Shown here: piece after piece, positions 1-64,000 of the stretch
How positions within the stretch are numbered: the stretch's first letter is position 1
Layout: each line of letters begins with the position of its first letter
Source: Mycolicibacterium sp.
Lineage (GTDB): Bacteria; Actinomycetota; Actinomycetes; Mycobacteriales; Mycobacteriaceae
Length of the DNA: 64,000 nt
Assembly (NCBI GenBank): GCA_020637165.1
Contig: JACJWN010000005.1
Coordinates: 1 to 64,000, forward strand
Direction: 5' to 3'
Position numbers and translations under genes: made by a program
The notes under the pieces: model-generated
Seen by the model: the letters and a program-made list of their open reading frames with translations, nothing else
Told to the model about the DNA's origin: nothing
Database searches by the model: none

Positions 1-99
1 TAACGCTTATCACCACCCGGAGCGGATGTTCGATCGGGATTAGCCAATCCGTTACCGGCGAGACGGAACCGGTTGGGAGGTCCCGGGCGTTCCTAAGGC

Positions 100-657
100 A
101 TGGTCACACGACAGTCTCTGCGCTCTCCGGCCCGTTATGTAGGCCTCTACGCGCTCGTCGAGCTCGCCGCACTGGCCCTCCTGATCTGGGCCATCGGTGT
201 CGGCTGGACGCTGGTGGTCGTTGCCGCGACGTTCATGGCCGGGGTCCTGCTGGTCGCTTCGCAGGTCAGGGGCCAACTCGCCGCGGCGCGCCGGGCCGGT
301 ACAGATCCGCGGGCCGCCGTGACCGACGGGGTTCTGGTCGCGTTGGGCTCTTTCCTGGTTTTCCTGCCCGGCCTCGTCAGCACCGCCGCCGGCATTCTGA
401 TGCTGGCGCCGCCGACCCGCGGGGGGATGCGGCCGCTCGCCACCGCGATGCTCACCCGGGGGGTCAGTCGCCGATTGGCGGGGCTGAGTTGGACCGCCGG
501 AACGCTGTGGACGGCCGGAGGACCGTATGCCGACAGCCCGTATGCCGACGAGCCCTTTGACTACAGGCGCTACCCCAACACAGGCGCAGGTCGCGGCGAC
601 TACATCGACGGTGAAGTGATCGGCGAAGTCATCGAGGAACTGCCCTCCCGACGCTGA
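100..657 (+). CDS. fxsA: FxsA family membrane protein
   Basis: This 185-residue protein matches the FxsA family, inner-membrane proteins named after the E. coli suppressor of F-exclusion of phage T7. Their molecular role is not settled. The N-terminal half has hydrophobic segments at about residues 14-35 and 40-55, and a third (about 75-105) runs into the family-typical LVFLPGLVSTAAG stretch. The tail from about residue 130 is polar, with a repeated PYAD element and many acidic residues. The ATG start has no well-spaced Shine-Dalgarno sequence. A gene of this family sits near ppm1 in M. tuberculosis too, which supports the call. It is followed 30 bases later by the amidohydrolase gene. Confidence 0.85.
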   Translation: MVTRQSLRSPARYVGLYALVELAALALLIWAIGVGWTLVVVAATFMAGVLLVASQVRGQLAAARRAGTDPRAAVTDGVLVALGSFLVFLPGLVSTAAGILMLAPPTRGGMRPLATAMLTRGVSRRLAGLSWTAGTLWTAGGPYADSPYADEPFDYRRYPNTGAGRGDYIDGEVIGEVIEELPSRR

Positions 658-687
658 CCGGAGAGGTCGCGGGGCACACTGTCACCC

Positions 688-2274
688 GTGACCACACTGC
701 TGCTCAACGGGCGGGTGTACAGCCCGTCGCATCCGGACGCCACCGCCATGGCGGTGCGCGACGGGGTGGTCACCTGGCTTGGCAGTGATGCCGTCGGCGC
801 CGATCAGTTCCCCGACGCCGCGCGGATCGACCTCGCCGGAGCCCTGGTGGCGCCGGCCTTCGTCGACAGCCACGTGCATCTGACCGCCACCGGACTGCGG
901 CTCACGGGCCTGGATCTTCGTCATGCCGCCAGCCCGCAACACTGTCTGCGGCTGGTCGCCGACCACGTCGCCGCCCATCCCGGCCGGCCGGTCTGGGGTC
1001 ACGGCTGGGACGACACCGACTGGACCGGGCCACCGAGCACCGCCGACCTCGACGCGGTCGTCGGGACCACCCCCGCCTACCTCGCCCGTGTGGATGTGCA
1101 CTCCGCGGTGGCCTCCACCGCGTTGCGTCAGCGGGTGTCCGGACTGTCGGCGGCGGCCGGTTTCGACGCGCAGCGGCCACTGTCCGCCGAGGCCCACCAT
1201 CTGGTTCGCGCCGAGGCGCGCGGTCTGCTCACCTGGCAGCAGCGCGACGAAGCCCGACATGCCGCCCTGGACGCGGCGGCCGCCGCCGGAGTGGTCGCGG
1301 TACACGAATGCGCCGGTCCGGACATCGGCGGTGCGGAGGACTGGGAGGAGATCCGGGAGATCGGCCACGGCGTCGAGATCGTCGGCTACTGGGGCGAGGT
1401 GGCGGCCACCCCGGCGCAGGCCCGCGCCCTCATCGACGCCACCGGCGTCCGCGGCCTGGCTGGTGATCTCTTCGTCGACGGGGCGCTCGGTTCGCGCACT
1501 GCCTGGCTGTCGGAGCCCTATGCCGATGCCGCGGGCTGTACCGGCAATCGCTACCTCGCTCCGGAAACCATCGCCGAACATCTGGCCGCCTGTACCGAGG
1601 CCGGGGTGACGGCCGGCTTCCACGTGATCGGCGACGCCGCCCTGGGCGCGGTCGTTGACGCGATCGAGCGGACCGTCGAGCGATTCGGAGCCCCCGCGGT
1701 GGCGCGTTGCGGCCATCGTCTGGAACATGTGGAGATGGTGTCGGCCGAGCAGGCGGCGAAGCTCGGCGGCTGGGGGATCATCGCCAGTGTCCAGCCGGGC
1801 TTCGACGCCCTCTGGGGAGGGCGGGACGGCATGTACGCGCGCCGTCTCGGTCCGGCCCGTGCCGCCGGGCTCAACCCGCTGGCGCTGTTAGCATCGGCAG
1901 GCGTGCCCCTGGCTATCGGCTCAGATTCCCCCGTGACCAGCATGGATCCATGGTCCTGGGTGCGGGCGGCGAGCCGGCACCGGACCCCGGGCAGTGCCAT
2001 ATCGCCGCGGGCGGCCTTCGCGGCCGCGACCCGCGGGGCGTGGCGGGCCGGCGGGGTCCGCGACGGGGTGACCGGCACCCTCGTTCCGGGTGCGCCCGCC
2101 TCCTATGCGGTATGGGAGACCGGCGCCCTCGATGTCACCGCTCCCGCCGACGCCGTCGCCCGGTGGTCCACCGATCCCCGCTCCCGGGTTCCCGCGCTGC
2201 CCGATCTGGATTCCCCCGACGAGCTGCCACGGTGCCGGCAGACCGTGCACCGGGGTGTCGTGCTCCATGGCTGA
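688..2274 (+). CDS. Amidohydrolase (YtcJ-like, amidohydrolase 3 family)
   Basis: This 528-residue metal-dependent hydrolase belongs to the amidohydrolase superfamily and is most like the YtcJ/amidohydrolase-3 branch. The metal-binding SHVHL motif lies near residue 60. Further conserved elements are [10 protein letters not shown] (about 312), HRLEHVEM (about 343) and the late aspartate in AIGSDSPV (about 410). The beta-sandwich formed by the two ends ([10 protein letters not shown] and the C-terminal region) is also recognisable. The substrate cannot be told from sequence. A GTG start is used. Its stop overlaps the start of lnt by eight bases, so the two are probably co-translated, though no functional link to lipoprotein modification is evident. 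Confidence 0.85.
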
Positions 2275-3940
2275 GCGCGCCGGGGGTTCATCGGTGGGGA
2301 CGCGGTTGGTCGCCGCGCTGTCGCAGCGGGCGATTCGGCTGGCGGTCAGCGTGCTGGCCGGACTGCTGATGTGCGTGAGTTTCCCGCCGACCGGCTGGTG
2401 GTGGTCGGCGGTGCCGGCGCTGGCGCTGCTGACCTGGGTTCTGGTTCACCCGAAGACCACCCTCGCCGGTGGGCTGGGGTACGGATTCCTGTTCGGACTG
2501 GCGTTCTATCTGCCGCTGCTGCCGTGGATCAGCGGACTCGTCGGGGCGGTGCCGTGGATCCTGCTCGCGGCGCTGGAGGCGATGTTCCCCGCGCTGTTCG
2601 GCATGTTCGCTGTCCTGCTAGGCCGGCTGCCGGGCTGGCCGCTGTGGCTGGCGTTCTTGTGGTCGATGCAGGAATGGCTGAAGTCCAGTGTTCCGTTCGG
2701 CGGCTTCCCCTGGGGTGTGGCGGCCTTCGGCCAGACCAATGGGCCCCTGCTGGCCCTGGCTCAACTGGGCGGCGCGCCGCTGGTGTCGTTCGCCGTGGCG
2801 CTGCTGGGCACCTCGCTGTGCGCCCTTCTCGCCGAGGTCGTCCGCGGCGTCCGGCGCGAACATCCGCATCCGGGTGTGGTGGTGCTCTCCGGCGCGTGTA
2901 TCAGCGCGGTTCTGATCACGACCGCGGTGGCGGCCCCGGGAGTTCGCCGTGCGGTCACGGCGGTTGGAGACGAACCGCGGGTCACGATCGCCGCAGTTCA
3001 GGGCAATGTGCCCAGGCTGGGACTGGACTTCAACAGCCAGCGCCGAGCCGTCCTGGACAACCACGTCCGCCAGACGCTGAAACTGGCCGAGGACGTGCGG
3101 GCCGGCAAGGCCCCCCAGCCCCAGTTCGTGATCTGGCCGGAGAACTCCTCCGATATCGACCCGCTGGCCAATGCCGACGCCGCTGCGCAGATCGATGTCG
3201 CCGCGCGCGCCATCGGAGTGCCGATCATGGTCGGCGCCGTCGTCGTCCGCCCGGAGGCCACGGCGCAGAACCCGGCTTCCTCCAACACCGTCATCGTGTG
3301 GGATCCGGCCCGTGGACCCGGGGAGCGCCACGACAAGCAGATCGTCCAGCCGTTCGGGGAGTACCTGCCCTGGCGGGCCTTCTTCACCAAGCTTTCGTCC
3401 TACGCCGAGCGGGCGGGTCACTTCGTCCCCGGCAACGGCACCGGGGTGGTGCACCCGGCCGGGATACCCGTGGGGGTGGCGACCTGCTGGGAGGTCATCT
3501 TCGACCGGGCGTTGCGCCAGTCGGTCCGCAACGGCGCCCAGGTGCTGGCCGTTCCGACCAACAACGCCACCTTCGACGAGGCCATGAGCGAGCAGCAACT
3601 GGCCTTCGCCCGGTTGCGGGCCGTGGAGCACGGCCGCTATCTGATCGTCGCCGGCACCACCGGTATCAGCGCGGCGATCGCTCCGGACGGCCGCGAGATG
3701 GCCCGCACCGCCTTCTTCACCCCGGCCTACCTCGACGTGGAGGTGCGGTTGCGGACCGCCGAGACGCCGGCCACCGGGTGGGCTGGCACGCTGCAGTGGC
3801 TACTGGTCGCGTTCGCACTCGCCGCGATTGGCGCGGCGATACTGCAGAATGGTGGATTCGTGCGGCCGCCGAGCAGCCGGCGCAGCACCCAGGACAATCC
3901 CGGTGTCCGCCAGGACGCCGCCCGTGAAGGAGGCGCATGA
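2267..3940 (+). CDS. lnt: Apolipoprotein N-acyltransferase
   Basis: The 557-residue membrane enzyme transfers a third acyl chain to the N-terminal cysteine of lipoproteins. About 200 N-terminal residues form several membrane helices, starting at [15 protein letters not shown]. They are followed by a nitrilase-fold domain carrying the Glu-Lys-Cys machinery: WPENSSD (about residue 295), the Lys of [14 protein letters not shown] (about 360), and Cys in TCWEVIFDR (about 407). A last hydrophobic helix lies near the C-terminus. I chose the ATG at 2267 because an upstream extension would only translate the amidohydrolase gene in another frame. In M. tuberculosis the equivalent domain is fused to Ppm1; here the two genes are separate and overlap by four bases (ATGA). 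Confidence 0.93.
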
Positions 3941-4794
3941 GCACCCCTGGAGGCAGGCCGGGAAAGGCCCCGCGCAAGAAGAGCCCCGCGAAGAAGGCTG
4001 CTCCGAAGAAGACGCCGGCTAAAGCAGCATCCGCCGGGCAGCCGGAGACCGCGCCGCTGCCCAGTCGGCGAACCCTGGTGATCATCCCGACCTACAACGA
4101 GTTGGAGAACCTTCCGCTCATCCTCGGCCGGGTGCGCAAAGCCCGCCCCGACGTCCACATCCTCGTCGTCGACGACGGGAGCCCCGACGGCACCGGTCGG
4201 CTCGCCGACGAGGCGGCCGCGGCGAACCGCGACCGCGTCCACGTCATGCACCGCACCGCCAAGGACGGTCTGGGCGCGGCCTACCTGGCGGCGTTCGACT
4301 GGGGCCTCGAGCGCGGCTACGCCGTGTTGGTGGAGATGGATGCCGACGGCAGCCACGCACCCGAACAGCTCTACCGCCTGCTCGACGCCATCGACAATGG
4401 CGCCGACCTGGCGATCGGCTCCCGCTACGTCGAAGGCGGCACGGTGCGCAACTGGCCCTGGCGGCGGCTGGTGCTGTCCAAGACGGCCAACACCTATGCC
4501 CGGGTGCTCCTGGGGGTCGGGATCAACGACATCACCGCTGGCTACCGTGCCTACCGGCGCGAGGTGCTGGAGAAGTTCGACCTCTCGACGGTCGATTCCA
4601 AGGGTTACTGTTTCCAGATCGACCTGACCTGGCGGGCCATCAACGACGGCTTCAAGGTCGTCGAGGTGCCGATCACCTTCACCGAGCGTGAACTCGGCGT
4701 GTCGAAGATGAGCGGATCCAACATTCGCGAGGCGATGGCCAAAGTGGCCCGGTGGGGGATCGGCGGGCGGGTCAACCGCCGGCGTCGCGGCTAG
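3937..4794 (+). CDS. ppm1: Polyprenol monophosphomannose synthase
   Basis: This 285-residue GT2 glycosyltransferase moves mannose from GDP-mannose to polyprenyl phosphate. The product is the mannose donor for lipomannan, lipoarabinomannan and protein mannosylation. About 35 N-terminal residues are rich in Lys, Ala and Pro ([17 protein letters not shown]) and probably disordered or membrane-surface binding. The catalytic domain then starts at [24 protein letters not shown] and the DXD-like EMDADGSH motif bind the nucleotide sugar and metal. No membrane helices follow, so this is the soluble form that works with the Lnt protein encoded just upstream. Its TAG stop lies inside a CTAG that also supplies the stop of the convergent rbpA. 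Confidence 0.95.
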
Positions 4795-5129
4795 CTGCCG
4801 CGGCGCTTGCTCTTGATCAGATCGAGGCGCTCCTTGAGCAGTTCGTCGAGCTCTTCAATCGAGCGGCGCTCCAGCAGCATGTCCCAGTGCGTCCTGGGCG
4901 GCTTGACCTTCTTCGGCTCCGGGAGTTCACCCTCGAGGAGGGTTCCCTCCATCCCGTTGCGGCACAGCCAGGTGCCCGGAATCTCGGCGTCGTCGGCGAA
5001 CGGAACCTCAAACTCCTCACCGTTCTCGGTGCGATACCTCGCGACCTGCCGGGGGGCGAGGTCGTGGTTGCGGTCGGTCTCGTAGCTCACGGCGCCGAGC
5101 CGGCTGCCCCTCAACACACGATCTGCCAT
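4791..5129 (-). CDS. rbpA: RNA polymerase-binding protein RbpA
   Basis: The 112-residue product is near-identical, as I recall it, to mycobacterial RbpA. That protein binds RNA polymerase and the group 1/2 sigma factors, stabilises the open promoter complex and affects rifampicin tolerance. Visible landmarks are the N-terminal [12 protein letters not shown], the core RbpA domain with [11 protein letters not shown], the basic linker [18 protein letters not shown], and the C-terminal sigma-interacting helix [13 protein letters not shown]. The start is fixed by an AAGGAG sequence about 7-8 bases upstream of the ATG at 5129; the longer upstream reading frame has no such site. It converges on ppm1 with a four-base overlap. 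Confidence 0.97.
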
Positions 5130-5242
5130 GGTGAAATCTCCTTGATGTCCAGTCATGGAACGCACAACCAGGGTGGCGCGGTTCCCGACCCGGGTTCCAA
5201 TGATACCGGGAACGCCCGACCCGCCGGTCTACGCTCGAAGCC

Positions 5243-5572
5243 ATGACCCGCCGCAGTCGACCCCAGCCGTGCCGGTGGTGTGGCCGCGAGGTCGCGGACG
5301 CGGGGATGGGCCGGCGTCGTCAGTACTGCCGCCAGTCCTGCCGGCAGCGGGCCTACGAGCAGCGTGCGATGGTCAAGGGCACCGCACTGCCGGCCGACGC
5401 GGTGGTGTTGTCCGCAGACGAGGCCGCCGACCTCACCGACCGGCTCTATCAGGTGCGCTGCGCCGCCGAGGACGTGGCCACCGCGGTGCAGGAGGGCGCC
5501 GGTGCCGGGGAGCTCGGCCAGTTGTGCGACGAGCTGATGCGGACGGCCAGGGCCGCCGAAGGGTGGCGGTGA
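5243..5572 (+). CDS. Small zinc-finger protein
   Basis: This 109-residue protein of unknown function has a compact N-terminal cysteine cluster, CRWCGREVADAG followed by YCRQSCRQRAYEQR. It gives CxxC and CxxxC pairs with basic residues between them, as expected for a zinc finger that could touch nucleic acid. The rest (about residues 50-109) is predicted helical and acidic. Its stop overlaps the GTG start of recQ (GTGA), so the two are probably translated together. A job alongside the helicase is plausible but unproven. Confidence 0.75.
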   Translation: MTRRSRPQPCRWCGREVADAGMGRRRQYCRQSCRQRAYEQRAMVKGTALPADAVVLSADEAADLTDRLYQVRCAAEDVATAVQEGAGAGELGQLCDELMRTARAAEGWR

Positions 5573-7200
5573 ACCGCCGCGACGATCTGGAGCGGGTCGC
5601 CCGGGATGTTTTCGGCTGGCAGCGGCTGCGTCCAGCCCAGCTGCAGGCCATGGAGGCCGTGCTCGCCGGCCGCGACGTGCTGGCCGTCATGGCCACCGGA
5701 TCCGGCAAATCGGCCATCTACCAGGTTCCCGGGGTGCTGCTCGACGGTGTCACACTGGTCGTCTCCCCGCTGATCGCGTTGCAGCGCGATCAGATCTCCG
5801 GATTGGCCGCCACCAAGGCCCCGGACGCGGTGGCGATCAACTCGCTGCTGGCCTCCGATGAGAACGACCGGGTCCGCGAAGCGGTGCGTCGGCGCGCCGC
5901 CGAGTATGTGTTCCTCGCCCCCGAACAACTGTCCAACGACGCCGTGGTCGCCGATCTGCTCCAGGGCGGGATCTCGCTCGTCGTCATCGACGAGGCGCAC
6001 TGTGTCTCGGCGTGGGGGCATGACTTCCGGCCCGACTACCTGCGCATCGCCGACACCATCGAGCGTCTCGGCCACCCCACTGTGGTCGCGCTGACAGCGA
6101 CCGCCTCGCCGGTCGTGCGCCGGGAGATCGTCGAGCATCTGCGGCTGTGCGATCCGCTGGTGATCGCCAGTGGTTTCGACCGCCCCAATATCCGGCTGGA
6201 GGTGTTCCGCGACGTCGAGGAGGACGAGAAACGGGACGCCGTGCTGGCCGCGGCTCTCACCGCGGCGCGGCCCACGCTGCTCTACGCCGCGACCCGCAGG
6301 GACGCCGAAACCTATGCCGCCGACCTGTCCTGCCGCGGTGTCCGGGCCGCGGCCTACCACGCCGGGCTGTCCCGGGCGGAGCGCGACGAGGTGCATGCCC
6401 GGTTCCGTGCCGACGACCTCGACGTGGTCACCGCGACGTCGGCCTTTGGCATGGGTATCGACAAGGCCGACGTCCGGGCCGTCCTGCACGCATCGGTGCC
6501 CGAATCGCTGGACAACTACTACCAGCAGATCGGCCGTGCCGGCCGGGACGGAAAGCCTGCGGTCGCGCAGCTGTTCTACCGATCCGAAGACCTGGGGCTG
6601 GCCCAGTTCTTCACCGGCCGCCGGGCCGACGCCACGCTGCCGGTCACGGCCTACCAGGCTTTGCGCTCGGCTGCCGGACCCTTGCCGATGAAGGATCTGC
6701 GGACCGCTCTGGGCGTCGGCGCCCGCAGCATCACCGGGGCGCTGAACCTGCTCGAGGAGGCGGGCCTGATCCGCTCCGGATCGGCTGGCTTCGAGGTCTC
6801 TGAGCGGGTGGGACCGAAGGCGGCGGCCGAGCGCGTCGCGGCGGAGGTCGAACGCGGCGAGCGGATCGAACAGAGCCGGGTGCAGATGATGCGCGGCTAT
6901 GCCGAGACCCTCGATTGTCGAAGGCTCTTCCTGCTGGGCTACTTCGGTGAGACGCTGGCCGCGCCGTGTGGTAACTGCGACCGCTGCACCGCCAACGCCG
7001 GAACGCGCGTCGCCGACGGGGAAGAGGAGCCGACGGCGGGGCATTGGCCGCTGCAGACCCCGGTCGTTCACCGGACCTGGGGTCCCGGGGTGGTGATGAG
7101 CGTCGAGGACGACCGCATCACCGTGCTCTTCGATGACTATGGGTACCGAACGCTGGCGCTGAATGCGATCGCCGATTCGGATCTGCTGCGCCGGCGGTGA
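5569..7200 (+). CDS. recQ: ATP-dependent DNA helicase RecQ
   Basis: This 543-residue superfamily 2 helicase unwinds DNA 3' to 5' in recombination and repair. Walker A is MATGSGKSAIYQ (about residue 42). The DEAH box sits in VVIDEAHCVSAWGHDFRPDY (about 138-157), with the RecQ aromatic-rich loop attached, and motif VI is QQIGRAGRDG (about 317). The RecQ-C-terminal zinc site is formed by Cys of CRRLFLLGYFGE and by CGNCDRC (about 450-473). The last 60 residues form a small beta-rich domain instead of a clear HRDC domain. I chose the GTG at 5569, which overlaps the preceding stop; the longer frame back to 5155 reads through the zinc-finger gene. Confidence 0.93.
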   Translation: MNRRDDLERVARDVFGWQRLRPAQLQAMEAVLAGRDVLAVMATGSGKSAIYQVPGVLLDGVTLVVSPLIALQRDQISGLAATKAPDAVAINSLLASDENDRVREAVRRRAAEYVFLAPEQLSNDAVVADLLQGGISLVVIDEAHCVSAWGHDFRPDYLRIADTIERLGHPTVVALTATASPVVRREIVEHLRLCDPLVIASGFDRPNIRLEVFRDVEEDEKRDAVLAAALTAARPTLLYAATRRDAETYAADLSCRGVRAAAYHAGLSRAERDEVHARFRADDLDVVTATSAFGMGIDKADVRAVLHASVPESLDNYYQQIGRAGRDGKPAVAQLFYRSEDLGLAQFFTGRRADATLPVTAYQALRSAAGPLPMKDLRTALGVGARSITGALNLLEEAGLIRSGSAGFEVSERVGPKAAAERVAAEVERGERIEQSRVQMMRGYAETLDCRRLFLLGYFGETLAAPCGNCDRCTANAGTRVADGEEEPTAGHWPLQTPVVHRTWGPGVVMSVEDDRITVLFDDYGYRTLALNAIADSDLLRRR

Positions 7201-7216
7201 ACCGGCAGGCGGTGAC

Positions 7217-7924
7217 TCAGCAGAGGTATTTCACGCCGATTCCCGCGGGCGGTCTGGCTTCCAACGTGCAACCGTAGGCGTCGATGCCGTCATCGCTGTA
7301 GCGCACGCCGGTCTGACGGGCGAAGTTGACGCACACCAGCGCGGTGGCGTCGGTCCGGCAGCGGAAATCGCCGAACGACAGTGAACCGCCCTGCGGCAGT
7401 GGCGGGCCCTGTCCGCGGCCGAACCGGCCGGGGTCGCCGTGCGAGGAGCCGATCTCGACGCTGGCGCCGTCGAAGTCCACCCAGCCGCCCTTCCAGACGC
7501 CGTAGACATCCGGCGGCGGCGGCGGCGGATCGGTGAGGTTCACCAGGCAGGCCAGGTCCGCGGAGCCGTGCCTGGTGTCGGTCATGCAACTCGTTCCCGA
7601 CGGTGTGGTGAACGCGACGTCGCCCTCGAGGGGGGTGGTGGTAGCGCCCCGTAGCGCGACGCCGTAGTCGGCGCCGTCGACCGGGGGTGCGGACTCGACC
7701 CAGGCGATCGCCTCGGCGACCGGTGCGGCGCCGTCCGGTGCGGCCGTCGAGGTGACCGACGAACGGGTGCTCGGCGTTGTGCCGGTGGCCCCGCCCGGCG
7801 GCGCGGTTTCAGCGGTGCGCGACGGGGTGATCGGTGTGAGCCGCGCCGGACCGGACTGGTCGCCCTGCTGGTTGGCGCATCCCGCCAGCAGTGCCGACGC
7901 GGCGAGAACTACGGCGATCCGCAT
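7217..7924 (-). CDS. Putative secreted lipoprotein
   Basis: The 235-residue protein begins with a short hydrophobic signal and a lipobox, SALLAGC, with the lipidated cysteine at residue 16. A Thr/Ser/Pro-rich linker to about residue 75 would hold the globular part away from the membrane. The folded part contains several cysteines and a proline run (DPPPPPPD). I do not recognise a named family; the architecture is common among mycobacterial lipoproteins of unknown function. It converges with recQ 17 bases away and is divergent from the esterase gene, with 77 bases between the starts. Confidence 0.8.
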   Translation of the reverse strand: MRIAVVLAASALLAGCANQQGDQSGPARLTPITPSRTAETAPPGGATGTTPSTRSSVTSTAAPDGAAPVAEAIAWVESAPPVDGADYGVALRGATTTPLEGDVAFTTPSGTSCMTDTRHGSADLACLVNLTDPPPPPPDVYGVWKGGWVDFDGASVEIGSSHGDPGRFGRGQGPPLPQGGSLSFGDFRCRTDATALVCVNFARQTGVRYSDDGIDAYGCTLEARPPAGIGVKYLC

Positions 7925-8001
7925 CCCGCAAGGCTAACCGCCACGGGGTCGTGGCCCCGCCAGGCGTGTCGGCACCGCGATCGTTCGCTAACGTCGGTGT
8001 A

Positions 8002-9522
8002 ATGCACGAGCACACCGTCCGGGTCACCACGGACAGCGGGGTGGTGGAGGGGTTCACCCGCAACGGCGTGAACCGCTGGCGTTCCATCCCGTACGCGGCT
8101 CCGCCGGTGGGCCCCCTGAGGTTCCGTGCTCCGCGGCCCCCGCGGCCCTGGTCGGGGGTGCGCCCTGCACACGGCTTCGGCAACTGTGCTCCCCAGCAGC
8201 GGCGTTACACCATGACCGGTCTGGGCCGATATCAGCCGATGAGCGAGGACTGTCTGACCCTCAACGTCGTCACCCCCCGCTGGGCGGGTCCGGCGCCGGA
8301 ACACGACCCGCTTCCGGTGATGTTCTTCATCCACGGCGGCGGGTACATCCTGGGCAGTTCGGCGACACCGATCTACGACGGCGCGGCCCTGGCCCGGCGC
8401 GGTTGCGTGTACGTGTCGGTGAACTACCGGCTTGGCGCGCTGGGGTGCGTGGATTTCTCCTCGCTGTCGACTCCCGAGACCCCGATCGACGGCAACCTGT
8501 TCCTGCGCGACATCGTCATGGCCCTGGGCTGGGTTCGGGACAATATCGCGGCGTTCGGCGGAGATCCGGGCAACGTGACGATCTTCGGGGAGAGCGCCGG
8601 CGCCCACTCGGTGGCGACGCTGCTGGCGGTTCCGGAGGCCGGAGGCCTTTTCCACCGGGCGATCTCGCAGAGTCCCGCCTCGGGGATGGTCAGCGACCAG
8701 CGGGTGGCCGCGGAGGTGGCCGAACGCTTCGTCGAGGTGCTGAACCTGGATCGGGGTAACCCCGCGCAGGGGTTGATGCGGGCCAAGGCCGCGGATCTGG
8801 TCAACGCCACCGACCATGTGATGCGGCACAGCCTGAAGAGCATGCTCGGCGCGTCGGCGGTAGGACCCACCTGCGGTGACGACTATCTGCCGCTGGAGCC
8901 GTTCGAGGCGATGCGCAAGGGGCTGGCGCACAGGGTTCCGCTGATCGTGGGAACCAATGCCGAGGAGGGCCGGTTGTTCACCCGGTTCCTGAAACTGCTG
9001 CCCACCACCGAGCACGCCATCGAACGGGTGCTCTCCCACACCCCGGCGGAGGTCCGGGAACGGATCCTCGCCGCCTACCCGCACTACCCGCACCCCAAGG
9101 CCTGTGTGGAGTTCGGCGGCGACATGATCTTCTCGACGGCGGCCTGGCAGATCGCCGAGGCGCACGCCAAACTGGCGCCCACCTACGTCTACCGCTACGA
9201 CTACGCGCCGCGGACCCTGCACTGGACCGGTCTGGGAGCCACCCATGCCACCGAACTGCTCGCCGTGTTCGGCATCTACCGGTCCCGGGTCGGCGCGGTG
9301 CTGACCGCCGGGGTGGACCAGCGCACCGCGGTCAAGGTCAGCCACTTGGTCCAGACCCGGTGGAACGCGTTCGCGCAGAACGGCGTCCCTGGCGAGGACT
9401 GGCCGGCCTACAACCGGGTGGAGCGTCCGGTGCTGGTCTTCGACCGGCACACCCACGTCGAGTACGACCCGCATCCGCATCGCCGCGAGGCCTGGGCAGG
9501 GTTCACCCTGGCGCGTGGGTAG
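8002..9522 (+). CDS. Type B carboxylesterase/lipase
   Basis: This 506-residue alpha/beta hydrolase of the carboxylesterase type B family cleaves carboxylic esters of unknown identity. The oxyanion-hole motif is FFIHGGGY (about residue 111). The nucleophile is Ser in GESAGAHS (about 197), the acid is Glu in GTNAEEGRLF (about 320), and the histidine is in GATHATEL (about 415). It has no signal peptide, so it is probably cytoplasmic. I start at the ATG at 8002 (MHEHTVRVTTDSG), because this is where family similarity begins; the longer reading frame runs back into the promoter region. Confidence 0.9.
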   Translation: MHEHTVRVTTDSGVVEGFTRNGVNRWRSIPYAAPPVGPLRFRAPRPPRPWSGVRPAHGFGNCAPQQRRYTMTGLGRYQPMSEDCLTLNVVTPRWAGPAPEHDPLPVMFFIHGGGYILGSSATPIYDGAALARRGCVYVSVNYRLGALGCVDFSSLSTPETPIDGNLFLRDIVMALGWVRDNIAAFGGDPGNVTIFGESAGAHSVATLLAVPEAGGLFHRAISQSPASGMVSDQRVAAEVAERFVEVLNLDRGNPAQGLMRAKAADLVNATDHVMRHSLKSMLGASAVGPTCGDDYLPLEPFEAMRKGLAHRVPLIVGTNAEEGRLFTRFLKLLPTTEHAIERVLSHTPAEVRERILAAYPHYPHPKACVEFGGDMIFSTAAWQIAEAHAKLAPTYVYRYDYAPRTLHWTGLGATHATELLAVFGIYRSRVGAVLTAGVDQRTAVKVSHLVQTRWNAFAQNGVPGEDWPAYNRVERPVLVFDRHTHVEYDPHPHRREAWAGFTLARG

Positions 9523-9563
9523 TTCGCGGGTCACGCCACCGACCCCCGTCCTACCGTGATGGA

Positions 9564-11561
9564 GTGACAAGCGTGGACGCCCCGATCGAACGCCCCGATG
9601 ACCTGACGCCCGCCTGGCTGACCGAGACCCTCGGCGCGGGCCGGGTCGACGGCTTCACCGTCGAGCGCATCGGGACCGGGCAGATGAGCGAGTGCTATCG
9701 GGTGGCGCTGAGCTACGGGGAGGGGACCGGCCCGGCCTCGGTGGTGCTCAAAGTCGCCGCGAGCGACCCGGTGAGCAGGCAGACCGGTGCCGCCCTCGGC
9801 CTCTACGAACGCGAAGTCCGGTTCTACTCCGATCTGGCCCCACGGCTGGGCGGCCCGATCGCCCGCTGCTACCACGCCTCCTGCCGACCGGAGAGCGGCC
9901 TGTTCACCCTGCTGCTCGACGACGCCGCGCCGGCCGTGGTCGGTGATGAGATCCGCGGTGCGACCCCGGCCGAGGCCACCCTGGCGCTGACCCGGTTGGG
10001 CCGGCTACACGCACCGCTGATCGGCGCTTCGGGGCCGGCCGGGGCGGACTGGCTGCGCCGCGAGACCCCGATGAACCAGGCGCTGATCACCCAGTTGTTC
10101 GCCGGGTTCGCCGGCCGCTACGGCGACACGATCCGCCCCGAGCAGCGGCTGGTCTGTCAGCGACTGGTCGACTCCTTCGACGCCCATCTCGCCGCTGAGG
10201 CGGCCCCGGACCGGCCCATGGGACTGGTGCACGGGGACTACCGGCTGGACAACCTGCTCTTCGGCCGGCCCGGTTCGCCGCGCGATCTGACGGTGGTGGA
10301 CTGGCAGACCGTCACCTGGGGCCCGGCGATGACCGACGTCGCGTACTTCCTCGGCTGCGCGTTGCGGCCCGAGGACCGCCGCGCCCACTACGAGGACCTG
10401 CTCCGGGCCTACCACGACGGGCTGGGGCCCAACCCGCCGTTGTCGCTGGACGAAGTCCGCGAGGGAGTGCGCCGGCAGAGCTTCTTCGGCGTCATGATGA
10501 CGATCGTGTCCTCGATGCTGGTCGAGCGCACCGATCGGGGCGACCGGATGTTCCTCACCATGCTGGACCGGCACGGCAGCCACGTCATGGACACCGGCGC
10601 TCTGGAGGTCCTGCCGCAGGCCGAGGGAAACCCTGCGCTGCAACCGGATCCGCGCGACGAGGCGGCCCACACACCCGGCGACGAGCCGTTGTGGAACGAG
10701 AGCTGGTACTGGGATTTCGCTGATCCGGGCCAGGGTGTGGGTGGCTGGATCCGGCTGGGGCTGATCCCGAACCAGAAGGTGGCCTGGATCAACGCGCTGA
10801 TTTGTGGACCGGACATTCCCACAGTAGCCCTGCTGGACTTCGCCGCCCCGGTGCCGGACGACCCCAACAACGTGGTCGCCGGGGATATCGAATTGCGCCA
10901 TGGCGCAACGGTTCCGCTGCGCGAATACCGGGTCGAGGCGACCGGTCCCGCGTCCGCCTACGACGACCCGTCCGCGCTGCTGGCGGGGATGCCGGGCCGC
11001 CCGGCCGAGCTGAGCCTCGACCTGACCTGGACCACCGTCGGCACCCCCTACGCATACCGGATCGCCACCCGCTACGAGATCCCCAGTGCGGTCAGCGGAA
11101 CCGTCACCGTCGACGGCCGGACTTATGAGTTCGCCGCGGTCCCCGGCCAGCGGGACCACTCGCACGGGGTGCGGGACTGGTGGGGCATGGACTGGGTGTG
11201 GAGCGCGCTGCACCTGACCGACGGCACCCACCTGCACGGGGTCGACCTTCGGATTGCGGGCATGCCGCCGGTCAGCGTCGGCTACATCGCACCGCCCGGC
11301 GATCCGGTTGTCGAGACCACGTCGGTGACCGCCGAGGCGGACTTCGCCGCTGACGGCCTGCCGATCGCGACGACGCTGACCATGCACCCCGGCCCGATCA
11401 CCGCCACGGTGGACATCCGCGGGTACGCGCCGGTCAGGCTGGTGTCGCCCGAGGGCAGGGTCAGCCTCTTCCCGCGCGCCTGGGCGGCGGTGCGGACCTC
11501 CGACGGCCGCGACGGGGTGGGATGGCTGGAGTGGAACCGCAACCTGCCCGGCGAGGACTAG
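9564..11561 (+). CDS. Phosphotransferase-like domain fused to an AttH-like domain
   Basis: This 665-residue two-part protein has an aminoglycoside-phosphotransferase/choline-kinase-like domain at residues 1-370. HGDYRLDNLLF (about 222) supplies the Brenner-motif aspartate and VVDWQTVTWGP is the metal-binding DFG-equivalent. Residues 390-665 resemble the lipocalin-like AttH or DUF7064/7065 region found in actinobacterial proteins next to lipid-metabolism genes (landmark HSHGVRDWWGMDW near residue 535). A small hydrophobic metabolite may be bound by the second domain and phosphorylated by the first; this is inference. The GTG at 9564 begins TSVDAPIERPDD; a GTG three codons later is the alternative start. 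Confidence 0.8.
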   Translation: MTSVDAPIERPDDLTPAWLTETLGAGRVDGFTVERIGTGQMSECYRVALSYGEGTGPASVVLKVAASDPVSRQTGAALGLYEREVRFYSDLAPRLGGPIARCYHASCRPESGLFTLLLDDAAPAVVGDEIRGATPAEATLALTRLGRLHAPLIGASGPAGADWLRRETPMNQALITQLFAGFAGRYGDTIRPEQRLVCQRLVDSFDAHLAAEAAPDRPMGLVHGDYRLDNLLFGRPGSPRDLTVVDWQTVTWGPAMTDVAYFLGCALRPEDRRAHYEDLLRAYHDGLGPNPPLSLDEVREGVRRQSFFGVMMTIVSSMLVERTDRGDRMFLTMLDRHGSHVMDTGALEVLPQAEGNPALQPDPRDEAAHTPGDEPLWNESWYWDFADPGQGVGGWIRLGLIPNQKVAWINALICGPDIPTVALLDFAAPVPDDPNNVVAGDIELRHGATVPLREYRVEATGPASAYDDPSALLAGMPGRPAELSLDLTWTTVGTPYAYRIATRYEIPSAVSGTVTVDGRTYEFAAVPGQRDHSHGVRDWWGMDWVWSALHLTDGTHLHGVDLRIAGMPPVSVGYIAPPGDPVVETTSVTAEADFAADGLPIATTLTMHPGPITATVDIRGYAPVRLVSPEGRVSLFPRAWAAVRTSDGRDGVGWLEWNRNLPGED

Positions 11562-11602
11562 TTGCGGTTCTCGGCTCCGACGGCTTGCCGGCCCTTGACG
11601 AC

Positions 11603-12265
11603 TCAGCCCTTGACGACCTGGGTTCCGCCGGCGAGCTCGTCGTGCTTGCCCTGTTTGGTCGGGCTGCCGTTGATGGTCACGGCGATCACGATGTAGGCGA
11701 TCAGGGCGAGCAGTCCGCCGACGTACGGAATGACCGACAGCAGGGTGAAGGCGTTGCGGATCGCCGACTGCTTGACGTCAGGCTTCGGCGCCCCGCCCGG
11801 ACCGTGCACCCGTAGGCCGAGCAGCATCTTGCCCACCGTGCGGCCCTGGGTGACCTCCATGGCGACGAAGTAGGCGAACATCAGCACGCCCGAGAACAAA
11901 CCGGTGACCATGATGTTGTCGGCGGAGTGCAAGATCACGGCCAGGACCGTGGCCACGATCCCGACCAGCAGTCCGTCGATGATGCGCGCGCCGAATCGCA
12001 CGCCCAGGCCGCCCGGCTGCTCTCCGTGGCCGAGCGGGGGCGGCGGGGGGTAGCCGCCCGCCGGGCCGTACGGTGCGGGCGGCGGCGGATACCCGGCCGG
12101 CGGGGGCGGGGGATAGCCACCGGCCGGCGGCGGTGGGTAACCGGCCGGCGGAGGCGGGGGATAGCCGCCCGGTGCGGGCTGTCCGTAGGGGTTGGGCGGC
12201 GGCGGGGGCGGCGGGAAGCCGGAGGGCTGTCCGTAGGCGTTGGGATCCTGGTCACCCGTGGTCAT
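11603..12265 (-). CDS. RDD family membrane protein with proline-rich N-terminus
   Basis: The 220-residue protein begins with about 85 residues dominated by repeats of GGYPPPPPAGYPPPP type, a cytoplasmic low-complexity arm. An RDD domain follows with about three membrane helices (starting RFGARIIDGLLVGIVATVLA). The conserved Arg/Asp residues are present in the first helix (ARIID) and in the GRTVGKMLLGLRV loop. RDD proteins have been linked to transport, but the substrate here is unknown. A CAGGAG sequence eight bases before the ATG at 12265 fixes the start. The gene is divergent from the methyltransferase at 12395. Confidence 0.88.
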   Translation of the reverse strand: MTTGDQDPNAYGQPSGFPPPPPPPNPYGQPAPGGYPPPPPAGYPPPPAGGYPPPPPAGYPPPPAPYGPAGGYPPPPPLGHGEQPGGLGVRFGARIIDGLLVGIVATVLAVILHSADNIMVTGLFSGVLMFAYFVAMEVTQGRTVGKMLLGLRVHGPGGAPKPDVKQSAIRNAFTLLSVIPYVGGLLALIAYIVIAVTINGSPTKQGKHDELAGGTQVVKG

Positions 12266-12310
12266 CGCGAACTCCTGACGGTCGTCGGTGATCTCGAACT
12301 TACCCGTTAG

Positions 12311-14134
<1,824 letters not shown>

Positions 14135-14151
<17 letters not shown>

Positions 14152-14905
14152 CGGGTGCCTCCGGGCTGGTCTTGTCTGTGCCGGTCCTCTTGGGGCCTGG
14201 CTTCTCGAAGTACAGCGCCACGCTCTTGCCGATCAGCGGGTTCAGCGCGGCCTCGGCGGCACGGGTCAGGACCGGAGCGGACATCATGTCCCAGACCAGC
14301 ATCCGGTGGTAACCGCGGACCAGCACATTGTCATCATTGTCAACGCCGACAGCGCATTTCAGCCACCAGTACGGCGAGTGCAACGCGTGCGCGTGGTGGG
14401 AGTGGGTGAACCGCAGGCCGGTGGTCTCCAGCATGGTGCGCAGCCGTTCGGCCCGGTAGATCCGGACATGGCCGCCCTCGTTGGCGTGGTAGGCGTCCGA
14501 GAGCAGCCAGCAGATCCGTTCGGGCAGCCAGCGGGGGACCGTGACGGCCAGCGATCCGCCGGGTTTGAGCACCCGGGCGAGTTCGGCGACGGCCCGGCCG
14601 TCATCGGGAATGTGTTCGAGGATCTCCGAGGCGATCACGGTGTCGAAGGAGTCGTCCGGATAGGGCAGTGCCAGTGCGTCGCCGACCCGGGTTCGGGCCC
14701 TGCCCGATTCGGGCACCTCGCCGGCCTGGCTCATGGCGGCCAGCATGGTCTCGACGTCGGCCAGTTCGGCTTCGTTCTGGTCGAAGGCGATGACGTCGGC
14801 GCCGCGGCGGTAGGCCTCGAAGGTGTGCCGACCGGCGCCGCAGCCGACGTCGATCACCGTCGTCCCGGCAACGATGTTCAGCCGGTCGTAGTCCACCGTC
14901 AGCAT
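14135..14905 (-). CDS. Class I SAM-dependent methyltransferase (type 11)
   Basis: This 256-residue methyltransferase has motif I VIDVGCGAGRHTFEA (about residues 17-31), the acidic residue of motif II in VIAFDQNEAEL, and IASEILEHIPDD as the late motif (about 92), followed by LKPGGSLAVTVP. Such proteins methylate small molecules or sugars; the acceptor is unknown. The ATG at 14905 lies inside the last codons of the glycosyltransferase gene (ATGCTGA overlap), which argues for coupled translation. The upstream frame with a different start is only the shadow of that gene. Confidence 0.88.
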
Positions 14906-16155
14906 GCGCTGCCGCGGCTCCGCGCCGTGCGTTCGATCGCCCGCTGGTAGACGCGCACCGTCTGGGCCGCCACCGCCTCCCAGCTGAACACCTCCACCGC
15001 GCGCCGCCGACCGGCGGCCCCCAGTCGGCGCCGCCGGTCGGGTGAGTCCAGCAGCCTTCCGATGGACGCGGTGAGCGCACCCGGATCGCCCGGTGGTACC
15101 AGATCGGCGCACTCCCCATCCTCGCCGAGCACCTCCGGTAGCGCCCCGGCGCGGCTGGCGACGGTCGGTGTCCCGCTGGCCATCGCCTCGACGGCGGGCA
15201 GCGAGAAACCCTCGTAAAGCGAAGGGATACAAGCGATTTCAGCTGATCTGAGCAGGGCGGCGACCTCGGTGTCGGGAAGTTCGGCCGACACGTGGACGAT
15301 ATCGGACAGGCCCAGTTCGGCGATCAGCTTCTCGGTGGTGCCGTTGGGCTCGAGTTTGGCGACCAGTTGCAGCTCGACATCGTGGTCGGTGCGCAGGGCG
15401 GCGATCGCCTGCAGCAGGGTGGCGATTCCCTTCAGGGGCCGGTCGGCCGAAGCGATGGCGATGACCCGGCCGGGGACCCGCGGCCGCCCGGGTGGGGCGA
15501 ACACCTCGGTGTCCACGCCCAGCGGAACCACGTGCACCTGATCGGGCCGCACCCCGAAGTCCTCGACGATGTGGGCGGCTGACGACGACGACACCGTCAG
15601 CAGATCGGGAATCCTGCGGGCCACCCGCTTCTGCATGCCGAGGAAGCCGTACCAACGGTGCACCAGGGGTTTGCGCCACCACGTCGCGGCCGCCAGGTCG
15701 ACGGTGCGGTCCCGGGTGATCGGGTGGTGGACCGTCGCCACGACCGGCAGTTGGCGGGCGATCTCCAGCAGCCCCGAGCCCAGGCACTGGTTGTCGTGGA
15801 CCACGTCGAAGTCTCCCCGGCGCTGCGCGAGCAGACGGGCGACCCGCAGGCTGAAGGTGCGCGGCTCGGGAAAACCGGCGGTCCACATGGTGGCCACCTC
15901 AAGCAGGTCGATCCGGTCGCGGATCTCGCCGGGACGGGGGGTCCGGAACGGGTCGGGCTCGCGGTACAGGTCCAGGCTGGGAACCCGGGTCAACCGCACC
16001 CGGGGATCCAGCCATTCGGGGTAGGGCTGCCCGGAGAACACCTCGACCCGGTGTCCGAGTTCGACCAGGCCCCTGCTCAGGTGGCGGACGTAGACGCCCT
16101 GGCCGCCGCAGTGGGTCTTGCTGCGGTAGGACAGCAGCGCGATCCGCATGCTCAC
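14899..16155 (-). CDS. Glycosyltransferase family 4
   Basis: The 418-residue GT-B retaining glycosyltransferase has an N-terminal acceptor domain beginning RIALLSYRSKTHCGGQGVYV, the pattern of GT4 enzymes with a glycine-rich loop near the start. The C-terminal nucleotide-sugar domain has IASADRPLKGIATLL and the EGFSLPAVEAMASGTP motif (about residues 313-328), the E-x7-E catalytic signature. Donor and acceptor are unknown. It is the first gene of a three-gene overlapping operon with a methyltransferase and a six-hairpin-like protein, so it probably helps build a methylated glycoconjugate. The ATG two codons later is an alternative start. Confidence 0.9.
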   Translation of the reverse strand: MSMRIALLSYRSKTHCGGQGVYVRHLSRGLVELGHRVEVFSGQPYPEWLDPRVRLTRVPSLDLYREPDPFRTPRPGEIRDRIDLLEVATMWTAGFPEPRTFSLRVARLLAQRRGDFDVVHDNQCLGSGLLEIARQLPVVATVHHPITRDRTVDLAAATWWRKPLVHRWYGFLGMQKRVARRIPDLLTVSSSSAAHIVEDFGVRPDQVHVVPLGVDTEVFAPPGRPRVPGRVIAIASADRPLKGIATLLQAIAALRTDHDVELQLVAKLEPNGTTEKLIAELGLSDIVHVSAELPDTEVAALLRSAEIACIPSLYEGFSLPAVEAMASGTPTVASRAGALPEVLGEDGECADLVPPGDPGALTASIGRLLDSPDRRRRLGAAGRRRAVEVFSWEAVAAQTVRVYQRAIERTARSRGSAC

Positions 16156-16265
16156 CGCCGCGCGGCGGCCATTCCGGACATGTGTTCACACTATCTTCGC
16201 CGCTTTTGGGGCTGCAATCCGGACGTCGAACGGGACCGGCGCCGGCCGATTACTGTCGGGATTCG

Positions 16266-16961
16266 ATGAATCACTGCTGGGAAACGCTGGCGGAAGCGGT
16301 GTACCGCTGTCGGTTGCCGTTCCTCGACGTCACGGTCGGTCTGGTGAGCGGAACCCGCGCGAAGCTGCTGATCGACTGCGGTACAACGCTTTCGGAGGCT
16401 TCGGGGATCGGCGATGATGTGCGGGCGCTTACCGGATCGGCGGTCGATCACCTGGTGATGACCCACCACCACTTCGACCATGTACTCGGTTGCGGTGGCT
16501 TCCCCGGCGCACGGATCCACACCGCTCCGCCGGTGGCGCAGGCCTTGGGCAACCGGATCGAGGAGACCGGCGCGGATGCGGTGCGCCACGGCGCCGACCC
16601 CGCCGACGTTGCCGAGGCGATGCGCCGCGCCCGCCGGCCCGACCACATTGTGGAGTTGCGCACTCGGATTGACCTCGGCGGTCGCATCGTCACGGTCGAA
16701 CACCCGGGTCGAGGCCACACCGACCACGACCTCATCGTGGTGGTACCCGGTGAACCGGCGGTGGTGTTCTGCGGGGATCTCGTCGAGGAGTCCGCCGACC
16801 CGGCGATCGACGAAGGCTCGGATCTTCGCGCGTGGCCGGCGACCCTGAACCGGGTGCTCCGGGAAGGCGGGGAGGGCGGAATCTATGTGCCGGGCCACGG
16901 GGCCGCGGTCGACGCGGCCTTCGTCCGCTCCCAGCGGGACTGGCTGGCGGCGCGGCCCTGA
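16266..16961 (+). CDS. Metallo-beta-lactamase-fold hydrolase
   Basis: This 231-residue hydrolase of the glyoxalase II/MBL superfamily carries the zinc signature THHHFDH (about residues 61-67), the distal histidine in GRGHTDHDL (about 150) and an aspartate in FCGDLVEE (about 165). VPGHGAAVD near the C-terminus supplies the last histidine. The substrate is unknown. The ATG at 16266 is preferred over the longer frame from 16182, whose extra residues lie in the intergenic region and resemble nothing known. The gene is divergent from the glycosyltransferase gene and convergent with the kinase-aminotransferase gene 20 bases away. Confidence 0.88.
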   Translation: MNHCWETLAEAVYRCRLPFLDVTVGLVSGTRAKLLIDCGTTLSEASGIGDDVRALTGSAVDHLVMTHHHFDHVLGCGGFPGARIHTAPPVAQALGNRIEETGADAVRHGADPADVAEAMRRARRPDHIVELRTRIDLGGRIVTVEHPGRGHTDHDLIVVVPGEPAVVFCGDLVEESADPAIDEGSDLRAWPATLNRVLREGGEGGIYVPGHGAAVDAAFVRSQRDWLAARP

Positions 16962-16980
16962 GTTGCCAGGCGGCGCTGAA

Positions 16981-19878
16981 TTACCAGCCGGTGCGCAGCA
17001 CCAGGTCGAGCACATCGACGAAGTAGTCCGCCGACTCCCGGGTGATGCACATCGGCGGTTTCATCTTGAGGACGTTCTGGCGGTCGCCGGTCGGCTGCAC
17101 GATCACTCCCAATTCGCGCATGCGCTCGCAGATCGCCGCGGTGTCCTCGGTCGCCGGCTCCAGTGTGGCGCGGTCACGCACCAGTTCGACCCCCAGATAC
17201 AGCCCGCTGCCGTGGATCGTGCCGATCAGCGGGTGGCGGGTCGCCAGTTCGTTGATCCGGGCGATGAGATGGTCGCCGACGACAAGGGCGTTGCGCTGCA
17301 GCCCGTCGCGTTCCAGCACGTCCAGGACGGTCAGCCCGACCACGCAGGACACCGGGCTGCCGCCGGCCGAGGAGAAGAAATACCCCTGGCTGCGGTAGGA
17401 CTCGGCGATCGCCCTGGTGGTGATCACCGCGCCCAGGGGCTGGCCGTTGCCCATCGCCTTGGCCACGCACACGATGTCGGGGACCACGCCCTGCTGCTCG
17501 AAGGCCCAGAACCAGCGACCGGTCCGGCCGTAGCCCACCTGGACCTCGTCGGCGATGGCCAGTCCGCCGGCCGCCCGCACCGCCGCATACACGGCGGTGA
17601 GATAGCCGTCCGGCAGCGCCATTCCGCCGGCGTTGCCGTAGAAGGGCTCGCAGATGAACGCCGCCGGCGGTGCTCCCCGGGCGGCGAGGCCGTCGATGAC
17701 GGCGACGGCCTCGGCCGCGTACCTCGAGGCGTCGGCTCCGCGGTGCTCGCCCCGGTAGGTGTTGGGTGAGGGGACGGTGTGCACCCACGCCGGCCGGGTG
17801 GACAGTGCATTGGGATTGTCGGCGACGGAGGTCGAGATGGCGTCGGTGGCGTAGGTCCAGCCGTGGTAGGCCTCGGCCACGGCGACGATGTCGTGACGAC
17901 CGGTGGCCGCCATCGCCAGGCGCAGCGCCAGGTCGTCGGCCTCGGAGCCGGAATTGACCAGGAACACCGTGTCCAGCGGTTCGGGAAGGGTGGCGGCCAA
18001 CCGCTCCGACAACGCCACCACCGCGCCGTAGTTGAACCGTGAGTTGGTGTTGAGCCGTCGCCACTGGCGCGCCGCCGCGTCGGCCAACCCCGGGTGGCCG
18101 TGGCCCAGGATCGCGACGTTGTTGACCATGTCCAGGTAGCTGCGGCCGTCGGTGTCGATGAGGTGCTCGCACCAGCCCCGTTCGATCCGCGGCGGATGTT
18201 CGTAGTAGTGCTCCTGGACCTCGGCGAAAGAGCGGGATCGCCGGTGGCGCAACGTGACACCGTCATCGACCAGCCCGGGCAGGGGCGGTAGTCCCAGCAG
18301 CACCCCGGGATCGCTGACCCGGCTCAGCCAGCCGGCGGCGTATTCCGGCCGGACGAACCGCGGGGCGTCAGCACCGCCGCGGCGAAGCTGGATCCACACC
18401 GGGCCGTCGACGGTGGCCACCCCGGTACCCGCATCAACATCGCCGCCGGCCACGGCGGGGTGAACGGCGCCGTGGATCTCTACCGTGCCGTCCGCCCCGG
18501 CCAGGGCCAGCAGTCCGGGGGATGCCTGGACCGTTGCCGGCCACGGCGCGTAGACGGACAGCGCGGAGGCCGGCCACAGGTCGACGCCGGTGGCCACGGT
18601 GGCGGGGGAATCCGGGCTCAGCGTTGCCGACCGGGTCAGCCGCGGCCGGGCGAAGATGCCGACGGCGGCCGCCGCCCCGGCGTCGATCGCCCGGCGCGCC
18701 AGCTCGTCCTCGCAGCCGGGCTGTGTCCACGCGCCGCCGTCCATACCGTCGGAGTCCACCGACAGATCGAGCCGGGCGATGTCTCGAGGGTCCAGCCCGC
18801 CGATCAACGCGGTCTCGCCGGTGAACTGTTGGCCGCCGAGCGGCATGCCGAGCGCGTGGCGGATCTGGGCCGCCATCACGTCCAGTGGAATCTCGATGGC
18901 GCGCTGGAAGATTCGCCATTCGGGGCCGACCCGTGCGCTGGCGTAGGCGTTATCGGCGTCCAGGGTGCTCTGGTGGATTCCGCTGACCACGATCACCGCC
19001 GCCCGCAGAACGACGAGCGGCCAGAGTGCGTCCGCTTCGCCGGGGCTCAACGGCCGCACCGCGTGAAAGGCCCGGATCGCGGGGATCGTCGCCGCCGGTT
19101 CGCCGCCGTCGTGGTGCAGCACGCCCGATACCGTCGCCGCCAATTCGCCGACGGTCCAGGACCGCATCAGGTCGCCGAAGTCGATGAGTCCGTCCGGCAG
19201 CCCGTCCGGGCCGACGACGACGTTGTCGTCGGTGATATCGCCGTGGATGACCTGGACCGGCAGGTCGTCGGCCAGATCGGCGACCGCGCGCCAGGCCTCG
19301 GCGGCCGCCGCCAGGACCGCCTCGCGGCGGTGCGGGTCGGTGACGTGGCCGGCCAGGGTCGCCACGGTGCGTTGGGCATGCCGAAGGTCCCACTGCAGCA
19401 CCCGGTCCACGCCCGGATGGTCGAAGGAGGCCAGCGCGCGGCAGGTGCGCCCGGCCAGATTGCCGAGGGCGGCGACCCGGTGGGGGCGCAGGTAGGAGTC
19501 CCCGCTCAGCGTTCCGCCCGCCAGATAGGCGATGACCCGCGCGAACAGGGGGTTCTCCTCGGGGGTCTCCCCGCCGATCTGTGCGATCGTGGCGCTCCTG
19601 TTGATCGCGGTGCGGACGCCCTCGGCCGCGGTGAGGAACGCCGCCGCGGCGTCCTGGGCCTCAAGTTCCAGGCGGGTGAAGGCCGGGTTGGCGATCTTGA
19701 GTACCCCGATCGGTTCGCCGGAGTGGGTGCGCAACAGGAAGTTCGCGTCCTGGTTGCTGCCCAAAGCGGTAGCGGAGGCCCGCAGGCCGAAGTGTTCGGC
19801 GGCGATGGACTCGGCCTGCGCGGCGGTGATCGCCGGGACCGGCAACTCGGCGGCCTCGAAGAAATCGAACGGTCTCAT
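16981..19878 (-). CDS. Kinase/class III aminotransferase fusion (phospho-lyase type)
   Basis: The 965-residue protein joins three parts. Residues 1-330 are a phosphotransferase of the APH/hydroxylysine-kinase type, with VIHGDITDDNVV (about 211) and DFGDL. Residues 330-540 are a linker domain I cannot assign with confidence. Residues 550-965 are a class III PLP enzyme with the Schiff-base lysine in VCVAKAMGNGQ (about 807) and EVQVGYGRTG just before it. In animals, hydroxylysine kinase is paired with a class III ammoniophospholyase and a close relative acts on phosphoethanolamine. A fused kinase and lyase would phosphorylate an amino alcohol and then eliminate phosphate and ammonia. I expect that chemistry instead of transamination, but the substrate is not fixed. 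Confidence 0.85.
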   Translation of the reverse strand: MRPFDFFEAAELPVPAITAAQAESIAAEHFGLRASATALGSNQDANFLLRTHSGEPIGVLKIANPAFTRLELEAQDAAAAFLTAAEGVRTAINRSATIAQIGGETPEENPLFARVIAYLAGGTLSGDSYLRPHRVAALGNLAGRTCRALASFDHPGVDRVLQWDLRHAQRTVATLAGHVTDPHRREAVLAAAAEAWRAVADLADDLPVQVIHGDITDDNVVVGPDGLPDGLIDFGDLMRSWTVGELAATVSGVLHHDGGEPAATIPAIRAFHAVRPLSPGEADALWPLVVLRAAVIVVSGIHQSTLDADNAYASARVGPEWRIFQRAIEIPLDVMAAQIRHALGMPLGGQQFTGETALIGGLDPRDIARLDLSVDSDGMDGGAWTQPGCEDELARRAIDAGAAAAVGIFARPRLTRSATLSPDSPATVATGVDLWPASALSVYAPWPATVQASPGLLALAGADGTVEIHGAVHPAVAGGDVDAGTGVATVDGPVWIQLRRGGADAPRFVRPEYAAGWLSRVSDPGVLLGLPPLPGLVDDGVTLRHRRSRSFAEVQEHYYEHPPRIERGWCEHLIDTDGRSYLDMVNNVAILGHGHPGLADAAARQWRRLNTNSRFNYGAVVALSERLAATLPEPLDTVFLVNSGSEADDLALRLAMAATGRHDIVAVAEAYHGWTYATDAISTSVADNPNALSTRPAWVHTVPSPNTYRGEHRGADASRYAAEAVAVIDGLAARGAPPAAFICEPFYGNAGGMALPDGYLTAVYAAVRAAGGLAIADEVQVGYGRTGRWFWAFEQQGVVPDIVCVAKAMGNGQPLGAVITTRAIAESYRSQGYFFSSAGGSPVSCVVGLTVLDVLERDGLQRNALVVGDHLIARINELATRHPLIGTIHGSGLYLGVELVRDRATLEPATEDTAAICERMRELGVIVQPTGDRQNVLKMKPPMCITRESADYFVDVLDLVLRTGW

Positions 19879-19940
19879 GCCAGTTCCGATCAGCCGGTCT
19901 CGGCGCGCGGGCGCCGGTGATGTGTGGTTACGGTGGGGGA

Positions 19941-20498
19941 ATGCGCGCCTTGCTCATCGTCGACGTTCAGAACGACTTCTGCGCGGGCGGGTCGCTGGCG
20001 GTCGCCGGGGGCGACGACGTCGTGCCGGCGATCAACGCTCTGCTGGCCGGGGACCACGGGTACGACCATGTTGTGGCGACCAAGGACTACCACGTCGATC
20101 CGGGGGACCACTTCTCCGAGCACCCTGACTACGTCTCGTCGTGGCCGCCGCATTGCGTGGCGCACAGTCCCGGAGCCGATTTCCACCCCGAACTGGACAC
20201 CACCACGGTGGAGGCGGTCTTCCACAAGGGCGCCTACGCTGCCGCCTACAGCGGGTTCGAGGGCAGGCTCAACGGCATCAGCCTGGCCGACTGGCTGCGC
20301 GCGCGGGGGGTCGACGAGGTCGACATCGTCGGTATCGCCACCGACTACTGCGTCCGGGCCACCGCCGAGGACGCGGTCCACGCCGGATTGCGCACCCGGG
20401 TGCTGGTCGACCTGACCGCCGGTGTGGCCCCCGAATCGACGGCGGCGGCGCTGGCCGAGATGCGCAGCGCCGGAGTGGATCTGGTTCGGGCCACCTAA
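19941..20498 (+). CDS. pncA: Nicotinamidase/pyrazinamidase
   Basis: The 185-residue enzyme hydrolyses nicotinamide to nicotinate in NAD salvage. In M. tuberculosis the same enzyme activates pyrazinamide. The catalytic triad is visible as Asp8 (MRALLIVDVQNDF), Lys96 (VFHKGAYAAAYSGFEG) and Cys137 (GIATDYCVRATAED). The metal-binding Asp/His group is in ATKDYHVDPGDHFSEHP. The length and start agree with the M. tuberculosis protein; the longer frame from 19917 adds eight unlikely residues. It is divergent from the kinase-aminotransferase gene. Confidence 0.96.
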   Translation: MRALLIVDVQNDFCAGGSLAVAGGDDVVPAINALLAGDHGYDHVVATKDYHVDPGDHFSEHPDYVSSWPPHCVAHSPGADFHPELDTTTVEAVFHKGAYAAAYSGFEGRLNGISLADWLRARGVDEVDIVGIATDYCVRATAEDAVHAGLRTRVLVDLTAGVAPESTAAALAEMRSAGVDLVRAT

Positions 20499-20530
20499 GA
20501 CCTGCGAACCGGGAATCGGGGGGCCGGTGA

Positions 20531-21187
20531 TCATCGCACCTGGCGCAGCGATTCCCAGTCGTGTTCGGCCTCCAGCTGCGCGATCAGACTGCGGGTGCGC
20601 TCCTTGAGTAGCAGCGTCATCGTGACGCCGATGATCAGCGCCGCGACCAGCGCGACCCAGGAGAACCGCGCCAGCCACTTCTCGGCCGCGAGGCCCAGGA
20701 AGTAGACCACCGCAGTGGTCCCGCCTGCCCAGAACACCGCGCCGGATGCGTTGGCAGCCAGGAAGTACGGGTAGCGCATGTGCAACGCGCCCGCCAGCGG
20801 TCCGGCCAGGATCCGCAGCAGCGCGATGAACCGGCCGAAGAACACCGCACCCACCCCCCAGCGGGCGAAGAGTTGTTTGGCCAGGGCAACGTGCCCGGTT
20901 CCGAAGTGCTTGGGGAAGCGCCGTCCGAGCCGCTCGAACAGCGGCATGCCGAACCGCCGCCCGATGCTGTAGCCGATCGAGTCGCCGATGATCGCGCCGG
21001 TGATGGCGGCCACGGCCACCCATTGCGGACTGATGTCCAGGTTGTCCCGGGTGGACAGAAGGGCGGCGGTGACCAGTGCTACCTCTCCGGGCAGCGGGAT
21101 ACCCAAGCTTTCCAACCCGATGATGAACCCGACGGTCAGGTACACCGCCAGCGGCGGTATCGCCACCAGGATCGCTTCCACGTTCAC
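20531..21187 (-). CDS. DedA family membrane protein
   Basis: This 218-residue member of the DedA/VTT family includes proteins now associated with flipping undecaprenyl phosphate and phospholipids across the membrane. The family motif GEVALVTAALL follows an early re-entrant helix (ESLGIPLPGE, about residues 26-36). GRRFGMPLFERLGRRFP precedes the conserved FFGRFIALLRILAGPLAG segment (about 115), whose arginines are characteristic. About four to five hydrophobic helices are visible. It starts 10 bases after the end of potC, so it may be the last gene of the transporter operon without sharing its function. Confidence 0.9.
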   Translation of the reverse strand: MNVEAILVAIPPLAVYLTVGFIIGLESLGIPLPGEVALVTAALLSTRDNLDISPQWVAVAAITGAIIGDSIGYSIGRRFGMPLFERLGRRFPKHFGTGHVALAKQLFARWGVGAVFFGRFIALLRILAGPLAGALHMRYPYFLAANASGAVFWAGGTTAVVYFLGLAAEKWLARFSWVALVAALIIGVTMTLLLKERTRSLIAQLEAEHDWESLRQVR

Positions 21188-21197
21188 GCGGCCACGC

Positions 21198-22037
21198 TCA
21201 GATGGGGGCTTTCTTGCTCCGATAGAGCGTTCCGCCCACCAGCAACACGAGACTGATCAGCAGGATCGCGGTCGCCAGCACATTGATCTGCGGGGGGACC
21301 GCGGCCTTCGTCGCCGCGTTGACGTACAGCGGGTAGGTCACCGTGGACCCGCTGACGAAGTAGGTGATGATGAAATCGTCCAGCGAGAGCGCGAAGGACA
21401 ACATCGCGGCCGCGACGATCCCCGGCACGACCAGCGGCAGGGTCACCTTGAAGAACGTCCGGACCGGACCGGCACCGAGGTCCAACGAGGCGTCCTCCAG
21501 CGTCCAGTCGAACCCCCGGATACGCGCCCGGACCGTCATTGCGATGAAACTGATCTCGAACGCGACGTGGGCGATAAGGATCGTCAAATAGCCGGTGGCC
21601 CAGCCCAGGCTGAGGAACAGCGTCAGCAGCGACGCGCCCATCACCACCTCGGGCGAGGTCAGCGGCAGCACCAGGAAGGTGTCGACCACCTTGCTGCCCC
21701 GGAAGCGTTGCCGCACCAGGGCGATGGCCACCAGGGTGCCGAGCACCAGAGCGATCGCCGTCGACACCGCCGCCACATTGAGGCTGAGCCGAAGTGCCTC
21801 GGCCAGCGCCGGGTATTTGAACGGGTTCGCCCAGTTCTCCCAGGTGAAGCCCTGCCAGGTGTAGTTGAACTTGCCCTTGGGCTTATTGAACGAGAAGACG
21901 ATGATGACCAGGATCGGCACGAACAGGTACACCAGTACCAGTCCGGCCACGACCCGGAGGGCCAGGTCGCCCAGTTTGAAGGTGCCCCGGAGGGTGCGGC
22001 CGGGCGAAGCCATGTCGGTGACGGCCTGGGTGGTCAT
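21198..22037 (-). CDS. potC: Polyamine-type ABC transporter permease (PotC-like)
   Basis: The 279-residue inner-membrane subunit has about six helices and a cytoplasmic EAA loop, DASLDLGAGPVRTFFKVTLP (about residues 165-184), that docks on the ATPase. It is closest in pattern to PotC/YdcV permeases for spermidine and putrescine. The start codon overlaps the potB stop by one base (TGATG), so the permeases are probably made in a fixed ratio. Substrate assignment rests on family resemblance of the whole operon. Confidence 0.9.
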   Translation of the reverse strand: MTTQAVTDMASPGRTLRGTFKLGDLALRVVAGLVLVYLFVPILVIIVFSFNKPKGKFNYTWQGFTWENWANPFKYPALAEALRLSLNVAAVSTAIALVLGTLVAIALVRQRFRGSKVVDTFLVLPLTSPEVVMGASLLTLFLSLGWATGYLTILIAHVAFEISFIAMTVRARIRGFDWTLEDASLDLGAGPVRTFFKVTLPLVVPGIVAAAMLSFALSLDDFIITYFVSGSTVTYPLYVNAATKAAVPPQINVLATAILLISLVLLVGGTLYRSKKAPI

Positions 22038-22912
22038 CAGACCAGATCCTCGGTGCCCAGTGCCCTGGTGTAGAGCAGCACGCCAGCCAGGATGAACGCC
22101 ATCAGCACGAAACTCATCGCGGCGGCCACCGGATAATCCTTGACCACGAGGAATTGTTTCTGGATGACGTTTCCGATCATGGTCGTCTTGGTGCTGCCGA
22201 GATAGTCGGCGTTGATGAAGTCGCCGACCGCCGGGATGAAGACCAGCAGGCTACCGGCCAGCACACCGGGCATGGCCAGCGGGAGAATCACCTTGCCGAA
22301 CATTCTGCGGTTGGTGGCGTAGAGGTCGCGGGAGGCCTCCAGCAGTCGGGGATCGATCTTCTCCAGGGCGACGTAAAGCGGCAGGATCATGAAGATGACC
22401 CAGTTGTAGGTCAATCCGCCGATCACCCCCCAACTCGTCGACAACAGCCGGCCTTCGCTGGGAAGCAGCCCGACCGCGCCCAACGCGTCGACCACCCAGC
22501 CGTCATCGGCCAGGATGGTCTTCCAGGCGATGGTGCGGATCAGGAAGGTGACGAAGAACGGCAGGATTACCAGGCCCAGAAGCAGATTCTTGAATCGTCC
22601 GGCCTTGAACGCGATCACGTAGGCCAGCGGAAACGCCAGCAGCAGGCAGAACACGGTGGCGGTCAGGGCGTAGCCGAAGGAGCGCAGGATCTGCTCGCGG
22701 TACTCGGTCAGCGCCTGACCGTAGTTGCCGAAGTCCCAGGCGAAGGTCAGCGTGGGCAGGTACACCGAACCGCCCATGGTCGACAGCGAGGTGCGCAGCA
22801 GTGAGTAGAACGGCACCACATAGAACACCCCGAGATAGGCCAGCGCGGGCAGGATCATCAGATAAGGGGCGATCCTGCTGCGCTGCCGATTGCTGCTGGC
22901 TACACCTGCCAT
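22037..22912 (-). CDS. potB: Polyamine-type ABC transporter permease (PotB-like)
   Basis: The 291-residue permease has six predicted helices, the first starting at YLMILPALAYLGVFYVVPFY, and the EAA loop LEASRDLYATNRRMFGKVIL (about residues 195-214). It pairs with the PotC-like subunit to form the channel of a binding-protein-dependent importer. It lies 18 bases downstream of the binding-protein gene and one base overlapping potC, in an order (A-D-B-C) found in many actinobacterial polyamine or opine transporters. Confidence 0.9.
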   Translation of the reverse strand: MAGVASSNRQRSRIAPYLMILPALAYLGVFYVVPFYSLLRTSLSTMGGSVYLPTLTFAWDFGNYGQALTEYREQILRSFGYALTATVFCLLLAFPLAYVIAFKAGRFKNLLLGLVILPFFVTFLIRTIAWKTILADDGWVVDALGAVGLLPSEGRLLSTSWGVIGGLTYNWVIFMILPLYVALEKIDPRLLEASRDLYATNRRMFGKVILPLAMPGVLAGSLLVFIPAVGDFINADYLGSTKTTMIGNVIQKQFLVVKDYPVAAAMSFVLMAFILAGVLLYTRALGTEDLV

Positions 22913-22930
22913 CAGAGGGCTGCCATCGGC

Positions 22931-24115
22931 TCAGCCGCCGGCGACGGCGGCGTAGGCCTTGTTGAACTCCTGGGTCTGCTCGTCGGTCAGCGGCGGCCAG
23001 GACGTCAGCTTCTCCAGGGTCTCCTTCGGCGGATTGATCAGCGGGTTGCCGCCGAGTTTCGGGTCGATCTTGTCCAGTTCCTCGGTCATATCGCTGAGCA
23101 CCGGTACGTACTGGGTGAACGCGATCAATTTGGCGTAATTGGCCCGGTCGTAGATGTAGTTGATCCACTCTTCGGCGGCCTTCTGATTCTGCGTGGTGTA
23201 GGGAATCACCATCGTGTCCAGGAAGGTGGTACTGCCGGCCTCCGGAACCACGAACTGCAGGTCGGGGTTGTCCTGCTGCAGCTGGACGATGTCGCCGGAA
23301 TACGCCTGGGCGACGATGATGTTGCCGGCGGCCAGGTCGTCGGCGTAGTCATTGCCGGTGAAGCGGCGGATTTGGCCCTTGTCCTTTTGCTCCTGGACCA
23401 GGTCGACGGCCTTTTGCACCGCTTCGACTCCCGGGTCCTCCGGAGACTGCCCCTGGGACAGCATGATCATGCCGAGGCCGTCCTGGGTGTCGGAGAACAG
23501 GCTGACCTTGCCCTTGAACGCCGGATCCCACAGGTCGTCCACCTTGGTGATGTCCCGGCCGGTGGCCGCGCGGTTGTAGGCCAGGCCCACCATGCCCGAC
23601 ATGTACGGGGCGCTGTATTTGCGGCCGTTGTCGGCCTTGGATTTCAGCAGGTCGGGACGCATGTTCTTCTTGTTGCTCCAACGGCTCTCGCTGATCGGAT
23701 TGAGCCAGCCGAGGCCTTCGAGGCGGGCCGCCATGAACTGGGTGGGCACCACCACGTCAGCGCCGATGTCCTGGCGGCGCGACAACGGTTCCTTGTTCTT
23801 GGCGAACCATTCCTCGTTGTCGTTGAAGTCCTCCTTGTAGTCGACGACCAGTCCGGTGGCGGTCTGGAACGCCGCGACGAAACCGTCGGCCATGTACAGC
23901 GGCCAGTTGGAGACTCGCAGCTTTCCGGAGGCCGGGCTGCCGTCGTCGGGCGTCGCCGGTGCGTTGGATGCCCCGGAGGAGGACTTGTCGCCCGAACTGC
24001 ACGCCGACAGGGCCGAGGGACCAAGGATGAGGGCGGCCGCCGCAGCGGCACCCCCGCCGATGAATCGTCGGCGCGAGGCCAGCCGGGCCAGGACCCGGGG
24101 GTCGATATCTGCCAT
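22931..24115 (-). CDS. potD: Polyamine-type ABC transporter substrate-binding lipoprotein
   Basis: This 394-residue extracellular solute-binding protein of the PotD/PotF family captures polyamine-like cations. Its N-terminus shows twin arginines (SRRRFIGGG, from residue 14) followed by a hydrophobic stretch and a lipobox SALSAC with Cys39. It is therefore probably exported folded by the Tat system and then lipidated. The mature part begins with a short Ser/Gly linker, then LRVSNWPLYMADGFVAAFQ. I chose the ATG at 24115 because AAAGG lies seven bases upstream; a longer frame to 24328 overlaps potA and lacks such a site. Confidence 0.9.
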   Translation of the reverse strand: MADIDPRVLARLASRRRFIGGGAAAAAALILGPSALSACSSGDKSSSGASNAPATPDDGSPASGKLRVSNWPLYMADGFVAAFQTATGLVVDYKEDFNDNEEWFAKNKEPLSRRQDIGADVVVPTQFMAARLEGLGWLNPISESRWSNKKNMRPDLLKSKADNGRKYSAPYMSGMVGLAYNRAATGRDITKVDDLWDPAFKGKVSLFSDTQDGLGMIMLSQGQSPEDPGVEAVQKAVDLVQEQKDKGQIRRFTGNDYADDLAAGNIIVAQAYSGDIVQLQQDNPDLQFVVPEAGSTTFLDTMVIPYTTQNQKAAEEWINYIYDRANYAKLIAFTQYVPVLSDMTEELDKIDPKLGGNPLINPPKETLEKLTSWPPLTDEQTQEFNKAYAAVAGG

Positions 24116-24164
24116 GGGGTTGCCTTTCATCTCCGGTGTTGAGGGCCGTCGCGGTGGGACGGGC

Positions 24165-25361
24165 CTAGGGCTTGAGTTCAGACCCCGGATGTCCACCGGC
24201 CGGGGGACCATCGGAGCTCGGCAGCACCAGGGAGGCGTCCGGGTCCCAACCGACGTAGACGTCGTCGCCGGGACGGAGCATCGGCAGATGCTGCTCGGGC
24301 CCGACGTGAGCGACCACCGGGGATCCATCGGCGGCGGTCAGGGCGAGGCGTACCACCGGACCCTGGAAGGTCAGGTCGGAGACCCTGGCGCGTACCGCGG
24401 CCAGTTCCACCTCCGGCTGCTGCACCGAGACCCGCACCCTTTCCGGGCGCACCATCAGGGTGGCGCGCCCGCCGGGCTCGATGACGGCGTCCCCGGGCCG
24501 TGCCCTCAGCGTGGTGCCCAGCACGTCGACCTCGACGTAGTCGCGGTTGGAGCGACCGGTTTGCCGGCCCGCCCACAGGTTTGCCTGACCGATGAAACCG
24601 GCTACAAAGACCGTGGCGGGCCGGTCGTAGATCTCGGTGGGGGTGCCGATCTGCTCGACGTTGCCGTCGTTCATGACCGCGATGCGGTCACTCATCGTCA
24701 GCGCCTCCTCCTGGTCATGGGTGACGTAGACGAAGGTGATACCCAGTTCGCGTTGGATGCGCTTGAGTTCGAACTGCATGACGTGGCGCAGTTTGAGATC
24801 CAGCGCGCCCAGCGGCTCGTCGAGCAGCAGGGCGCTGGGGTAGTTGACCAGAGCCCTGGCCAGTGCCACCCGCTGCTGCTGTCCGCCGGAAAGTTGTGCG
24901 GGTTTGCGTAACGCGAAGTCGGTCAGCCGCACCACGTCGAGCATCTCGTCGACGTCCTTCTTGACCTTGGCCTTGTCGGCCTTGCGGCTGCGCGGTCCGT
25001 AGGCGACGTTGTCCCAGACGGTCATGTGCGGGAAGAGCGCGTAGTGCTGGAACACGGTGTTGACGTTGCGCTTGTTCGGCGGGACTCTCGAGACGTCCAC
25101 TCCCTCGAGCCGGATGGCGCCCTCGGTGGGCGTTTCGAAGCCGGCGATCATCCGCAGCGTCGTGGTCTTTCCGCAGCCGGAGGGCCCGAGCATGGAGAAG
25201 AACTCGCCGGCGCCGATCGAGAAATCGGCGTCGGCAACGGCGATGTAGTCCGCGAAGCGTTTGGTGACACGGTGGATCTCGATGACCGGAATGCCGTCGG
25301 CGCGCTCGTGCCGGCCTGACTCGGTGGCCTGTCGGGTGGTGGCAGCGCCGGTATCGGTCAG
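24165..25361 (-). CDS. potA: Polyamine-type ABC transporter ATPase (PotA-like)
   Basis: The 398-residue ATP-binding subunit has Walker [10 protein letters not shown], signature LSGGQQQR, Walker [13 protein letters not shown] and the switch histidine in VTHDQEEAL. The C-terminal TOBE-type domain (RPERVRVS onward) is the regulatory part. No ATG or GTG lies between the last upstream candidate and the domain. A perfect AAGGAGG (25368-25374, minus strand) is followed six bases later by CTG ACC GAT ACC, so I place the start at the CTG at 25361. The alternative is a TTG at 25445 without a good ribosome site. Confidence 0.88.
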
Positions 25362-25374
25362 GGCCGTCCTCCTT
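25359..25374 (-). promoter_or_regulatory. Ribosome binding site deciding a CTG start of potA
   Basis: On the minus strand AAGGAGG (25374 to 25368) is followed by the six-base spacer ACGGCC and then CTG. This is the strongest Shine-Dalgarno match in the neighbourhood and it points to a codon that is rarely used for initiation. Confidence 0.6.
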
Positions 25375-25517
25375 TTCGCCCGGGAGACCCGCGGGGGCAG
25401 CCCTCGGGGTAACTGTCGCGGATTTCGGGGCCTTCCGCAACACAAACGGCAACGGATTTCGCAAGATGCCGGGATTCTTTCGATGGATACCGTCGATGGA
25501 TCCCGTTCCCCGGCCCG

Positions 25518-26324
25518 TCACATATGGGCGCCGCCGTCGATGCGGACCTCCGTGCCGGTGACGAAGGAGGCCTCCGGGCTGCCCAGCATCGCCACCACCG
25601 GCGCTACCGCGGCAGGGTCGGCGAAGATCGCGCCGTTGGGCAGTGGCAGCCCCGGGGCGACCCGGGCGAAAAGCGTGATGTCGGCGTCGCGGGGCAGGCC
25701 CGGACCGGCGCTCTGCCCGGAGCGCCCGGTTCCGTCGGTCATCCCCGACGAGATGGACCCCGGCTGCACCGAGTTGAACCGGATGCCCTCCTTGGCGAAC
25801 TCCGCGGCGAGTGCATGGGTCATCGCCAGGATGCCGCCCTTGGAGGCCGCGTAGGCCGACATGTAGGGGTGGGCGAAGGTCGCGGAAGTGGAACTGAAGT
25901 TGACCACCGCGGGCGCGTTGCCGCGCCGCAACGCCGGCAGGGCCTGCCGGGTCACCAGGAACGTGCCGACCAGGTTCACCCGGAGGACCTGCTCGAAATC
26001 GGCCAGCGTTGTTTCGGCGAAGTGCCCGGAGCGGAGTATCCCCGCCGCATTCACCAGGGTGTCCAGGCCGCCGAGAGTCTCGATGGCGAGACCGACTCCG
26101 GCCGTCACCGAGTCCTCGTCGCCGACGTCCAACACCACGGTGTCCAGGCGGCCGCCGCCCACCCCGGCCCTGGCGACGGTGTCCTCGAGACCGGCCCGGC
26201 TGATGTCGGCTGCCACCACCTGGGCGCCTTCGCTGAGGATGCGCAGTACACAGGCCTGTCCGATCCCCGAACCGCCGCCGGTGATGACAACCCGGCGTCC
26301 GGCGTACCTGTCGGTCACGGCCAT
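25518..26324 (-). CDS. SDR family oxidoreductase
   Basis: The 268-residue classical short-chain dehydrogenase has the cofactor motif TGGGSGIG (about residues 15-22), the acidic residue of AADIS after beta-2 that favours NAD(H), NAAG, the catalytic Ser in NFSSTSA and the YAASK pair (about 155-159). The substrate is unknown; alcohol or steroid-like compounds are possible given the mce operon next door, but that is only proximity. It is divergent from the mce operon with 238 bases between the starts, a stretch that holds two sets of repeats. Confidence 0.9.
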   Translation of the reverse strand: MAVTDRYAGRRVVITGGGSGIGQACVLRILSEGAQVVAADISRAGLEDTVARAGVGGGRLDTVVLDVGDEDSVTAGVGLAIETLGGLDTLVNAAGILRSGHFAETTLADFEQVLRVNLVGTFLVTRQALPALRRGNAPAVVNFSSTSATFAHPYMSAYAASKGGILAMTHALAAEFAKEGIRFNSVQPGSISSGMTDGTGRSGQSAGPGLPRDADITLFARVAPGLPLPNGAIFADPAAVAPVVAMLGSPEASFVTGTEVRIDGGAHM

Positions 26325-26407
26325 GTGATCGCGCCCCTCGTCTGCCCGCCGCCCGGTGCGAGTCCCGTCAGTGGACTCCCGGCAGTCGATTCATTGTGCT
26401 GCACGAC

Positions 26408-26450
26408 GGGGTTTGGATTCCGGGGGTTTGGATTCGGGGGGTTTGGCTCC
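26408..26450 (+). repeat. Three imperfect GGGTTTGG repeats
   Basis: Three copies of a G-run followed by TTTGG(A/C)T(T/C)C occur one after another, spaced 14-16 bases apart, in the SDR-mce intergenic region. The spacing is not an exact unit length. The G-runs could form unusual structure or simply reflect slippage. Confidence 0.55.
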
Positions 26451-26500
26451 CGGCGATTCGGGTCACCCCCGCAACGCCGATCGCATACTGTTCGCGGAGG

Positions 26501-26544
26501 CCCTCAGAACGGGAATTCGGGGCCCTCGGAACGGGAATTAGGGG
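26501..26544 (+). repeat. Tandem 22-bp repeat upstream of the mce operon
   Basis: Two adjacent 22-base units, 26501-26522 and 26523-26544, differ at only two positions. Each contains the core GAACGGGAATT, followed by a GGGG run. They end 18 bases before the yrbEA start codon, a position fit for a transcription-factor operator or part of the 5' untranslated region. Confidence 0.75.
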
Positions 26545-26562
26545 AGGAGAGCGCCGAGGTCG

Positions 26563-27372
26563 ATGGCGAACGAAGCGGCGGATCGCTGGTCTCCCGGCGT
26601 CGCCCTGGGCAAAGGTGTCTCCGGTCCGATGGAGGCCATCGGAGGCCTGTTCGCGATGTCCGCCGACGCGGTGCGGTTCCTCTTGCGGCGCCCCTTTCAG
26701 TGGCGGGAGTTCCTCGAGCAGTCCTGGTTCGTCGCCCGGGTGTCGCTCGCGCCCACCGTTCTGGTGGCGATCCCGTTCACCGTGCTGGTGAGCTTCACCC
26801 TCAACATCCTGCTGCGTGAACTGGGCGCGGCCGACCTCTCCGGGGCGGGCGCGGCCTTCGGGGCGGTGACCCAGGTGGGCCCTCTGGTGACCGTGCTCAT
26901 CGTCGCCGGTGCCGGAGCCACGGCGATGTGCGCGGATCTGGGGTCGCGGACCATCCGCGAGGAGATCGACGCCATGGAGGTGCTCGGCATCAACCCCGTG
27001 CAGCGTCTGGTCACCCCGCGGATGCTGGCCTCGGGTCTGGTGGCGCTGCTGCTCAACTCGCTGGTGGTCATCATCGGCATCCTGGGCGGCTACGTCTTCT
27101 CGGTGTTCGTCCAGGATGTCAACCCCGGGGCGTTCGCCGCCGGGATCACCCTTCTCACCGGCGTGCCCGAGGTGATCATCTCGTGCGTCAAGGCCGCGTT
27201 GTTCGGGTTGATCGCCGGTCTGGTGGCCTGCTACCGCGGCCTGATGATCACCGGCGGCGGGGCCAAGGCGGTGGGCAACGCCGTCAACGAGACCGTGGTC
27301 TACGCCTTCATGGCACTGTTCGTCGTCAACGTGGTGGTCACCGCGATCGGCATCCGGATGACTACGGGGTGA
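26563..27372 (+). CDS. yrbEA: Mce-associated permease YrbEA
   Basis: The 269-residue MlaE-family permease is one of the two membrane subunits of an Mce lipid importer. Several helices are visible after about residue 60, and the conserved cytoplasmic loop TIREEIDAMEVLGINPVQRL (about residues 128-147) is the family signature that contacts the shared ATPase. No ATPase gene is in this operon, consistent with the mycobacterial use of the separately encoded MceG (Mkl). The start at 26563 has GAGG about five bases upstream. It opens the eight-gene operon. Confidence 0.93.
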   Translation: MANEAADRWSPGVALGKGVSGPMEAIGGLFAMSADAVRFLLRRPFQWREFLEQSWFVARVSLAPTVLVAIPFTVLVSFTLNILLRELGAADLSGAGAAFGAVTQVGPLVTVLIVAGAGATAMCADLGSRTIREEIDAMEVLGINPVQRLVTPRMLASGLVALLLNSLVVIIGILGGYVFSVFVQDVNPGAFAAGITLLTGVPEVIISCVKAALFGLIAGLVACYRGLMITGGGAKAVGNAVNETVVYAFMALFVVNVVVTAIGIRMTTG

Positions 27373-27376
27373 GCAC

Positions 27377-28234
27377 ATGGGCACCCTGACCATCCTGCGC
27401 GCCAACTACCCGCGGCTGTTCCGGGAGTTCGGACGCCCGGTACGGGTTTTCGGCCGCATCGGCGACCACACACTGTTCTACGCCAAGTCCATCGCCGGTG
27501 TGCCGGTGGCCCTGGTGCGCTACCGCACCGAGATCGTCCGGCTGATCGCCGAGATAAGCATGGGCGCGGGCACGCTGGCGATGATCGGCGGCACGGTGGC
27601 CATCGTCGGCTTCCTGACCTTGGCCGCCGGCGGCACCCTGGCCGTGCAGGGCTACTCATCGCTGGGCAACATCGGTATCGAAGCCCTTACCGGATTCCTG
27701 GCCGCATTCATCAACGTTCGGATCTCGGCGCCGGTCGTCGCCGGCATCGGTCTGGCCGCGACCTTCGGCGCCGGCGTCACCGCACAACTGGGCGCGATGC
27801 GGATCAACGAGGAGATCGACGCCCTGGAGTCCATGGGGATCCGGCCGGTGGAGTACCTGGTGTCCACCCGCCTGGTGGCCGGGATGGTCGCGATCGCGCC
27901 GTTGTACTCGATCGCGGTCATCCTGTCGTTTCTGGCCAGCCGGTTCGTCACGGTCGCGCTGTTCGGGCAGTCGGCCGGGCTGTACACCCACTACTTCGAC
28001 ACCTTCCTCAATCCGCTGGACCTGCTGTGGTCGTTCCTGCAGGCCGTGCTGATGGCCGTCACCATCCTGTTGATCCACACCTACTTCGGGTACTTCGCCT
28101 CCGGCGGACCCTCAGGTGTCGGCGTCGCGGTGGGCAACGCGGTCCGGACCTCGCTCATCGTGGTGGTGTCGGTGACGCTGCTGGTCTCGCTCGCGATCTA
28201 CGGATCCAACGGAAACTTCAACCTGTCCGGATAG
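27377..28234 (+). CDS. yrbEB: Mce-associated permease YrbEB
   Basis: The 285-residue second MlaE-type permease starts four bases after yrbEA. The signature MRINEEIDALESMGIRPVEY (about residues 135-154) is present, as is the long N-terminal helix with LFREFGRPV. It forms a heterodimer with YrbEA by family analogy. The stop is three bases before the first Mce gene. Confidence 0.93.
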   Translation: MGTLTILRANYPRLFREFGRPVRVFGRIGDHTLFYAKSIAGVPVALVRYRTEIVRLIAEISMGAGTLAMIGGTVAIVGFLTLAAGGTLAVQGYSSLGNIGIEALTGFLAAFINVRISAPVVAGIGLAATFGAGVTAQLGAMRINEEIDALESMGIRPVEYLVSTRLVAGMVAIAPLYSIAVILSFLASRFVTVALFGQSAGLYTHYFDTFLNPLDLLWSFLQAVLMAVTILLIHTYFGYFASGGPSGVGVAVGNAVRTSLIVVVSVTLLVSLAIYGSNGNFNLSG

Positions 28235-28237
28235 ACG

Positions 28238-29443
28238 ATGATGGCGGCCAAGCGAACTTCCGGTTACCTCCGCCCGGTGGCGGGCATGCTTACGGTGCTC
28301 GCCCTGGCGGTGGTGGTCGTGGTCGCGGTCGGACTGTTCCGGGACAGCTTCACAAGGACGGTGCCGGTGACTGTCATCGCCGACCGGGCCGGTCTGGTGA
28401 TGTACCCGGATGCGAAGGTCAAGATCAACGGTGCCCAGGTCGGCAAGGTCGCCTCGATCGAACCGCTGCCCGACGGCGGCGCGGCGCTACACCTGGCCAT
28501 CGACCCCGCCGCGGTGGGCGTCATTCCGGCCAACGTCGGCGCCGAGATCACCTCCTCGACGGTGTTCGGCTCCAAGTTCGTCGAACTGGTGGCCCCGGCC
28601 CAGGCCTCCCCGGCCGCACTGCGGGCCGGAACGGTGATTCAGGGCGGCGACCACGTCACCGTCGAACTGAACACGGTGTTCGAGAAACTTGTCTCGGTGC
28701 TGTCGACGGTCGAACCGGCGAAGCTCAACCAAACCTTGGGGGCGCTGTCGACATCGCTGCACGGACGCGGCCGTCAGTTCGGGCAGACCCTGGCCGATCT
28801 GGACAGCGCCCTATCCACCCTCAACCCGGCTCTGGACAGCCTCAACGACGCCTTGGAGGTGTCGCCGACGGTATTCGACGCCGTCGCCGATGCCTCTCCT
28901 GACCTGGTCGCCACGCTCGACAACACCAGTCGGATCGCCGACACCGTCGTCGATCGCCGCGACAGCCTTGACGCCCTGCTGATCAGCGCGATCGGCCTCG
29001 CCGACATCGGCAACGATGTGCTGTCGACCAACCGCGGACCGCTGGCCGACGTCGTGCACCTGCTGGTGCCCACCACCGATCTGACCAACCAGTACAACCC
29101 AGCGCTGTACTGCGGGATCGCCGGACTGATCCCGTTGGCGACAGGCCCCGGGTTGCCGGTGCCGGGCGCGGTGCTGCTGCAGGGGTTCTTCCTCGGCCGG
29201 GAGCGCTACCGGTATCCGGGCAATCTGCCGAAGGTCGCGGCCACCGGCGGGCCGCAGTGCACCGATCTGCCCAACGTCGGATACGAACAGCGGCCGCCGT
29301 ACGTGGTCACCGATATCGGAGCCAACCAGGCGCAGTACGGGAACCAGGGCATCCTGCTGAACTCCGACGGCCTCAAGCAGGCGTTGTTCGGCCCGCTGGA
29401 CGGTCCGCCGCGCAACTCGGCCCAGGTGGGGATGCCCGGATGA
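28238..29443 (+). CDS. mceA: Mce family protein MceA
   Basis: This 401-residue mammalian-cell-entry protein has an N-terminal membrane anchor (GMLTVLALAVVVVVAVGLF). The MCE/MlaD domain follows (about residues 38-140: TVIADRAGLVMYPDAKVKINGAQVG), and then the long helical tail that builds the periplasmic tunnel. The C-terminal part carries cysteines in YCGIAG and PQCTDLP, typical of the A subunit. ATG codons at 28238 and 28241 are both possible. Its last four bases overlap mceB. Confidence 0.92.
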   Translation: MMAAKRTSGYLRPVAGMLTVLALAVVVVVAVGLFRDSFTRTVPVTVIADRAGLVMYPDAKVKINGAQVGKVASIEPLPDGGAALHLAIDPAAVGVIPANVGAEITSSTVFGSKFVELVAPAQASPAALRAGTVIQGGDHVTVELNTVFEKLVSVLSTVEPAKLNQTLGALSTSLHGRGRQFGQTLADLDSALSTLNPALDSLNDALEVSPTVFDAVADASPDLVATLDNTSRIADTVVDRRDSLDALLISAIGLADIGNDVLSTNRGPLADVVHLLVPTTDLTNQYNPALYCGIAGLIPLATGPGLPVPGAVLLQGFFLGRERYRYPGNLPKVAATGGPQCTDLPNVGYEQRPPYVVTDIGANQAQYGNQGILLNSDGLKQALFGPLDGPPRNSAQVGMPG

Positions 29444-30465
29444 GAGGCCTCGGCGGAACCGGTCTGAAGGTCGGGATCTTCATGGTTGTGATGCTGATGC
29501 TGACCGCCGCGCTGTTCGCGATCTTCGGCCAGTACCGGGGCGGCGACCAGAACGGATACACCGCCGTTTTCGACGACGTCTCGAGCCTGAAGGCCGGCGA
29601 CTCGGTCCGGGTGGCCGGCGTGCGGGTGGGCACCGTCGACAGCGTCGAACTGCAACCGGACAACACCGTCCTGGTCGGATTCGGGGCCGAGCGCGACATC
29701 GTGCTCACCTCGGGCACCAAGGCGGCGGTGCGCTATCTCAACCTCGTCGGGGACCGCTACCTGGAATTGCTCGACAGCCCGGGCATGGCCCGGGTCCAGC
29801 CGCCCGGATCGGTGATCCCGGCCGACCGCACCGAAGCCGCCCTCGATCTCGACCTGCTGCTGGGTGGTCTCAAACCGGTGGTGCAGGGGCTCAATCCGGA
29901 GGCCGTCAACGCCTTGACCAACTCGCTGATCCAGATCCTGCAGGGCCAGGAGGGAAACGTCGAGTCGCTGTTCTCCAGAACGTCGGCGTTCGCCGGCGCA
30001 CTGGCCGACAACAGCTCGACCGTGCAGCAGTTGATCGACAACCTCAACGCCGTGCTGGAGACTATCGGCGACGACGGCGACAAGTTCTCCGCGGCGGTCG
30101 ATCGCCTGGAGAAGCTGGTGACCGGACTGGCCGCCGACCGCGACCCGATCGGCACCGCGATCACCGCGCTGGACAACGGCAGCGCGGTGCTGACCGATCT
30201 GCTGGTTCAGGCCAGGACGCCGCTGGCCGGGACCGTTGACGAGTTGGCCCGGCTGGCCCCGCTTCTCGACCAGGACAAGGAAACCCTGGACTTGGCCCTG
30301 CAGAAGGCGCCCAAGAACTACCGCAAGCTGGTCCGGCTCGGCTCCTACGGCAGCTGGATCAACCAGTACCTGTGCGGCATGTCGGTGCGGGTCAGCGATC
30401 TGCAGGGCCGCACCGCCTACTTCCCGTGGATTCTGCAGCACACCGGACGGTGCGCGGAGCCGTGA
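29440..30465 (+). CDS. mceB: Mce family protein MceB
   Basis: The 341-residue MCE subunit B has an anchor helix (GLKVGIFMVVMLMLTAALFA), an MCE domain (YTAVFDDVSSLKAGDSVRVA) and a long coiled-coil-like helical part. The C-terminus ends in the conserved region NQYLCGMSVRVSD. ATGA overlap with mceA fixes the start; the longer frame back to 29257 is shadow. By family it forms part of the hexameric lipid-carrying needle. Confidence 0.92.
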   Translation: MRGLGGTGLKVGIFMVVMLMLTAALFAIFGQYRGGDQNGYTAVFDDVSSLKAGDSVRVAGVRVGTVDSVELQPDNTVLVGFGAERDIVLTSGTKAAVRYLNLVGDRYLELLDSPGMARVQPPGSVIPADRTEAALDLDLLLGGLKPVVQGLNPEAVNALTNSLIQILQGQEGNVESLFSRTSAFAGALADNSSTVQQLIDNLNAVLETIGDDGDKFSAAVDRLEKLVTGLAADRDPIGTAITALDNGSAVLTDLLVQARTPLAGTVDELARLAPLLDQDKETLDLALQKAPKNYRKLVRLGSYGSWINQYLCGMSVRVSDLQGRTAYFPWILQHTGRCAEP

Positions 30466-30484
30466 TGGACGCCAGCAGGCCCGC

Positions 30485-31594
30485 ATGCTGAAATACCGCG
30501 GCTCCCACCTCATCCGCTCCGGCTTTATCGGCCTGGTGCTGATCGTCCTCGTGATCACCGTCGGTCTACAGACCCAGCGGCTGGTCAGCCTGGCGACCTC
30601 GGTGCGCCATCAGGCCCTGTTCGCCGAGGCCGGCGGGCTGGCGCCCGGCAACGACGTCAGGGTGTCGGGGGTAAAGGTGGGCACCGTCTCCGGGGTGTCA
30701 CTGCAGCGCGGCCGGGCGCTGGTCGACTTCTCGGTCAGCGGCAAGGTCCGCCTCGGCTCGGACACCACCGCCCACATCCGGACCGGAACGCTTCTGGGTC
30801 AGCGGGTGCTGACGCTGGAGTCCGCCGGAGCGGGCCGGCTGCGCAGCGCCGACGTCATTCCGCTCTCGCGCACCGGGTCGCCCTACTCGCTGACCGATGC
30901 CCTCGGCGAATTCACGGCCAACACGGCCGAGACCGATACCGCCGCGCTCAACCAGTCGCTGGACACGCTGTCGGCGACCATCGACCGGCTGGCCCCGCAG
31001 CTGGGCCCGACCTTCGACGGGATCAGCCGCATCTCCCGGGCGCTCAACGAGCGCAACGAGTCGCTGTCGGATCTGCTGCGCAGTGCCGCCGAGGTGACCG
31101 GCATCCTCTCCGCGCGCAGTCGGCAGGTGAACACGCTGATCCTCAACGCCAACGAACTGCTCGGCGTTCTCGAGGACCGCCGGTTCGCCATCGCCAACCT
31201 GCTGGCCAACACCTCGGCGCTGTCCCAGCAGCTCAGCGGGCTGGTGGCCGACAACGAAGAGCAGCTCGCACCGGCCCTGGAGAAGCTGAACTCGGTGACC
31301 GAGATACTGCAGCGCAACAACGACAACATCACCAAGGGGATGGCCGGCCTGGCGAAGTTCCAGCTCACCCAGGCTGAGGCCGTGAACGGGGGCTTTTACT
31401 ACAACGCCTTCGTCGCCAACCTCAGCCCGGCGCAGACCCTGCAACCGTTCTTCGACTACGCGCTGGGCTTCCGGCGCGGGGTCAACGCCGGCCAGCCGCC
31501 GGACAACGTCGGTCCGCGGGCGGAATTCCCCTTCCCGTATAACGGCATTCCCCAGCCGAATGAGACCTGGGGCCCACCACCGGGGCCGCCATGA
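30485..31594 (+). CDS. mceC: Mce family protein MceC
   Basis: The 369-residue MCE subunit C has an N-terminal anchor (GFIGLVLIVLVITVGLQTQRL), an MCE domain (FAEAGGLAPGNDVRVSGVKVG) and helical repeats, with the end FPYNGIPQPNETWGPPPGPP, a characteristic C-subunit tail. The start lies 19 bases after mceB; AGCAGG just upstream is a modest ribosome site. The stop overlaps mceD by four bases. Confidence 0.9.
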   Translation: MLKYRGSHLIRSGFIGLVLIVLVITVGLQTQRLVSLATSVRHQALFAEAGGLAPGNDVRVSGVKVGTVSGVSLQRGRALVDFSVSGKVRLGSDTTAHIRTGTLLGQRVLTLESAGAGRLRSADVIPLSRTGSPYSLTDALGEFTANTAETDTAALNQSLDTLSATIDRLAPQLGPTFDGISRISRALNERNESLSDLLRSAAEVTGILSARSRQVNTLILNANELLGVLEDRRFAIANLLANTSALSQQLSGLVADNEEQLAPALEKLNSVTEILQRNNDNITKGMAGLAKFQLTQAEAVNGGFYYNAFVANLSPAQTLQPFFDYALGFRRGVNAGQPPDNVGPRAEFPFPYNGIPQPNETWGPPPGPP

Positions 31595-33093
31595 TGCGCA
31601 ACCGACGCACTGCGGTCCTCGCCGCACTGCTGGCCCTGCTGGTCGCGGGGGGAGCGACCCTGCTGGTGCGCAATGCGGTGTTCAAGCCGATGACGATCAC
31701 CGCCTATTTCACCAGCGCCACCGCGATCTATCCGGGTGACCAGGTCAGGGTCGCCGGGGTCAAGGTCGGCACCATCACCGAGATCGAGCCGCAGGGCACC
31801 AAGGCGAAGATGTCCCTCGCCGTCGACCGTGCGGTACCCGTCCCGGCCGACGCCAGGGCCGTCATCGTCGCGGGCAACCTGGTCGGGGCCCGCTACGTCC
31901 AACTGGCTCCGGCCTATGTCGAGGGCGAGTCCACCGGGCCGAGGATGCGTGACGGTGCCGTTATCGACACCGACCGCACCGCGGTGCCCGTCGAATGGGA
32001 TCAGGTCAAGGAGCAATTGAACAGGCTGGCGACCGATCTCGGTCCCACCCTGGACCGGTCCACCACCTCGGTGGGAAGGTTCATCGACAGCGCGGCCGGC
32101 GCCATGGAGGGCAATGGCGACAAGCTGCGGGAGACCATCGGGCAGCTGTCCGGACTGAGCCGAATCCTGGCCGACGGCAGCGGCGACATCGTCGGGGTCA
32201 TCTCCAACCTGCAGACCTTCGTCACCGCGCTGCGCGACAGCAACACCCAGATCGTGCTGTTCCAGGATCGGCTGGCCACGGTGGCCGGGGTGCTCGACGG
32301 CAGCCGGGCCGATCTCGACGCGGCGCTGACCAACCTCTCCGGCGCCATGGTCGACGTCCAGCGGTTCGTCGCCGGCAGCCGCGACCAGGCCGCCGAACAG
32401 GTTGCGCGGCTCGGCGACGTGGTGCGCAACATCTCCGAGAACCAGATGGTCCTGAAGAACCTGCTGCACGTCGCGCCCAACGCGATCGGCAACAGCTACA
32501 ACATCTACAACCCGGACATCCAGAGTGCGCTGGGCGGTTTCGCGCTGGCCAACTTCTCCAACCCGCTGCAGGTCGTCTGCGCGGCCATCGGGGCGATCGA
32601 GAACGTGACGGCCGGTGAGACCGGCAAACTGTGCTCGCAGTACCTGGGTCCCGCGCTGCGGCTGCTCAACTTCAACTACCTGCCGATGCCGTTCAACGCC
32701 TATCTGGGCAAGTCGCCGAGCCCGTGGAACCTGATCTACTCCGAGCCCGAACTGGCACCCGGCGGGGCGGGCAGCCCGGCGCCCGCGGAGATCCCGCCGG
32801 ACATCTCGGCCTACACCGGACTGCGCGGGGATGTCCCGCCGCCGCCGGGGTGGGCCGGACCGCCCGATCCCCGGCGCGGCGCCTACGCGCCCGACGGACT
32901 GCCCGCGGACCCCCAGCCGGCGCTGTTCCCCGGCGCCCCGCTTCCGCCCGGAACCCCGCACGGTCCGGTGACGCCGTCGAATCTCGACGAGTTACTGTTG
33001 CCCGCCGAAGCCGCCCCCGCGGCGGCCCCCGAGCGGCCGCCGATGCCGGGGCCGGTACCGCTGCCGGCCGGGGTGGGGGAGGCACCGCCATGA
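31591..33093 (+). CDS. mceD: Mce family protein MceD
   Basis: The 500-residue MCE subunit D has an anchor (AVLAALLALLVAGGATLLV), an MCE domain (ATAIYPGDQVRVAGVKVGTI) and the long helical tunnel segment. The C-terminal 130 residues are low-complexity and rich in proline and alanine. An RGD tripeptide in LRGDVPPPPGW (about residue 415) lies in this tail; its significance is unknown. The gene starts at ATGATG overlapping mceC and ends overlapping mceE by four bases. Confidence 0.9.
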   Translation: MMRNRRTAVLAALLALLVAGGATLLVRNAVFKPMTITAYFTSATAIYPGDQVRVAGVKVGTITEIEPQGTKAKMSLAVDRAVPVPADARAVIVAGNLVGARYVQLAPAYVEGESTGPRMRDGAVIDTDRTAVPVEWDQVKEQLNRLATDLGPTLDRSTTSVGRFIDSAAGAMEGNGDKLRETIGQLSGLSRILADGSGDIVGVISNLQTFVTALRDSNTQIVLFQDRLATVAGVLDGSRADLDAALTNLSGAMVDVQRFVAGSRDQAAEQVARLGDVVRNISENQMVLKNLLHVAPNAIGNSYNIYNPDIQSALGGFALANFSNPLQVVCAAIGAIENVTAGETGKLCSQYLGPALRLLNFNYLPMPFNAYLGKSPSPWNLIYSEPELAPGGAGSPAPAEIPPDISAYTGLRGDVPPPPGWAGPPDPRRGAYAPDGLPADPQPALFPGAPLPPGTPHGPVTPSNLDELLLPAEAAPAAAPERPPMPGPVPLPAGVGEAPP

Positions 33094-34334
33094 TGCGTCG
33101 ACCGGCGATCGGCGCGGGTTGCCTCCTGCTCGCCGTCAGCCTTATCGGGACGGTCGGGGGCTGCGGGTTCGGCGGGCTGAACTCGTTGCCGCTGCCCGGT
33201 GCGGTGGGGCGCGGCCCCGACGCCGCCGTCTACCACGTCGAGTTGGCCAATGTCTCCACCCTGGAACCGAACTCGCCGGTCCTGGTCGACGACGTCGTGG
33301 TCGGCAGCGTGAACCGGATGACGGTGCGGGACTGGCACGCCGAGGTGGAGATCTCGGTGAAACCCGAGGTGAGTATCCCCGCCAACGCGGTCGCGACGGT
33401 GGGACAGACCAGCCTGCTGGGCTCGATGCACCTCGCGCTCAACCCGCCGCCGGGACAGCGCCCCACCGGTCGGCTCGCGCCCGGGGCCACCCTGGGGCTC
33501 AACAAGACCTCGACCTACCCCTCCACCGAGCAGACGCTCTCGGCGTTGTCGGTGGTGATCAACGGCGGGGGAGTCGGACGGATCGGCGATATCGTCGCCG
33601 AACTCAACGCGGCGCTCAACGGCCGTGAACCACAGATCCGGGACCTGCTGACCCGCCTCGACGAGTTCGTCGGCGTTCTGGCCGAACAGCGGGACAGCAT
33701 CAACTCGACGGTGGCCGCGCTCAATCGGGCGGCCGGAACCTTCGCAGATCATCGTGACGTGCTCAGCGGGGCGCTGGAGCGCATCCCGCCGGCGCTGGAC
33801 GTGCTGGTCGCCGAGCGGCCCAGGTTGACCGCGGCGTTGGAGAAACTCGGCAGTTTCAGCGCGCTGGCCGGGGATCTGGTCACTGAAACCCGGGAGGATT
33901 TGGTCCGCGATCTGGCCAACCTGGAGCCGACCCTGCGGGCGCTGGCCGACGTGGGACCCCAACTCGATCAGGCGCTTGCCTACTTTCTCAGCGCCTTCCC
34001 CTACGGCCAGTCGACCATCGACCGTGCCATCCGGGGCGACTACCTCAATCAGTACATCATCTTCGACTTCACCGTGCCGCGGCTGAAGAAAACCCTCTTC
34101 CTCGGCACCCGCTGGGGCCAGGAGGGCGCCAAACTCGTTCCGGCGCCGGGTGATCCCTGGTACGCCACCTACACCTACGACCCACTCAACGCGCCATTCA
34201 GCCCGCCCCCGGCCGCGGTGGCCGGCATCGACGCCGAGCCCGGGTCGACCCCAGTTCCCGCTCCGGCCCCCGCTCCGGCGGTACCGGACTCCCCGGAGCT
34301 GCAACTGGCCCCGATGGATGAGGGCGGCCGTTGA
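33090..34334 (+). CDS. mceE: Mce family lipoprotein MceE
   Basis: This 414-residue MCE subunit E is of the LprN/LprK type. It has a signal peptide and lipobox (GTVGGC) with Cys25, an MCE domain (YHVELANVSTLEPNSPVLVD) and a helical tail with a proline/alanine-rich end. The lipid anchor replaces the membrane helix of the other subunits. The start overlaps mceD by four bases (ATGA). Confidence 0.92.
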   Translation: MMRRPAIGAGCLLLAVSLIGTVGGCGFGGLNSLPLPGAVGRGPDAAVYHVELANVSTLEPNSPVLVDDVVVGSVNRMTVRDWHAEVEISVKPEVSIPANAVATVGQTSLLGSMHLALNPPPGQRPTGRLAPGATLGLNKTSTYPSTEQTLSALSVVINGGGVGRIGDIVAELNAALNGREPQIRDLLTRLDEFVGVLAEQRDSINSTVAALNRAAGTFADHRDVLSGALERIPPALDVLVAERPRLTAALEKLGSFSALAGDLVTETREDLVRDLANLEPTLRALADVGPQLDQALAYFLSAFPYGQSTIDRAIRGDYLNQYIIFDFTVPRLKKTLFLGTRWGQEGAKLVPAPGDPWYATYTYDPLNAPFSPPPAAVAGIDAEPGSTPVPAPAPAPAVPDSPELQLAPMDEGGR

Positions 34335-35926
34335 TGCTCACCCGATTCGTCCGCACCCAGCTGGTGATCTTCAGCATCGCCGCGATCATCGGCATGACGG
34401 CGATGGTCGTGGTCTACATGCAGGTACCGACGCTGCTCGGGATCGGCCGCATGACGGTCACCCTGGAGCTGCCCGAAACCGGTGGGCTGTACAGGTTCTC
34501 GAACGTCACCTACCGCGGTGTCCAGGTGGGCAAGGTCACCGATGTGCGGGCCACCCGCGCCGGCGCGGAGGCCACCCTGTCGCTGGCCGCCACGCCGAAG
34601 ATCCCGGCCGACCTGCAGGCCACCGTGCGCAGCGTCTCCGCGGTCGGGGAGCAGTACGTGGACCTGCTGCCGCGCACGGATTCCGGGCCCTATCTGCGGG
34701 ACGGCTCGGTGATCCCGATGCGCGACATCCAGGTACCCCAGCGGGTAGGCCCGATGCTCGACCAGGTCAGCGCTCTGCTGCAGAGCATTCCCAAGGACAG
34801 ATTGAGGATGCTGCTGAACGAGTCGTTCCGGGGGCTCAACGGCGCCGGCGACGACCTCGCCGCACTGCTGGAATCCTCATCAAAGCTGTCCGCGGAGTTC
34901 GACGGTCTCGCCGAAAGGGCCCGCGCACTGATCGAGGACGGCCGGCCCCTGCTGGACGCCCAGGCGGTGTCCTCCGAGGCGCTGCGGAGCTGGGCCGCCG
35001 GCCTTGCCGGGGTGACCGGTCAGCTAGTCGACGACGACCCGCAGATCCGGGCGATTCTGGACAACGGGCCGGGTGCACTGGTCGAGGCGTCGCGGCTGCT
35101 TGAACAGGTCAATCCGACGCTGCCGGTCTTGCTGGCCAATCTCACGACGGTGGGCCGGATTGCGGTGACCTACCACGCCTCGCTGGAGCAGCTGCTGGTG
35201 CTGCTGCCGCCCTACATCGCCTCGGTGCAGGCGGTCGGTCTGCCGCGCAACAACCCGACCGGCTTCACCCAGGGCGACTTCACCCTGACCATCGGGGATC
35301 CGCCGGCCTGCACGGTGGGATTCCTGCCGCCGTCGTCCTGGCGATCGCCGTCGGACCTCTCCGATGTCGACACCCCGGACGGCCTGTACTGCAAGCTGCC
35401 GCAGGATTCCCCGATCGCGGTCCGCGGGGCGCGCAACTACCCGTGTATGGGGCAGCCCGGGAAGCGCGCCCCCACCGTCGAGATCTGTGAGAGTGACGGC
35501 GCTTTCGAGCCGCTGGCCATGCGCCAGCACGCGCTGGGCCCCTACCCGTTCGATCCGAATCTGATCGCCCAGGGCATCCCGCCCGATGACCGAGTCAGTT
35601 TCGAGGACCACATCTACGGGCCGTTGGAGGGCACGCCCCTTCCTGCGGGGGTCCTTCCCGAAGGTGCCCCGCGCGCCGATCCTGCGCTGCCCGCCGGCCC
35701 AGCAGCGCCCGCTGATCCCGCGCCGCCGTCGGATCCGCCGGCCGCCGGCGGGGCGGCCGTCGCTCCGAGCTCCTTCGGCTCGACCGCCGGCCCGTCGGTG
35801 GCAATCGCGACGTACGACCCGAAAACCGGACAGTTCGTCACCGCGGACGGCAACGTGGCGCGCCAGACCGATGTCGTGGCAGCCGGCGGCGAGCGGCCCT
35901 GGACGGACCTGCTGCCGACCGGCTGA
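34334..35926 (+). CDS. mceF: Mce family protein MceF
   Basis: The 530-residue MCE subunit F has an anchor (QLVIFSIAAIIGMTAMVVVY) and an MCE domain (LPETGGLYRFSNVTYRGVQVG). The helical part is followed by a cysteine-containing region (FCKLP-like CKLPQDSP) and a proline/alanine-rich tail. It overlaps the mceE stop by one base (TGATG). A TTG at 34331 is an alternative start. It is the last gene of the operon: no Mce-associated (Mas) genes follow, and the next gene is convergent. Confidence 0.9.
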   Translation: MLTRFVRTQLVIFSIAAIIGMTAMVVVYMQVPTLLGIGRMTVTLELPETGGLYRFSNVTYRGVQVGKVTDVRATRAGAEATLSLAATPKIPADLQATVRSVSAVGEQYVDLLPRTDSGPYLRDGSVIPMRDIQVPQRVGPMLDQVSALLQSIPKDRLRMLLNESFRGLNGAGDDLAALLESSSKLSAEFDGLAERARALIEDGRPLLDAQAVSSEALRSWAAGLAGVTGQLVDDDPQIRAILDNGPGALVEASRLLEQVNPTLPVLLANLTTVGRIAVTYHASLEQLLVLLPPYIASVQAVGLPRNNPTGFTQGDFTLTIGDPPACTVGFLPPSSWRSPSDLSDVDTPDGLYCKLPQDSPIAVRGARNYPCMGQPGKRAPTVEICESDGAFEPLAMRQHALGPYPFDPNLIAQGIPPDDRVSFEDHIYGPLEGTPLPAGVLPEGAPRADPALPAGPAAPADPAPPSDPPAAGGAAVAPSSFGSTAGPSVAIATYDPKTGQFVTADGNVARQTDVVAAGGERPWTDLLPTG

Positions 35927-35932
35927 CGCTGG

Positions 35933-36436
35933 TCAACCCACCTTGACCAGCTTGAACGGCATGGTGATGAACAGCGGGAGGCTGCGCCCGCAGGCGCCAC
36001 TGGGACCGGTGGTGGCGTCCTCGCCGACCAGCACGTCGGAGGTCGGGTCGGTGCTGTCTCCACCGGGGGTCATTCCCTTGAAACGGAACACCTGATAGCC
36101 GTCCGCGGTCGACCCGTCCGGGCAGGGTATCCACCGTGGGACGACGTGTTTGACATACCACTCACCACCGGTCTGGTAGATCGGCGCGGTCCAGCCCTGG
36201 TCGCTGCTGACCGTTCCGGTGCACTCGGTGGGATAGCTGCACTGGGAGGAGACGGTCCAGATCGCCCGGACGCTGCGCTCGTCGTGTAAGATGTCGTTGG
36301 TACGGGCCCACTCGCCGTTGGAGGTCGCGGTGAAGGTCCCGTTGAGGGACCACTTGTCGGAGGCCTGGGCACCGGCGGCCGGGTTCAGTACGGCGCCCAG
36401 GGCTGCGGCGGCCAGGGCGGCCACGATCACTCGCAT
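35933..36436 (-). CDS. Putative secreted protein
   Basis: The 167-residue protein has an N-terminal signal peptide with the hydrophobic core VIVAALAAAALGAVL and an Ala-x-Ala-type cleavage region (GAQA). The mature part is small, with four or more cysteines likely to form disulfides (QCSYPTECTG, IPCPDGS, SGACGR), and a WSLNGTFTATSNGEWA start. I recognise this as a type common in mycobacteria but not as a named family. It converges with mceF, six bases apart. Confidence 0.8.
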   Translation of the reverse strand: MRVIVAALAAAALGAVLNPAAGAQASDKWSLNGTFTATSNGEWARTNDILHDERSVRAIWTVSSQCSYPTECTGTVSSDQGWTAPIYQTGGEWYVKHVVPRWIPCPDGSTADGYQVFRFKGMTPGGDSTDPTSDVLVGEDATTGPSGACGRSLPLFITMPFKLVKVG

Positions 36437-37144
36437 TCCGCCATTATGGCCGGTCAGTGGCCTCCGCTGGGGCGGGACGGCCTCGCGGAGCCAACGCTGT
36501 AGGCAACAATGATCACTTCCGCCCCGGGTATCACATCGACTGTTGGTCTGCAGCGAGGTCGATCCCCGCGGGCGGCCGCGCGAAAAGGGTGGCCGGGGAA
36601 GGGGTCGCCGGCACAGCCACGGCTACTTCGCCGGGGAGACGGTCCGGGTTCGAGGACGCACCGCTGCTCGACGATTGCGGCGACGTCACCTACTACCTCC
36701 ACAAGAACGTCGACCTGGGCACAAACATCCACACCGGTGCCTTCAACGGTTCCAGACTGCGCGGGTTCCAAACTGCGCGACGCCAACACCCGATCGAGGT
36801 CTGGCAGCGGGGCTTTAACACCGATCCCGAGCTCTACCCGCCGTCCACGATCGCGCCCACCACCTGAATGGTCGCCCCCATACCGCCCACCGGAGCTCCC
36901 AATGGCTTTCTGGCGCTGCAGCTTCCGATCGCCACGATCACCGGGCTGACTGGTTCGGGCGCTCGATTGAGGAGCGCCGCGCCAGTGTGCCGGGGCCGCG
37001 GTCGCGTTCAGGCCGGGAGGGGCCGGTTGATATCAAAATCGGGCTCCGTTCCGCTCTCCCCATGCCGTCGGCCAATTTTCATGTCAGGATGAGCCAACTC
37101 GGGAAAGGGTCGATAATCGGCTCGGTCCGACCCAGGAGGAGCAC
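36437..37144. other. 708-base region without a confident gene
   Basis: This stretch has no convincing gene. A plus-strand open frame at 36457-36867 has a coherent end (DVTYYLHKNVDLGTNIHTG) and reaches a stop at 36867, but the codon pattern and lack of recognisable domain make it uncertain; it could be a remnant. The last 60 bases hold the likely promoter and ribosome site of rocE. Confidence 0.4.
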
Positions 37145-38608
37145 ATGGCGGTCCCGCCCATCAGCCTCGTCGAGCAGATGTTGCGCACGCGGCCGGTTCT
37201 CGGCGCTCCGGTGGCCCACGGGGCCGCCGCCGAGCTGAAGCGAAGCATCGGCGCGTTCCAGCTGACATTGTTCGGCGTCGGGGCGACTGTCGGCACCGGC
37301 ATCTTCTTCGTCCTGTCCGTGGCGGTTCCCGAAGCCGGACCAGCCGTGGTCGTGTCGTTCCTGATCGCCGGGCTTGCCGCGGGCCTGGCCGCTCTCTGCT
37401 ACGCCGAACTGGCCTCGGCCGTGCCGGTCTCCGGCTCGACGTACTCCTACGCCTATACGACGCTGGGAGAACTGGTGGCGATGGGTGTGGCGGCATGCCT
37501 TCTGTTGGAATACGGGGTGTCGACTGCAGCGGTGGCCGTGGGCTGGAGTGAGTACCTCAACAAGCTGCTCGACAACTTCTTCGGGCATCGTCTGCCCCAG
37601 GCTCTTTCGGCTGCGCCGTGGGGCAACGCCTCCCCGGGCCTGATCAACCTGCCCGCGGTCATCCTGGTTGCGCTGTGCGCAATGCTGCTGATCCGCGGTG
37701 CCAGCGAGTCGGCGAAGGTCAACACCGTGATGGTGTTGATCAAGCTGAGTGTCCTGGTGATGTTCTCCGCTATCGCGTTTACGGCATTCGATGCCGATCG
37801 GTTCGCGGAGTTCGCGCCATTCGGAGTCGCCGGCATCGGGGTGGCCGCCGGCACCATCTTCTTCTCCTATATCGGCCTGGATGCCGTGTCCACCGCCGGT
37901 GACGAGGTCAGGGATCCGCAAAAAACCATGCCCAAGGCCATCCTGGCCGCACTGGTAACCGTGACCGCCGTGTATGTGCTGGTCACCGTTGCCGCGCTGG
38001 GTGCGCAGTCCTGGAAGGGTTTCGAAGGTCAGGAAGCCGGCCTGGCCGCCATCCTGGACAGCGTCACCGGGGCCCGGTACTGGGGTACGGTCCTGGCAGC
38101 CGGTGCGGTGGTGTCGATCTTCTCGGTCACTCTGGTGGTTCTCTACGGACAGACGCGGATCCTTTTCGCGATGGGTCGCGACGGTCTGCTGCCGCCACTC
38201 TTCGCCAAGGTCAATCCACGCACCCTCACGCCGGTGAACAACACCGTCATCGTCGCCATCGTGATCAGCATCCTGGCCGGCTTCGTTCCGCTCGACTACC
38301 TGGCCGACATGGTCTCGATCGGCACCCTGGTGGCCTTCATCGTCGTCTCGGTCGGCGTCATGATTCTGCGGGTACGTGAGCCCGACTTGCCCCGCGGCTT
38401 CAAGGTGCCCCTGTATCCGGTCACGCCGGTGCTGTCGGTGCTGGCATGCGGCTACATCCTGTTCAGCCTGCACTGGTACACGTGGTTGGCGTTCGGTGCC
38501 TGGGTTCTGGTGGTGCTGGTGTTCTACTTCGCCTGGGGGCGTCACCACAGCGCACTCAACGACCGCGGCGCTCTCGATGACCACGGCGCTCTCAGCGACC
38601 ACAGCTAG
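37145..38608 (+). CDS. rocE: APC family cationic amino acid permease (RocE-like)
   Basis: This 487-residue amino acid transporter of the APC superfamily resembles the cationic amino acid transporter (CAT) branch. It has about 12 or more hydrophobic helices. The consensus GVGATVGTGIFF (about residues 39-50) and FFSYIGLDAVSTAGDEVRDP (about 240) are signature segments of lysine/arginine/ornithine permeases. The end has three short repeats (ALNDRG, ALDDHG, ALSDHS). AGGAGG lies five bases before the ATG. The gene lies beside the AsnC, DDAH/ArgZ and rocD genes, an order also seen in M. tuberculosis around rocE, so arginine or ornithine uptake is likely. Confidence 0.88.
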   Translation: MAVPPISLVEQMLRTRPVLGAPVAHGAAAELKRSIGAFQLTLFGVGATVGTGIFFVLSVAVPEAGPAVVVSFLIAGLAAGLAALCYAELASAVPVSGSTYSYAYTTLGELVAMGVAACLLLEYGVSTAAVAVGWSEYLNKLLDNFFGHRLPQALSAAPWGNASPGLINLPAVILVALCAMLLIRGASESAKVNTVMVLIKLSVLVMFSAIAFTAFDADRFAEFAPFGVAGIGVAAGTIFFSYIGLDAVSTAGDEVRDPQKTMPKAILAALVTVTAVYVLVTVAALGAQSWKGFEGQEAGLAAILDSVTGARYWGTVLAAGAVVSIFSVTLVVLYGQTRILFAMGRDGLLPPLFAKVNPRTLTPVNNTVIVAIVISILAGFVPLDYLADMVSIGTLVAFIVVSVGVMILRVREPDLPRGFKVPLYPVTPVLSVLACGYILFSLHWYTWLAFGAWVLVVLVFYFAWGRHHSALNDRGALDDHGALSDHS

Positions 38609-38664
38609 TCCGGACAGTCCGAACCGTACTCCGGCACGACATGCCCGCGTGCTGCGGCCGTGGG

Positions 38665-39111
38665 CTATGAGCGGGAGCGCTCGATGAGATTCGAGAGCAC
38701 GACAATGCTCTCGCTGCGCTCCACCTCTGCGGAGGACCGGATCCGTTCCAGTGCCGACTCCAGATGGCGCATGTCACGAGCCAACACATGCAGGATGGCA
38801 TCGGAGGTCCCGGTGACCGTGGCGGCGCTGACGATCTCAGGAATGTCGATCCAGGCGGCGCGCAACTGCTCGGGGGCGATCCTGCCGTGGCAGTAGACCT
38901 GGACATAGGCCTCGGTGTTCCAGCCCAGCGCATTGCGGTCCACCACCGTTGTGAACCCACGGATGACGCCGCTGTCGAGCATCCGATCCACCCGGCGTTT
39001 CACCGCGGGCGCCGAGAGGTTGACGCACTCTCCGATCTCGGCGAACGTCGCGCGGGCGTTCTCGGCCAACTCCGCCAGAATGCGCTCATCGGTGTCATCG
39101 AGTCGGTCCAT
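38665..39111 (-). CDS. Lrp/AsnC family regulator
   Basis: This 148-residue transcription factor has an N-terminal winged helix (DERILAELAENARATFAEIG, then LSAPAVKRRVDRM) and a C-terminal RAM ligand-binding domain (about residues 65-148). It probably senses an amino acid such as arginine or ornithine and acts on the divergent DDAH/ArgZ-rocD operon and perhaps on rocE. I start at the ATG at 39111, which has GGAAGGT about eight bases upstream; a GTG three codons earlier sits too close to that site. Confidence 0.9.
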   Translation of the reverse strand: MDRLDDTDERILAELAENARATFAEIGECVNLSAPAVKRRVDRMLDSGVIRGFTTVVDRNALGWNTEAYVQVYCHGRIAPEQLRAAWIDIPEIVSAATVTGTSDAILHVLARDMRHLESALERIRSSAEVERSESIVVLSNLIERSRS

Positions 39112-39150
39112 CAGAGCCACCTTCCACGCAATAAATCACCGCGATTGCGG

Positions 39151-39204
39151 ATTGCATGCAATATATATGACGCGAAAACGCAATGAACAGCGATTGATTG
39201 CGTT
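39151..39204. promoter_or_regulatory. Inverted repeats, likely AsnC operator
   Basis: The 117-base divergent region contains a perfect 12-base palindrome ATTGCATGCAAT (39151-39162). It also holds an inverted repeat AACGCAAT (39177-39184) / ATTGCGTT (39197-39204) with a 12-base spacer, and further GCAAT/ATTGC half-sites nearby. This is much more AT-rich and regular than surrounding DNA and fits binding by the adjacent Lrp/AsnC-type regulator. Confidence 0.7.
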
Positions 39205-39228
39205 CGATCGGCGCAATACGATCGCTCC

Positions 39229-40071
39229 ATGACAGTTTCGCCCGACGTCGCCGCGAGTAGCGCGACGACCCGCTGCTCTCGCCTCCGCCGGTACGCCATG
39301 ACCCGTCCGACGTTCTTCAGCGTCGAGTACGCGATCAATCCTTGGATGGACGTCAGTGTGGAGGTCGACGTCGACCTCGCGATCGCACAGTGGGAGACCC
39401 TGCGCGACACCTATCGCAAACTCGGCCACACCGTCGACGTGGTCGAGCCCGTCGCGGGCCTGCCGGACATGGTGTACGCCGCCAACGGTGGACTGATCGT
39501 GGGCAACACCGCGATCGTCGCCCGCTTCAAGCACGCCGAGCGCGAAGGTGAAGCGACGGCCTACGCGGAGTGGATGGCCCAGCAGGGCTACGCCCCGGTC
39601 ACCACCCGTCACATCAACGAAGGCCAGGGCGACTTCCTGGTGGCCGGTATGACCATCCTGGCCGGCACCGGCTTCCGGACCGATCGGCAAGCCCACTCCG
39701 AAGTTGCCGCGATAACCGGCATGCCCGTTGTCACACTGGAACTCGTCGATCCGCGGTTCTACCATCTCGACACCGCGATGACGGTCCTCGACGACACCAC
39801 GGTCGCCTACTATCCGCCCGCATTCAGCGCCGCGGCCCAGGCCCGATTGCGGGAATTGTTCCCCGGGGCGATCGAGGTGTCCAGCGCTGACGCCTACGTC
39901 CTGGGCCTCAACGCGGTCTCCGACGGCAAACACGTCGTTCATCCGCAGGCGGCGACCGGCTTCGCCGAACAGCTCTATCAAGCAGGATTCCAACCCATCG
40001 GTGTCGATCTGTCCGAACTGCTCAAGGGCGGCGGCTCCGTCAAGTGCTGCACTCTGGAGATACATTCATGA
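39229..40071 (+). CDS. DDAH/arginine dihydrolase-like guanidine hydrolase
   Basis: The 280-residue protein of the amidinotransferase/DDAH fold has the conserved TFFSVEYAINPWM region (about residues 28-40), MVYAANGGL (about 80-88), a catalytic histidine in YHLDTAM (about 177) and the C-terminal nucleophilic Cys in GGGSVKCCT (about 272). M. tuberculosis has a related gene annotated as DDAH beside rocD. The NPWM and AANGGL motifs also recall the cyanobacterial ArgZ/AgrE arginine dihydrolase, which turns arginine into ornithine, ammonia and CO2; that reaction fits this locus. The ATG at 39298 is an alternative start. Which reaction occurs is inference. Confidence 0.85.
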   Translation: MTVSPDVAASSATTRCSRLRRYAMTRPTFFSVEYAINPWMDVSVEVDVDLAIAQWETLRDTYRKLGHTVDVVEPVAGLPDMVYAANGGLIVGNTAIVARFKHAEREGEATAYAEWMAQQGYAPVTTRHINEGQGDFLVAGMTILAGTGFRTDRQAHSEVAAITGMPVVTLELVDPRFYHLDTAMTVLDDTTVAYYPPAFSAAAQARLRELFPGAIEVSSADAYVLGLNAVSDGKHVVHPQAATGFAEQLYQAGFQPIGVDLSELLKGGGSVKCCTLEIHS

Positions 40072-41309
40072 CCGTGACCGACATCCGCGCTCCCCAGGAA
40101 ACGGCGACTGCCGCCGCGATCGCGGCGGAGGAGGCGCACACCGCACGCAACTACGCGCCCCTGCCGGTGGTGGCGGCCAGCGCGCGCGGCGCATGGATCA
40201 CTGACGTCGAAGGCAAGCGCTACCTGGATTGTCTTGCCGCTTACTCCGCGGTCAACTTCGGCCACCATAACGACCAGATCGTTGCCGCGGCGCATCGGCA
40301 ACTCGACAGATTGACCCTCGTCAGCCGTGCATTCCACTCCGATCGCCTGGGTCCGTTCTGTGCCGATCTGGCCGCATTGTGCGGCAAGGACATGGTCCTG
40401 CCCATGAACAGTGGCGCCGAGGCCGTCGAGAGCGGGATCAAGGTTGCCCGCAAGTGGGGTACCGACATCAAGGGCGTGCCCGAGGGCATGGCCAACATCA
40501 TCGTGGCCGACAACAACTTTCATGGCCGCACCATCAGCATCGTCAGTTTTTCCACCGATGGCACGGCCCGCAACGGATTCGGCCCTTTCACACCGGGATT
40601 CCGTTCGACGCCTTTCGGCGATGCCGAGGCGGTGGAGGCCGCGATCGATGAGCACACGGTCGCGGTGCTCGTCGAGCCCATCCAGGGCGAGGCCGGAATC
40701 ATCGTCCCCCCGGACGATTATCTGCCGAGACTTCGCGAGGTGTGCAGCCGAAGGAATGTGCTGCTGATCGCGGACGAAATCCAGTCCGGCCTGGCGCGAA
40801 CCGGACGTACCTTCGCATGCGACCACTGGGGCGTGGTGCCCGATATCTATCTTCTCGGCAAGGCGCTGGGTGGCGGAGTCATCCCGCTGTCGGCAGTGGT
40901 GGCCAACCGGGACATCCTCGGGGTCCTCAATCCGGGCGAGCACGGGTCGACCTTCGGGGGAAACGCGCTGGCTATGGCCATCGGGACCGAGGTTGTGGAG
41001 ATCCTGCGCCGGGGAGAGTTCCAGGACCGATCGGCGCATCTCGGTGAACGCCTGCACGCACGACTGCGTTCGCTGATCGGCCGGGGAGTCCTCGATGTGC
41101 GCGGCATGGGGCTTTGGGCCGGTGTCGACATCGACGAGCGACTGGGCACCGGTAAGCAGCTGAGCCGGGCGCTGGCCCGCCGTGGCGTTCTGGTGAAGGA
41201 CACCCACGGATCGACACTGCGATTTGCCCCGCCGTTGGTAATCACCGCCGACGAGATCGATTGGGCCGTCGATCAGTTGGCCGACGTGCTGGGTGAGATG
41301 CACAACTAG
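40068..41309 (+). CDS. rocD: Ornithine aminotransferase
   Basis: This 413-residue class III PLP aminotransferase converts ornithine and 2-oxoglutarate to glutamate semialdehyde and glutamate. The landmarks are the N-terminal ARNYAPLPVV region, NSGAEAVESGIKVARKWG, the cofactor aspartate in LIADEIQSGLARTG, and the Schiff-base Lys in LLGKALGGGVIPLS (about residue 264). The start is the ATGA overlap with the preceding gene, so guanidine hydrolysis and transamination of its ornithine product would be coupled. M. tuberculosis has this gene split into rocD1 and rocD2; here it is intact. Confidence 0.95.
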   Translation: MTVTDIRAPQETATAAAIAAEEAHTARNYAPLPVVAASARGAWITDVEGKRYLDCLAAYSAVNFGHHNDQIVAAAHRQLDRLTLVSRAFHSDRLGPFCADLAALCGKDMVLPMNSGAEAVESGIKVARKWGTDIKGVPEGMANIIVADNNFHGRTISIVSFSTDGTARNGFGPFTPGFRSTPFGDAEAVEAAIDEHTVAVLVEPIQGEAGIIVPPDDYLPRLREVCSRRNVLLIADEIQSGLARTGRTFACDHWGVVPDIYLLGKALGGGVIPLSAVVANRDILGVLNPGEHGSTFGGNALAMAIGTEVVEILRRGEFQDRSAHLGERLHARLRSLIGRGVLDVRGMGLWAGVDIDERLGTGKQLSRALARRGVLVKDTHGSTLRFAPPLVITADEIDWAVDQLADVLGEMHN

Positions 41310-41372
41310 CGGTGGCCTGATTGCCGGGTAGCCGGATTCAGCACGGCACGACACGTTTCCGCGCAAAGAGCA

Positions 41373-42461
41373 TCAATCCGAAAGCAAATTGCCCGTTCTG
41401 CTTTCCAGCGGAATTTCGCCCGCGATCTTGCCGATCACCCGTCCGGGCCACGCGTACGGCTGGCTGTGGCGGGCGAAGAGCCGCCCGTCGGTCTCGGCCC
41501 GCAATTCCGTCTCATCGCCAAGCGGATCGATCACTGTCGCGACGAGATCGCCCTTGCGGACCACGTCGCCCAGCCGACGGCGATAGGCGACGAGCCCGGG
41601 GACCGGCGAGCGCAACTGCGCCATCGCTGTCAGCGCCGTGGCGCGGCAGGACAAACGCGGGTGCCCGCCCGACCCGGCGACAAAGCCGCGTGCCTGCAAC
41701 ATCCGCAGCAGCGCCGTGGCTTGGTCGGCGGCGCGTTCTAGATCGACATCGTCATTGCTGCCCAATTCCAGCGTGGCGGCGAGGCAGGCCGGCGGGATGG
41801 GCAGCACGGGGTGGTTCGCGGCCAGCACCCACCATGGACTGGCGCAGGCCTCATCGAAGGGATGGCCACCCGACACCTCGGACAGAAGAACGGCCCGCGC
41901 ATCGATCGCCGCGGCGATGTCCTCGGCTGCCGGCCACAGCGCCGGGCCGACGTACATGTGCGGCTCAGCCTCGTTGTCTGCGTGAAGATCGAGTACGAGG
42001 TCGGCGTCGTGGGCGAGCGTCAGCAACCTGTGGCGCAGATGTGCCAGTGCCCCATCCGGCTGCATCGCCGCAAGCCGCGCGGACATCGCGGCCCGGATCG
42101 TTGCGACGTTCGACGCCGCGTCTGGCCCCAGCGACAGGCTTCCGAGGTCTGACAGATCGGGGTAGTTGCGGTTGAAATTCTCGCCCGTGGCGTTGTCGAT
42201 GCGACCGGACACGAAGGTGGTTTCGGTCTGAGCCAGGCCGATCGGGTTTGCCTGCGGGACCAGCAGGATTTCACCATGGACCCCGCCGTGAGCCTCAGCT
42301 TCGGCCAGATGCCCGGCCAGGATGCGCAAGACCAGCATGCCGGGAAACTCGTCGGCATGCAGTCCGGCCTGCAGATATGCCTTCCTGCCAGCGCCCGCCG
42401 CGCCGAAGCGCAGCACGGTCAGGCGATGTGGCGAGCCCGGCAGGTCGTAGGTCTGGCGCAT
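41373..42461 (-). CDS. Succinylglutamate desuccinylase/aspartoacylase family hydrolase
   Basis: The 362-residue zinc hydrolase has the M14-like motif GLHADEFPG (His...Glu, about residues 33-41) and the third metal-binding histidine in DLHADNE (about 158). The C-terminal region VRKGDLVATVIDPLGD resembles the barrel-sandwich tail of this family. These enzymes cleave amide bonds of N-acyl amino acids. As the last gene of the cyanophycin operon, it is the candidate for splitting beta-aspartyl-arginine released by cyanophycinase, a job usually done by isoaspartyl dipeptidases. That is inferred from context. Confidence 0.8.
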   Translation of the reverse strand: MRQTYDLPGSPHRLTVLRFGAAGAGRKAYLQAGLHADEFPGMLVLRILAGHLAEAEAHGGVHGEILLVPQANPIGLAQTETTFVSGRIDNATGENFNRNYPDLSDLGSLSLGPDAASNVATIRAAMSARLAAMQPDGALAHLRHRLLTLAHDADLVLDLHADNEAEPHMYVGPALWPAAEDIAAAIDARAVLLSEVSGGHPFDEACASPWWVLAANHPVLPIPPACLAATLELGSNDDVDLERAADQATALLRMLQARGFVAGSGGHPRLSCRATALTAMAQLRSPVPGLVAYRRRLGDVVRKGDLVATVIDPLGDETELRAETDGRLFARHSQPYAWPGRVIGKIAGEIPLESRTGNLLSD

Positions 42462-42476
42462 CCTGGTTTCACTCCA

Positions 42477-42532
42477 CCTATCTCAATCGGCCTATCTCAT
42501 TCGGCCTATCTCATTGGGCCGGTCTCATTCGG
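42477..42532 (-). repeat. Four tandem 14-bp repeats
   Basis: Four consecutive 14-base units (plus-strand consensus CCTATCTCATTCGG) occupy 42477-42490, 42491-42504, 42505-42518 and 42519-42532, with one to three changes each. They fill the gap between the small PIN-like gene and the zinc-hydrolase gene. They overlap the end of the former by eight bases and lie 16 bases ahead of the latter's start. A role in differential translation or mRNA processing is possible. Confidence 0.85.
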
Positions 42533-42899
42533 CCGGCGGAGTATCCATCGGCGCAGCCTCCGTCTGTACAACAACCGCGTCGCCGGACGGAAGCACGAAC
42601 ACATCCGTCTCGTAATAGGCCGCGCAGGCCGCATGCAGGCGATCTTTCAGGTCACCCTCCGTCGACATCGACCCTTCGACCAAATGACGACCGGGGGGCA
42701 TGTCGCGCAGTTCGATCTTCTGTGCATCGAGAAAGGCCGTCAACTCGTCCTCGCCCAGATCCGGCAGCTCCATGGCGGCTTCGATGACGGCGAGCGGCGA
42801 GGTGTAGCGCGGCCCCGCGGCGGCAATGGCAGGGGCGCTTGCCGCCGCCCTTTCCGGATCGGAAAGCAGCGCGGCCAGGGTGGTTCCATCGAAATACAT
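42525..42899 (-). CDS. Small PIN-like protein of the cyanophycin operon
   Basis: This 124-residue protein of unclear family starts MYFDGTTLAALLSDP, much like the first strand of VapC/PIN ribonucleases with its acidic residue at position 4. An acidic residue also follows in SPLAVIEAAMEL (about 45) and again in LKDRLHAACAAYY (about 85), the spacing expected in PIN folds; the last acidic site is not apparent. No antitoxin partner is present. It lies 20 bases after the cyanophycinase gene. It could be a degenerate PIN protein or an unrelated fold. Confidence 0.7.
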   Translation of the reverse strand: MYFDGTTLAALLSDPERAAASAPAIAAAGPRYTSPLAVIEAAMELPDLGEDELTAFLDAQKIELRDMPPGRHLVEGSMSTEGDLKDRLHAACAAYYETDVFVLPSGDAVVVQTEAAPMDTPPAE

Positions 42900-42919
42900 G
42901 ACTGTTCGTCCTTTCGTTG

Positions 42920-45124
42920 TTATCCGTGTCGATCACGGATGCTTTCAATATCGAGATGGCCTGTGCCATCGCCGTTGGAGCGGTAGAGCAGGGAAATATG
43001 CGGTTCGTGTGTGACGCCGGGCACTGTGACCGGCCCTGCCGTGCCGATACAGTCCTCGATCAATTCCGCCACCAGAGTATCCAGCTGGGCGGCGGATGCG
43101 GTCGCAGGCGCCAGCCGGGTAATGGTCCCGGCCGCCATGTCGATGACATCTCCCGGACCGGCAAAACACAGCCTGGTGCCCGGCGCGATGAAATCGTCCC
43201 CCGCAAGCTCGGTCTTGAGCGGATCGACCTCGACTAGGACGGCGCCGCGCGCGCCGATCGCGGTGAGTTTGCTGTTGTCGTGGTTGGCGATGACGCCGCT
43301 GTCTTCTAGAAGGCCGAGCCCGAACCGTACGCCCTCCTCCGCGCAGGCGACGGCAAGGCGGCCGAGACGGCGCGAGCAGGACAGTTTCTGGTCGACGATG
43401 GCGGCGCCGAACAATCCCAACCCTTCCTGGATCACCAATCCGCGCCGTCCCATATCCGAGGCAATACCGAACCGCAGCGCTTCAAAGGACGTACCGCCGC
43501 CGATCATGAAGCCGGACAGCGCCGAGGCCGCGCCGCCCACGCCGACGATCATGGCGCCGGCCGCCCGGGCATGCGCAATGGCCATCAGCAGCGGTGTGAT
43601 CTCACCACGGTAGAGCAGGGATTCCACCAGCCTGATCTGGTTGCCTCCGGTCAAGATGATGGTGCGCAGCGCCGCGATCTGATCGACCATTGCTTCCTCG
43701 CGCATCAGTCGGTCAACGTTGTCGATGGTGACGCCCAGGTCGGTGGCCTCGACGCCGTGGCTGCGCAACACGTCGATATAGTCCCGCGCTGTCTCGCGGG
43801 GCTCGGATGAAGCTGCGGCAATGACGCCCACCGGCCCCTCGCACCGGGACGTCAGCTCCGCAAGGAGCGGGTTGTCGCGTTCGAGCGGCGCCGAGCCCAG
43901 CATCATCACACGCGCCTCTAGACTCGGGTGTACACCGTAGTCGCGGGACAACGCCGCTCGCCTGTTCTCTGCCAGTTGCGCCGCATTAAGCTGACGCGTT
44001 CGCATGCTGGCCCGAAAATCCACGGCCGTCATGCGGAAATCATGCCCGTCGCCGGGGATATAGGCGGCCGCGCGGCCGCCATGACGGGAAATCTCGACGC
44101 TGGTGGCGTAGCCGGCCCGGGGCTCTATCGCGCGGGCGCGATCGGCCGGATAGTCATCGGGGTCGCCGAGCACCAGCCGCGCCATGAGGTCGTACAGCGT
44201 GTAGGCGCCGAAGACGTTGCGGAGTGAGCGGGCGGGGGCGTTGTAGGTGATGTCCCGCGGTGTCACCGGCCGCTTGCCCGGGCCGGGCCGCACCTCACCC
44301 GTTTCCAGGTCACAGCTGTCACCGTCGTCGGCATAACTGATACCGATGTTGTCGATCAGCCTGCGGCTGCGGTCGATTTTCGCCTGTGCCAGATCGAAGA
44401 CGAAGACACCGTATTCGCCGACCACTCGCGCGGTCCTGCCCTCGACGAACAGGGCTGTGTTTTCGTCGACACCGAAGCCGCGCCTGGTGCCGGACTCCTG
44501 CATGCCGACGACCATCCGCCCGAACCGGCCGCGCTTGATGAAATGCTGGTCGACGATCCCCCAGGGAAAGAAGCCGAGCCCCGGTGCCAGCAGTATTCCG
44601 GGCTGGTCCGCGTTACCAACCACACCATAGGTCGCAGCCTCCAGGGACGTGCCGCCGGAGAACATCACCTCGGACATGATGGCGGCCCCGGCGCTGGAAC
44701 CGGCGACCAGCGAACCCTTGCGCTGCGCTTTTCGGATCGCCTTGAGCACCCGGCTTTCCCGACCTTGGGGCGCCAGTGCCCCGGTGATCAGGGCTTGGTC
44801 GCCGCCGGTGAAGTAGACGCTGCCGTAGTCCTCGACCAGGTCTGCGATCGCCGCGTCCTGTGCGGCCGCCGGCGCCCCGGGTCCGTGAACACCTGCCTCG
44901 ACGGCATCGAAGCCGTAGGCGCGAAACACCTCAACGGTTTCGGGGCCGACCTCTTCGGGTACCGACGACGCCGTCGCGAAGACGACGATCCTGCCGCCGG
45001 CCAGACGCCGCATCTCGTCGTAGATGGCGGTGTTGTCGTCTTCCAGGCGGCCGCCGATGATTGCCAGTTTCGGGATGGCGCCCCCGCGATGAGTGAAGAG
45101 GATTCTGCTGAGCGTCCGCGTCAT
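42920..45124 (-). CDS. cphB: Double-domain cyanophycinase
   Basis: The 734-residue protein contains two cyanophycinase-like domains. The first (about residues 17-300) has the serine-hydrolase nucleophile Ser144 in AGSSAGAAIM and the catalytic histidine in DQHFIKRGR. It should cleave cyanophycin to beta-Asp-Arg dipeptides. The second (about 405-690) aligns over the same landmarks, but the nucleophile position reads VGVGGAAS (Gly530) and the histidine motif reads DQKLSCSRR, so it is probably catalytically dead and structural or polymer-binding. The start overlaps the cphA stop by four bases (ATGA). Confidence 0.9.
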   Translation of the reverse strand: MTRTLSRILFTHRGGAIPKLAIIGGRLEDDNTAIYDEMRRLAGGRIVVFATASSVPEEVGPETVEVFRAYGFDAVEAGVHGPGAPAAAQDAAIADLVEDYGSVYFTGGDQALITGALAPQGRESRVLKAIRKAQRKGSLVAGSSAGAAIMSEVMFSGGTSLEAATYGVVGNADQPGILLAPGLGFFPWGIVDQHFIKRGRFGRMVVGMQESGTRRGFGVDENTALFVEGRTARVVGEYGVFVFDLAQAKIDRSRRLIDNIGISYADDGDSCDLETGEVRPGPGKRPVTPRDITYNAPARSLRNVFGAYTLYDLMARLVLGDPDDYPADRARAIEPRAGYATSVEISRHGGRAAAYIPGDGHDFRMTAVDFRASMRTRQLNAAQLAENRRAALSRDYGVHPSLEARVMMLGSAPLERDNPLLAELTSRCEGPVGVIAAASSEPRETARDYIDVLRSHGVEATDLGVTIDNVDRLMREEAMVDQIAALRTIILTGGNQIRLVESLLYRGEITPLLMAIAHARAAGAMIVGVGGAASALSGFMIGGGTSFEALRFGIASDMGRRGLVIQEGLGLFGAAIVDQKLSCSRRLGRLAVACAEEGVRFGLGLLEDSGVIANHDNSKLTAIGARGAVLVEVDPLKTELAGDDFIAPGTRLCFAGPGDVIDMAAGTITRLAPATASAAQLDTLVAELIEDCIGTAGPVTVPGVTHEPHISLLYRSNGDGTGHLDIESIRDRHG

Positions 45125-47847
45125 TTCGCCGGAACGATTAGCACACCGCGATCATCCGACGTGAGAACGAAGCCATCGGGAACGTCGAATGTGGATGCTG
45201 CGAGACGCTGTTCGACGGGCTCGGGTCCGGGCGCGGTGAATTTCGGCGTGAATTGGATGATCTGCTTCCAACAGCGCGTGATCGCCTCGCAGAAGTACAG
45301 CACCAGATCGTCGGGTCGCGCCTGCTCCAGCGCCGCGTCTAGGGCCTCGTCCTCCTCGCCGATGATGCTGATGGCCTCGGGTGCGACACCCTCGGAGATC
45401 AGGGCGTCCCGCAGCAGCATGGGGATTTCGTCGGGCCCGCGATCGCGCAGATTGTCGTCGCGGTGGCAAATGTAGGTGTCGAAGTGGCCGGCGACCTTGC
45501 GGGCGATGGCCACCGCATCCTCGTCGCGCCGGTCGCCTGGGCAGGTCACCCCGACGATCTTGCGCCCCCGCGGCTTGAGCCTGTCGACCACGTCGACCAT
45601 GGCTCCCACCGCCGCTTCGTTGTGCCCGTAGTCGAGGATCACCCGGAAACCGTGTTCATCGAAGACGTTCATTCTCCCCGGGCTCTGGAAGAAGCTGTTG
45701 TCGAAGGTGCGCAGCCCGGTGCGAACCTGATCCAGTGTCTTGCCGAGCGCGTAGGCCATGCCGGCGGCGAACATGGCGTTTTCGACGTTGTGCAGCGCCT
45801 TGCCCTCCAGTGTGGCCGGGATGAGGTAGGTCCACATCAGCGGCATCTGGGTGCCGTTGTCGTAAATCACAATCTGGTCGCCGTTGACCCCCTGCTCGAG
45901 AACGACCGCGGGCTTGCCGAGTCCGATGTGTTCGCGTACCAGTTCATGCTCCGGGTTGCGCGTCACGTACATGACCTGCTTGGCGGGGGAGAAGGCCGCC
46001 ATCTTCAGCGTCTGCTCGTTGTCGGCGTTCAACACCACCGTGCCGCGCGTGACTTCCGCGACGACGCGTTTCACCCGGGCAAGACCTTCCAGGGTATCGA
46101 CGCCGCCGAGCCCGAGGTGGTCGGACGCGACGTTGAGCACCGCGCCAACATCGCAGAAGTTGTAGCCCAGGCCGGAGCGGACGATACCGCCGCGCGCGGT
46201 CTCCAGGACCGCGATGTCGACCGAGGGATCGCGCAGCACCATGTTGGCCGACAGCGGCCCGGTCATATCGCCCTTGACGGTCACCCTGCCATCGATCACC
46301 ACGGCGTCGGTGGAGGTCTGCCCCACGACATGACCCGCCATCTTCAGTATGTGCGCCAGCATGCGCGAGCAGGTGGTCTTGCCGTTGGTTCCAGTCAGGG
46401 CGGCGATGGGAACGCGAGCTTGGGTTCCTGGTGGGAAGAGCATGTCCATGATCGCCCCGCCGACGTCGCGCGGCGTGCCCTCGGACGGCGCGATATGCAT
46501 GCGCAGGCCAGGTCCCGCGTTGATCTCGCAGATGCCGCCGCCGGTCTCGGTGTAGCTCTTGGTGATATCGGTGGTCAGGAAATCCACGGCGCCGACATCG
46601 AGGCCGATCGCCCGGATCGCACGCTCGGCCATCAGCTTGTTTTCGGGATGGATCGTGTCGGTGACATCCACCGCCGTGCCGCCGGTCGAAATGTTCGCGG
46701 TCTTTCGCAGATACACCTCCTCGCCGTCGGCGGGGACCGTCTCGGGGGTGTAGCCCTTTTCCTCGAGCAGGTCCTTGGCCTGATCATCGATTTCGAGACG
46801 GGTCAGCACGTTTTCGTGCCCGACGCCGCGACGCGGGTCCTGATTGACGATGTCGACCAGCTCAGCGATGGTGTGGCGCCCGTCGCCCTTCACATGCCCC
46901 GGCACCCGGCGCGCGGCGGCGACGAGTTGGCCGTTGATCACCAGGAGCCGGTGGTCGTCGCCGCACAACATGGTCTCCACCAACACGGTCCGCCCTTCGG
47001 CCTCGGCGGTCTCGAAGGCGGCGGCGACGCCGTCCTCGGACGTGATACCGACCGTGACGCCCCGGCCGTGGTTGCCGTCGAGCGGCTTGATGACCACGGG
47101 GTAGCCGATCCGCTCAGCCGCCGCTATCGCCTCGTCCACGTCGTAGACCACCTTCTGTCGCGGCACGGGCAGACCGAGATCGGCGAGGAGGCTGTTGGCG
47201 AGGTTCTTGTCCGAGGCGATTTCGACGGCGATATGCGAGGTCTTCGACGTCAGCGCGGCCTCGATCCGCTGCTGGTACTTGCCCTGGCCGACTTGGATCA
47301 GGCTTGCGTCATTGAGCCGGTAGACCGGAATGTCGCGGGCCTGGGCCGCGCGCACCAATTCCATGGCCGAGGGTCCCAGCGAACGCCTTTCGGCATAGTC
47401 CAGGAAATCGTCGACGTCTTTGCCGAGGTCGCCGGCCTCATCCTCGGCGCGGGCGATGACGGCGAGCATGTCGCAGGCAACCTCGCCGGCCTCGATACCG
47501 ATGTCCTCATTGCCGTAGCTGTAGAACACCTGGACGATGTCGGGATCATCGGTCGGCTCCGACCATGCCAATGTGCCGTCGATACCGGCTGCGTGCTGAA
47601 GCGCCAGCGCCAGCCTTCCGACCAGATCGCCGATGGACAGCGCCTCTCCGGCGCGCAGTGCGGCGTGCCACTCGGTCTGTTCGGTCGCGAGCCCCGGCAG
47701 CACCTCCGCAACTCTGTCGATCACGCCCGCGCCCAGGTCCTGAAGGGTTTCCGCATAGCTCGGCTTGACGTCCAGCTTGAGCCGGATCACCGGCTCCAGC
47801 GCATGCACGTTGGGACCCACGTAGACCGAGATGGAATCGATGTTCAA
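45121..47847 (-). CDS. cphA: Cyanophycin synthetase
   Basis: The 908-residue enzyme polymerises aspartate and arginine into cyanophycin, using ATP for each addition. The N-terminal domain (residues 1-160) begins ISVYVGPNVHAL. An ATP-grasp domain (about 212-470) includes KPLDGNHGRGVTVG and ETGGGICEINAGPGLRMH. A Mur-ligase-like domain starts with the P-loop LTGTNGKTTCSRM (about 484-496) and continues through ETARGGIVRSGLGY, DHLGLGG and LDYGHNEAA. All three parts are complete, as in CphA1. It starts at a TTG with AGGA about eight bases upstream. Codon third positions look a little less GC-rich than in neighbours. Cyanophycin genes are not part of the usual mycobacterial set. Confidence 0.95.
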   Translation of the reverse strand: MNIDSISVYVGPNVHALEPVIRLKLDVKPSYAETLQDLGAGVIDRVAEVLPGLATEQTEWHAALRAGEALSIGDLVGRLALALQHAAGIDGTLAWSEPTDDPDIVQVFYSYGNEDIGIEAGEVACDMLAVIARAEDEAGDLGKDVDDFLDYAERRSLGPSAMELVRAAQARDIPVYRLNDASLIQVGQGKYQQRIEAALTSKTSHIAVEIASDKNLANSLLADLGLPVPRQKVVYDVDEAIAAAERIGYPVVIKPLDGNHGRGVTVGITSEDGVAAAFETAEAEGRTVLVETMLCGDDHRLLVINGQLVAAARRVPGHVKGDGRHTIAELVDIVNQDPRRGVGHENVLTRLEIDDQAKDLLEEKGYTPETVPADGEEVYLRKTANISTGGTAVDVTDTIHPENKLMAERAIRAIGLDVGAVDFLTTDITKSYTETGGGICEINAGPGLRMHIAPSEGTPRDVGGAIMDMLFPPGTQARVPIAALTGTNGKTTCSRMLAHILKMAGHVVGQTSTDAVVIDGRVTVKGDMTGPLSANMVLRDPSVDIAVLETARGGIVRSGLGYNFCDVGAVLNVASDHLGLGGVDTLEGLARVKRVVAEVTRGTVVLNADNEQTLKMAAFSPAKQVMYVTRNPEHELVREHIGLGKPAVVLEQGVNGDQIVIYDNGTQMPLMWTYLIPATLEGKALHNVENAMFAAGMAYALGKTLDQVRTGLRTFDNSFFQSPGRMNVFDEHGFRVILDYGHNEAAVGAMVDVVDRLKPRGRKIVGVTCPGDRRDEDAVAIARKVAGHFDTYICHRDDNLRDRGPDEIPMLLRDALISEGVAPEAISIIGEEDEALDAALEQARPDDLVLYFCEAITRCWKQIIQFTPKFTAPGPEPVEQRLAASTFDVPDGFVLTSDDRGVLIVPAK

Positions 47848-48353
47848 GGGGGCATCCTCATCAGCCGTTGGAAATCTTCACACGAAAACGCGGTCGGACT
47901 TCCGCCGCGCCCCGTACGGAGTATTCCAACACGCGGGACGATCTTCCGCAGTACTTGCGCGCGATGAGGAATCCGACTCCCTCGGCGGGGGTCAATCGAC
48001 GAGGATTTCGATGGTGGTGCTGGGCGTGCTGTCGGCTCGGTCGGACGAGCCCGCAACCGTCGGTTTGCCTGGCACCGGCAGCAGCGGCAGAATCGGGTCA
48101 TCCGCGACCCCAACGACGTTGACTGATCGAACGCAAACCTCCACCGCAAAGTCAAAAACACCTCGTAACCCAACGAGACCTCTGGGCCCAACGAGACCTC
48201 TGGGCTGTTGCCGAACCACGACGATGGCCGAATCGACGAGCGCTCGCGACACTCCGCGGTCTCGCTGACCGGCCAACGTATGTATTCCCAACTTGCCCTG
48301 CATCTCGACAGCTGCGGTGACATAGGCAACCGCCCGAGCCACGAGGAGCCGCC
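47848..48353. other. Divergent regulatory region between cphA and putA
   Basis: A 506-base gap separates the start of cphA (leftward) from the start of putA (rightward). It must hold both promoters and includes an exact 18-base tandem duplication at 48169-48204. A minus-strand open frame (47992-48342, with PRGLVG repeated because of the duplication) is unconvincing. No recognisable gene was found. Confidence 0.6.
48169..48204. repeat. Perfect 18-bp tandem repeat
   Basis: The unit CCCAACGAGACCTCTGGG occurs twice with no gap, at 48169-48186 and 48187-48204. Each unit is partly self-complementary at its ends (CCC...GGG), which would suit a dimeric regulator. It lies about 150 bases upstream of putA and 320 bases upstream of cphA. 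Confidence 0.85.
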
Positions 48354-51300
48354 ATGAGCGATGTCCGTCCGCAAGACCTTGCCGACAAGGCGGTCGACCT
48401 CGTCCGACACTGGTTGACCGAAGCCGCGAAGGTACCCGTCGATCCTTCGGCGGAGCAGCTGGCCGGGGTTCTCAAAGACCCCAACGGGCTGGAATTCACA
48501 GTCGGTTTCGTCGATGGAGTGATCCGCCCCGAGGACCTTTCGGTCGCCGCGGCGAATCTTCGACGCCTTACCGGAAAGACTCCGGAATTCCTGCCCTGGT
48601 ATATGCGCTTTGCGGTGAGGCTCGGCGGGATGCTCGCCATGGTGTCGCCGAGCCTCGTCATCCCATTGGCGCGCAGGGTGCTTCGCATGATGGTCAGCCA
48701 CCTCATCATCGACGCGAGCGACGCGAAGCTGGGCAAGTCCATCGCGAAGATCAAGAAAGACGGAATCAACCTCAACGTCAACCTGCTCGGCGAGGCGATT
48801 CTGGGCGAGGGGGAGGCTGCACGCCGCCTCGCGGGAACCGCTGAGCTGCTCGCTCGCGACGACGTGGACTACGTGTCGATCAAGGTCTCTTCCACTGTTG
48901 CTCCGCACAATCACTGGGCCTTCGACGACGCCGTCGACCATATTGCCGAGCGGCTCGCGCCGCTCTACCGCCAAGCGGTCTCCGCCGTACCCACACGCAA
49001 GTTCATCAACCTGGATATGGAGGAGTACAAGGATCTCGAGTTGACCATCGCGGTGTTCACCCGCCTGCTCGACAGACCCGAGTTCAGAGAGCTCGAAGCC
49101 GGGATCGTTCTCCAGGCCTACCTGCCCGACGCCCTGGCGGCGATGATCCGCCTCCAGGAGTGGGCGGCGGCGCGTGTCGCAGCCGGCGGTGCCCCGATCA
49201 AGGTTCGTGTGGTCAAGGGCGCGAACCTGCCCATGGAGGTGGTCGACGCCGATTTGCACGGCTGGCCGTTGGCGACCTGGCACTCCAAGCGGGAGACCGA
49301 CACTTCGTACAAGGCCGTGCTCGACTACGCGATGCACCCGGACCGGATCGCCAACGTCAGGATCGGGGTGGCAGGGCACAACCTTTTCGACGTGGCGCTC
49401 GCCTGGCTGCTGGCTCAGGAGCGTTCCGTCACGGCCGGCGTCGATTTAGAGATGCTGCTGGGAATGGCCGCGGGCCAGGCCGAGGTGGTCCGAAGGGATG
49501 TGGGTTCATTGCTGCTTTACACCCCGGTGGTGCATCCGGCTGAATTCGACGTCGCCATCGCGTATCTGATTCGTCGCCTCGAGGAGGGCGCCTCCCAGGA
49601 GAACTTCATGTCCGCGGTTTTCGAGCTCGAGAAGGACGAAGCCCTCTTCGAGCGGGAGAAACAACGTTTCCTGGACTCGCTGGCGGCCCTGACCGACGAG
49701 GTGCCGGCACCGAATCGGGCGCAGGACCGCCGCCTCGCCCAGGCCCCGGCCCTGTCTGAGGGCTTCGCCAACTGCCCCGACACCGACCCGGACCTGCCGG
49801 GAAACCGCGAGTGGGGTGCCAAGATCGCCGCGCGAATGCGCGACTCGCATCTCGGTGAGGCGACGGCAGAGGCGGGTTGGGTCGACTCGCAGGCCGAATT
49901 GGACCGGATCATGGCCACGGCCCTCGACGCCGCCGCCGCATGGCAGGGCCTCGGTGCCGCGGCCCGGGCCGCGATCCTGCACCGCGCCGGTGATGTCCTC
50001 GAGGCCAAACGGGCCGAACTGCTGGAGGTGATGGGCGCCGAGTGCGGCAAGACCCTCGACCAGGGCGACCCGGAGGTTTCCGAGGCGATCGACTTCGCTC
50101 ACTACTACGCCGAGCTGGGGCGCGAGCTCGAGAACGTTCGCGGCGCCGCGTTCGAGCCGCCCAGCCTGACCGTCGTCACGCCGCCGTGGAACTTTCCCGT
50201 CGCGATTCCCGCCGGATCCACCCTCGCCGCGCTGGCCGCTGGCTCTGCGGTGGTCATCAAACCCGCCGCCGAGGCCAGACGCTCCGGGGCGGTCATGGTC
50301 GAGGCGCTGTGGGAGGCCGGGGTTCCCCGCGAGCTGCTCGCTTACGTGCAGTTGAGCGAGCGCGACCTGGGTGCCGCCCTGATCGCGCATCCGAAGGTCG
50401 ACCGGCTCATCCTCACCGGTGCCTACGAGACTGCGGAACTGTTCCGCTCGTTCCGGCCCGATCTGCCTCTGCTGGCCGAGACGTCCGGCAAGAACGCCAT
50501 CATCGTCACCCCGTCGGCCGACCTGGACCTGGCCGCCAAGGACGTCGTGCACTCGGCCTTCGGCCACGCCGGCCAGAAATGTTCCGCCGCCTCACTGGTG
50601 GTGCTGGTCGGCAGCGTCGCGGAGTCCCCACGATTCCGGGGTCAGCTGATGGACGCCGTGCGGTCCCTGCAGGTGGGCTATCCGTGGGACCTGAGCACCC
50701 AGATGGGGCCGGTGATCTCCCCGCCCGAGGGCAAGCTGCTCCGTGGGCTGACCACGCTCGGGGAGGGGGAGACCTGGCTCCTGACCCCACAACGGCTTGA
50801 TGACTCGGGCAAGCTGTGGAGTCCCGGGGTGCGGCAAGGCGTGCGGCGCGGCTCGGAGTACCACCGCACCGAGTACTTCGGACCCATCCTCGGCATCATG
50901 GCCGCCGAATCGCTGCAAGAGGCGGTGGCGATCGTCAACGAAGTTGATTACGGGCTCACCTCGGGTCTTCATTCCTTGAACCCCGAAGAAATCGGCTACT
51001 GGCTGGAACAGATCCACGCCGGCAACCTCTACGTCAACCGGGGGATCACCGGGGCAATCGTGCGACGCCAGCCGTTCGGGGGCTGGAAGAAGTCCGCGGT
51101 GGGCGCGGGCGCCAAGGCCGGCGGGCCGAATTACCTGGTCGGGATGGGCTCCTGGCATGATGCCCCGCTGCCGTCGGTTCCCGGGGCCGTGACCGGGCTA
51201 CCAGCGCGGATTCTGGAAGCGATGGACGCAGAGGAGCACCGCGCCTGGCTGGCCGGCGCACTGAGCGACGACGCCCGGTTGTGGGCCGAAGAGTTCGGCG

Positions 51301-51782
51301 TGGCCAAAGACGTCTCCGGATTGTTCGCCGAGCGAAACGTGTTCCGTTACCGGCCGGTGCCGGTTGTCATCCGCTATGACGCAGAGACCTCCGGGCACGG
51401 GGTGGCCGAACTCGCCCGGGTCGCGGCGGCGGGGCTCCTCGCAGGTGCTGCCCTGACCGTTTCGACCGCCGTCGCCATCCCCGGTCCGCTGGCGAATGTG
51501 CTGCGTTCGGCCGACGTCGCGCTGACGGTCGAGGACGACGAAGCCTGGACCGCTCGCGTCGCCCGGCTGGCCGGCACCGGCCCGGCCCGCATCCGGCTGA
51601 TCGGGACGAGCGTCGCTGCGACAGCTCGGGCCGCCGGCGGCTCTCCGGATATTGCTGTTTATGCATCGGATGTGGTGTCGGCCGGCCGCGTAGAGCTACT
51701 CACCTTCCTGCACGAGCAGGCGGTGTCCATCACAGCGCACCGATACGGCACCCCGAATCATCTGAGTGACGCTGTGATCTAG
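48354..51782 (+). CDS. putA: Bifunctional proline dehydrogenase/P5C dehydrogenase
   Basis: The 1142-residue bifunctional enzyme oxidises proline to P5C (FAD-dependent) and then glutamate semialdehyde to glutamate (NAD-dependent). The N-terminal proline dehydrogenase barrel spans about residues 30-450, with SIKVSSTVAPHNHWAF and RVVKGANLPMEV. The aldehyde dehydrogenase part spans about 530-1000, with the general base in AETSGKNAI (about 708) and Cys in GHAGQKCSAAS (about 741). A 120-residue tail follows. M. tuberculosis has two separate genes for these activities. The second activity would also consume the product of RocD. Confidence 0.93.
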   Translation: MSDVRPQDLADKAVDLVRHWLTEAAKVPVDPSAEQLAGVLKDPNGLEFTVGFVDGVIRPEDLSVAAANLRRLTGKTPEFLPWYMRFAVRLGGMLAMVSPSLVIPLARRVLRMMVSHLIIDASDAKLGKSIAKIKKDGINLNVNLLGEAILGEGEAARRLAGTAELLARDDVDYVSIKVSSTVAPHNHWAFDDAVDHIAERLAPLYRQAVSAVPTRKFINLDMEEYKDLELTIAVFTRLLDRPEFRELEAGIVLQAYLPDALAAMIRLQEWAAARVAAGGAPIKVRVVKGANLPMEVVDADLHGWPLATWHSKRETDTSYKAVLDYAMHPDRIANVRIGVAGHNLFDVALAWLLAQERSVTAGVDLEMLLGMAAGQAEVVRRDVGSLLLYTPVVHPAEFDVAIAYLIRRLEEGASQENFMSAVFELEKDEALFEREKQRFLDSLAALTDEVPAPNRAQDRRLAQAPALSEGFANCPDTDPDLPGNREWGAKIAARMRDSHLGEATAEAGWVDSQAELDRIMATALDAAAAWQGLGAAARAAILHRAGDVLEAKRAELLEVMGAECGKTLDQGDPEVSEAIDFAHYYAELGRELENVRGAAFEPPSLTVVTPPWNFPVAIPAGSTLAALAAGSAVVIKPAAEARRSGAVMVEALWEAGVPRELLAYVQLSERDLGAALIAHPKVDRLILTGAYETAELFRSFRPDLPLLAETSGKNAIIVTPSADLDLAAKDVVHSAFGHAGQKCSAASLVVLVGSVAESPRFRGQLMDAVRSLQVGYPWDLSTQMGPVISPPEGKLLRGLTTLGEGETWLLTPQRLDDSGKLWSPGVRQGVRRGSEYHRTEYFGPILGIMAAESLQEAVAIVNEVDYGLTSGLHSLNPEEIGYWLEQIHAGNLYVNRGITGAIVRRQPFGGWKKSAVGAGAKAGGPNYLVGMGSWHDAPLPSVPGAVTGLPARILEAMDAEEHRAWLAGALSDDARLWAEEFGVAKDVSGLFAERNVFRYRPVPVVIRYDAETSGHGVAELARVAAAGLLAGAALTVSTAVAIPGPLANVLRSADVALTVEDDEAWTARVARLAGTGPARIRLIGTSVAATARAAGGSPDIAVYASDVVSAGRVELLTFLHEQAVSITAHRYGTPNHLSDAVI

Positions 51783-51804
51783 ACCGCTCGCGATCTAGGC
51801 CGCC

Positions 51805-53238
51805 CTACCCCCACTCGTGGTTCATCGCCCGCGATTCGTTGATCTCCTCGACAGTCCGGATCGGGCGCAAACGCGTCCTGCTCGCGGCGATGAGGGCGAT
51901 CGCGATTAGTCCCGTGGCGGCGCCGAGACCGAAGATGACGGTGTAGCTTCTCTCCGGCGCGAATCCGATTCCGTTGCCGCCCAGCAGAACCGCGACGATC
52001 GCGGCCGCCGTCGATGCGCCGACGGTGCGGGCGATGGCGTTGACACTGGTGGCAACGCCGGTCTCCCCGACGTCGACCTCCCGGATCACTAGGGCGGGCA
52101 GCGCCCCGTAGGCCAGGCTGATGTAGGCGTTGATCAGCACGCCCGCGCAGATCACCTGCCAGCGGGTCGAATGGGCCAGGGTGAGCATGGTGAATCCGCT
52201 GACCCCGATGGCCGCGCCGACCATGAGCACCCGGCGGGCACCGAATCGGTCGATGTAGCGCCCGCTGATCAGGGCGACGAGAAAGCCGGCCAGCGCCCCG
52301 GGCAGCAGGAACACCACGCTGGCCTGCAGAACCGTGGCCCCAAAGCCGTATCCGCTGGCGGTCGGTGCCTGAACGAAGGTGGTCAGCCCGAGAAAGCCGA
52401 AGTACAGCCCCATCCCGACCGCGACCGTGGCGATGTTGGTCATCAGGATCGGCCGCCGGGTCAGCATGACCGTCGAAACCAGCGGCCGGCGGCAGCGTCG
52501 CTCCCACCACCACCACAGCGCCAGGAGGGTCATGCCGGCCAGGCCGCCGCCGAGCACCCGAGCCGATGTCCAGCCCCACACATTGCCCTGGGTGATCGCC
52601 AGCAGCACCAGCGACAGCCCGGCGGCGATACCGGCCGCCCCCGCCCAGTCCACCGATCCGGTCGAGGCCGGGGGCCGCTTCGGAACGATCGGCACAACCA
52701 CCAGGATCACCAGCACCGAGAACGCCGTGGTGAACCAGAAGACGCGGTGGTAGTCGGCGTCGCCGCGCATCAGCAGCCCGGTGATCACCAACCCCGCGCC
52801 GCCACCGAAGCCCAGCACACCGGAGAGGACCGCCAAAGCCCTCATGAGCCGTTCGGGCGGCAGCTCCTCTCGCAGGATCGACACGCCGATCGGGTACAGG
52901 GAGAACGAGGCGCCCTGCAGCACCCGGGCGGCGACGAGCAGCGGCAGCGATGTTGAGGTCGCGGCGAGCACCGAACCCACCAGGACCGCCGCGAGCACCC
53001 CCAGCAGCACCGGCTTCTTCCGGTTCAGGTCGGCCAGCCGTCCGATGAGGGGCGTGGCCGACGTCGCCGCCAGCAGGTTGGCCGTCACCACCCAGCTGAC
53101 GTCGATGATGGAGGCGTCTAACTGGCGGGCCATTACGCCCAGGATCGGCACCACGGCGGTCTGCAGCACCGCCACCGTCAGCGCCACCAGGCTCATGGTC
53201 GCGACCAGCAGCGCGGGCCGCTCACCGGAACCCGACAC
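51805..53238 (-). CDS. MFS transporter
   Basis: The 477-residue major facilitator has about 14 hydrophobic segments, a drug:H+ antiporter-2 (DHA2-like) pattern. The loop motif ARVLQGASFSLYPIGVSIL (about residues 102-120) and the early LIGRLADLNRKKP (motif A) are visible. The substrate is unknown. I start at a GTG at 53238, six bases after GAGGGAG; a GTG at 53259 and a TTG at 53277 are alternatives. It converges with putA across 22 bases. Confidence 0.85.
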   Translation of the reverse strand: MSGSGERPALLVATMSLVALTVAVLQTAVVPILGVMARQLDASIIDVSWVVTANLLAATSATPLIGRLADLNRKKPVLLGVLAAVLVGSVLAATSTSLPLLVAARVLQGASFSLYPIGVSILREELPPERLMRALAVLSGVLGFGGGAGLVITGLLMRGDADYHRVFWFTTAFSVLVILVVVPIVPKRPPASTGSVDWAGAAGIAAGLSLVLLAITQGNVWGWTSARVLGGGLAGMTLLALWWWWERRCRRPLVSTVMLTRRPILMTNIATVAVGMGLYFGFLGLTTFVQAPTASGYGFGATVLQASVVFLLPGALAGFLVALISGRYIDRFGARRVLMVGAAIGVSGFTMLTLAHSTRWQVICAGVLINAYISLAYGALPALVIREVDVGETGVATSVNAIARTVGASTAAAIVAVLLGGNGIGFAPERSYTVIFGLGAATGLIAIALIAASRTRLRPIRTVEEINESRAMNHEWG

Positions 53239-53355
53239 CGCGCACTCCCTCTCAGTCACGACCACCTCGATTATCAACGCGGTTCCGGATTCGGCATGGT
53301 TGGCCCCGCAACCCCGCGCCTAGACTTGGGGGCCTGAGGACTCCTGGGGGCCGGC

Positions 53356-54039
53356 ATGGGTGAGACTGCGTTTCTGCGCGACGGGTTTCTGCGCGACGAC
53401 GATGTCCGGGTGTGGGCCGCCGGTGCCACCGTGGCGGGCCGGCTGAGCGTTCCCGAGGAACCCCGCGCGGTCGTGGTGTTCGCGCATGGCAGCGGCAGCA
53501 GCCGGCACAGCCCACGCAACCGGTACGTCGCCCAGGTCCTGCAGTCGGCGGGTCTGGCCACACTGCTGTTCGACCTGCTGACCCCCGAGGAGGAGATCGA
53601 CCGCGCCAATGTCTTCGACATCGGACTGCTGACCGCCCGACTGGTCGACATCACGGCGTGGCTGCGCACCGCCGAGGACGCCGCGGGACTCCCGGTGGGC
53701 TATTTCGGGGCCAGCACCGGAGCGGGCGCGGCACTGCGCGCCGCCGCCGACCCCGCTACCGACGTTTTCGCGGTGGTGTCCCGAGGGGGACGGCCGGACC
53801 TGGCCGGCGACTTCCTGGCCGGCGTCAGCGCCCCCACGCTGCTGATCGTGGGCAGCCGCGACGAGGTGGTGCTGGATCTCAACCGGCAGGCCGCCGCGGC
53901 GATCCCGGCCGAATGCCGCATCGCCGTCGTCGAAGGGGCCACCCACCTCTTCGAGGAACCCGGCACCCTTGAACAGGTCGCGCTGCTGGCCCGGGACTGG
54001 TTCGGCGACCACTTGACACCGATTCCGTTGCCGCAGTGA
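53356..54039 (+). CDS. Dienelactone hydrolase-like alpha/beta hydrolase
   Basis: This 227-residue alpha/beta hydrolase has the oxyanion segment VVFAHGSGSSRHSPRN (about residue 37), the nucleophile Ser in YFGASTGAGAAL (about 118), the acid in GSRDEVV (about 174) and the histidine in GATHLF (about 198). Homologues are often fused to phosphoribosyltransferase domains; here it stands alone. The substrate is unknown. Its stop overlaps the GTG of the next gene, so co-translation with the rhodanese is likely. Confidence 0.85.
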   Translation: MGETAFLRDGFLRDDDVRVWAAGATVAGRLSVPEEPRAVVVFAHGSGSSRHSPRNRYVAQVLQSAGLATLLFDLLTPEEEIDRANVFDIGLLTARLVDITAWLRTAEDAAGLPVGYFGASTGAGAALRAAADPATDVFAVVSRGGRPDLAGDFLAGVSAPTLLIVGSRDEVVLDLNRQAAAAIPAECRIAVVEGATHLFEEPGTLEQVALLARDWFGDHLTPIPLPQ

Positions 54040-54875
54040 GCAACCGGGATTCGGTCCTGATCGGCGCCGGCGAGCTCAGCGAGCTTGGATCGACACCGGC
54101 CATCCTCGATGTGCGCTGGCGCCTCGACGAGCCCGATGGACGCCCGGCCTACCGGTCGGGTCACATCCCCGGTGCGGTGTACGTCTCGCTGGAGGACGAT
54201 CTGAGCGACCACAGCCGCATCGGTCGCGGGCGGCATCCGCTGCCCACCGGTGCGGCCATCCAGGCCGCCGCCCAGGCGTGGGGCATCCGCCGGGGTCAGC
54301 CGATCGTCGTCTACGACGACTGGAACCGGGCGGGATCCTCGCGGGCATGGTGGGTACTCACCGCGGCCGGACTGCCCGACGTGCGGATTCTCGACGGCGG
54401 GCTGGCGGCCTGGTCGGCCGCCGGCGGAGCACTGCAGCCCGGGGAGGTCACACCCGAGCCCGGGGATATCACCGTCGCCCACCATGACCTCTACGCCGGG
54501 GCGCGTTCGGTGCTTACCGCGGAGCAGGTTTCCGAGGGTGTCGTGGGGTGGCTGCTTGACGCCCGCGCTCCGGAGCGCTTTCGCGGTGAGGTCGAACCGG
54601 TGGACCCGGTGGCCGGGCACATCCCCGGTGCCCGGAACCTGCCCAGCACCTCGCTGATCGGTGCCGACGGCGCTTTCCTGCCGGATGCCGGGCTCGAGGA
54701 GGTCCTCGGCGGGGGCGATACCGACACGGGGACGGCGGTCTACTGCGGCTCGGGTGTCACCGCGTCGGTGGTGCTCGCCGCGCTGAGTGTCATCGGCCGC
54801 GATGCGGCACTGTTTCCCGGTTCGTGGTCGCAGTGGAGTGCCGAGCGGCGCCCGGTGGCAATCGGGGCGGACTGA
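54036..54875 (+). CDS. sseA: Thiosulfate sulfurtransferase (two rhodanese domains)
   Basis: The 279-residue two-domain rhodanese transfers sulfane sulfur. The inactive N-terminal domain carries ILDVRWRLDEP and SGHIPGAVYV with the CH2 motifs. The C-terminal domain has the catalytic Cys in VYCGSGVTASVV (about residue 236). The CGSGVTA loop is typical of mercaptopyruvate/thiosulfate sulfurtransferases. The symbol is by type only; several paralogues exist in mycobacteria. A GTG start overlaps the previous stop (GTGA). Confidence 0.85.
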   Translation: MSNRDSVLIGAGELSELGSTPAILDVRWRLDEPDGRPAYRSGHIPGAVYVSLEDDLSDHSRIGRGRHPLPTGAAIQAAAQAWGIRRGQPIVVYDDWNRAGSSRAWWVLTAAGLPDVRILDGGLAAWSAAGGALQPGEVTPEPGDITVAHHDLYAGARSVLTAEQVSEGVVGWLLDARAPERFRGEVEPVDPVAGHIPGARNLPSTSLIGADGAFLPDAGLEEVLGGGDTDTGTAVYCGSGVTASVVLAALSVIGRDAALFPGSWSQWSAERRPVAIGAD

Positions 54876-54920
54876 ACGGAGCGGACCGAACTTCGATCGG
54901 GTCGGCGCCCACCGGACCCC

Positions 54921-55274
54921 TCAGTCCTCGTGATTCATGGAGGCGCGGATCTCCTCGAGTTTCTCCGCGGCGGCCCTGCGCCGGGTCTCGTACTGTTCGG
55001 CGGCCGCTCGGACCTCCGGGGTTTCCCCGGCGAGTTCGGTCGCACCCAGGGCGGCGCCGTACCGGGACTCGATCTTCTCGCGCACGCCCGCCAAGGTCGG
55101 CACGCCGGTATCGGTGTAGCCGGTATCGATATGTGCGGTCTCGACAGGTGCGGACTCGAGAAGGCCGCTTGCGGTATCGGAGGTGTCGGACAGGCCGGTG
55201 CTGACCGCAGGCGGCGCAACCGGCTCCGGCTCTGGCGCCGTTTCGGGTCCCGGGTTCGGCGGATCCTCGGTCAT
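54921..55274 (-). CDS. Small acidic hypothetical protein
   Basis: This 117-residue protein has an N-terminal half rich in Pro, Glu, Thr and Ser (residues 1-50, disordered) and a helical C-terminal half (EKIESRYGAALGAT, EQYETRRRAAAEKLEEI) that may form a coiled coil. I do not recognise a family. I start at the ATG at 55274 (MTEDPPNPG), preceded by GTGAGG; the longer frame runs into the lysX promoter side and gives a low-complexity basic sequence. It lies downstream of lysX on the same strand. Confidence 0.65.
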   Translation of the reverse strand: MTEDPPNPGPETAPEPEPVAPPAVSTGLSDTSDTASGLLESAPVETAHIDTGYTDTGVPTLAGVREKIESRYGAALGATELAGETPEVRAAAEQYETRRRAAAEKLEEIRASMNHED

Positions 55275-55452
55275 GGGCCTCACCGTACTCTCGCGGATCT
55301 GTCCGGCCGGCGGGGGAGCGGTCCCGGCCTCGGCGGTGATCGCCCCCTCCGGGCCATATCGTCGACCCCGGCAAGCGGCACCTCCGGAACACGGGTGGGT
55401 AGCCGTCGGCCGGGCTGGCGAATGCGCCCCGCCCCAGGGTGTTCCCTGCAGG

Positions 55453-58764
<3,312 letters not shown>

Positions 58765-58812
58765 AGGCGGCCAGGGTATTCGGTGATTGTTCCTATCTGC
58801 GTGAGGTTCCGC

Positions 58813-59148
58813 TCAGCCGACGGGGCCGGTGTACTTCTCGCCCGGACCCCGGCCGCGGTCGTCGGGCACCGCTGCTGCCTCGCGGAAGGCCAACTGGAGG
58901 CTGCGCAGGCCGTCGCGCATCGGTCCCGCGTGCGGCCCTAGGTACTCCCTGGACCCATCCAGCAGGCCCGCGAGGGCGTTGATCAGCCGGCGGGCTTCGT
59001 CGAGGTCCCGGTGCTCGCTGCTGTCGGGGTCGGGCGAGGCCAGCCCGATCTTCTCGGCGGCGGCGCTCATCAGCATCACCGCCGCGCGGCTGATGACTTC
59101 GATGGCGGGGATGTCGGCGAGGTCGCGGATATCGGGGGAGTCCGTCAT
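58813..59148 (-). CDS. DUF1844 protein
   Basis: The 111-residue protein resembles the DUF1844 family, mostly helical and acidic, found next to infC in actinobacteria. The start MTDSPDIRDLADIPAIEVI and the core LMSAAAEKIGL and DLDEARRLINALAGLLDG are recognisable. No function is known. It is divergent from infC, with a 312-base region between that holds the infC leader, and lies 48 bases upstream of lysX on the same strand. Confidence 0.85.
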   Translation of the reverse strand: MTDSPDIRDLADIPAIEVISRAAVMLMSAAAEKIGLASPDPDSSEHRDLDEARRLINALAGLLDGSREYLGPHAGPMRDGLRSLQLAFREAAAVPDDRGRGPGEKYTGPVG

Positions 59149-59460
59149 AGCTGCTAGACTTCCATGAACGACCGTCCCGGCTCACGCCAGGACAGCAAGT
59201 GGAGTCCCGCTCCCACCGCTAGCCGCCGAAGTTTCTCCGGAAGATCTTGTCCGGAAGACCTCGAAGGCCCAGCGGTCCGGTCGCGGATACTTGACGGTAT
59301 CCGTTCTGCGTGTCGCAGACGGCGAGAGCCGTGATCGGTCGGCATCGGGCCCTGCCATGAGCAGGGCCTTTCTGCTGGTGGTGTGGTTTCTCGGAATGCT
59401 TGCTGGGCTGGTGCGGCCGGTTGTCGGACGGTCGGACGAGAAACGAACCAGGGAGGCCCC
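59149..59460 (+). other. infC leader and divergent promoter region
   Basis: This region separates the DUF1844 and infC starts. It contains a strong terminator-type hairpin (59348-59373), a direct duplication of TCCGGAAGA in the first half, and a short open frame, 59357-59515, whose ATG lies in the hairpin loop. Together these suggest transcription attenuation of the ribosomal-protein operon. Confidence 0.6.
59348..59373 (+). terminator. Intrinsic terminator/attenuator in the infC leader
   Basis: Perfect 8-base stem GGCCCTGC (59348-59355) / GCAGGGCC (59361-59368) with a five-base loop CATGA, followed by TTTCT. The U-tract is short, as usual in mycobacteria. Its position, 88 bases before infC, suggests control of read-through into infC-rpmI-rplT. 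Confidence 0.75.
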
Positions 59461-60054
<594 letters not shown>

Positions 60055-60136
60055 CGCCGTCATCGGAGTACCACCGATGACCGAGTACCACCGACCAGGG
60101 AGTGAAGAACTCCACCGAGTGAAGAACTGAGGACAC

Positions 60137-60331
60137 ATGCCCAAGGCAAAGACCCACAGCGGGGCCAGCAAGCGCTTCCGCCGCACCGGCACCGGGAAGA
60201 TCGTTCGGCAGAAGGCGAACCGCCGCCACCTGCTCGAGCACAAGCCGTCCAAGCGGACCCGTCGTCTCGACGGCCGGACCGCGGTGGCCGCCAATGACAC
60301 CAAGCGTGTCACCAAGATGCTGAACGGCTGA
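60137..60331 (+). CDS. rpmI: 50S ribosomal protein L35
   Basis: This 64-residue, highly basic ribosomal protein has the [20 protein letters not shown] start and the core [20 protein letters not shown]. It binds the 23S rRNA of the large subunit. It lies between infC and rplT in the universal order and is preceded by a short region with repeats of ACCACCGA type and a GAGGAC ribosome site. Confidence 0.97.
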
Positions 60332-60389
60332 CGCCGTCGCAGCGATCGCAAGACCTTTTGCCTAACCGAACGAGAAGAGGAACACCCCC

Positions 60390-60779
60390 ATGGCCCGCGT
60401 GAAACGCGCAATCAACGCCCAGAAGAAACGCCGGACCGTACTCAAGGCGTCCAAGGGCTATCGCGGCCAGCGGTCCCGGCTGTACCGCAAAGCCAAAGAG
60501 CAGCAGCTGCATTCGCTGACCTACGCCTACCGTGACCGGCGTGCTCGCAAGGGCGAGTTCCGCAAGCTGTGGATCTCCCGGATCAACGCCGCGGCCCGCG
60601 CCAACGACATCACCTACAACCGGCTCATCCAGGGCCTCAAGGCCGCCGGCGTGGAGGTCGACCGCAAGAATCTCGCCGAGATCGCCGTGAGCGACCCGGC
60701 GGCGTTCACCGCTTTGGTCGGGGTCGCCCGCGCCGCCCTTCCGGAGGATGTGAACGCTCCCTCCGGCGAAGCTGCGTGA
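60390..60779 (+). CDS. rplT: 50S ribosomal protein L20
   Basis: The 129-residue L20 has the N-terminal [20 protein letters not shown] and the [18 protein letters not shown] helix that threads into rRNA, then the globular [19 protein letters not shown] part. L20 is essential for early assembly of the large subunit and is often an autoregulator of this operon. An AGAGGAAC site precedes the ATG. Its stop overlaps the tsnR GTG (GTGA). Confidence 0.97.
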
Positions 60780-61558
60780 GACTGCTCTCCGAGCGATCTT
60801 CTCGCGTCACCGACGCGGTCAAACTGCAACGCCGTGCCGGGCGGAACGCAACAGGCCGGTTCCTCGCCGAGGGGCCGAACCTGATCGAGGCGGCCGCCCG
60901 GCACGGGCTTATCGAAACGGTATTCGCCACCGAGACCGCCGAACACCGCTACCGCCCGATGCTGGGCGATCTCGAGGTCTGGATGGTCTCCGAGCGCGCG
61001 ATGAAGGCGCTGTCGGAGACCGTCACACCGGCTGGGCTTGTCGCCGTGTGCAGGCTGCCCGACGCCACCCTCGACGCCGTCCTGGCCGCGGACCCCGCGT
61101 TGATCGCGGTGGCCGCAGACCTCTCCGACCCCGGTAACGCCGGGACTTTGATCCGGCTGGCAGAAGCGATGGGCGCGGCCGCGGTGGTGCTGGCCGGCGA
61201 TTCCGTCGATCCCTATAACGCCAAATGCGTACGGTCCTCGGCGGGCAGCATCTTCTCCATTCCCGTTGTGACCGAGGACGACCCGGTCACGGTGATCAAC
61301 CGGCTGCGTCGAGCCGGACTGCACGTGCTGGCCACCACCCTGAACGGGGACCTCAGCCTCGACGACGCCGAGGAGATGCTGGCGCGCCGGACCGCGTGGG
61401 TCTTCGGCTCCGAGGCGCGCGGGTTGTCCGAGGACCTCGCGATGCTGTCCGATCGGCGCGTACGCATCCCGATGTCGGGGGGCGTCGACAGTCTCAACGT
61501 GGCCGTCGCGGCGGCGATCTGCCTCTACCAGAGCGCCCGGGCCCAACGCCGCGGCTAG
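60776..61558 (+). CDS. tsnR: TrmH/SpoU-family rRNA methyltransferase TsnR
   Basis: The 260-residue SPOUT methyltransferase of the TsnR type methylates a 2'-hydroxyl of RNA. The N-terminal substrate-binding domain ([19 protein letters not shown]) precedes the SpoU motifs: [19 protein letters not shown] (about residue 118), [13 protein letters not shown] (about 208) and [18 protein letters not shown] (about 231), which form the knotted SAM site. The GTG start overlaps the rplT stop. M. tuberculosis has the same gene at this place. Confidence 0.92.
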
Positions 61559-61639
61559 GGCGGCCCCGGGTGGAGCGGTCCCGGTTGCGGCACCGCCGTC
61601 GCGCTGCCGGACCTTCGGGGCGTGCCCTAGTCTGGCCGG

Positions 61640-62560
61640 GTGGACGTCGAGGCGAGCGGCCGACCCACCGGTCCCGCAAACCCGCTTGAGGCCGATTCCC
61701 CCGAACCGGGCCGGGGGCCCGGCGCGTGGATTCGCAACACCAACCACAACCCGGGTGTCGTCGCCGCTATCCGGAAGGCCCGGCGGGCCTTGCCCGGTGA
61801 TCCCGACTTCGGCGACCCGCTGTCGACGTCGGGCCAAGGTTCGGCGCGCGCCGCGGCCCGCGCCGCGGATCGGTTCATCGGTGATCGCGCCGCGGCGACC
61901 AGGGAGGTCAGCCTGGCGGGTCTACAGGTTTGGCAGGCGTTGGCCGAGAAGGTGGCCGGTCGCCCGGTCAACGCCGAGGTGACCATCGTGTTCACCGACC
62001 TCGTCGGATTCTCGGATTGGTCGCTGCAGGCCGGCGACGAGGCAACGCTGCGACTGCTGCGCAGGGTGGCTCAGGTCGCCGAACCGCCGATGCTGTACGC
62101 CGGCGGTCACATCGTCAAACGCATGGGCGACGGGATGATGGCCACCTTCGGTGAACCGGCGATCGCTGTCCGCGCGACACTGGCGGCCATGGAGGCCCTC
62201 GACAGCGTCGAGGTCGAGGGCTACACGCCGCGGATGAGGGCCGGCGTCCATACCGGCCGGCCCCAGCGGATCGGCGGGGACTGGCTCGGCGTCGACGTCA
62301 ATATCGCCGCCCGGGTCATGGACCGTGCCGCCCACGGCGGCCTGATCGTCTCGCAGGCGACGCTGGGGCGCATCACCCCGGATCAGTGGGAGCCGCTAGG
62401 CGTGAGGGCCGAAAAGGTGCGGCGTCAGGTGTTCACCCCGCGTCAGCCGGGGGTGCCTGCTGACCTGGTCATGTTCCGGCTGCGCCGGGGTGCCGACGAG
62501 ATCCGCGGCGAGAACGTTGCCGGTTCATCCGGAGCCGAAGGGTCGAGCCACTCGGTCTAG
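61640..62560 (+). CDS. Class III adenylate/guanylate cyclase
   Basis: This 306-residue soluble cyclase has a catalytic domain at about residues 108-270. The metal-binding aspartates lie in IVFTDLVGFSDW (about 118) and KRMGDGMMATFG (about 162), and the transition-state residues in VDVNIAARVMD (about 220). The first 100 residues have no membrane helix and do not resemble a known sensor domain. It is the homologue of a cyclase gene located similarly near tsnR in M. tuberculosis. A GTG start is used. The product is most likely cAMP. Confidence 0.88.
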   Translation: MDVEASGRPTGPANPLEADSPEPGRGPGAWIRNTNHNPGVVAAIRKARRALPGDPDFGDPLSTSGQGSARAAARAADRFIGDRAAATREVSLAGLQVWQALAEKVAGRPVNAEVTIVFTDLVGFSDWSLQAGDEATLRLLRRVAQVAEPPMLYAGGHIVKRMGDGMMATFGEPAIAVRATLAAMEALDSVEVEGYTPRMRAGVHTGRPQRIGGDWLGVDVNIAARVMDRAAHGGLIVSQATLGRITPDQWEPLGVRAEKVRRQVFTPRQPGVPADLVMFRLRRGADEIRGENVAGSSGAEGSSHSV

Positions 62561-62601
62561 CCGCGCCTTGCGCCGCCACCCGCCCGGCCCAGACGAACTC
62601 T

Positions 62602-64000
62602 CTAGACGAACTCCTCCGCGCAGGCCTCGATCCAGTCCGACAACCACGCCTCGGGCGGACACTCGAGCAGTTCGCAAGGCATCAGCCACTCGTAGATCTC
62701 CGCGTAGCTTCCGCTGCGGTAGGAGTCGATACGGCGGTTGAGCATGGCCGGGGTCAGTTCACCGAAGCCGTCGAGTCCCATCGAGGCGACCATCTGGGCG
62801 GCGCTGGCCACGGTGCCGCGCTGGAAATTGGCCACCCGGTCGATCTTGTTCGGCACGTGCAGTGCCCGCGCCAGACCGGGGTCCTGGGTGGCGACTCCGG
62901 CGGGGCAGCGGTTGGTGTGGCATTTCATCGCCTGGATGCAGCCGACCGCGAACATCATCGCGCGGGCGGCCAGCGTGAAGTCCGCGCCCTGGATGACCCG
63001 GGTGACGATGTCGGCACCGGTGGCCACCTTGCCGGAGGCGCCGATCTTGATGTGCTGACGCAGGCCGGTGCCGACCAGGCAGTTGTGCACCAGCATCAGC
63101 CCCTCGGTCAGCGGCATGCCGATTCGATCCTCGAACTCCTGCGGGGCGGCTCCGGTCCCGCCCTCGGAGCCGTCGACGATGATGAAGTCCGGGGTGACCC
63201 CGGTCTGCAGCATCGCCTTGCAGATGGACAGGAACTCCGTGCGGGCGCCGATGCAGAGCTTGAAGCCGATCGGCTTGCCGCCGGACAGGCTGCGCAGGGT
63301 CGCGATGAAGTGCACCAGTTCCAGCGGGGTGGTGAAGGCGGTGTGCGCCGGTGGGGAGACCACGGTCTGTCCCACCGGAACCCCGCGGGTGGCGGAGATT
63401 TCCTCGGTCACCTTGGCCCCGGGAAGGACCCCGCCGAGCCCGGGCTTGGCCCCCTGGGAAAGCTTGATCGAGATGGCCTTGACGGTCGGCATCGCCGCCT
63501 TCTCCCGGAAGAGTTCCGGATCGAAATGGCCCTCGGCGGTCCGGCAGCCGAAATAGCCCGAGCCGATCTCCCAGATCAGGTCACCGCCGTGCTTGAGGTG
63601 GTACGGGCTGATGCCTCCCTCGCCGGTGTCATGGGCGAAACCGCCCTTGGCCGCGCCGCCGTTGAGCGCTTCGATCGCATTGGCCGACAGCGCCCCGAAA
63701 CTCATCGCCGAGACGTTGAGCAGCGCGATGTCGTAGGGCTGGCTGCAGTCGGGCCCGCCGAGGCGCACCCGCGGGGCCAGATCGGTGGCGATCTTCGCCC
63801 GCAGTGAATGCCGCAGGAACTCGTAGCCGACGGCGTTGACGTCGCGCTCGGTGCCGAACGGCTCATCGCCCTTGGTTCCCTTGGCGCGGCTGTAGACCAT
63901 GTCGCGGGTTTCCCGGTCGAACGGAGCGCCGTCGGTGTTCGACTCGACGAAGTACTGATAGATCTCCGGTCGGATTCGCTCGGCCAGCCACCGGGCGTGG
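62602..64000 (-). CDS. FMN-binding glutamate synthase-like protein, 5' part missing
   Basis: The window edge cuts the 5' end; at least 466 residues are visible. The barrel domain corresponds to the synthase part of GltB: YDIALLNVSAMSFGALSANA, LSQGAKPGLGGVLPG, IVDGSEGGTGAAP, and the iron-sulfur cysteines in CIQAMKCHTNRCPAG. There is no glutaminase domain in what can be seen, so it belongs to the stand-alone FMN-binding family often annotated as glutamate synthase-like. Its physiological reaction is not known. It converges with the cyclase gene. The upstream frame is open up to the last base of the window. Confidence 0.9.
   Translation of the reverse strand, partial: HARWLAERIRPEIYQYFVESNTDGAPFDRETRDMVYSRAKGTKGDEPFGTERDVNAVGYEFLRHSLRAKIATDLAPRVRLGGPDCSQPYDIALLNVSAMSFGALSANAIEALNGGAAKGGFAHDTGEGGISPYHLKHGGDLIWEIGSGYFGCRTAEGHFDPELFREKAAMPTVKAISIKLSQGAKPGLGGVLPGAKVTEEISATRGVPVGQTVVSPPAHTAFTTPLELVHFIATLRSLSGGKPIGFKLCIGARTEFLSICKAMLQTGVTPDFIIVDGSEGGTGAAPQEFEDRIGMPLTEGLMLVHNCLVGTGLRQHIKIGASGKVATGADIVTRVIQGADFTLAARAMMFAVGCIQAMKCHTNRCPAGVATQDPGLARALHVPNKIDRVANFQRGTVASAAQMVASMGLDGFGELTPAMLNRRIDSYRSGSYAEIYEWLMPCELLECPPEAWLSDWIEACAEEFV

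Follow-up and report, generated by a model that had tools for sequence, protein, structure and literature searches.

A probable imported cyanophycin block beside a native arginine cluster in a Mycolicibacterium genome

The 64,000-nucleotide stretch of Mycolicibacterium sp. DNA analyzed here (contig JACJWN010000005.1, positions 1 to 64,000; hereafter the window) carries at 41373-47847, on the minus strand, a block of four genes for a full-length CphA1, a cyanophycinase, a small protein and a CphZ-type zinc dipeptidase, which is very probably an imported cyanophycin storage cassette. The block is flanked by genes for RocE, AsnC, a dihydrolase/DDAH, RocD and PutA, and the best reading of this composite locus is nitrogen storage. 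All genes named in a preliminary description of this DNA were located by profile matches and open reading frames, and its proposal that a mycobacterium carries a set for both synthesis and breakdown of cyanophycin was borne out by the identification of CphA, cyanophycinase and the CphZ-type gene. Cyanophycin genes are already known from 35 complete genomes of Actinomycetota, according to the available part of the source (PMC10206079). Like the preliminary description, we found no described case of a mycobacterial cyanophycin locus in the literature searched.

Genes of the cyanophycin block

The preliminary description regarded these genes as one overlapping minus-strand operon. We found a tight co-directional block, which may be co-regulated, but overlap was limited to cphA and the cyanophycinase gene, which share 4 bases (45121-45124); the small gene lies 20 bases after the cyanophycinase gene and cphZ another 63 bases on. 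A conserved element lies upstream of cphA (47921-47940, minus strand), with the core GTTGGAATAC at 47921-47930. The same four-gene order was found in 13 of 16 actinobacterial loci, with 65-97% identity per gene, so the block is no chance arrangement; the other three loci (L025, L026 and L033) are truncated at contig ends. Among the 13 loci, cphA of L040 runs off the contig, frames are broken in L034 and L039, and L024 and L028 apparently represent one strain. The closest locus, from a Mycobacterium sp., encodes a CphA 97% identical to that of the window.

The cphA gene (45121-47847, minus strand, TTG start) encodes a cyanophycin synthetase 1 of 908 aa, which scored 1054 bits against NF010623 (cut-off 877) and 992 bits against TIGR02068 (cut-off 850). 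It aligned end to end with the solved cyanophycin synthetases 7lgn (1454 bits) and 7lgm (1430 bits), and shares 72% identity along its entire length with 7lgn, a member of the same clade. ATP-grasp and Mur-ligase domains are present. In the alignment to 7lg5, the G-domain histidine (H260, corresponding to H267 of SuCphA1) and the M-domain Asp-His pair (D576/H577, corresponding to D585/H586) are both kept; mutation of these SuCphA1 residues inactivates the G and M sites, as reported in the accessible part of PMC9262961. The same portion of that source gives Cx19HxxEH as the motif of the primer-making metallopeptidase in the N-domain of CphA1. The HxxEH site was missing from the window CphA and from all rows of its clade (0/18), and was present in 33 of the 34 rows outside this clade. 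The window CphA is thus predicted to be a primer-dependent synthetase, which would use ATP to join Asp and Arg into (beta-Asp-Arg)n.

The second gene (42920-45124, minus strand) encodes a two-domain cyanophycinase of 734 aa, of the S51 (CphB) type, which scored 229 bits against TIGR02069 (cut-off 126.6). Domain 1 is intact, with Q110, S144 and H194 kept in 15/15 aligned proteins; we take this Ser/His/Gln set to be the cyanophycinase active site, and domain 1 would release beta-Asp-Arg dipeptides from the polymer. Judged by its residues, domain 2 is degenerate, as its His is lost in 15/15 and its Ser in 8/15 aligned proteins, the alignment of this domain being poorest for Aliiruegeria (34% overall). 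The combination of an intact domain 1 with a degenerate domain 2 was found in 15/15 checkable loci of the window's CphA clade and in 0/30 checkable others. Two-domain architecture itself is not unique to the clade, since Cytobacillus spongiae also has a two-domain cyanophycinase. Each of its domains carries GTSAGA and DQHF motifs, and the 14 kb of sequence seen there contained no cphA.

The zinc hydrolase (362 aa; 41373-42461, minus strand) matched the Pfam AstE/AspA catalytic domain with 61 bits (cut-off 25) and aligned at 399 bits with 8ein, which we take to be the CphZ structure from the study of Sharon et al. (PNAS 2023). It resembles that CphZ in annotation family and in keeping the Glu that is altered to Ala in 8eip, and its link to CphZ is one of homology. 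By this homology it is a putative beta-Asp-Arg dipeptide hydrolase of the CphZ type, and would cleave beta-Asp-Arg to Asp and Arg. Proteins annotated in the same way cleave beta-Asp-Arg, and the CphZ-type family takes beta-Asp-Lys as well, as stated in the part of PMC10206079 that was available.

The remaining gene (42525-42899, minus strand) encodes a small PIN-like protein of 124 aa, which was restricted to the cyanophycin block within the 297 sampled genomes of the genus; the cyanophycin cluster of Paracoccus limosus also carries a small PIN-like gene. Its score against Pfam PIN (PF01850), 21.0 bits, lies under the cut-off of 23.6, and 10 of 13 members matched PIN at E<=1 (best 1.2e-5). In the alignment of the 13 members, the first Asp of the PIN acidic metal site is kept in 12 and the Glu in all 13, and the later PIN-domain Asp was not seen. 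The NCBIfam search gave no match for the small protein, its best PDB match had an E of 0.41, and PADLOC gave a weak match (HamA, E 0.033) for 1 of the 13 members. The degenerate cyanophycinase domain 2, the absent HxxEH site and the confinement of the small gene to the cassette are all features on which the preliminary description was silent.

Distribution and origin of the block

When genomes of the genus were searched for CphA and its neighborhood, as the preliminary description had proposed, the cphA-cyanophycinase-small gene-cphZ block was found in 10 of the 297 sampled; the arginine cluster did not hold as a constant neighbor, its direct adjacency being confined, among the loci seen, to the lineage of the window. 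Environmental carriers include Mycolicibacterium xanthum Y57 and Mycobacterium sp. M26. On an rpoB tree covering 27 genomes, block presence changed at least four times. Frames for this tree were chosen by an RpoB motif, which excluded the outgroup G299; genomes G257, G287 and G211 are also absent from it, and no rpoB match was found in G257 and G287.

The preliminary description had also suggested a CphA tree, and the trees obtained, of 52 and 44 rows, placed the window CphA within a proteobacterial clade, with that of P. limosus as sister (81%), and separate from the CphA proteins that other Mycobacteriales have. The trees drew on 51 of 100 CphA-matching loci plus one PDB row; fragments, duplicate contig copies, the broken frames L034 and L039, the weakly matching other proteins L002, L016 and L018, and some relatives of represented groups were kept out. 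The 44-row tree further omits eight long-branch rows (L041, L058, L059, L076, L077, L079, L081 and L107), and on it a single group of the Mycobacterium CphA (13 rows) with those of other Mycobacteriales (10 rows) was rejected (AU p 3.3e-5). Since the window CphA lies inside the proteobacterial clade and apart from other Mycobacteriales CphA, the block was probably taken from Proteobacteria. It probably entered mycobacteria once, with subsequent transfer among them or loss.

The clusters of P. limosus (L031), Aquabacter (L032), Aliiruegeria (L035) and a Rhodobacterales genome (G558) share the CphA clade of the window with 7lgn, and all four encode a two-domain cyanophycinase, as in the window. 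A CphZ-type gene is likewise present in the first three and an amino acid permease in the first two; the vicinity of the G558 cphA gave no match to CphZ or to the permease. Unlike these clusters, that of the window has a mycobacterial host, a permease that is a mycobacterial RocE paralogue, and putA and the native arginine cluster as neighbors. A CphA1 synthetase also occurs in other Mycobacteriales (families f4, f9 and f15), with a cyanophycinase nearby at most loci, but these synthetases form separate lineages 43-45% identical to the window CphA (38-39% for two divergent ones). Unlike the window CphA, they carry HxxEH in 12/12 rows looked at, and their cyanophycinases, where found, are single-domain proteins of 277-328 aa.

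The family of P. limosus (345 genomes) contained 20 genomes with a CphA over the cut-off, among which only P. limosus (82%) and G558 (67%) had the window kind, the other 18 being 40-54% identical. In the class to which Aquabacter belongs (337 genomes searched), only the search center itself gave a two-domain cyanophycinase at E<=1e-60, and 350 gammaproteobacterial genomes gave seven CphA at E<=1e-200, none above 56% identity; Acinetobacter and Tatumella lay outside the donor search. As the donor was not found in these searches, its true lineage is presumably unsampled. Plasmid relatives were rejected as donors, as the 19 plasmid records matching CphA were all below 60% identity, and the six plasmid CphA placed in the tree fell outside the window's clade. 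G+C content was discarded as a mark of import, with 64.5-68.0% in the block and 64.7-65.0% in the AsnC, dihydrolase and RocD genes.

The adjoining arginine cluster

Beside the block lie genes for an AsnC/Lrp-family regulator (38665-39120, minus strand), a DDAH/arginine dihydrolase-like (ArgZ-like) enzyme (39229-40071, plus strand) and the ornithine aminotransferase RocD (40044-41309, plus strand; TIGR01885, 460 bits, cut-off 378), the latter two genes overlapping. The dihydrolase passed the cut-off of the dimethylargininase family NF045659 (478 bits, cut-off 300) and scored under that of the arginine dihydrolase family NF052232 (197 bits, cut-off 450). Its best PDB matches were Sll1336 and Alr4995 (151-161 bits), presumably ArgZ and AgrE, respectively, as compared with 25.5 bits for the DDAH 3rhy, and it keeps an Asn at a position where the 6juz chain has Ser. 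AsnC adjoins the dihydrolase in 11/11 dihydrolase-bearing genomes and RocD does so in 10/11. Since the AsnC-dihydrolase-RocD cluster also occurs in mycobacteria without cphA, it is native to mycobacteria. The window shares this adjacency, AsnC-dihydrolase(-RocD), with the mycobacterial rocE-rocD-dihydrolase/DDAH-AsnC cluster, which we take to be Rv2320c-Rv2324 in M. tuberculosis, but has a cphA-linked RocE paralogue on the AsnC side instead.

This RocE-type amino acid permease (37145-38608, plus strand) is a mycobacterial RocE paralogue that groups with the cphA-linked one; it is 58% identical to the P. limosus permease and 80% to a second RocE elsewhere in the genome, around which no arginine cluster was found within the surrounding 16 kb. 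On the other side, a putA-like gene for a bifunctional proline dehydrogenase/glutamate semialdehyde dehydrogenase (48354-51782, plus strand; proline dehydrogenase and aldehyde dehydrogenase domains) is divergent from cphA; no other lineage among the loci seen has these two genes side by side.

In the window genome the block lies beside the native cluster, whose products would burn arginine released from the polymer: the dihydrolase would yield ornithine, RocD would then form glutamate semialdehyde, and PutA, through its dehydrogenase half, would make glutamate. RocE would take up arginine. The preliminary description had noted that polymer synthesis and the steps from Arg to glutamate are grouped here. 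The adjacency stands, but the evidence does not support a locus that evolved as one, the stretch consisting of a native cluster and an imported block.

Alternative readings and significance

The adjacency may also be accidental, with the block serving amino acid supply only and polymer arginine not burned by dihydrolase, RocD and PutA, which we regard as a rather unlikely but quite conceivable explanation. No lineage other than that of the window was seen to have AsnC-dihydrolase-RocD and putA immediately next to the block, so that a single lineage carries the case for a functional link of the two halves. The tight junction is likewise confined to that lineage among the loci seen; in strain M26 the clusters lie about 5 kb apart, and in G236 and G009 they are far apart. 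No dihydrolase match at E<=1e-40 was found in two of seven carriers tested (G032 and G209), so the arginine half is no constant companion of the block. However, the overlap of the dihydrolase and rocD genes, together with a RocE permease adjoining cphA in 9 of the 16 actinobacterial loci, points to arginine flux.

Product specificity is unreadable from sequence alone, and the acceptance of beta-Asp-Lys by the CphZ-type family (PMC10206079, available part) would be compatible with a CphA-like enzyme making another beta-linked polymer or a short oligomer, e.g., with Lys, rather than storage cyanophycin. We consider this very unlikely, given the full-length identity to 7lgn from the same clade and the linkage of cphA to cyanophycinase and CphZ-type genes and, in the window, to arginine catabolism. 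It is even less probable that the block is an unused mobile passenger, neutral or decaying. Its patchy spread, with repeated changes on the rpoB tree, and the broken frames in the metagenome-assembled genome (MAG) L034 and in M. litorale F4, where the cphA frame is broken in the deposited sequence, would fit such a passenger, but the window and 10 of the 13 four-gene loci have all four reading frames open, copies that diverge by as much as 35% in one of the proteins still share the active-site residues and the order of the genes, and the short element upstream of cphA is conserved.

If the storage reading is true, certain mycobacteria of the environment lay down nitrogen together with carbon as a polymer for which we found no description in the genus in the literature searched, an ability gained by transfer from Proteobacteria. 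A number of the carriers are MAGs, and we read their record titles as pointing to water or sludge samples; if so, the block would be relevant to nutrient storage there. As a tentative and, in our judgment, unlikely proposal, the control scheme of the clade may differ from that of other systems: CphA would work without the primer-making protease site, the dead domain 2 of the fused cyanophycinase could bind or hold chains, the PIN-like protein of P. limosus and mycobacteria might add a further control, e.g., of cyanophycinase activity or transcript, and in mycobacteria the nitrogen reserve would be wired to the native arginine-to-glutamate route. The clade offers a natural test set for how CphA1 enzymes without the N-domain site start chains. 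Absence of this site and the fused cyanophycinase co-occur in this one clade, part of which adds the PIN-like protein.

Layout of the block and its synthetase

Gene calls and profile matches recovered all the genes named in the preliminary description, at the same coordinates. On the minus strand these include cphA (45121-47847), a cyanophycinase gene (42920-45124), a small gene (42525-42899) and a CphZ-type zinc hydrolase gene (41373-42461). The proposal that they form one overlapping operon held for the first junction, where cphA and the cyanophycinase gene overlap by 4 bases, and failed for the next two, where the genes stand 20 and 63 bases apart. A 14-base unit is repeated 4.1 times between the small gene and cphZ (42477-42534). 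The genome comprises 3.85 Mb in 32 contigs. Among named relatives, the MAG Mycobacterium sp. HKST-UBA35 is the closest, with a CphA identity of 97%. In that sister genome (locus L020, the same record as genome G257), an additional 462-aa ORF, absent from the window, lies between cphZ and rocD (L020 16447-17835); judged by eye, it is presumably an L-serine dehydratase.

In a profile search, the window CphA exceeded both curated cut-offs for cyanophycin synthetase. It could be aligned end to end with the solved synthetases 7lgn (72% identity) and 7lgm, which we take to be the Acinetobacter baylyi and Tatumella morbirosei enzymes, respectively. By alignment, H260 and D576/H577 of the window CphA correspond to H267 (G site) and D585/H586 (M site) of SuCphA1, residues that were mutated to inactivate each site (PMC9262961). 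The same paper describes a third site, HxxEH in the N domain, which cleaves the polymer to give primers and is not present in TmCphA1, a primer-dependent enzyme (PMC9262961). Since HxxEH is missing from the window CphA, we predict that this protein is a primer-dependent synthetase. Among 52 aligned CphA sequences, the motif was missing in all 18 rows of the window clade and in one divergent Chryseobacterium plasmid copy, and kept in the other 33.

Counting by eye, we also noticed that GTTGGAATAC, located 5' of cphA at 47921-47940 of the window, recurs at the equivalent position of 13 further loci; of the 14 aligned loci, 9 have it exact and 5 with at least one change. Immediately before the cphA start, GATGAGGATG is unchanged in 13 of the 14. 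By the same count, the window shares its TTG start codon with L020 and L039 (Mycolicibacterium litorale F4), and the other aligned loci have ATG or GTG. In L039, from a genome deposited as complete, cphA (10001-12735) is split into two reading frames at about residue 438, a break that may reflect either sequencing error or decay; at locus L034, both cphA and the cyanophycinase gene show similar frame breaks.

Distribution and origin of cphA

The preliminary description suggested a search of mycobacterial genomes for CphA and a CphA tree, and both were carried out. At E<=1e-150, 10 of 297 genus genomes, which sample the species, gave a match. One of these, G095, was rejected, its match being another protein (31% identity), and G211, overlooked because its gene is cut, was counted, so that the carriers again number 10 of 297. 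An rpoB tree built from 27 genomes of the genus, 7 of them carriers, implied at least four changes, and a grouping of the carriers as one clade was rejected (AU p 2e-43). All 13 mycobacterial rows of the CphA tree fell into one clade (support 100/100), with Paracoccus limosus as sister, followed outward by 7lgn, Aquabacter, and then Aliiruegeria with the Rhodobacterales genome G558.

Other Mycobacteriales possess a different CphA1. Outside the genus, 18 genomes were over the cut-off (20 of 249 when the window's own and one of its genus are included), with identities to the window CphA of 43-45% in 16 and 38-39% in two. In contrast to the window CphA, these kept HxxEH in 12 of 12 rows checked, and the cyanophycinases found alongside were single-domain. 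A tree constrained to hold 10 of these rows together with the mycobacterial CphA rows was rejected (AU p 3.3e-5). A single import from Proteobacteria, with later transfer and loss within mycobacteria, is the simplest reading; genome searches in the family of P. limosus, the class of Aquabacter and the gammaproteobacteria did not find a donor. The CphA1 genes of the 18 sampled genomes (loci L042-L059) belong to separate lineages in three other families of Mycobacteriales.

The cyanophycin system and actinobacterial cases are already known. CphA1 is reported from 35 complete Actinomycetota genomes, whose genera go unnamed in the passages of PMC10206079 that count them, and cphA with cphB from 48 of 69 Tetrasphaera-related genomes (PMC9123174). 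Neither mycobacteria nor actinobacteria turned up in a text search of PMC10687191, a paper on activated sludge. The preliminary description knew of no mycobacterial case, and none appeared in the openly licensed papers searched, among the matches listed: the listed titles for cyanophycin with mycobacteria included no such report, and no paper was found for cyanophycin with Mycolicibacterium.

Cyanophycinase, CphZ and the small protein

The first cyanophycinase domain (about residues 20-250) matches TIGR02069, and its Ser144, His194 and Gln110 are kept in all 15 aligned cyanophycinases. A related second domain spans about residues 414-668. Columns counted by eye showed Lys (11/15), Asn (3/15) or Ile (1/15) at its His position, and Gly (7/15), Asp (1/15) or Ser (7/15) at its Ser position. 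Because the His is lost, the second domain should be inactive in all 15. This two-domain enzyme adjoins cphA in 15 of the 18 CphA rows of the window clade; of the remaining three, L025 and L026 are truncated by contig ends and the third comes from the PDB, with no genome attached. Outside the clade, 30 of 34 rows come with a single-domain enzyme (265-328 aa) whose stop codon lies within the stretch seen, and for the other four no cyanophycinase was found in that stretch. Since all cases fall in one clade, the association counts as one event and is no proof of a causal link.

Two further arrangements were seen on plasmids. A two-domain cyanophycinase of Cytobacillus spongiae (L101 6346-8412) carries catalytic motifs in each of its domains and is possibly a scavenging enzyme; cphA was not found in the stretch seen around it. 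On plasmid 2 of Kitasatospora fiedleri (L108), two cyanophycinase genes are grouped with genes for an amino acid ABC transporter and for an M20-type hydrolase, a set that resembles a cluster for scavenging cyanophycin.

The best structure matches of the zinc hydrolase were 8ein (399 bits), presumably from the CphZ study, and 8eip (396 bits), both deposited as succinylglutamate desuccinylases; the Glu that is Ala in 8eip is retained. PMC10206079 states that beta-Asp-Arg is cleaved by proteins carrying this annotation. The small protein is weakly PIN-like, scoring 21.0 bits against a cut-off of 23.6, and 10 of 13 homologues match PIN at E<=1 (best 1.2e-5). Its C-terminus is of variable length, with repetitive sequence in loci L023 and L024. 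The small gene was present in 10 of 297 genus genomes, sampled as for CphA: nine are those with window-type CphA, and the tenth, G211, has a cphA truncated by the contig end, followed by the cyanophycinase gene, small gene and cphZ. None of the 297 had the small gene without the block. P. limosus has an ORF 44% identical to the small protein at the same position, and no homologue was found at E<=1e-3 beside cphA of Aquabacter, Aliiruegeria or G558.

The arginine genes and a proposed pathway

By homology, CphA would store arginine and aspartate as polymer under nitrogen excess, cyanophycinase domain 1 and CphZ would return the amino acids, and native genes would convert arginine to glutamate; we infer every enzymatic step of this scheme from sequence. 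Genes for AsnC, the dihydrolase/DDAH and RocD are clustered in mycobacteria both with and without cphA. Of 15 genomes tested, 11 gave a dihydrolase match, adjoined by AsnC in all 11 and by RocD in 10; six of the 11 (G004, G011, G017, G020, G029, G049) have no CphA match. No dihydrolase match was obtained for two non-carriers (G002, G016) and two carriers (G032, G209), and because of the latter two the arginine route is not universal among carriers. The cyanophycin block and arginine cluster are far apart in G236 and G009, about 40 kb apart in G123 and about 5 kb apart in Mycobacterium sp. M26.

The closest solved structures to the dihydrolase were Sll1336 and Alr4995, which we take to be ArgZ and AgrE. 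The protein falls below the NCBIfam dihydrolase cut-off and above that of a mycobacterial dimethylargininase model; the overlap of its gene with rocD favours ornithine as the probable product. The permease (37145-38608) is a mycobacterial RocE with 58% identity to the P. limosus permease, and a second RocE copy (80% identity) is located on another contig. Permeases of this kind adjoin cphA in 9 of 16 actinobacterial loci, and in a tree of 16 permeases that of the window clustered with the cphA-linked ones, with a support of 87/96, below the usual 95. Among the loci seen, PutA is beside cphA only in the window and L020.
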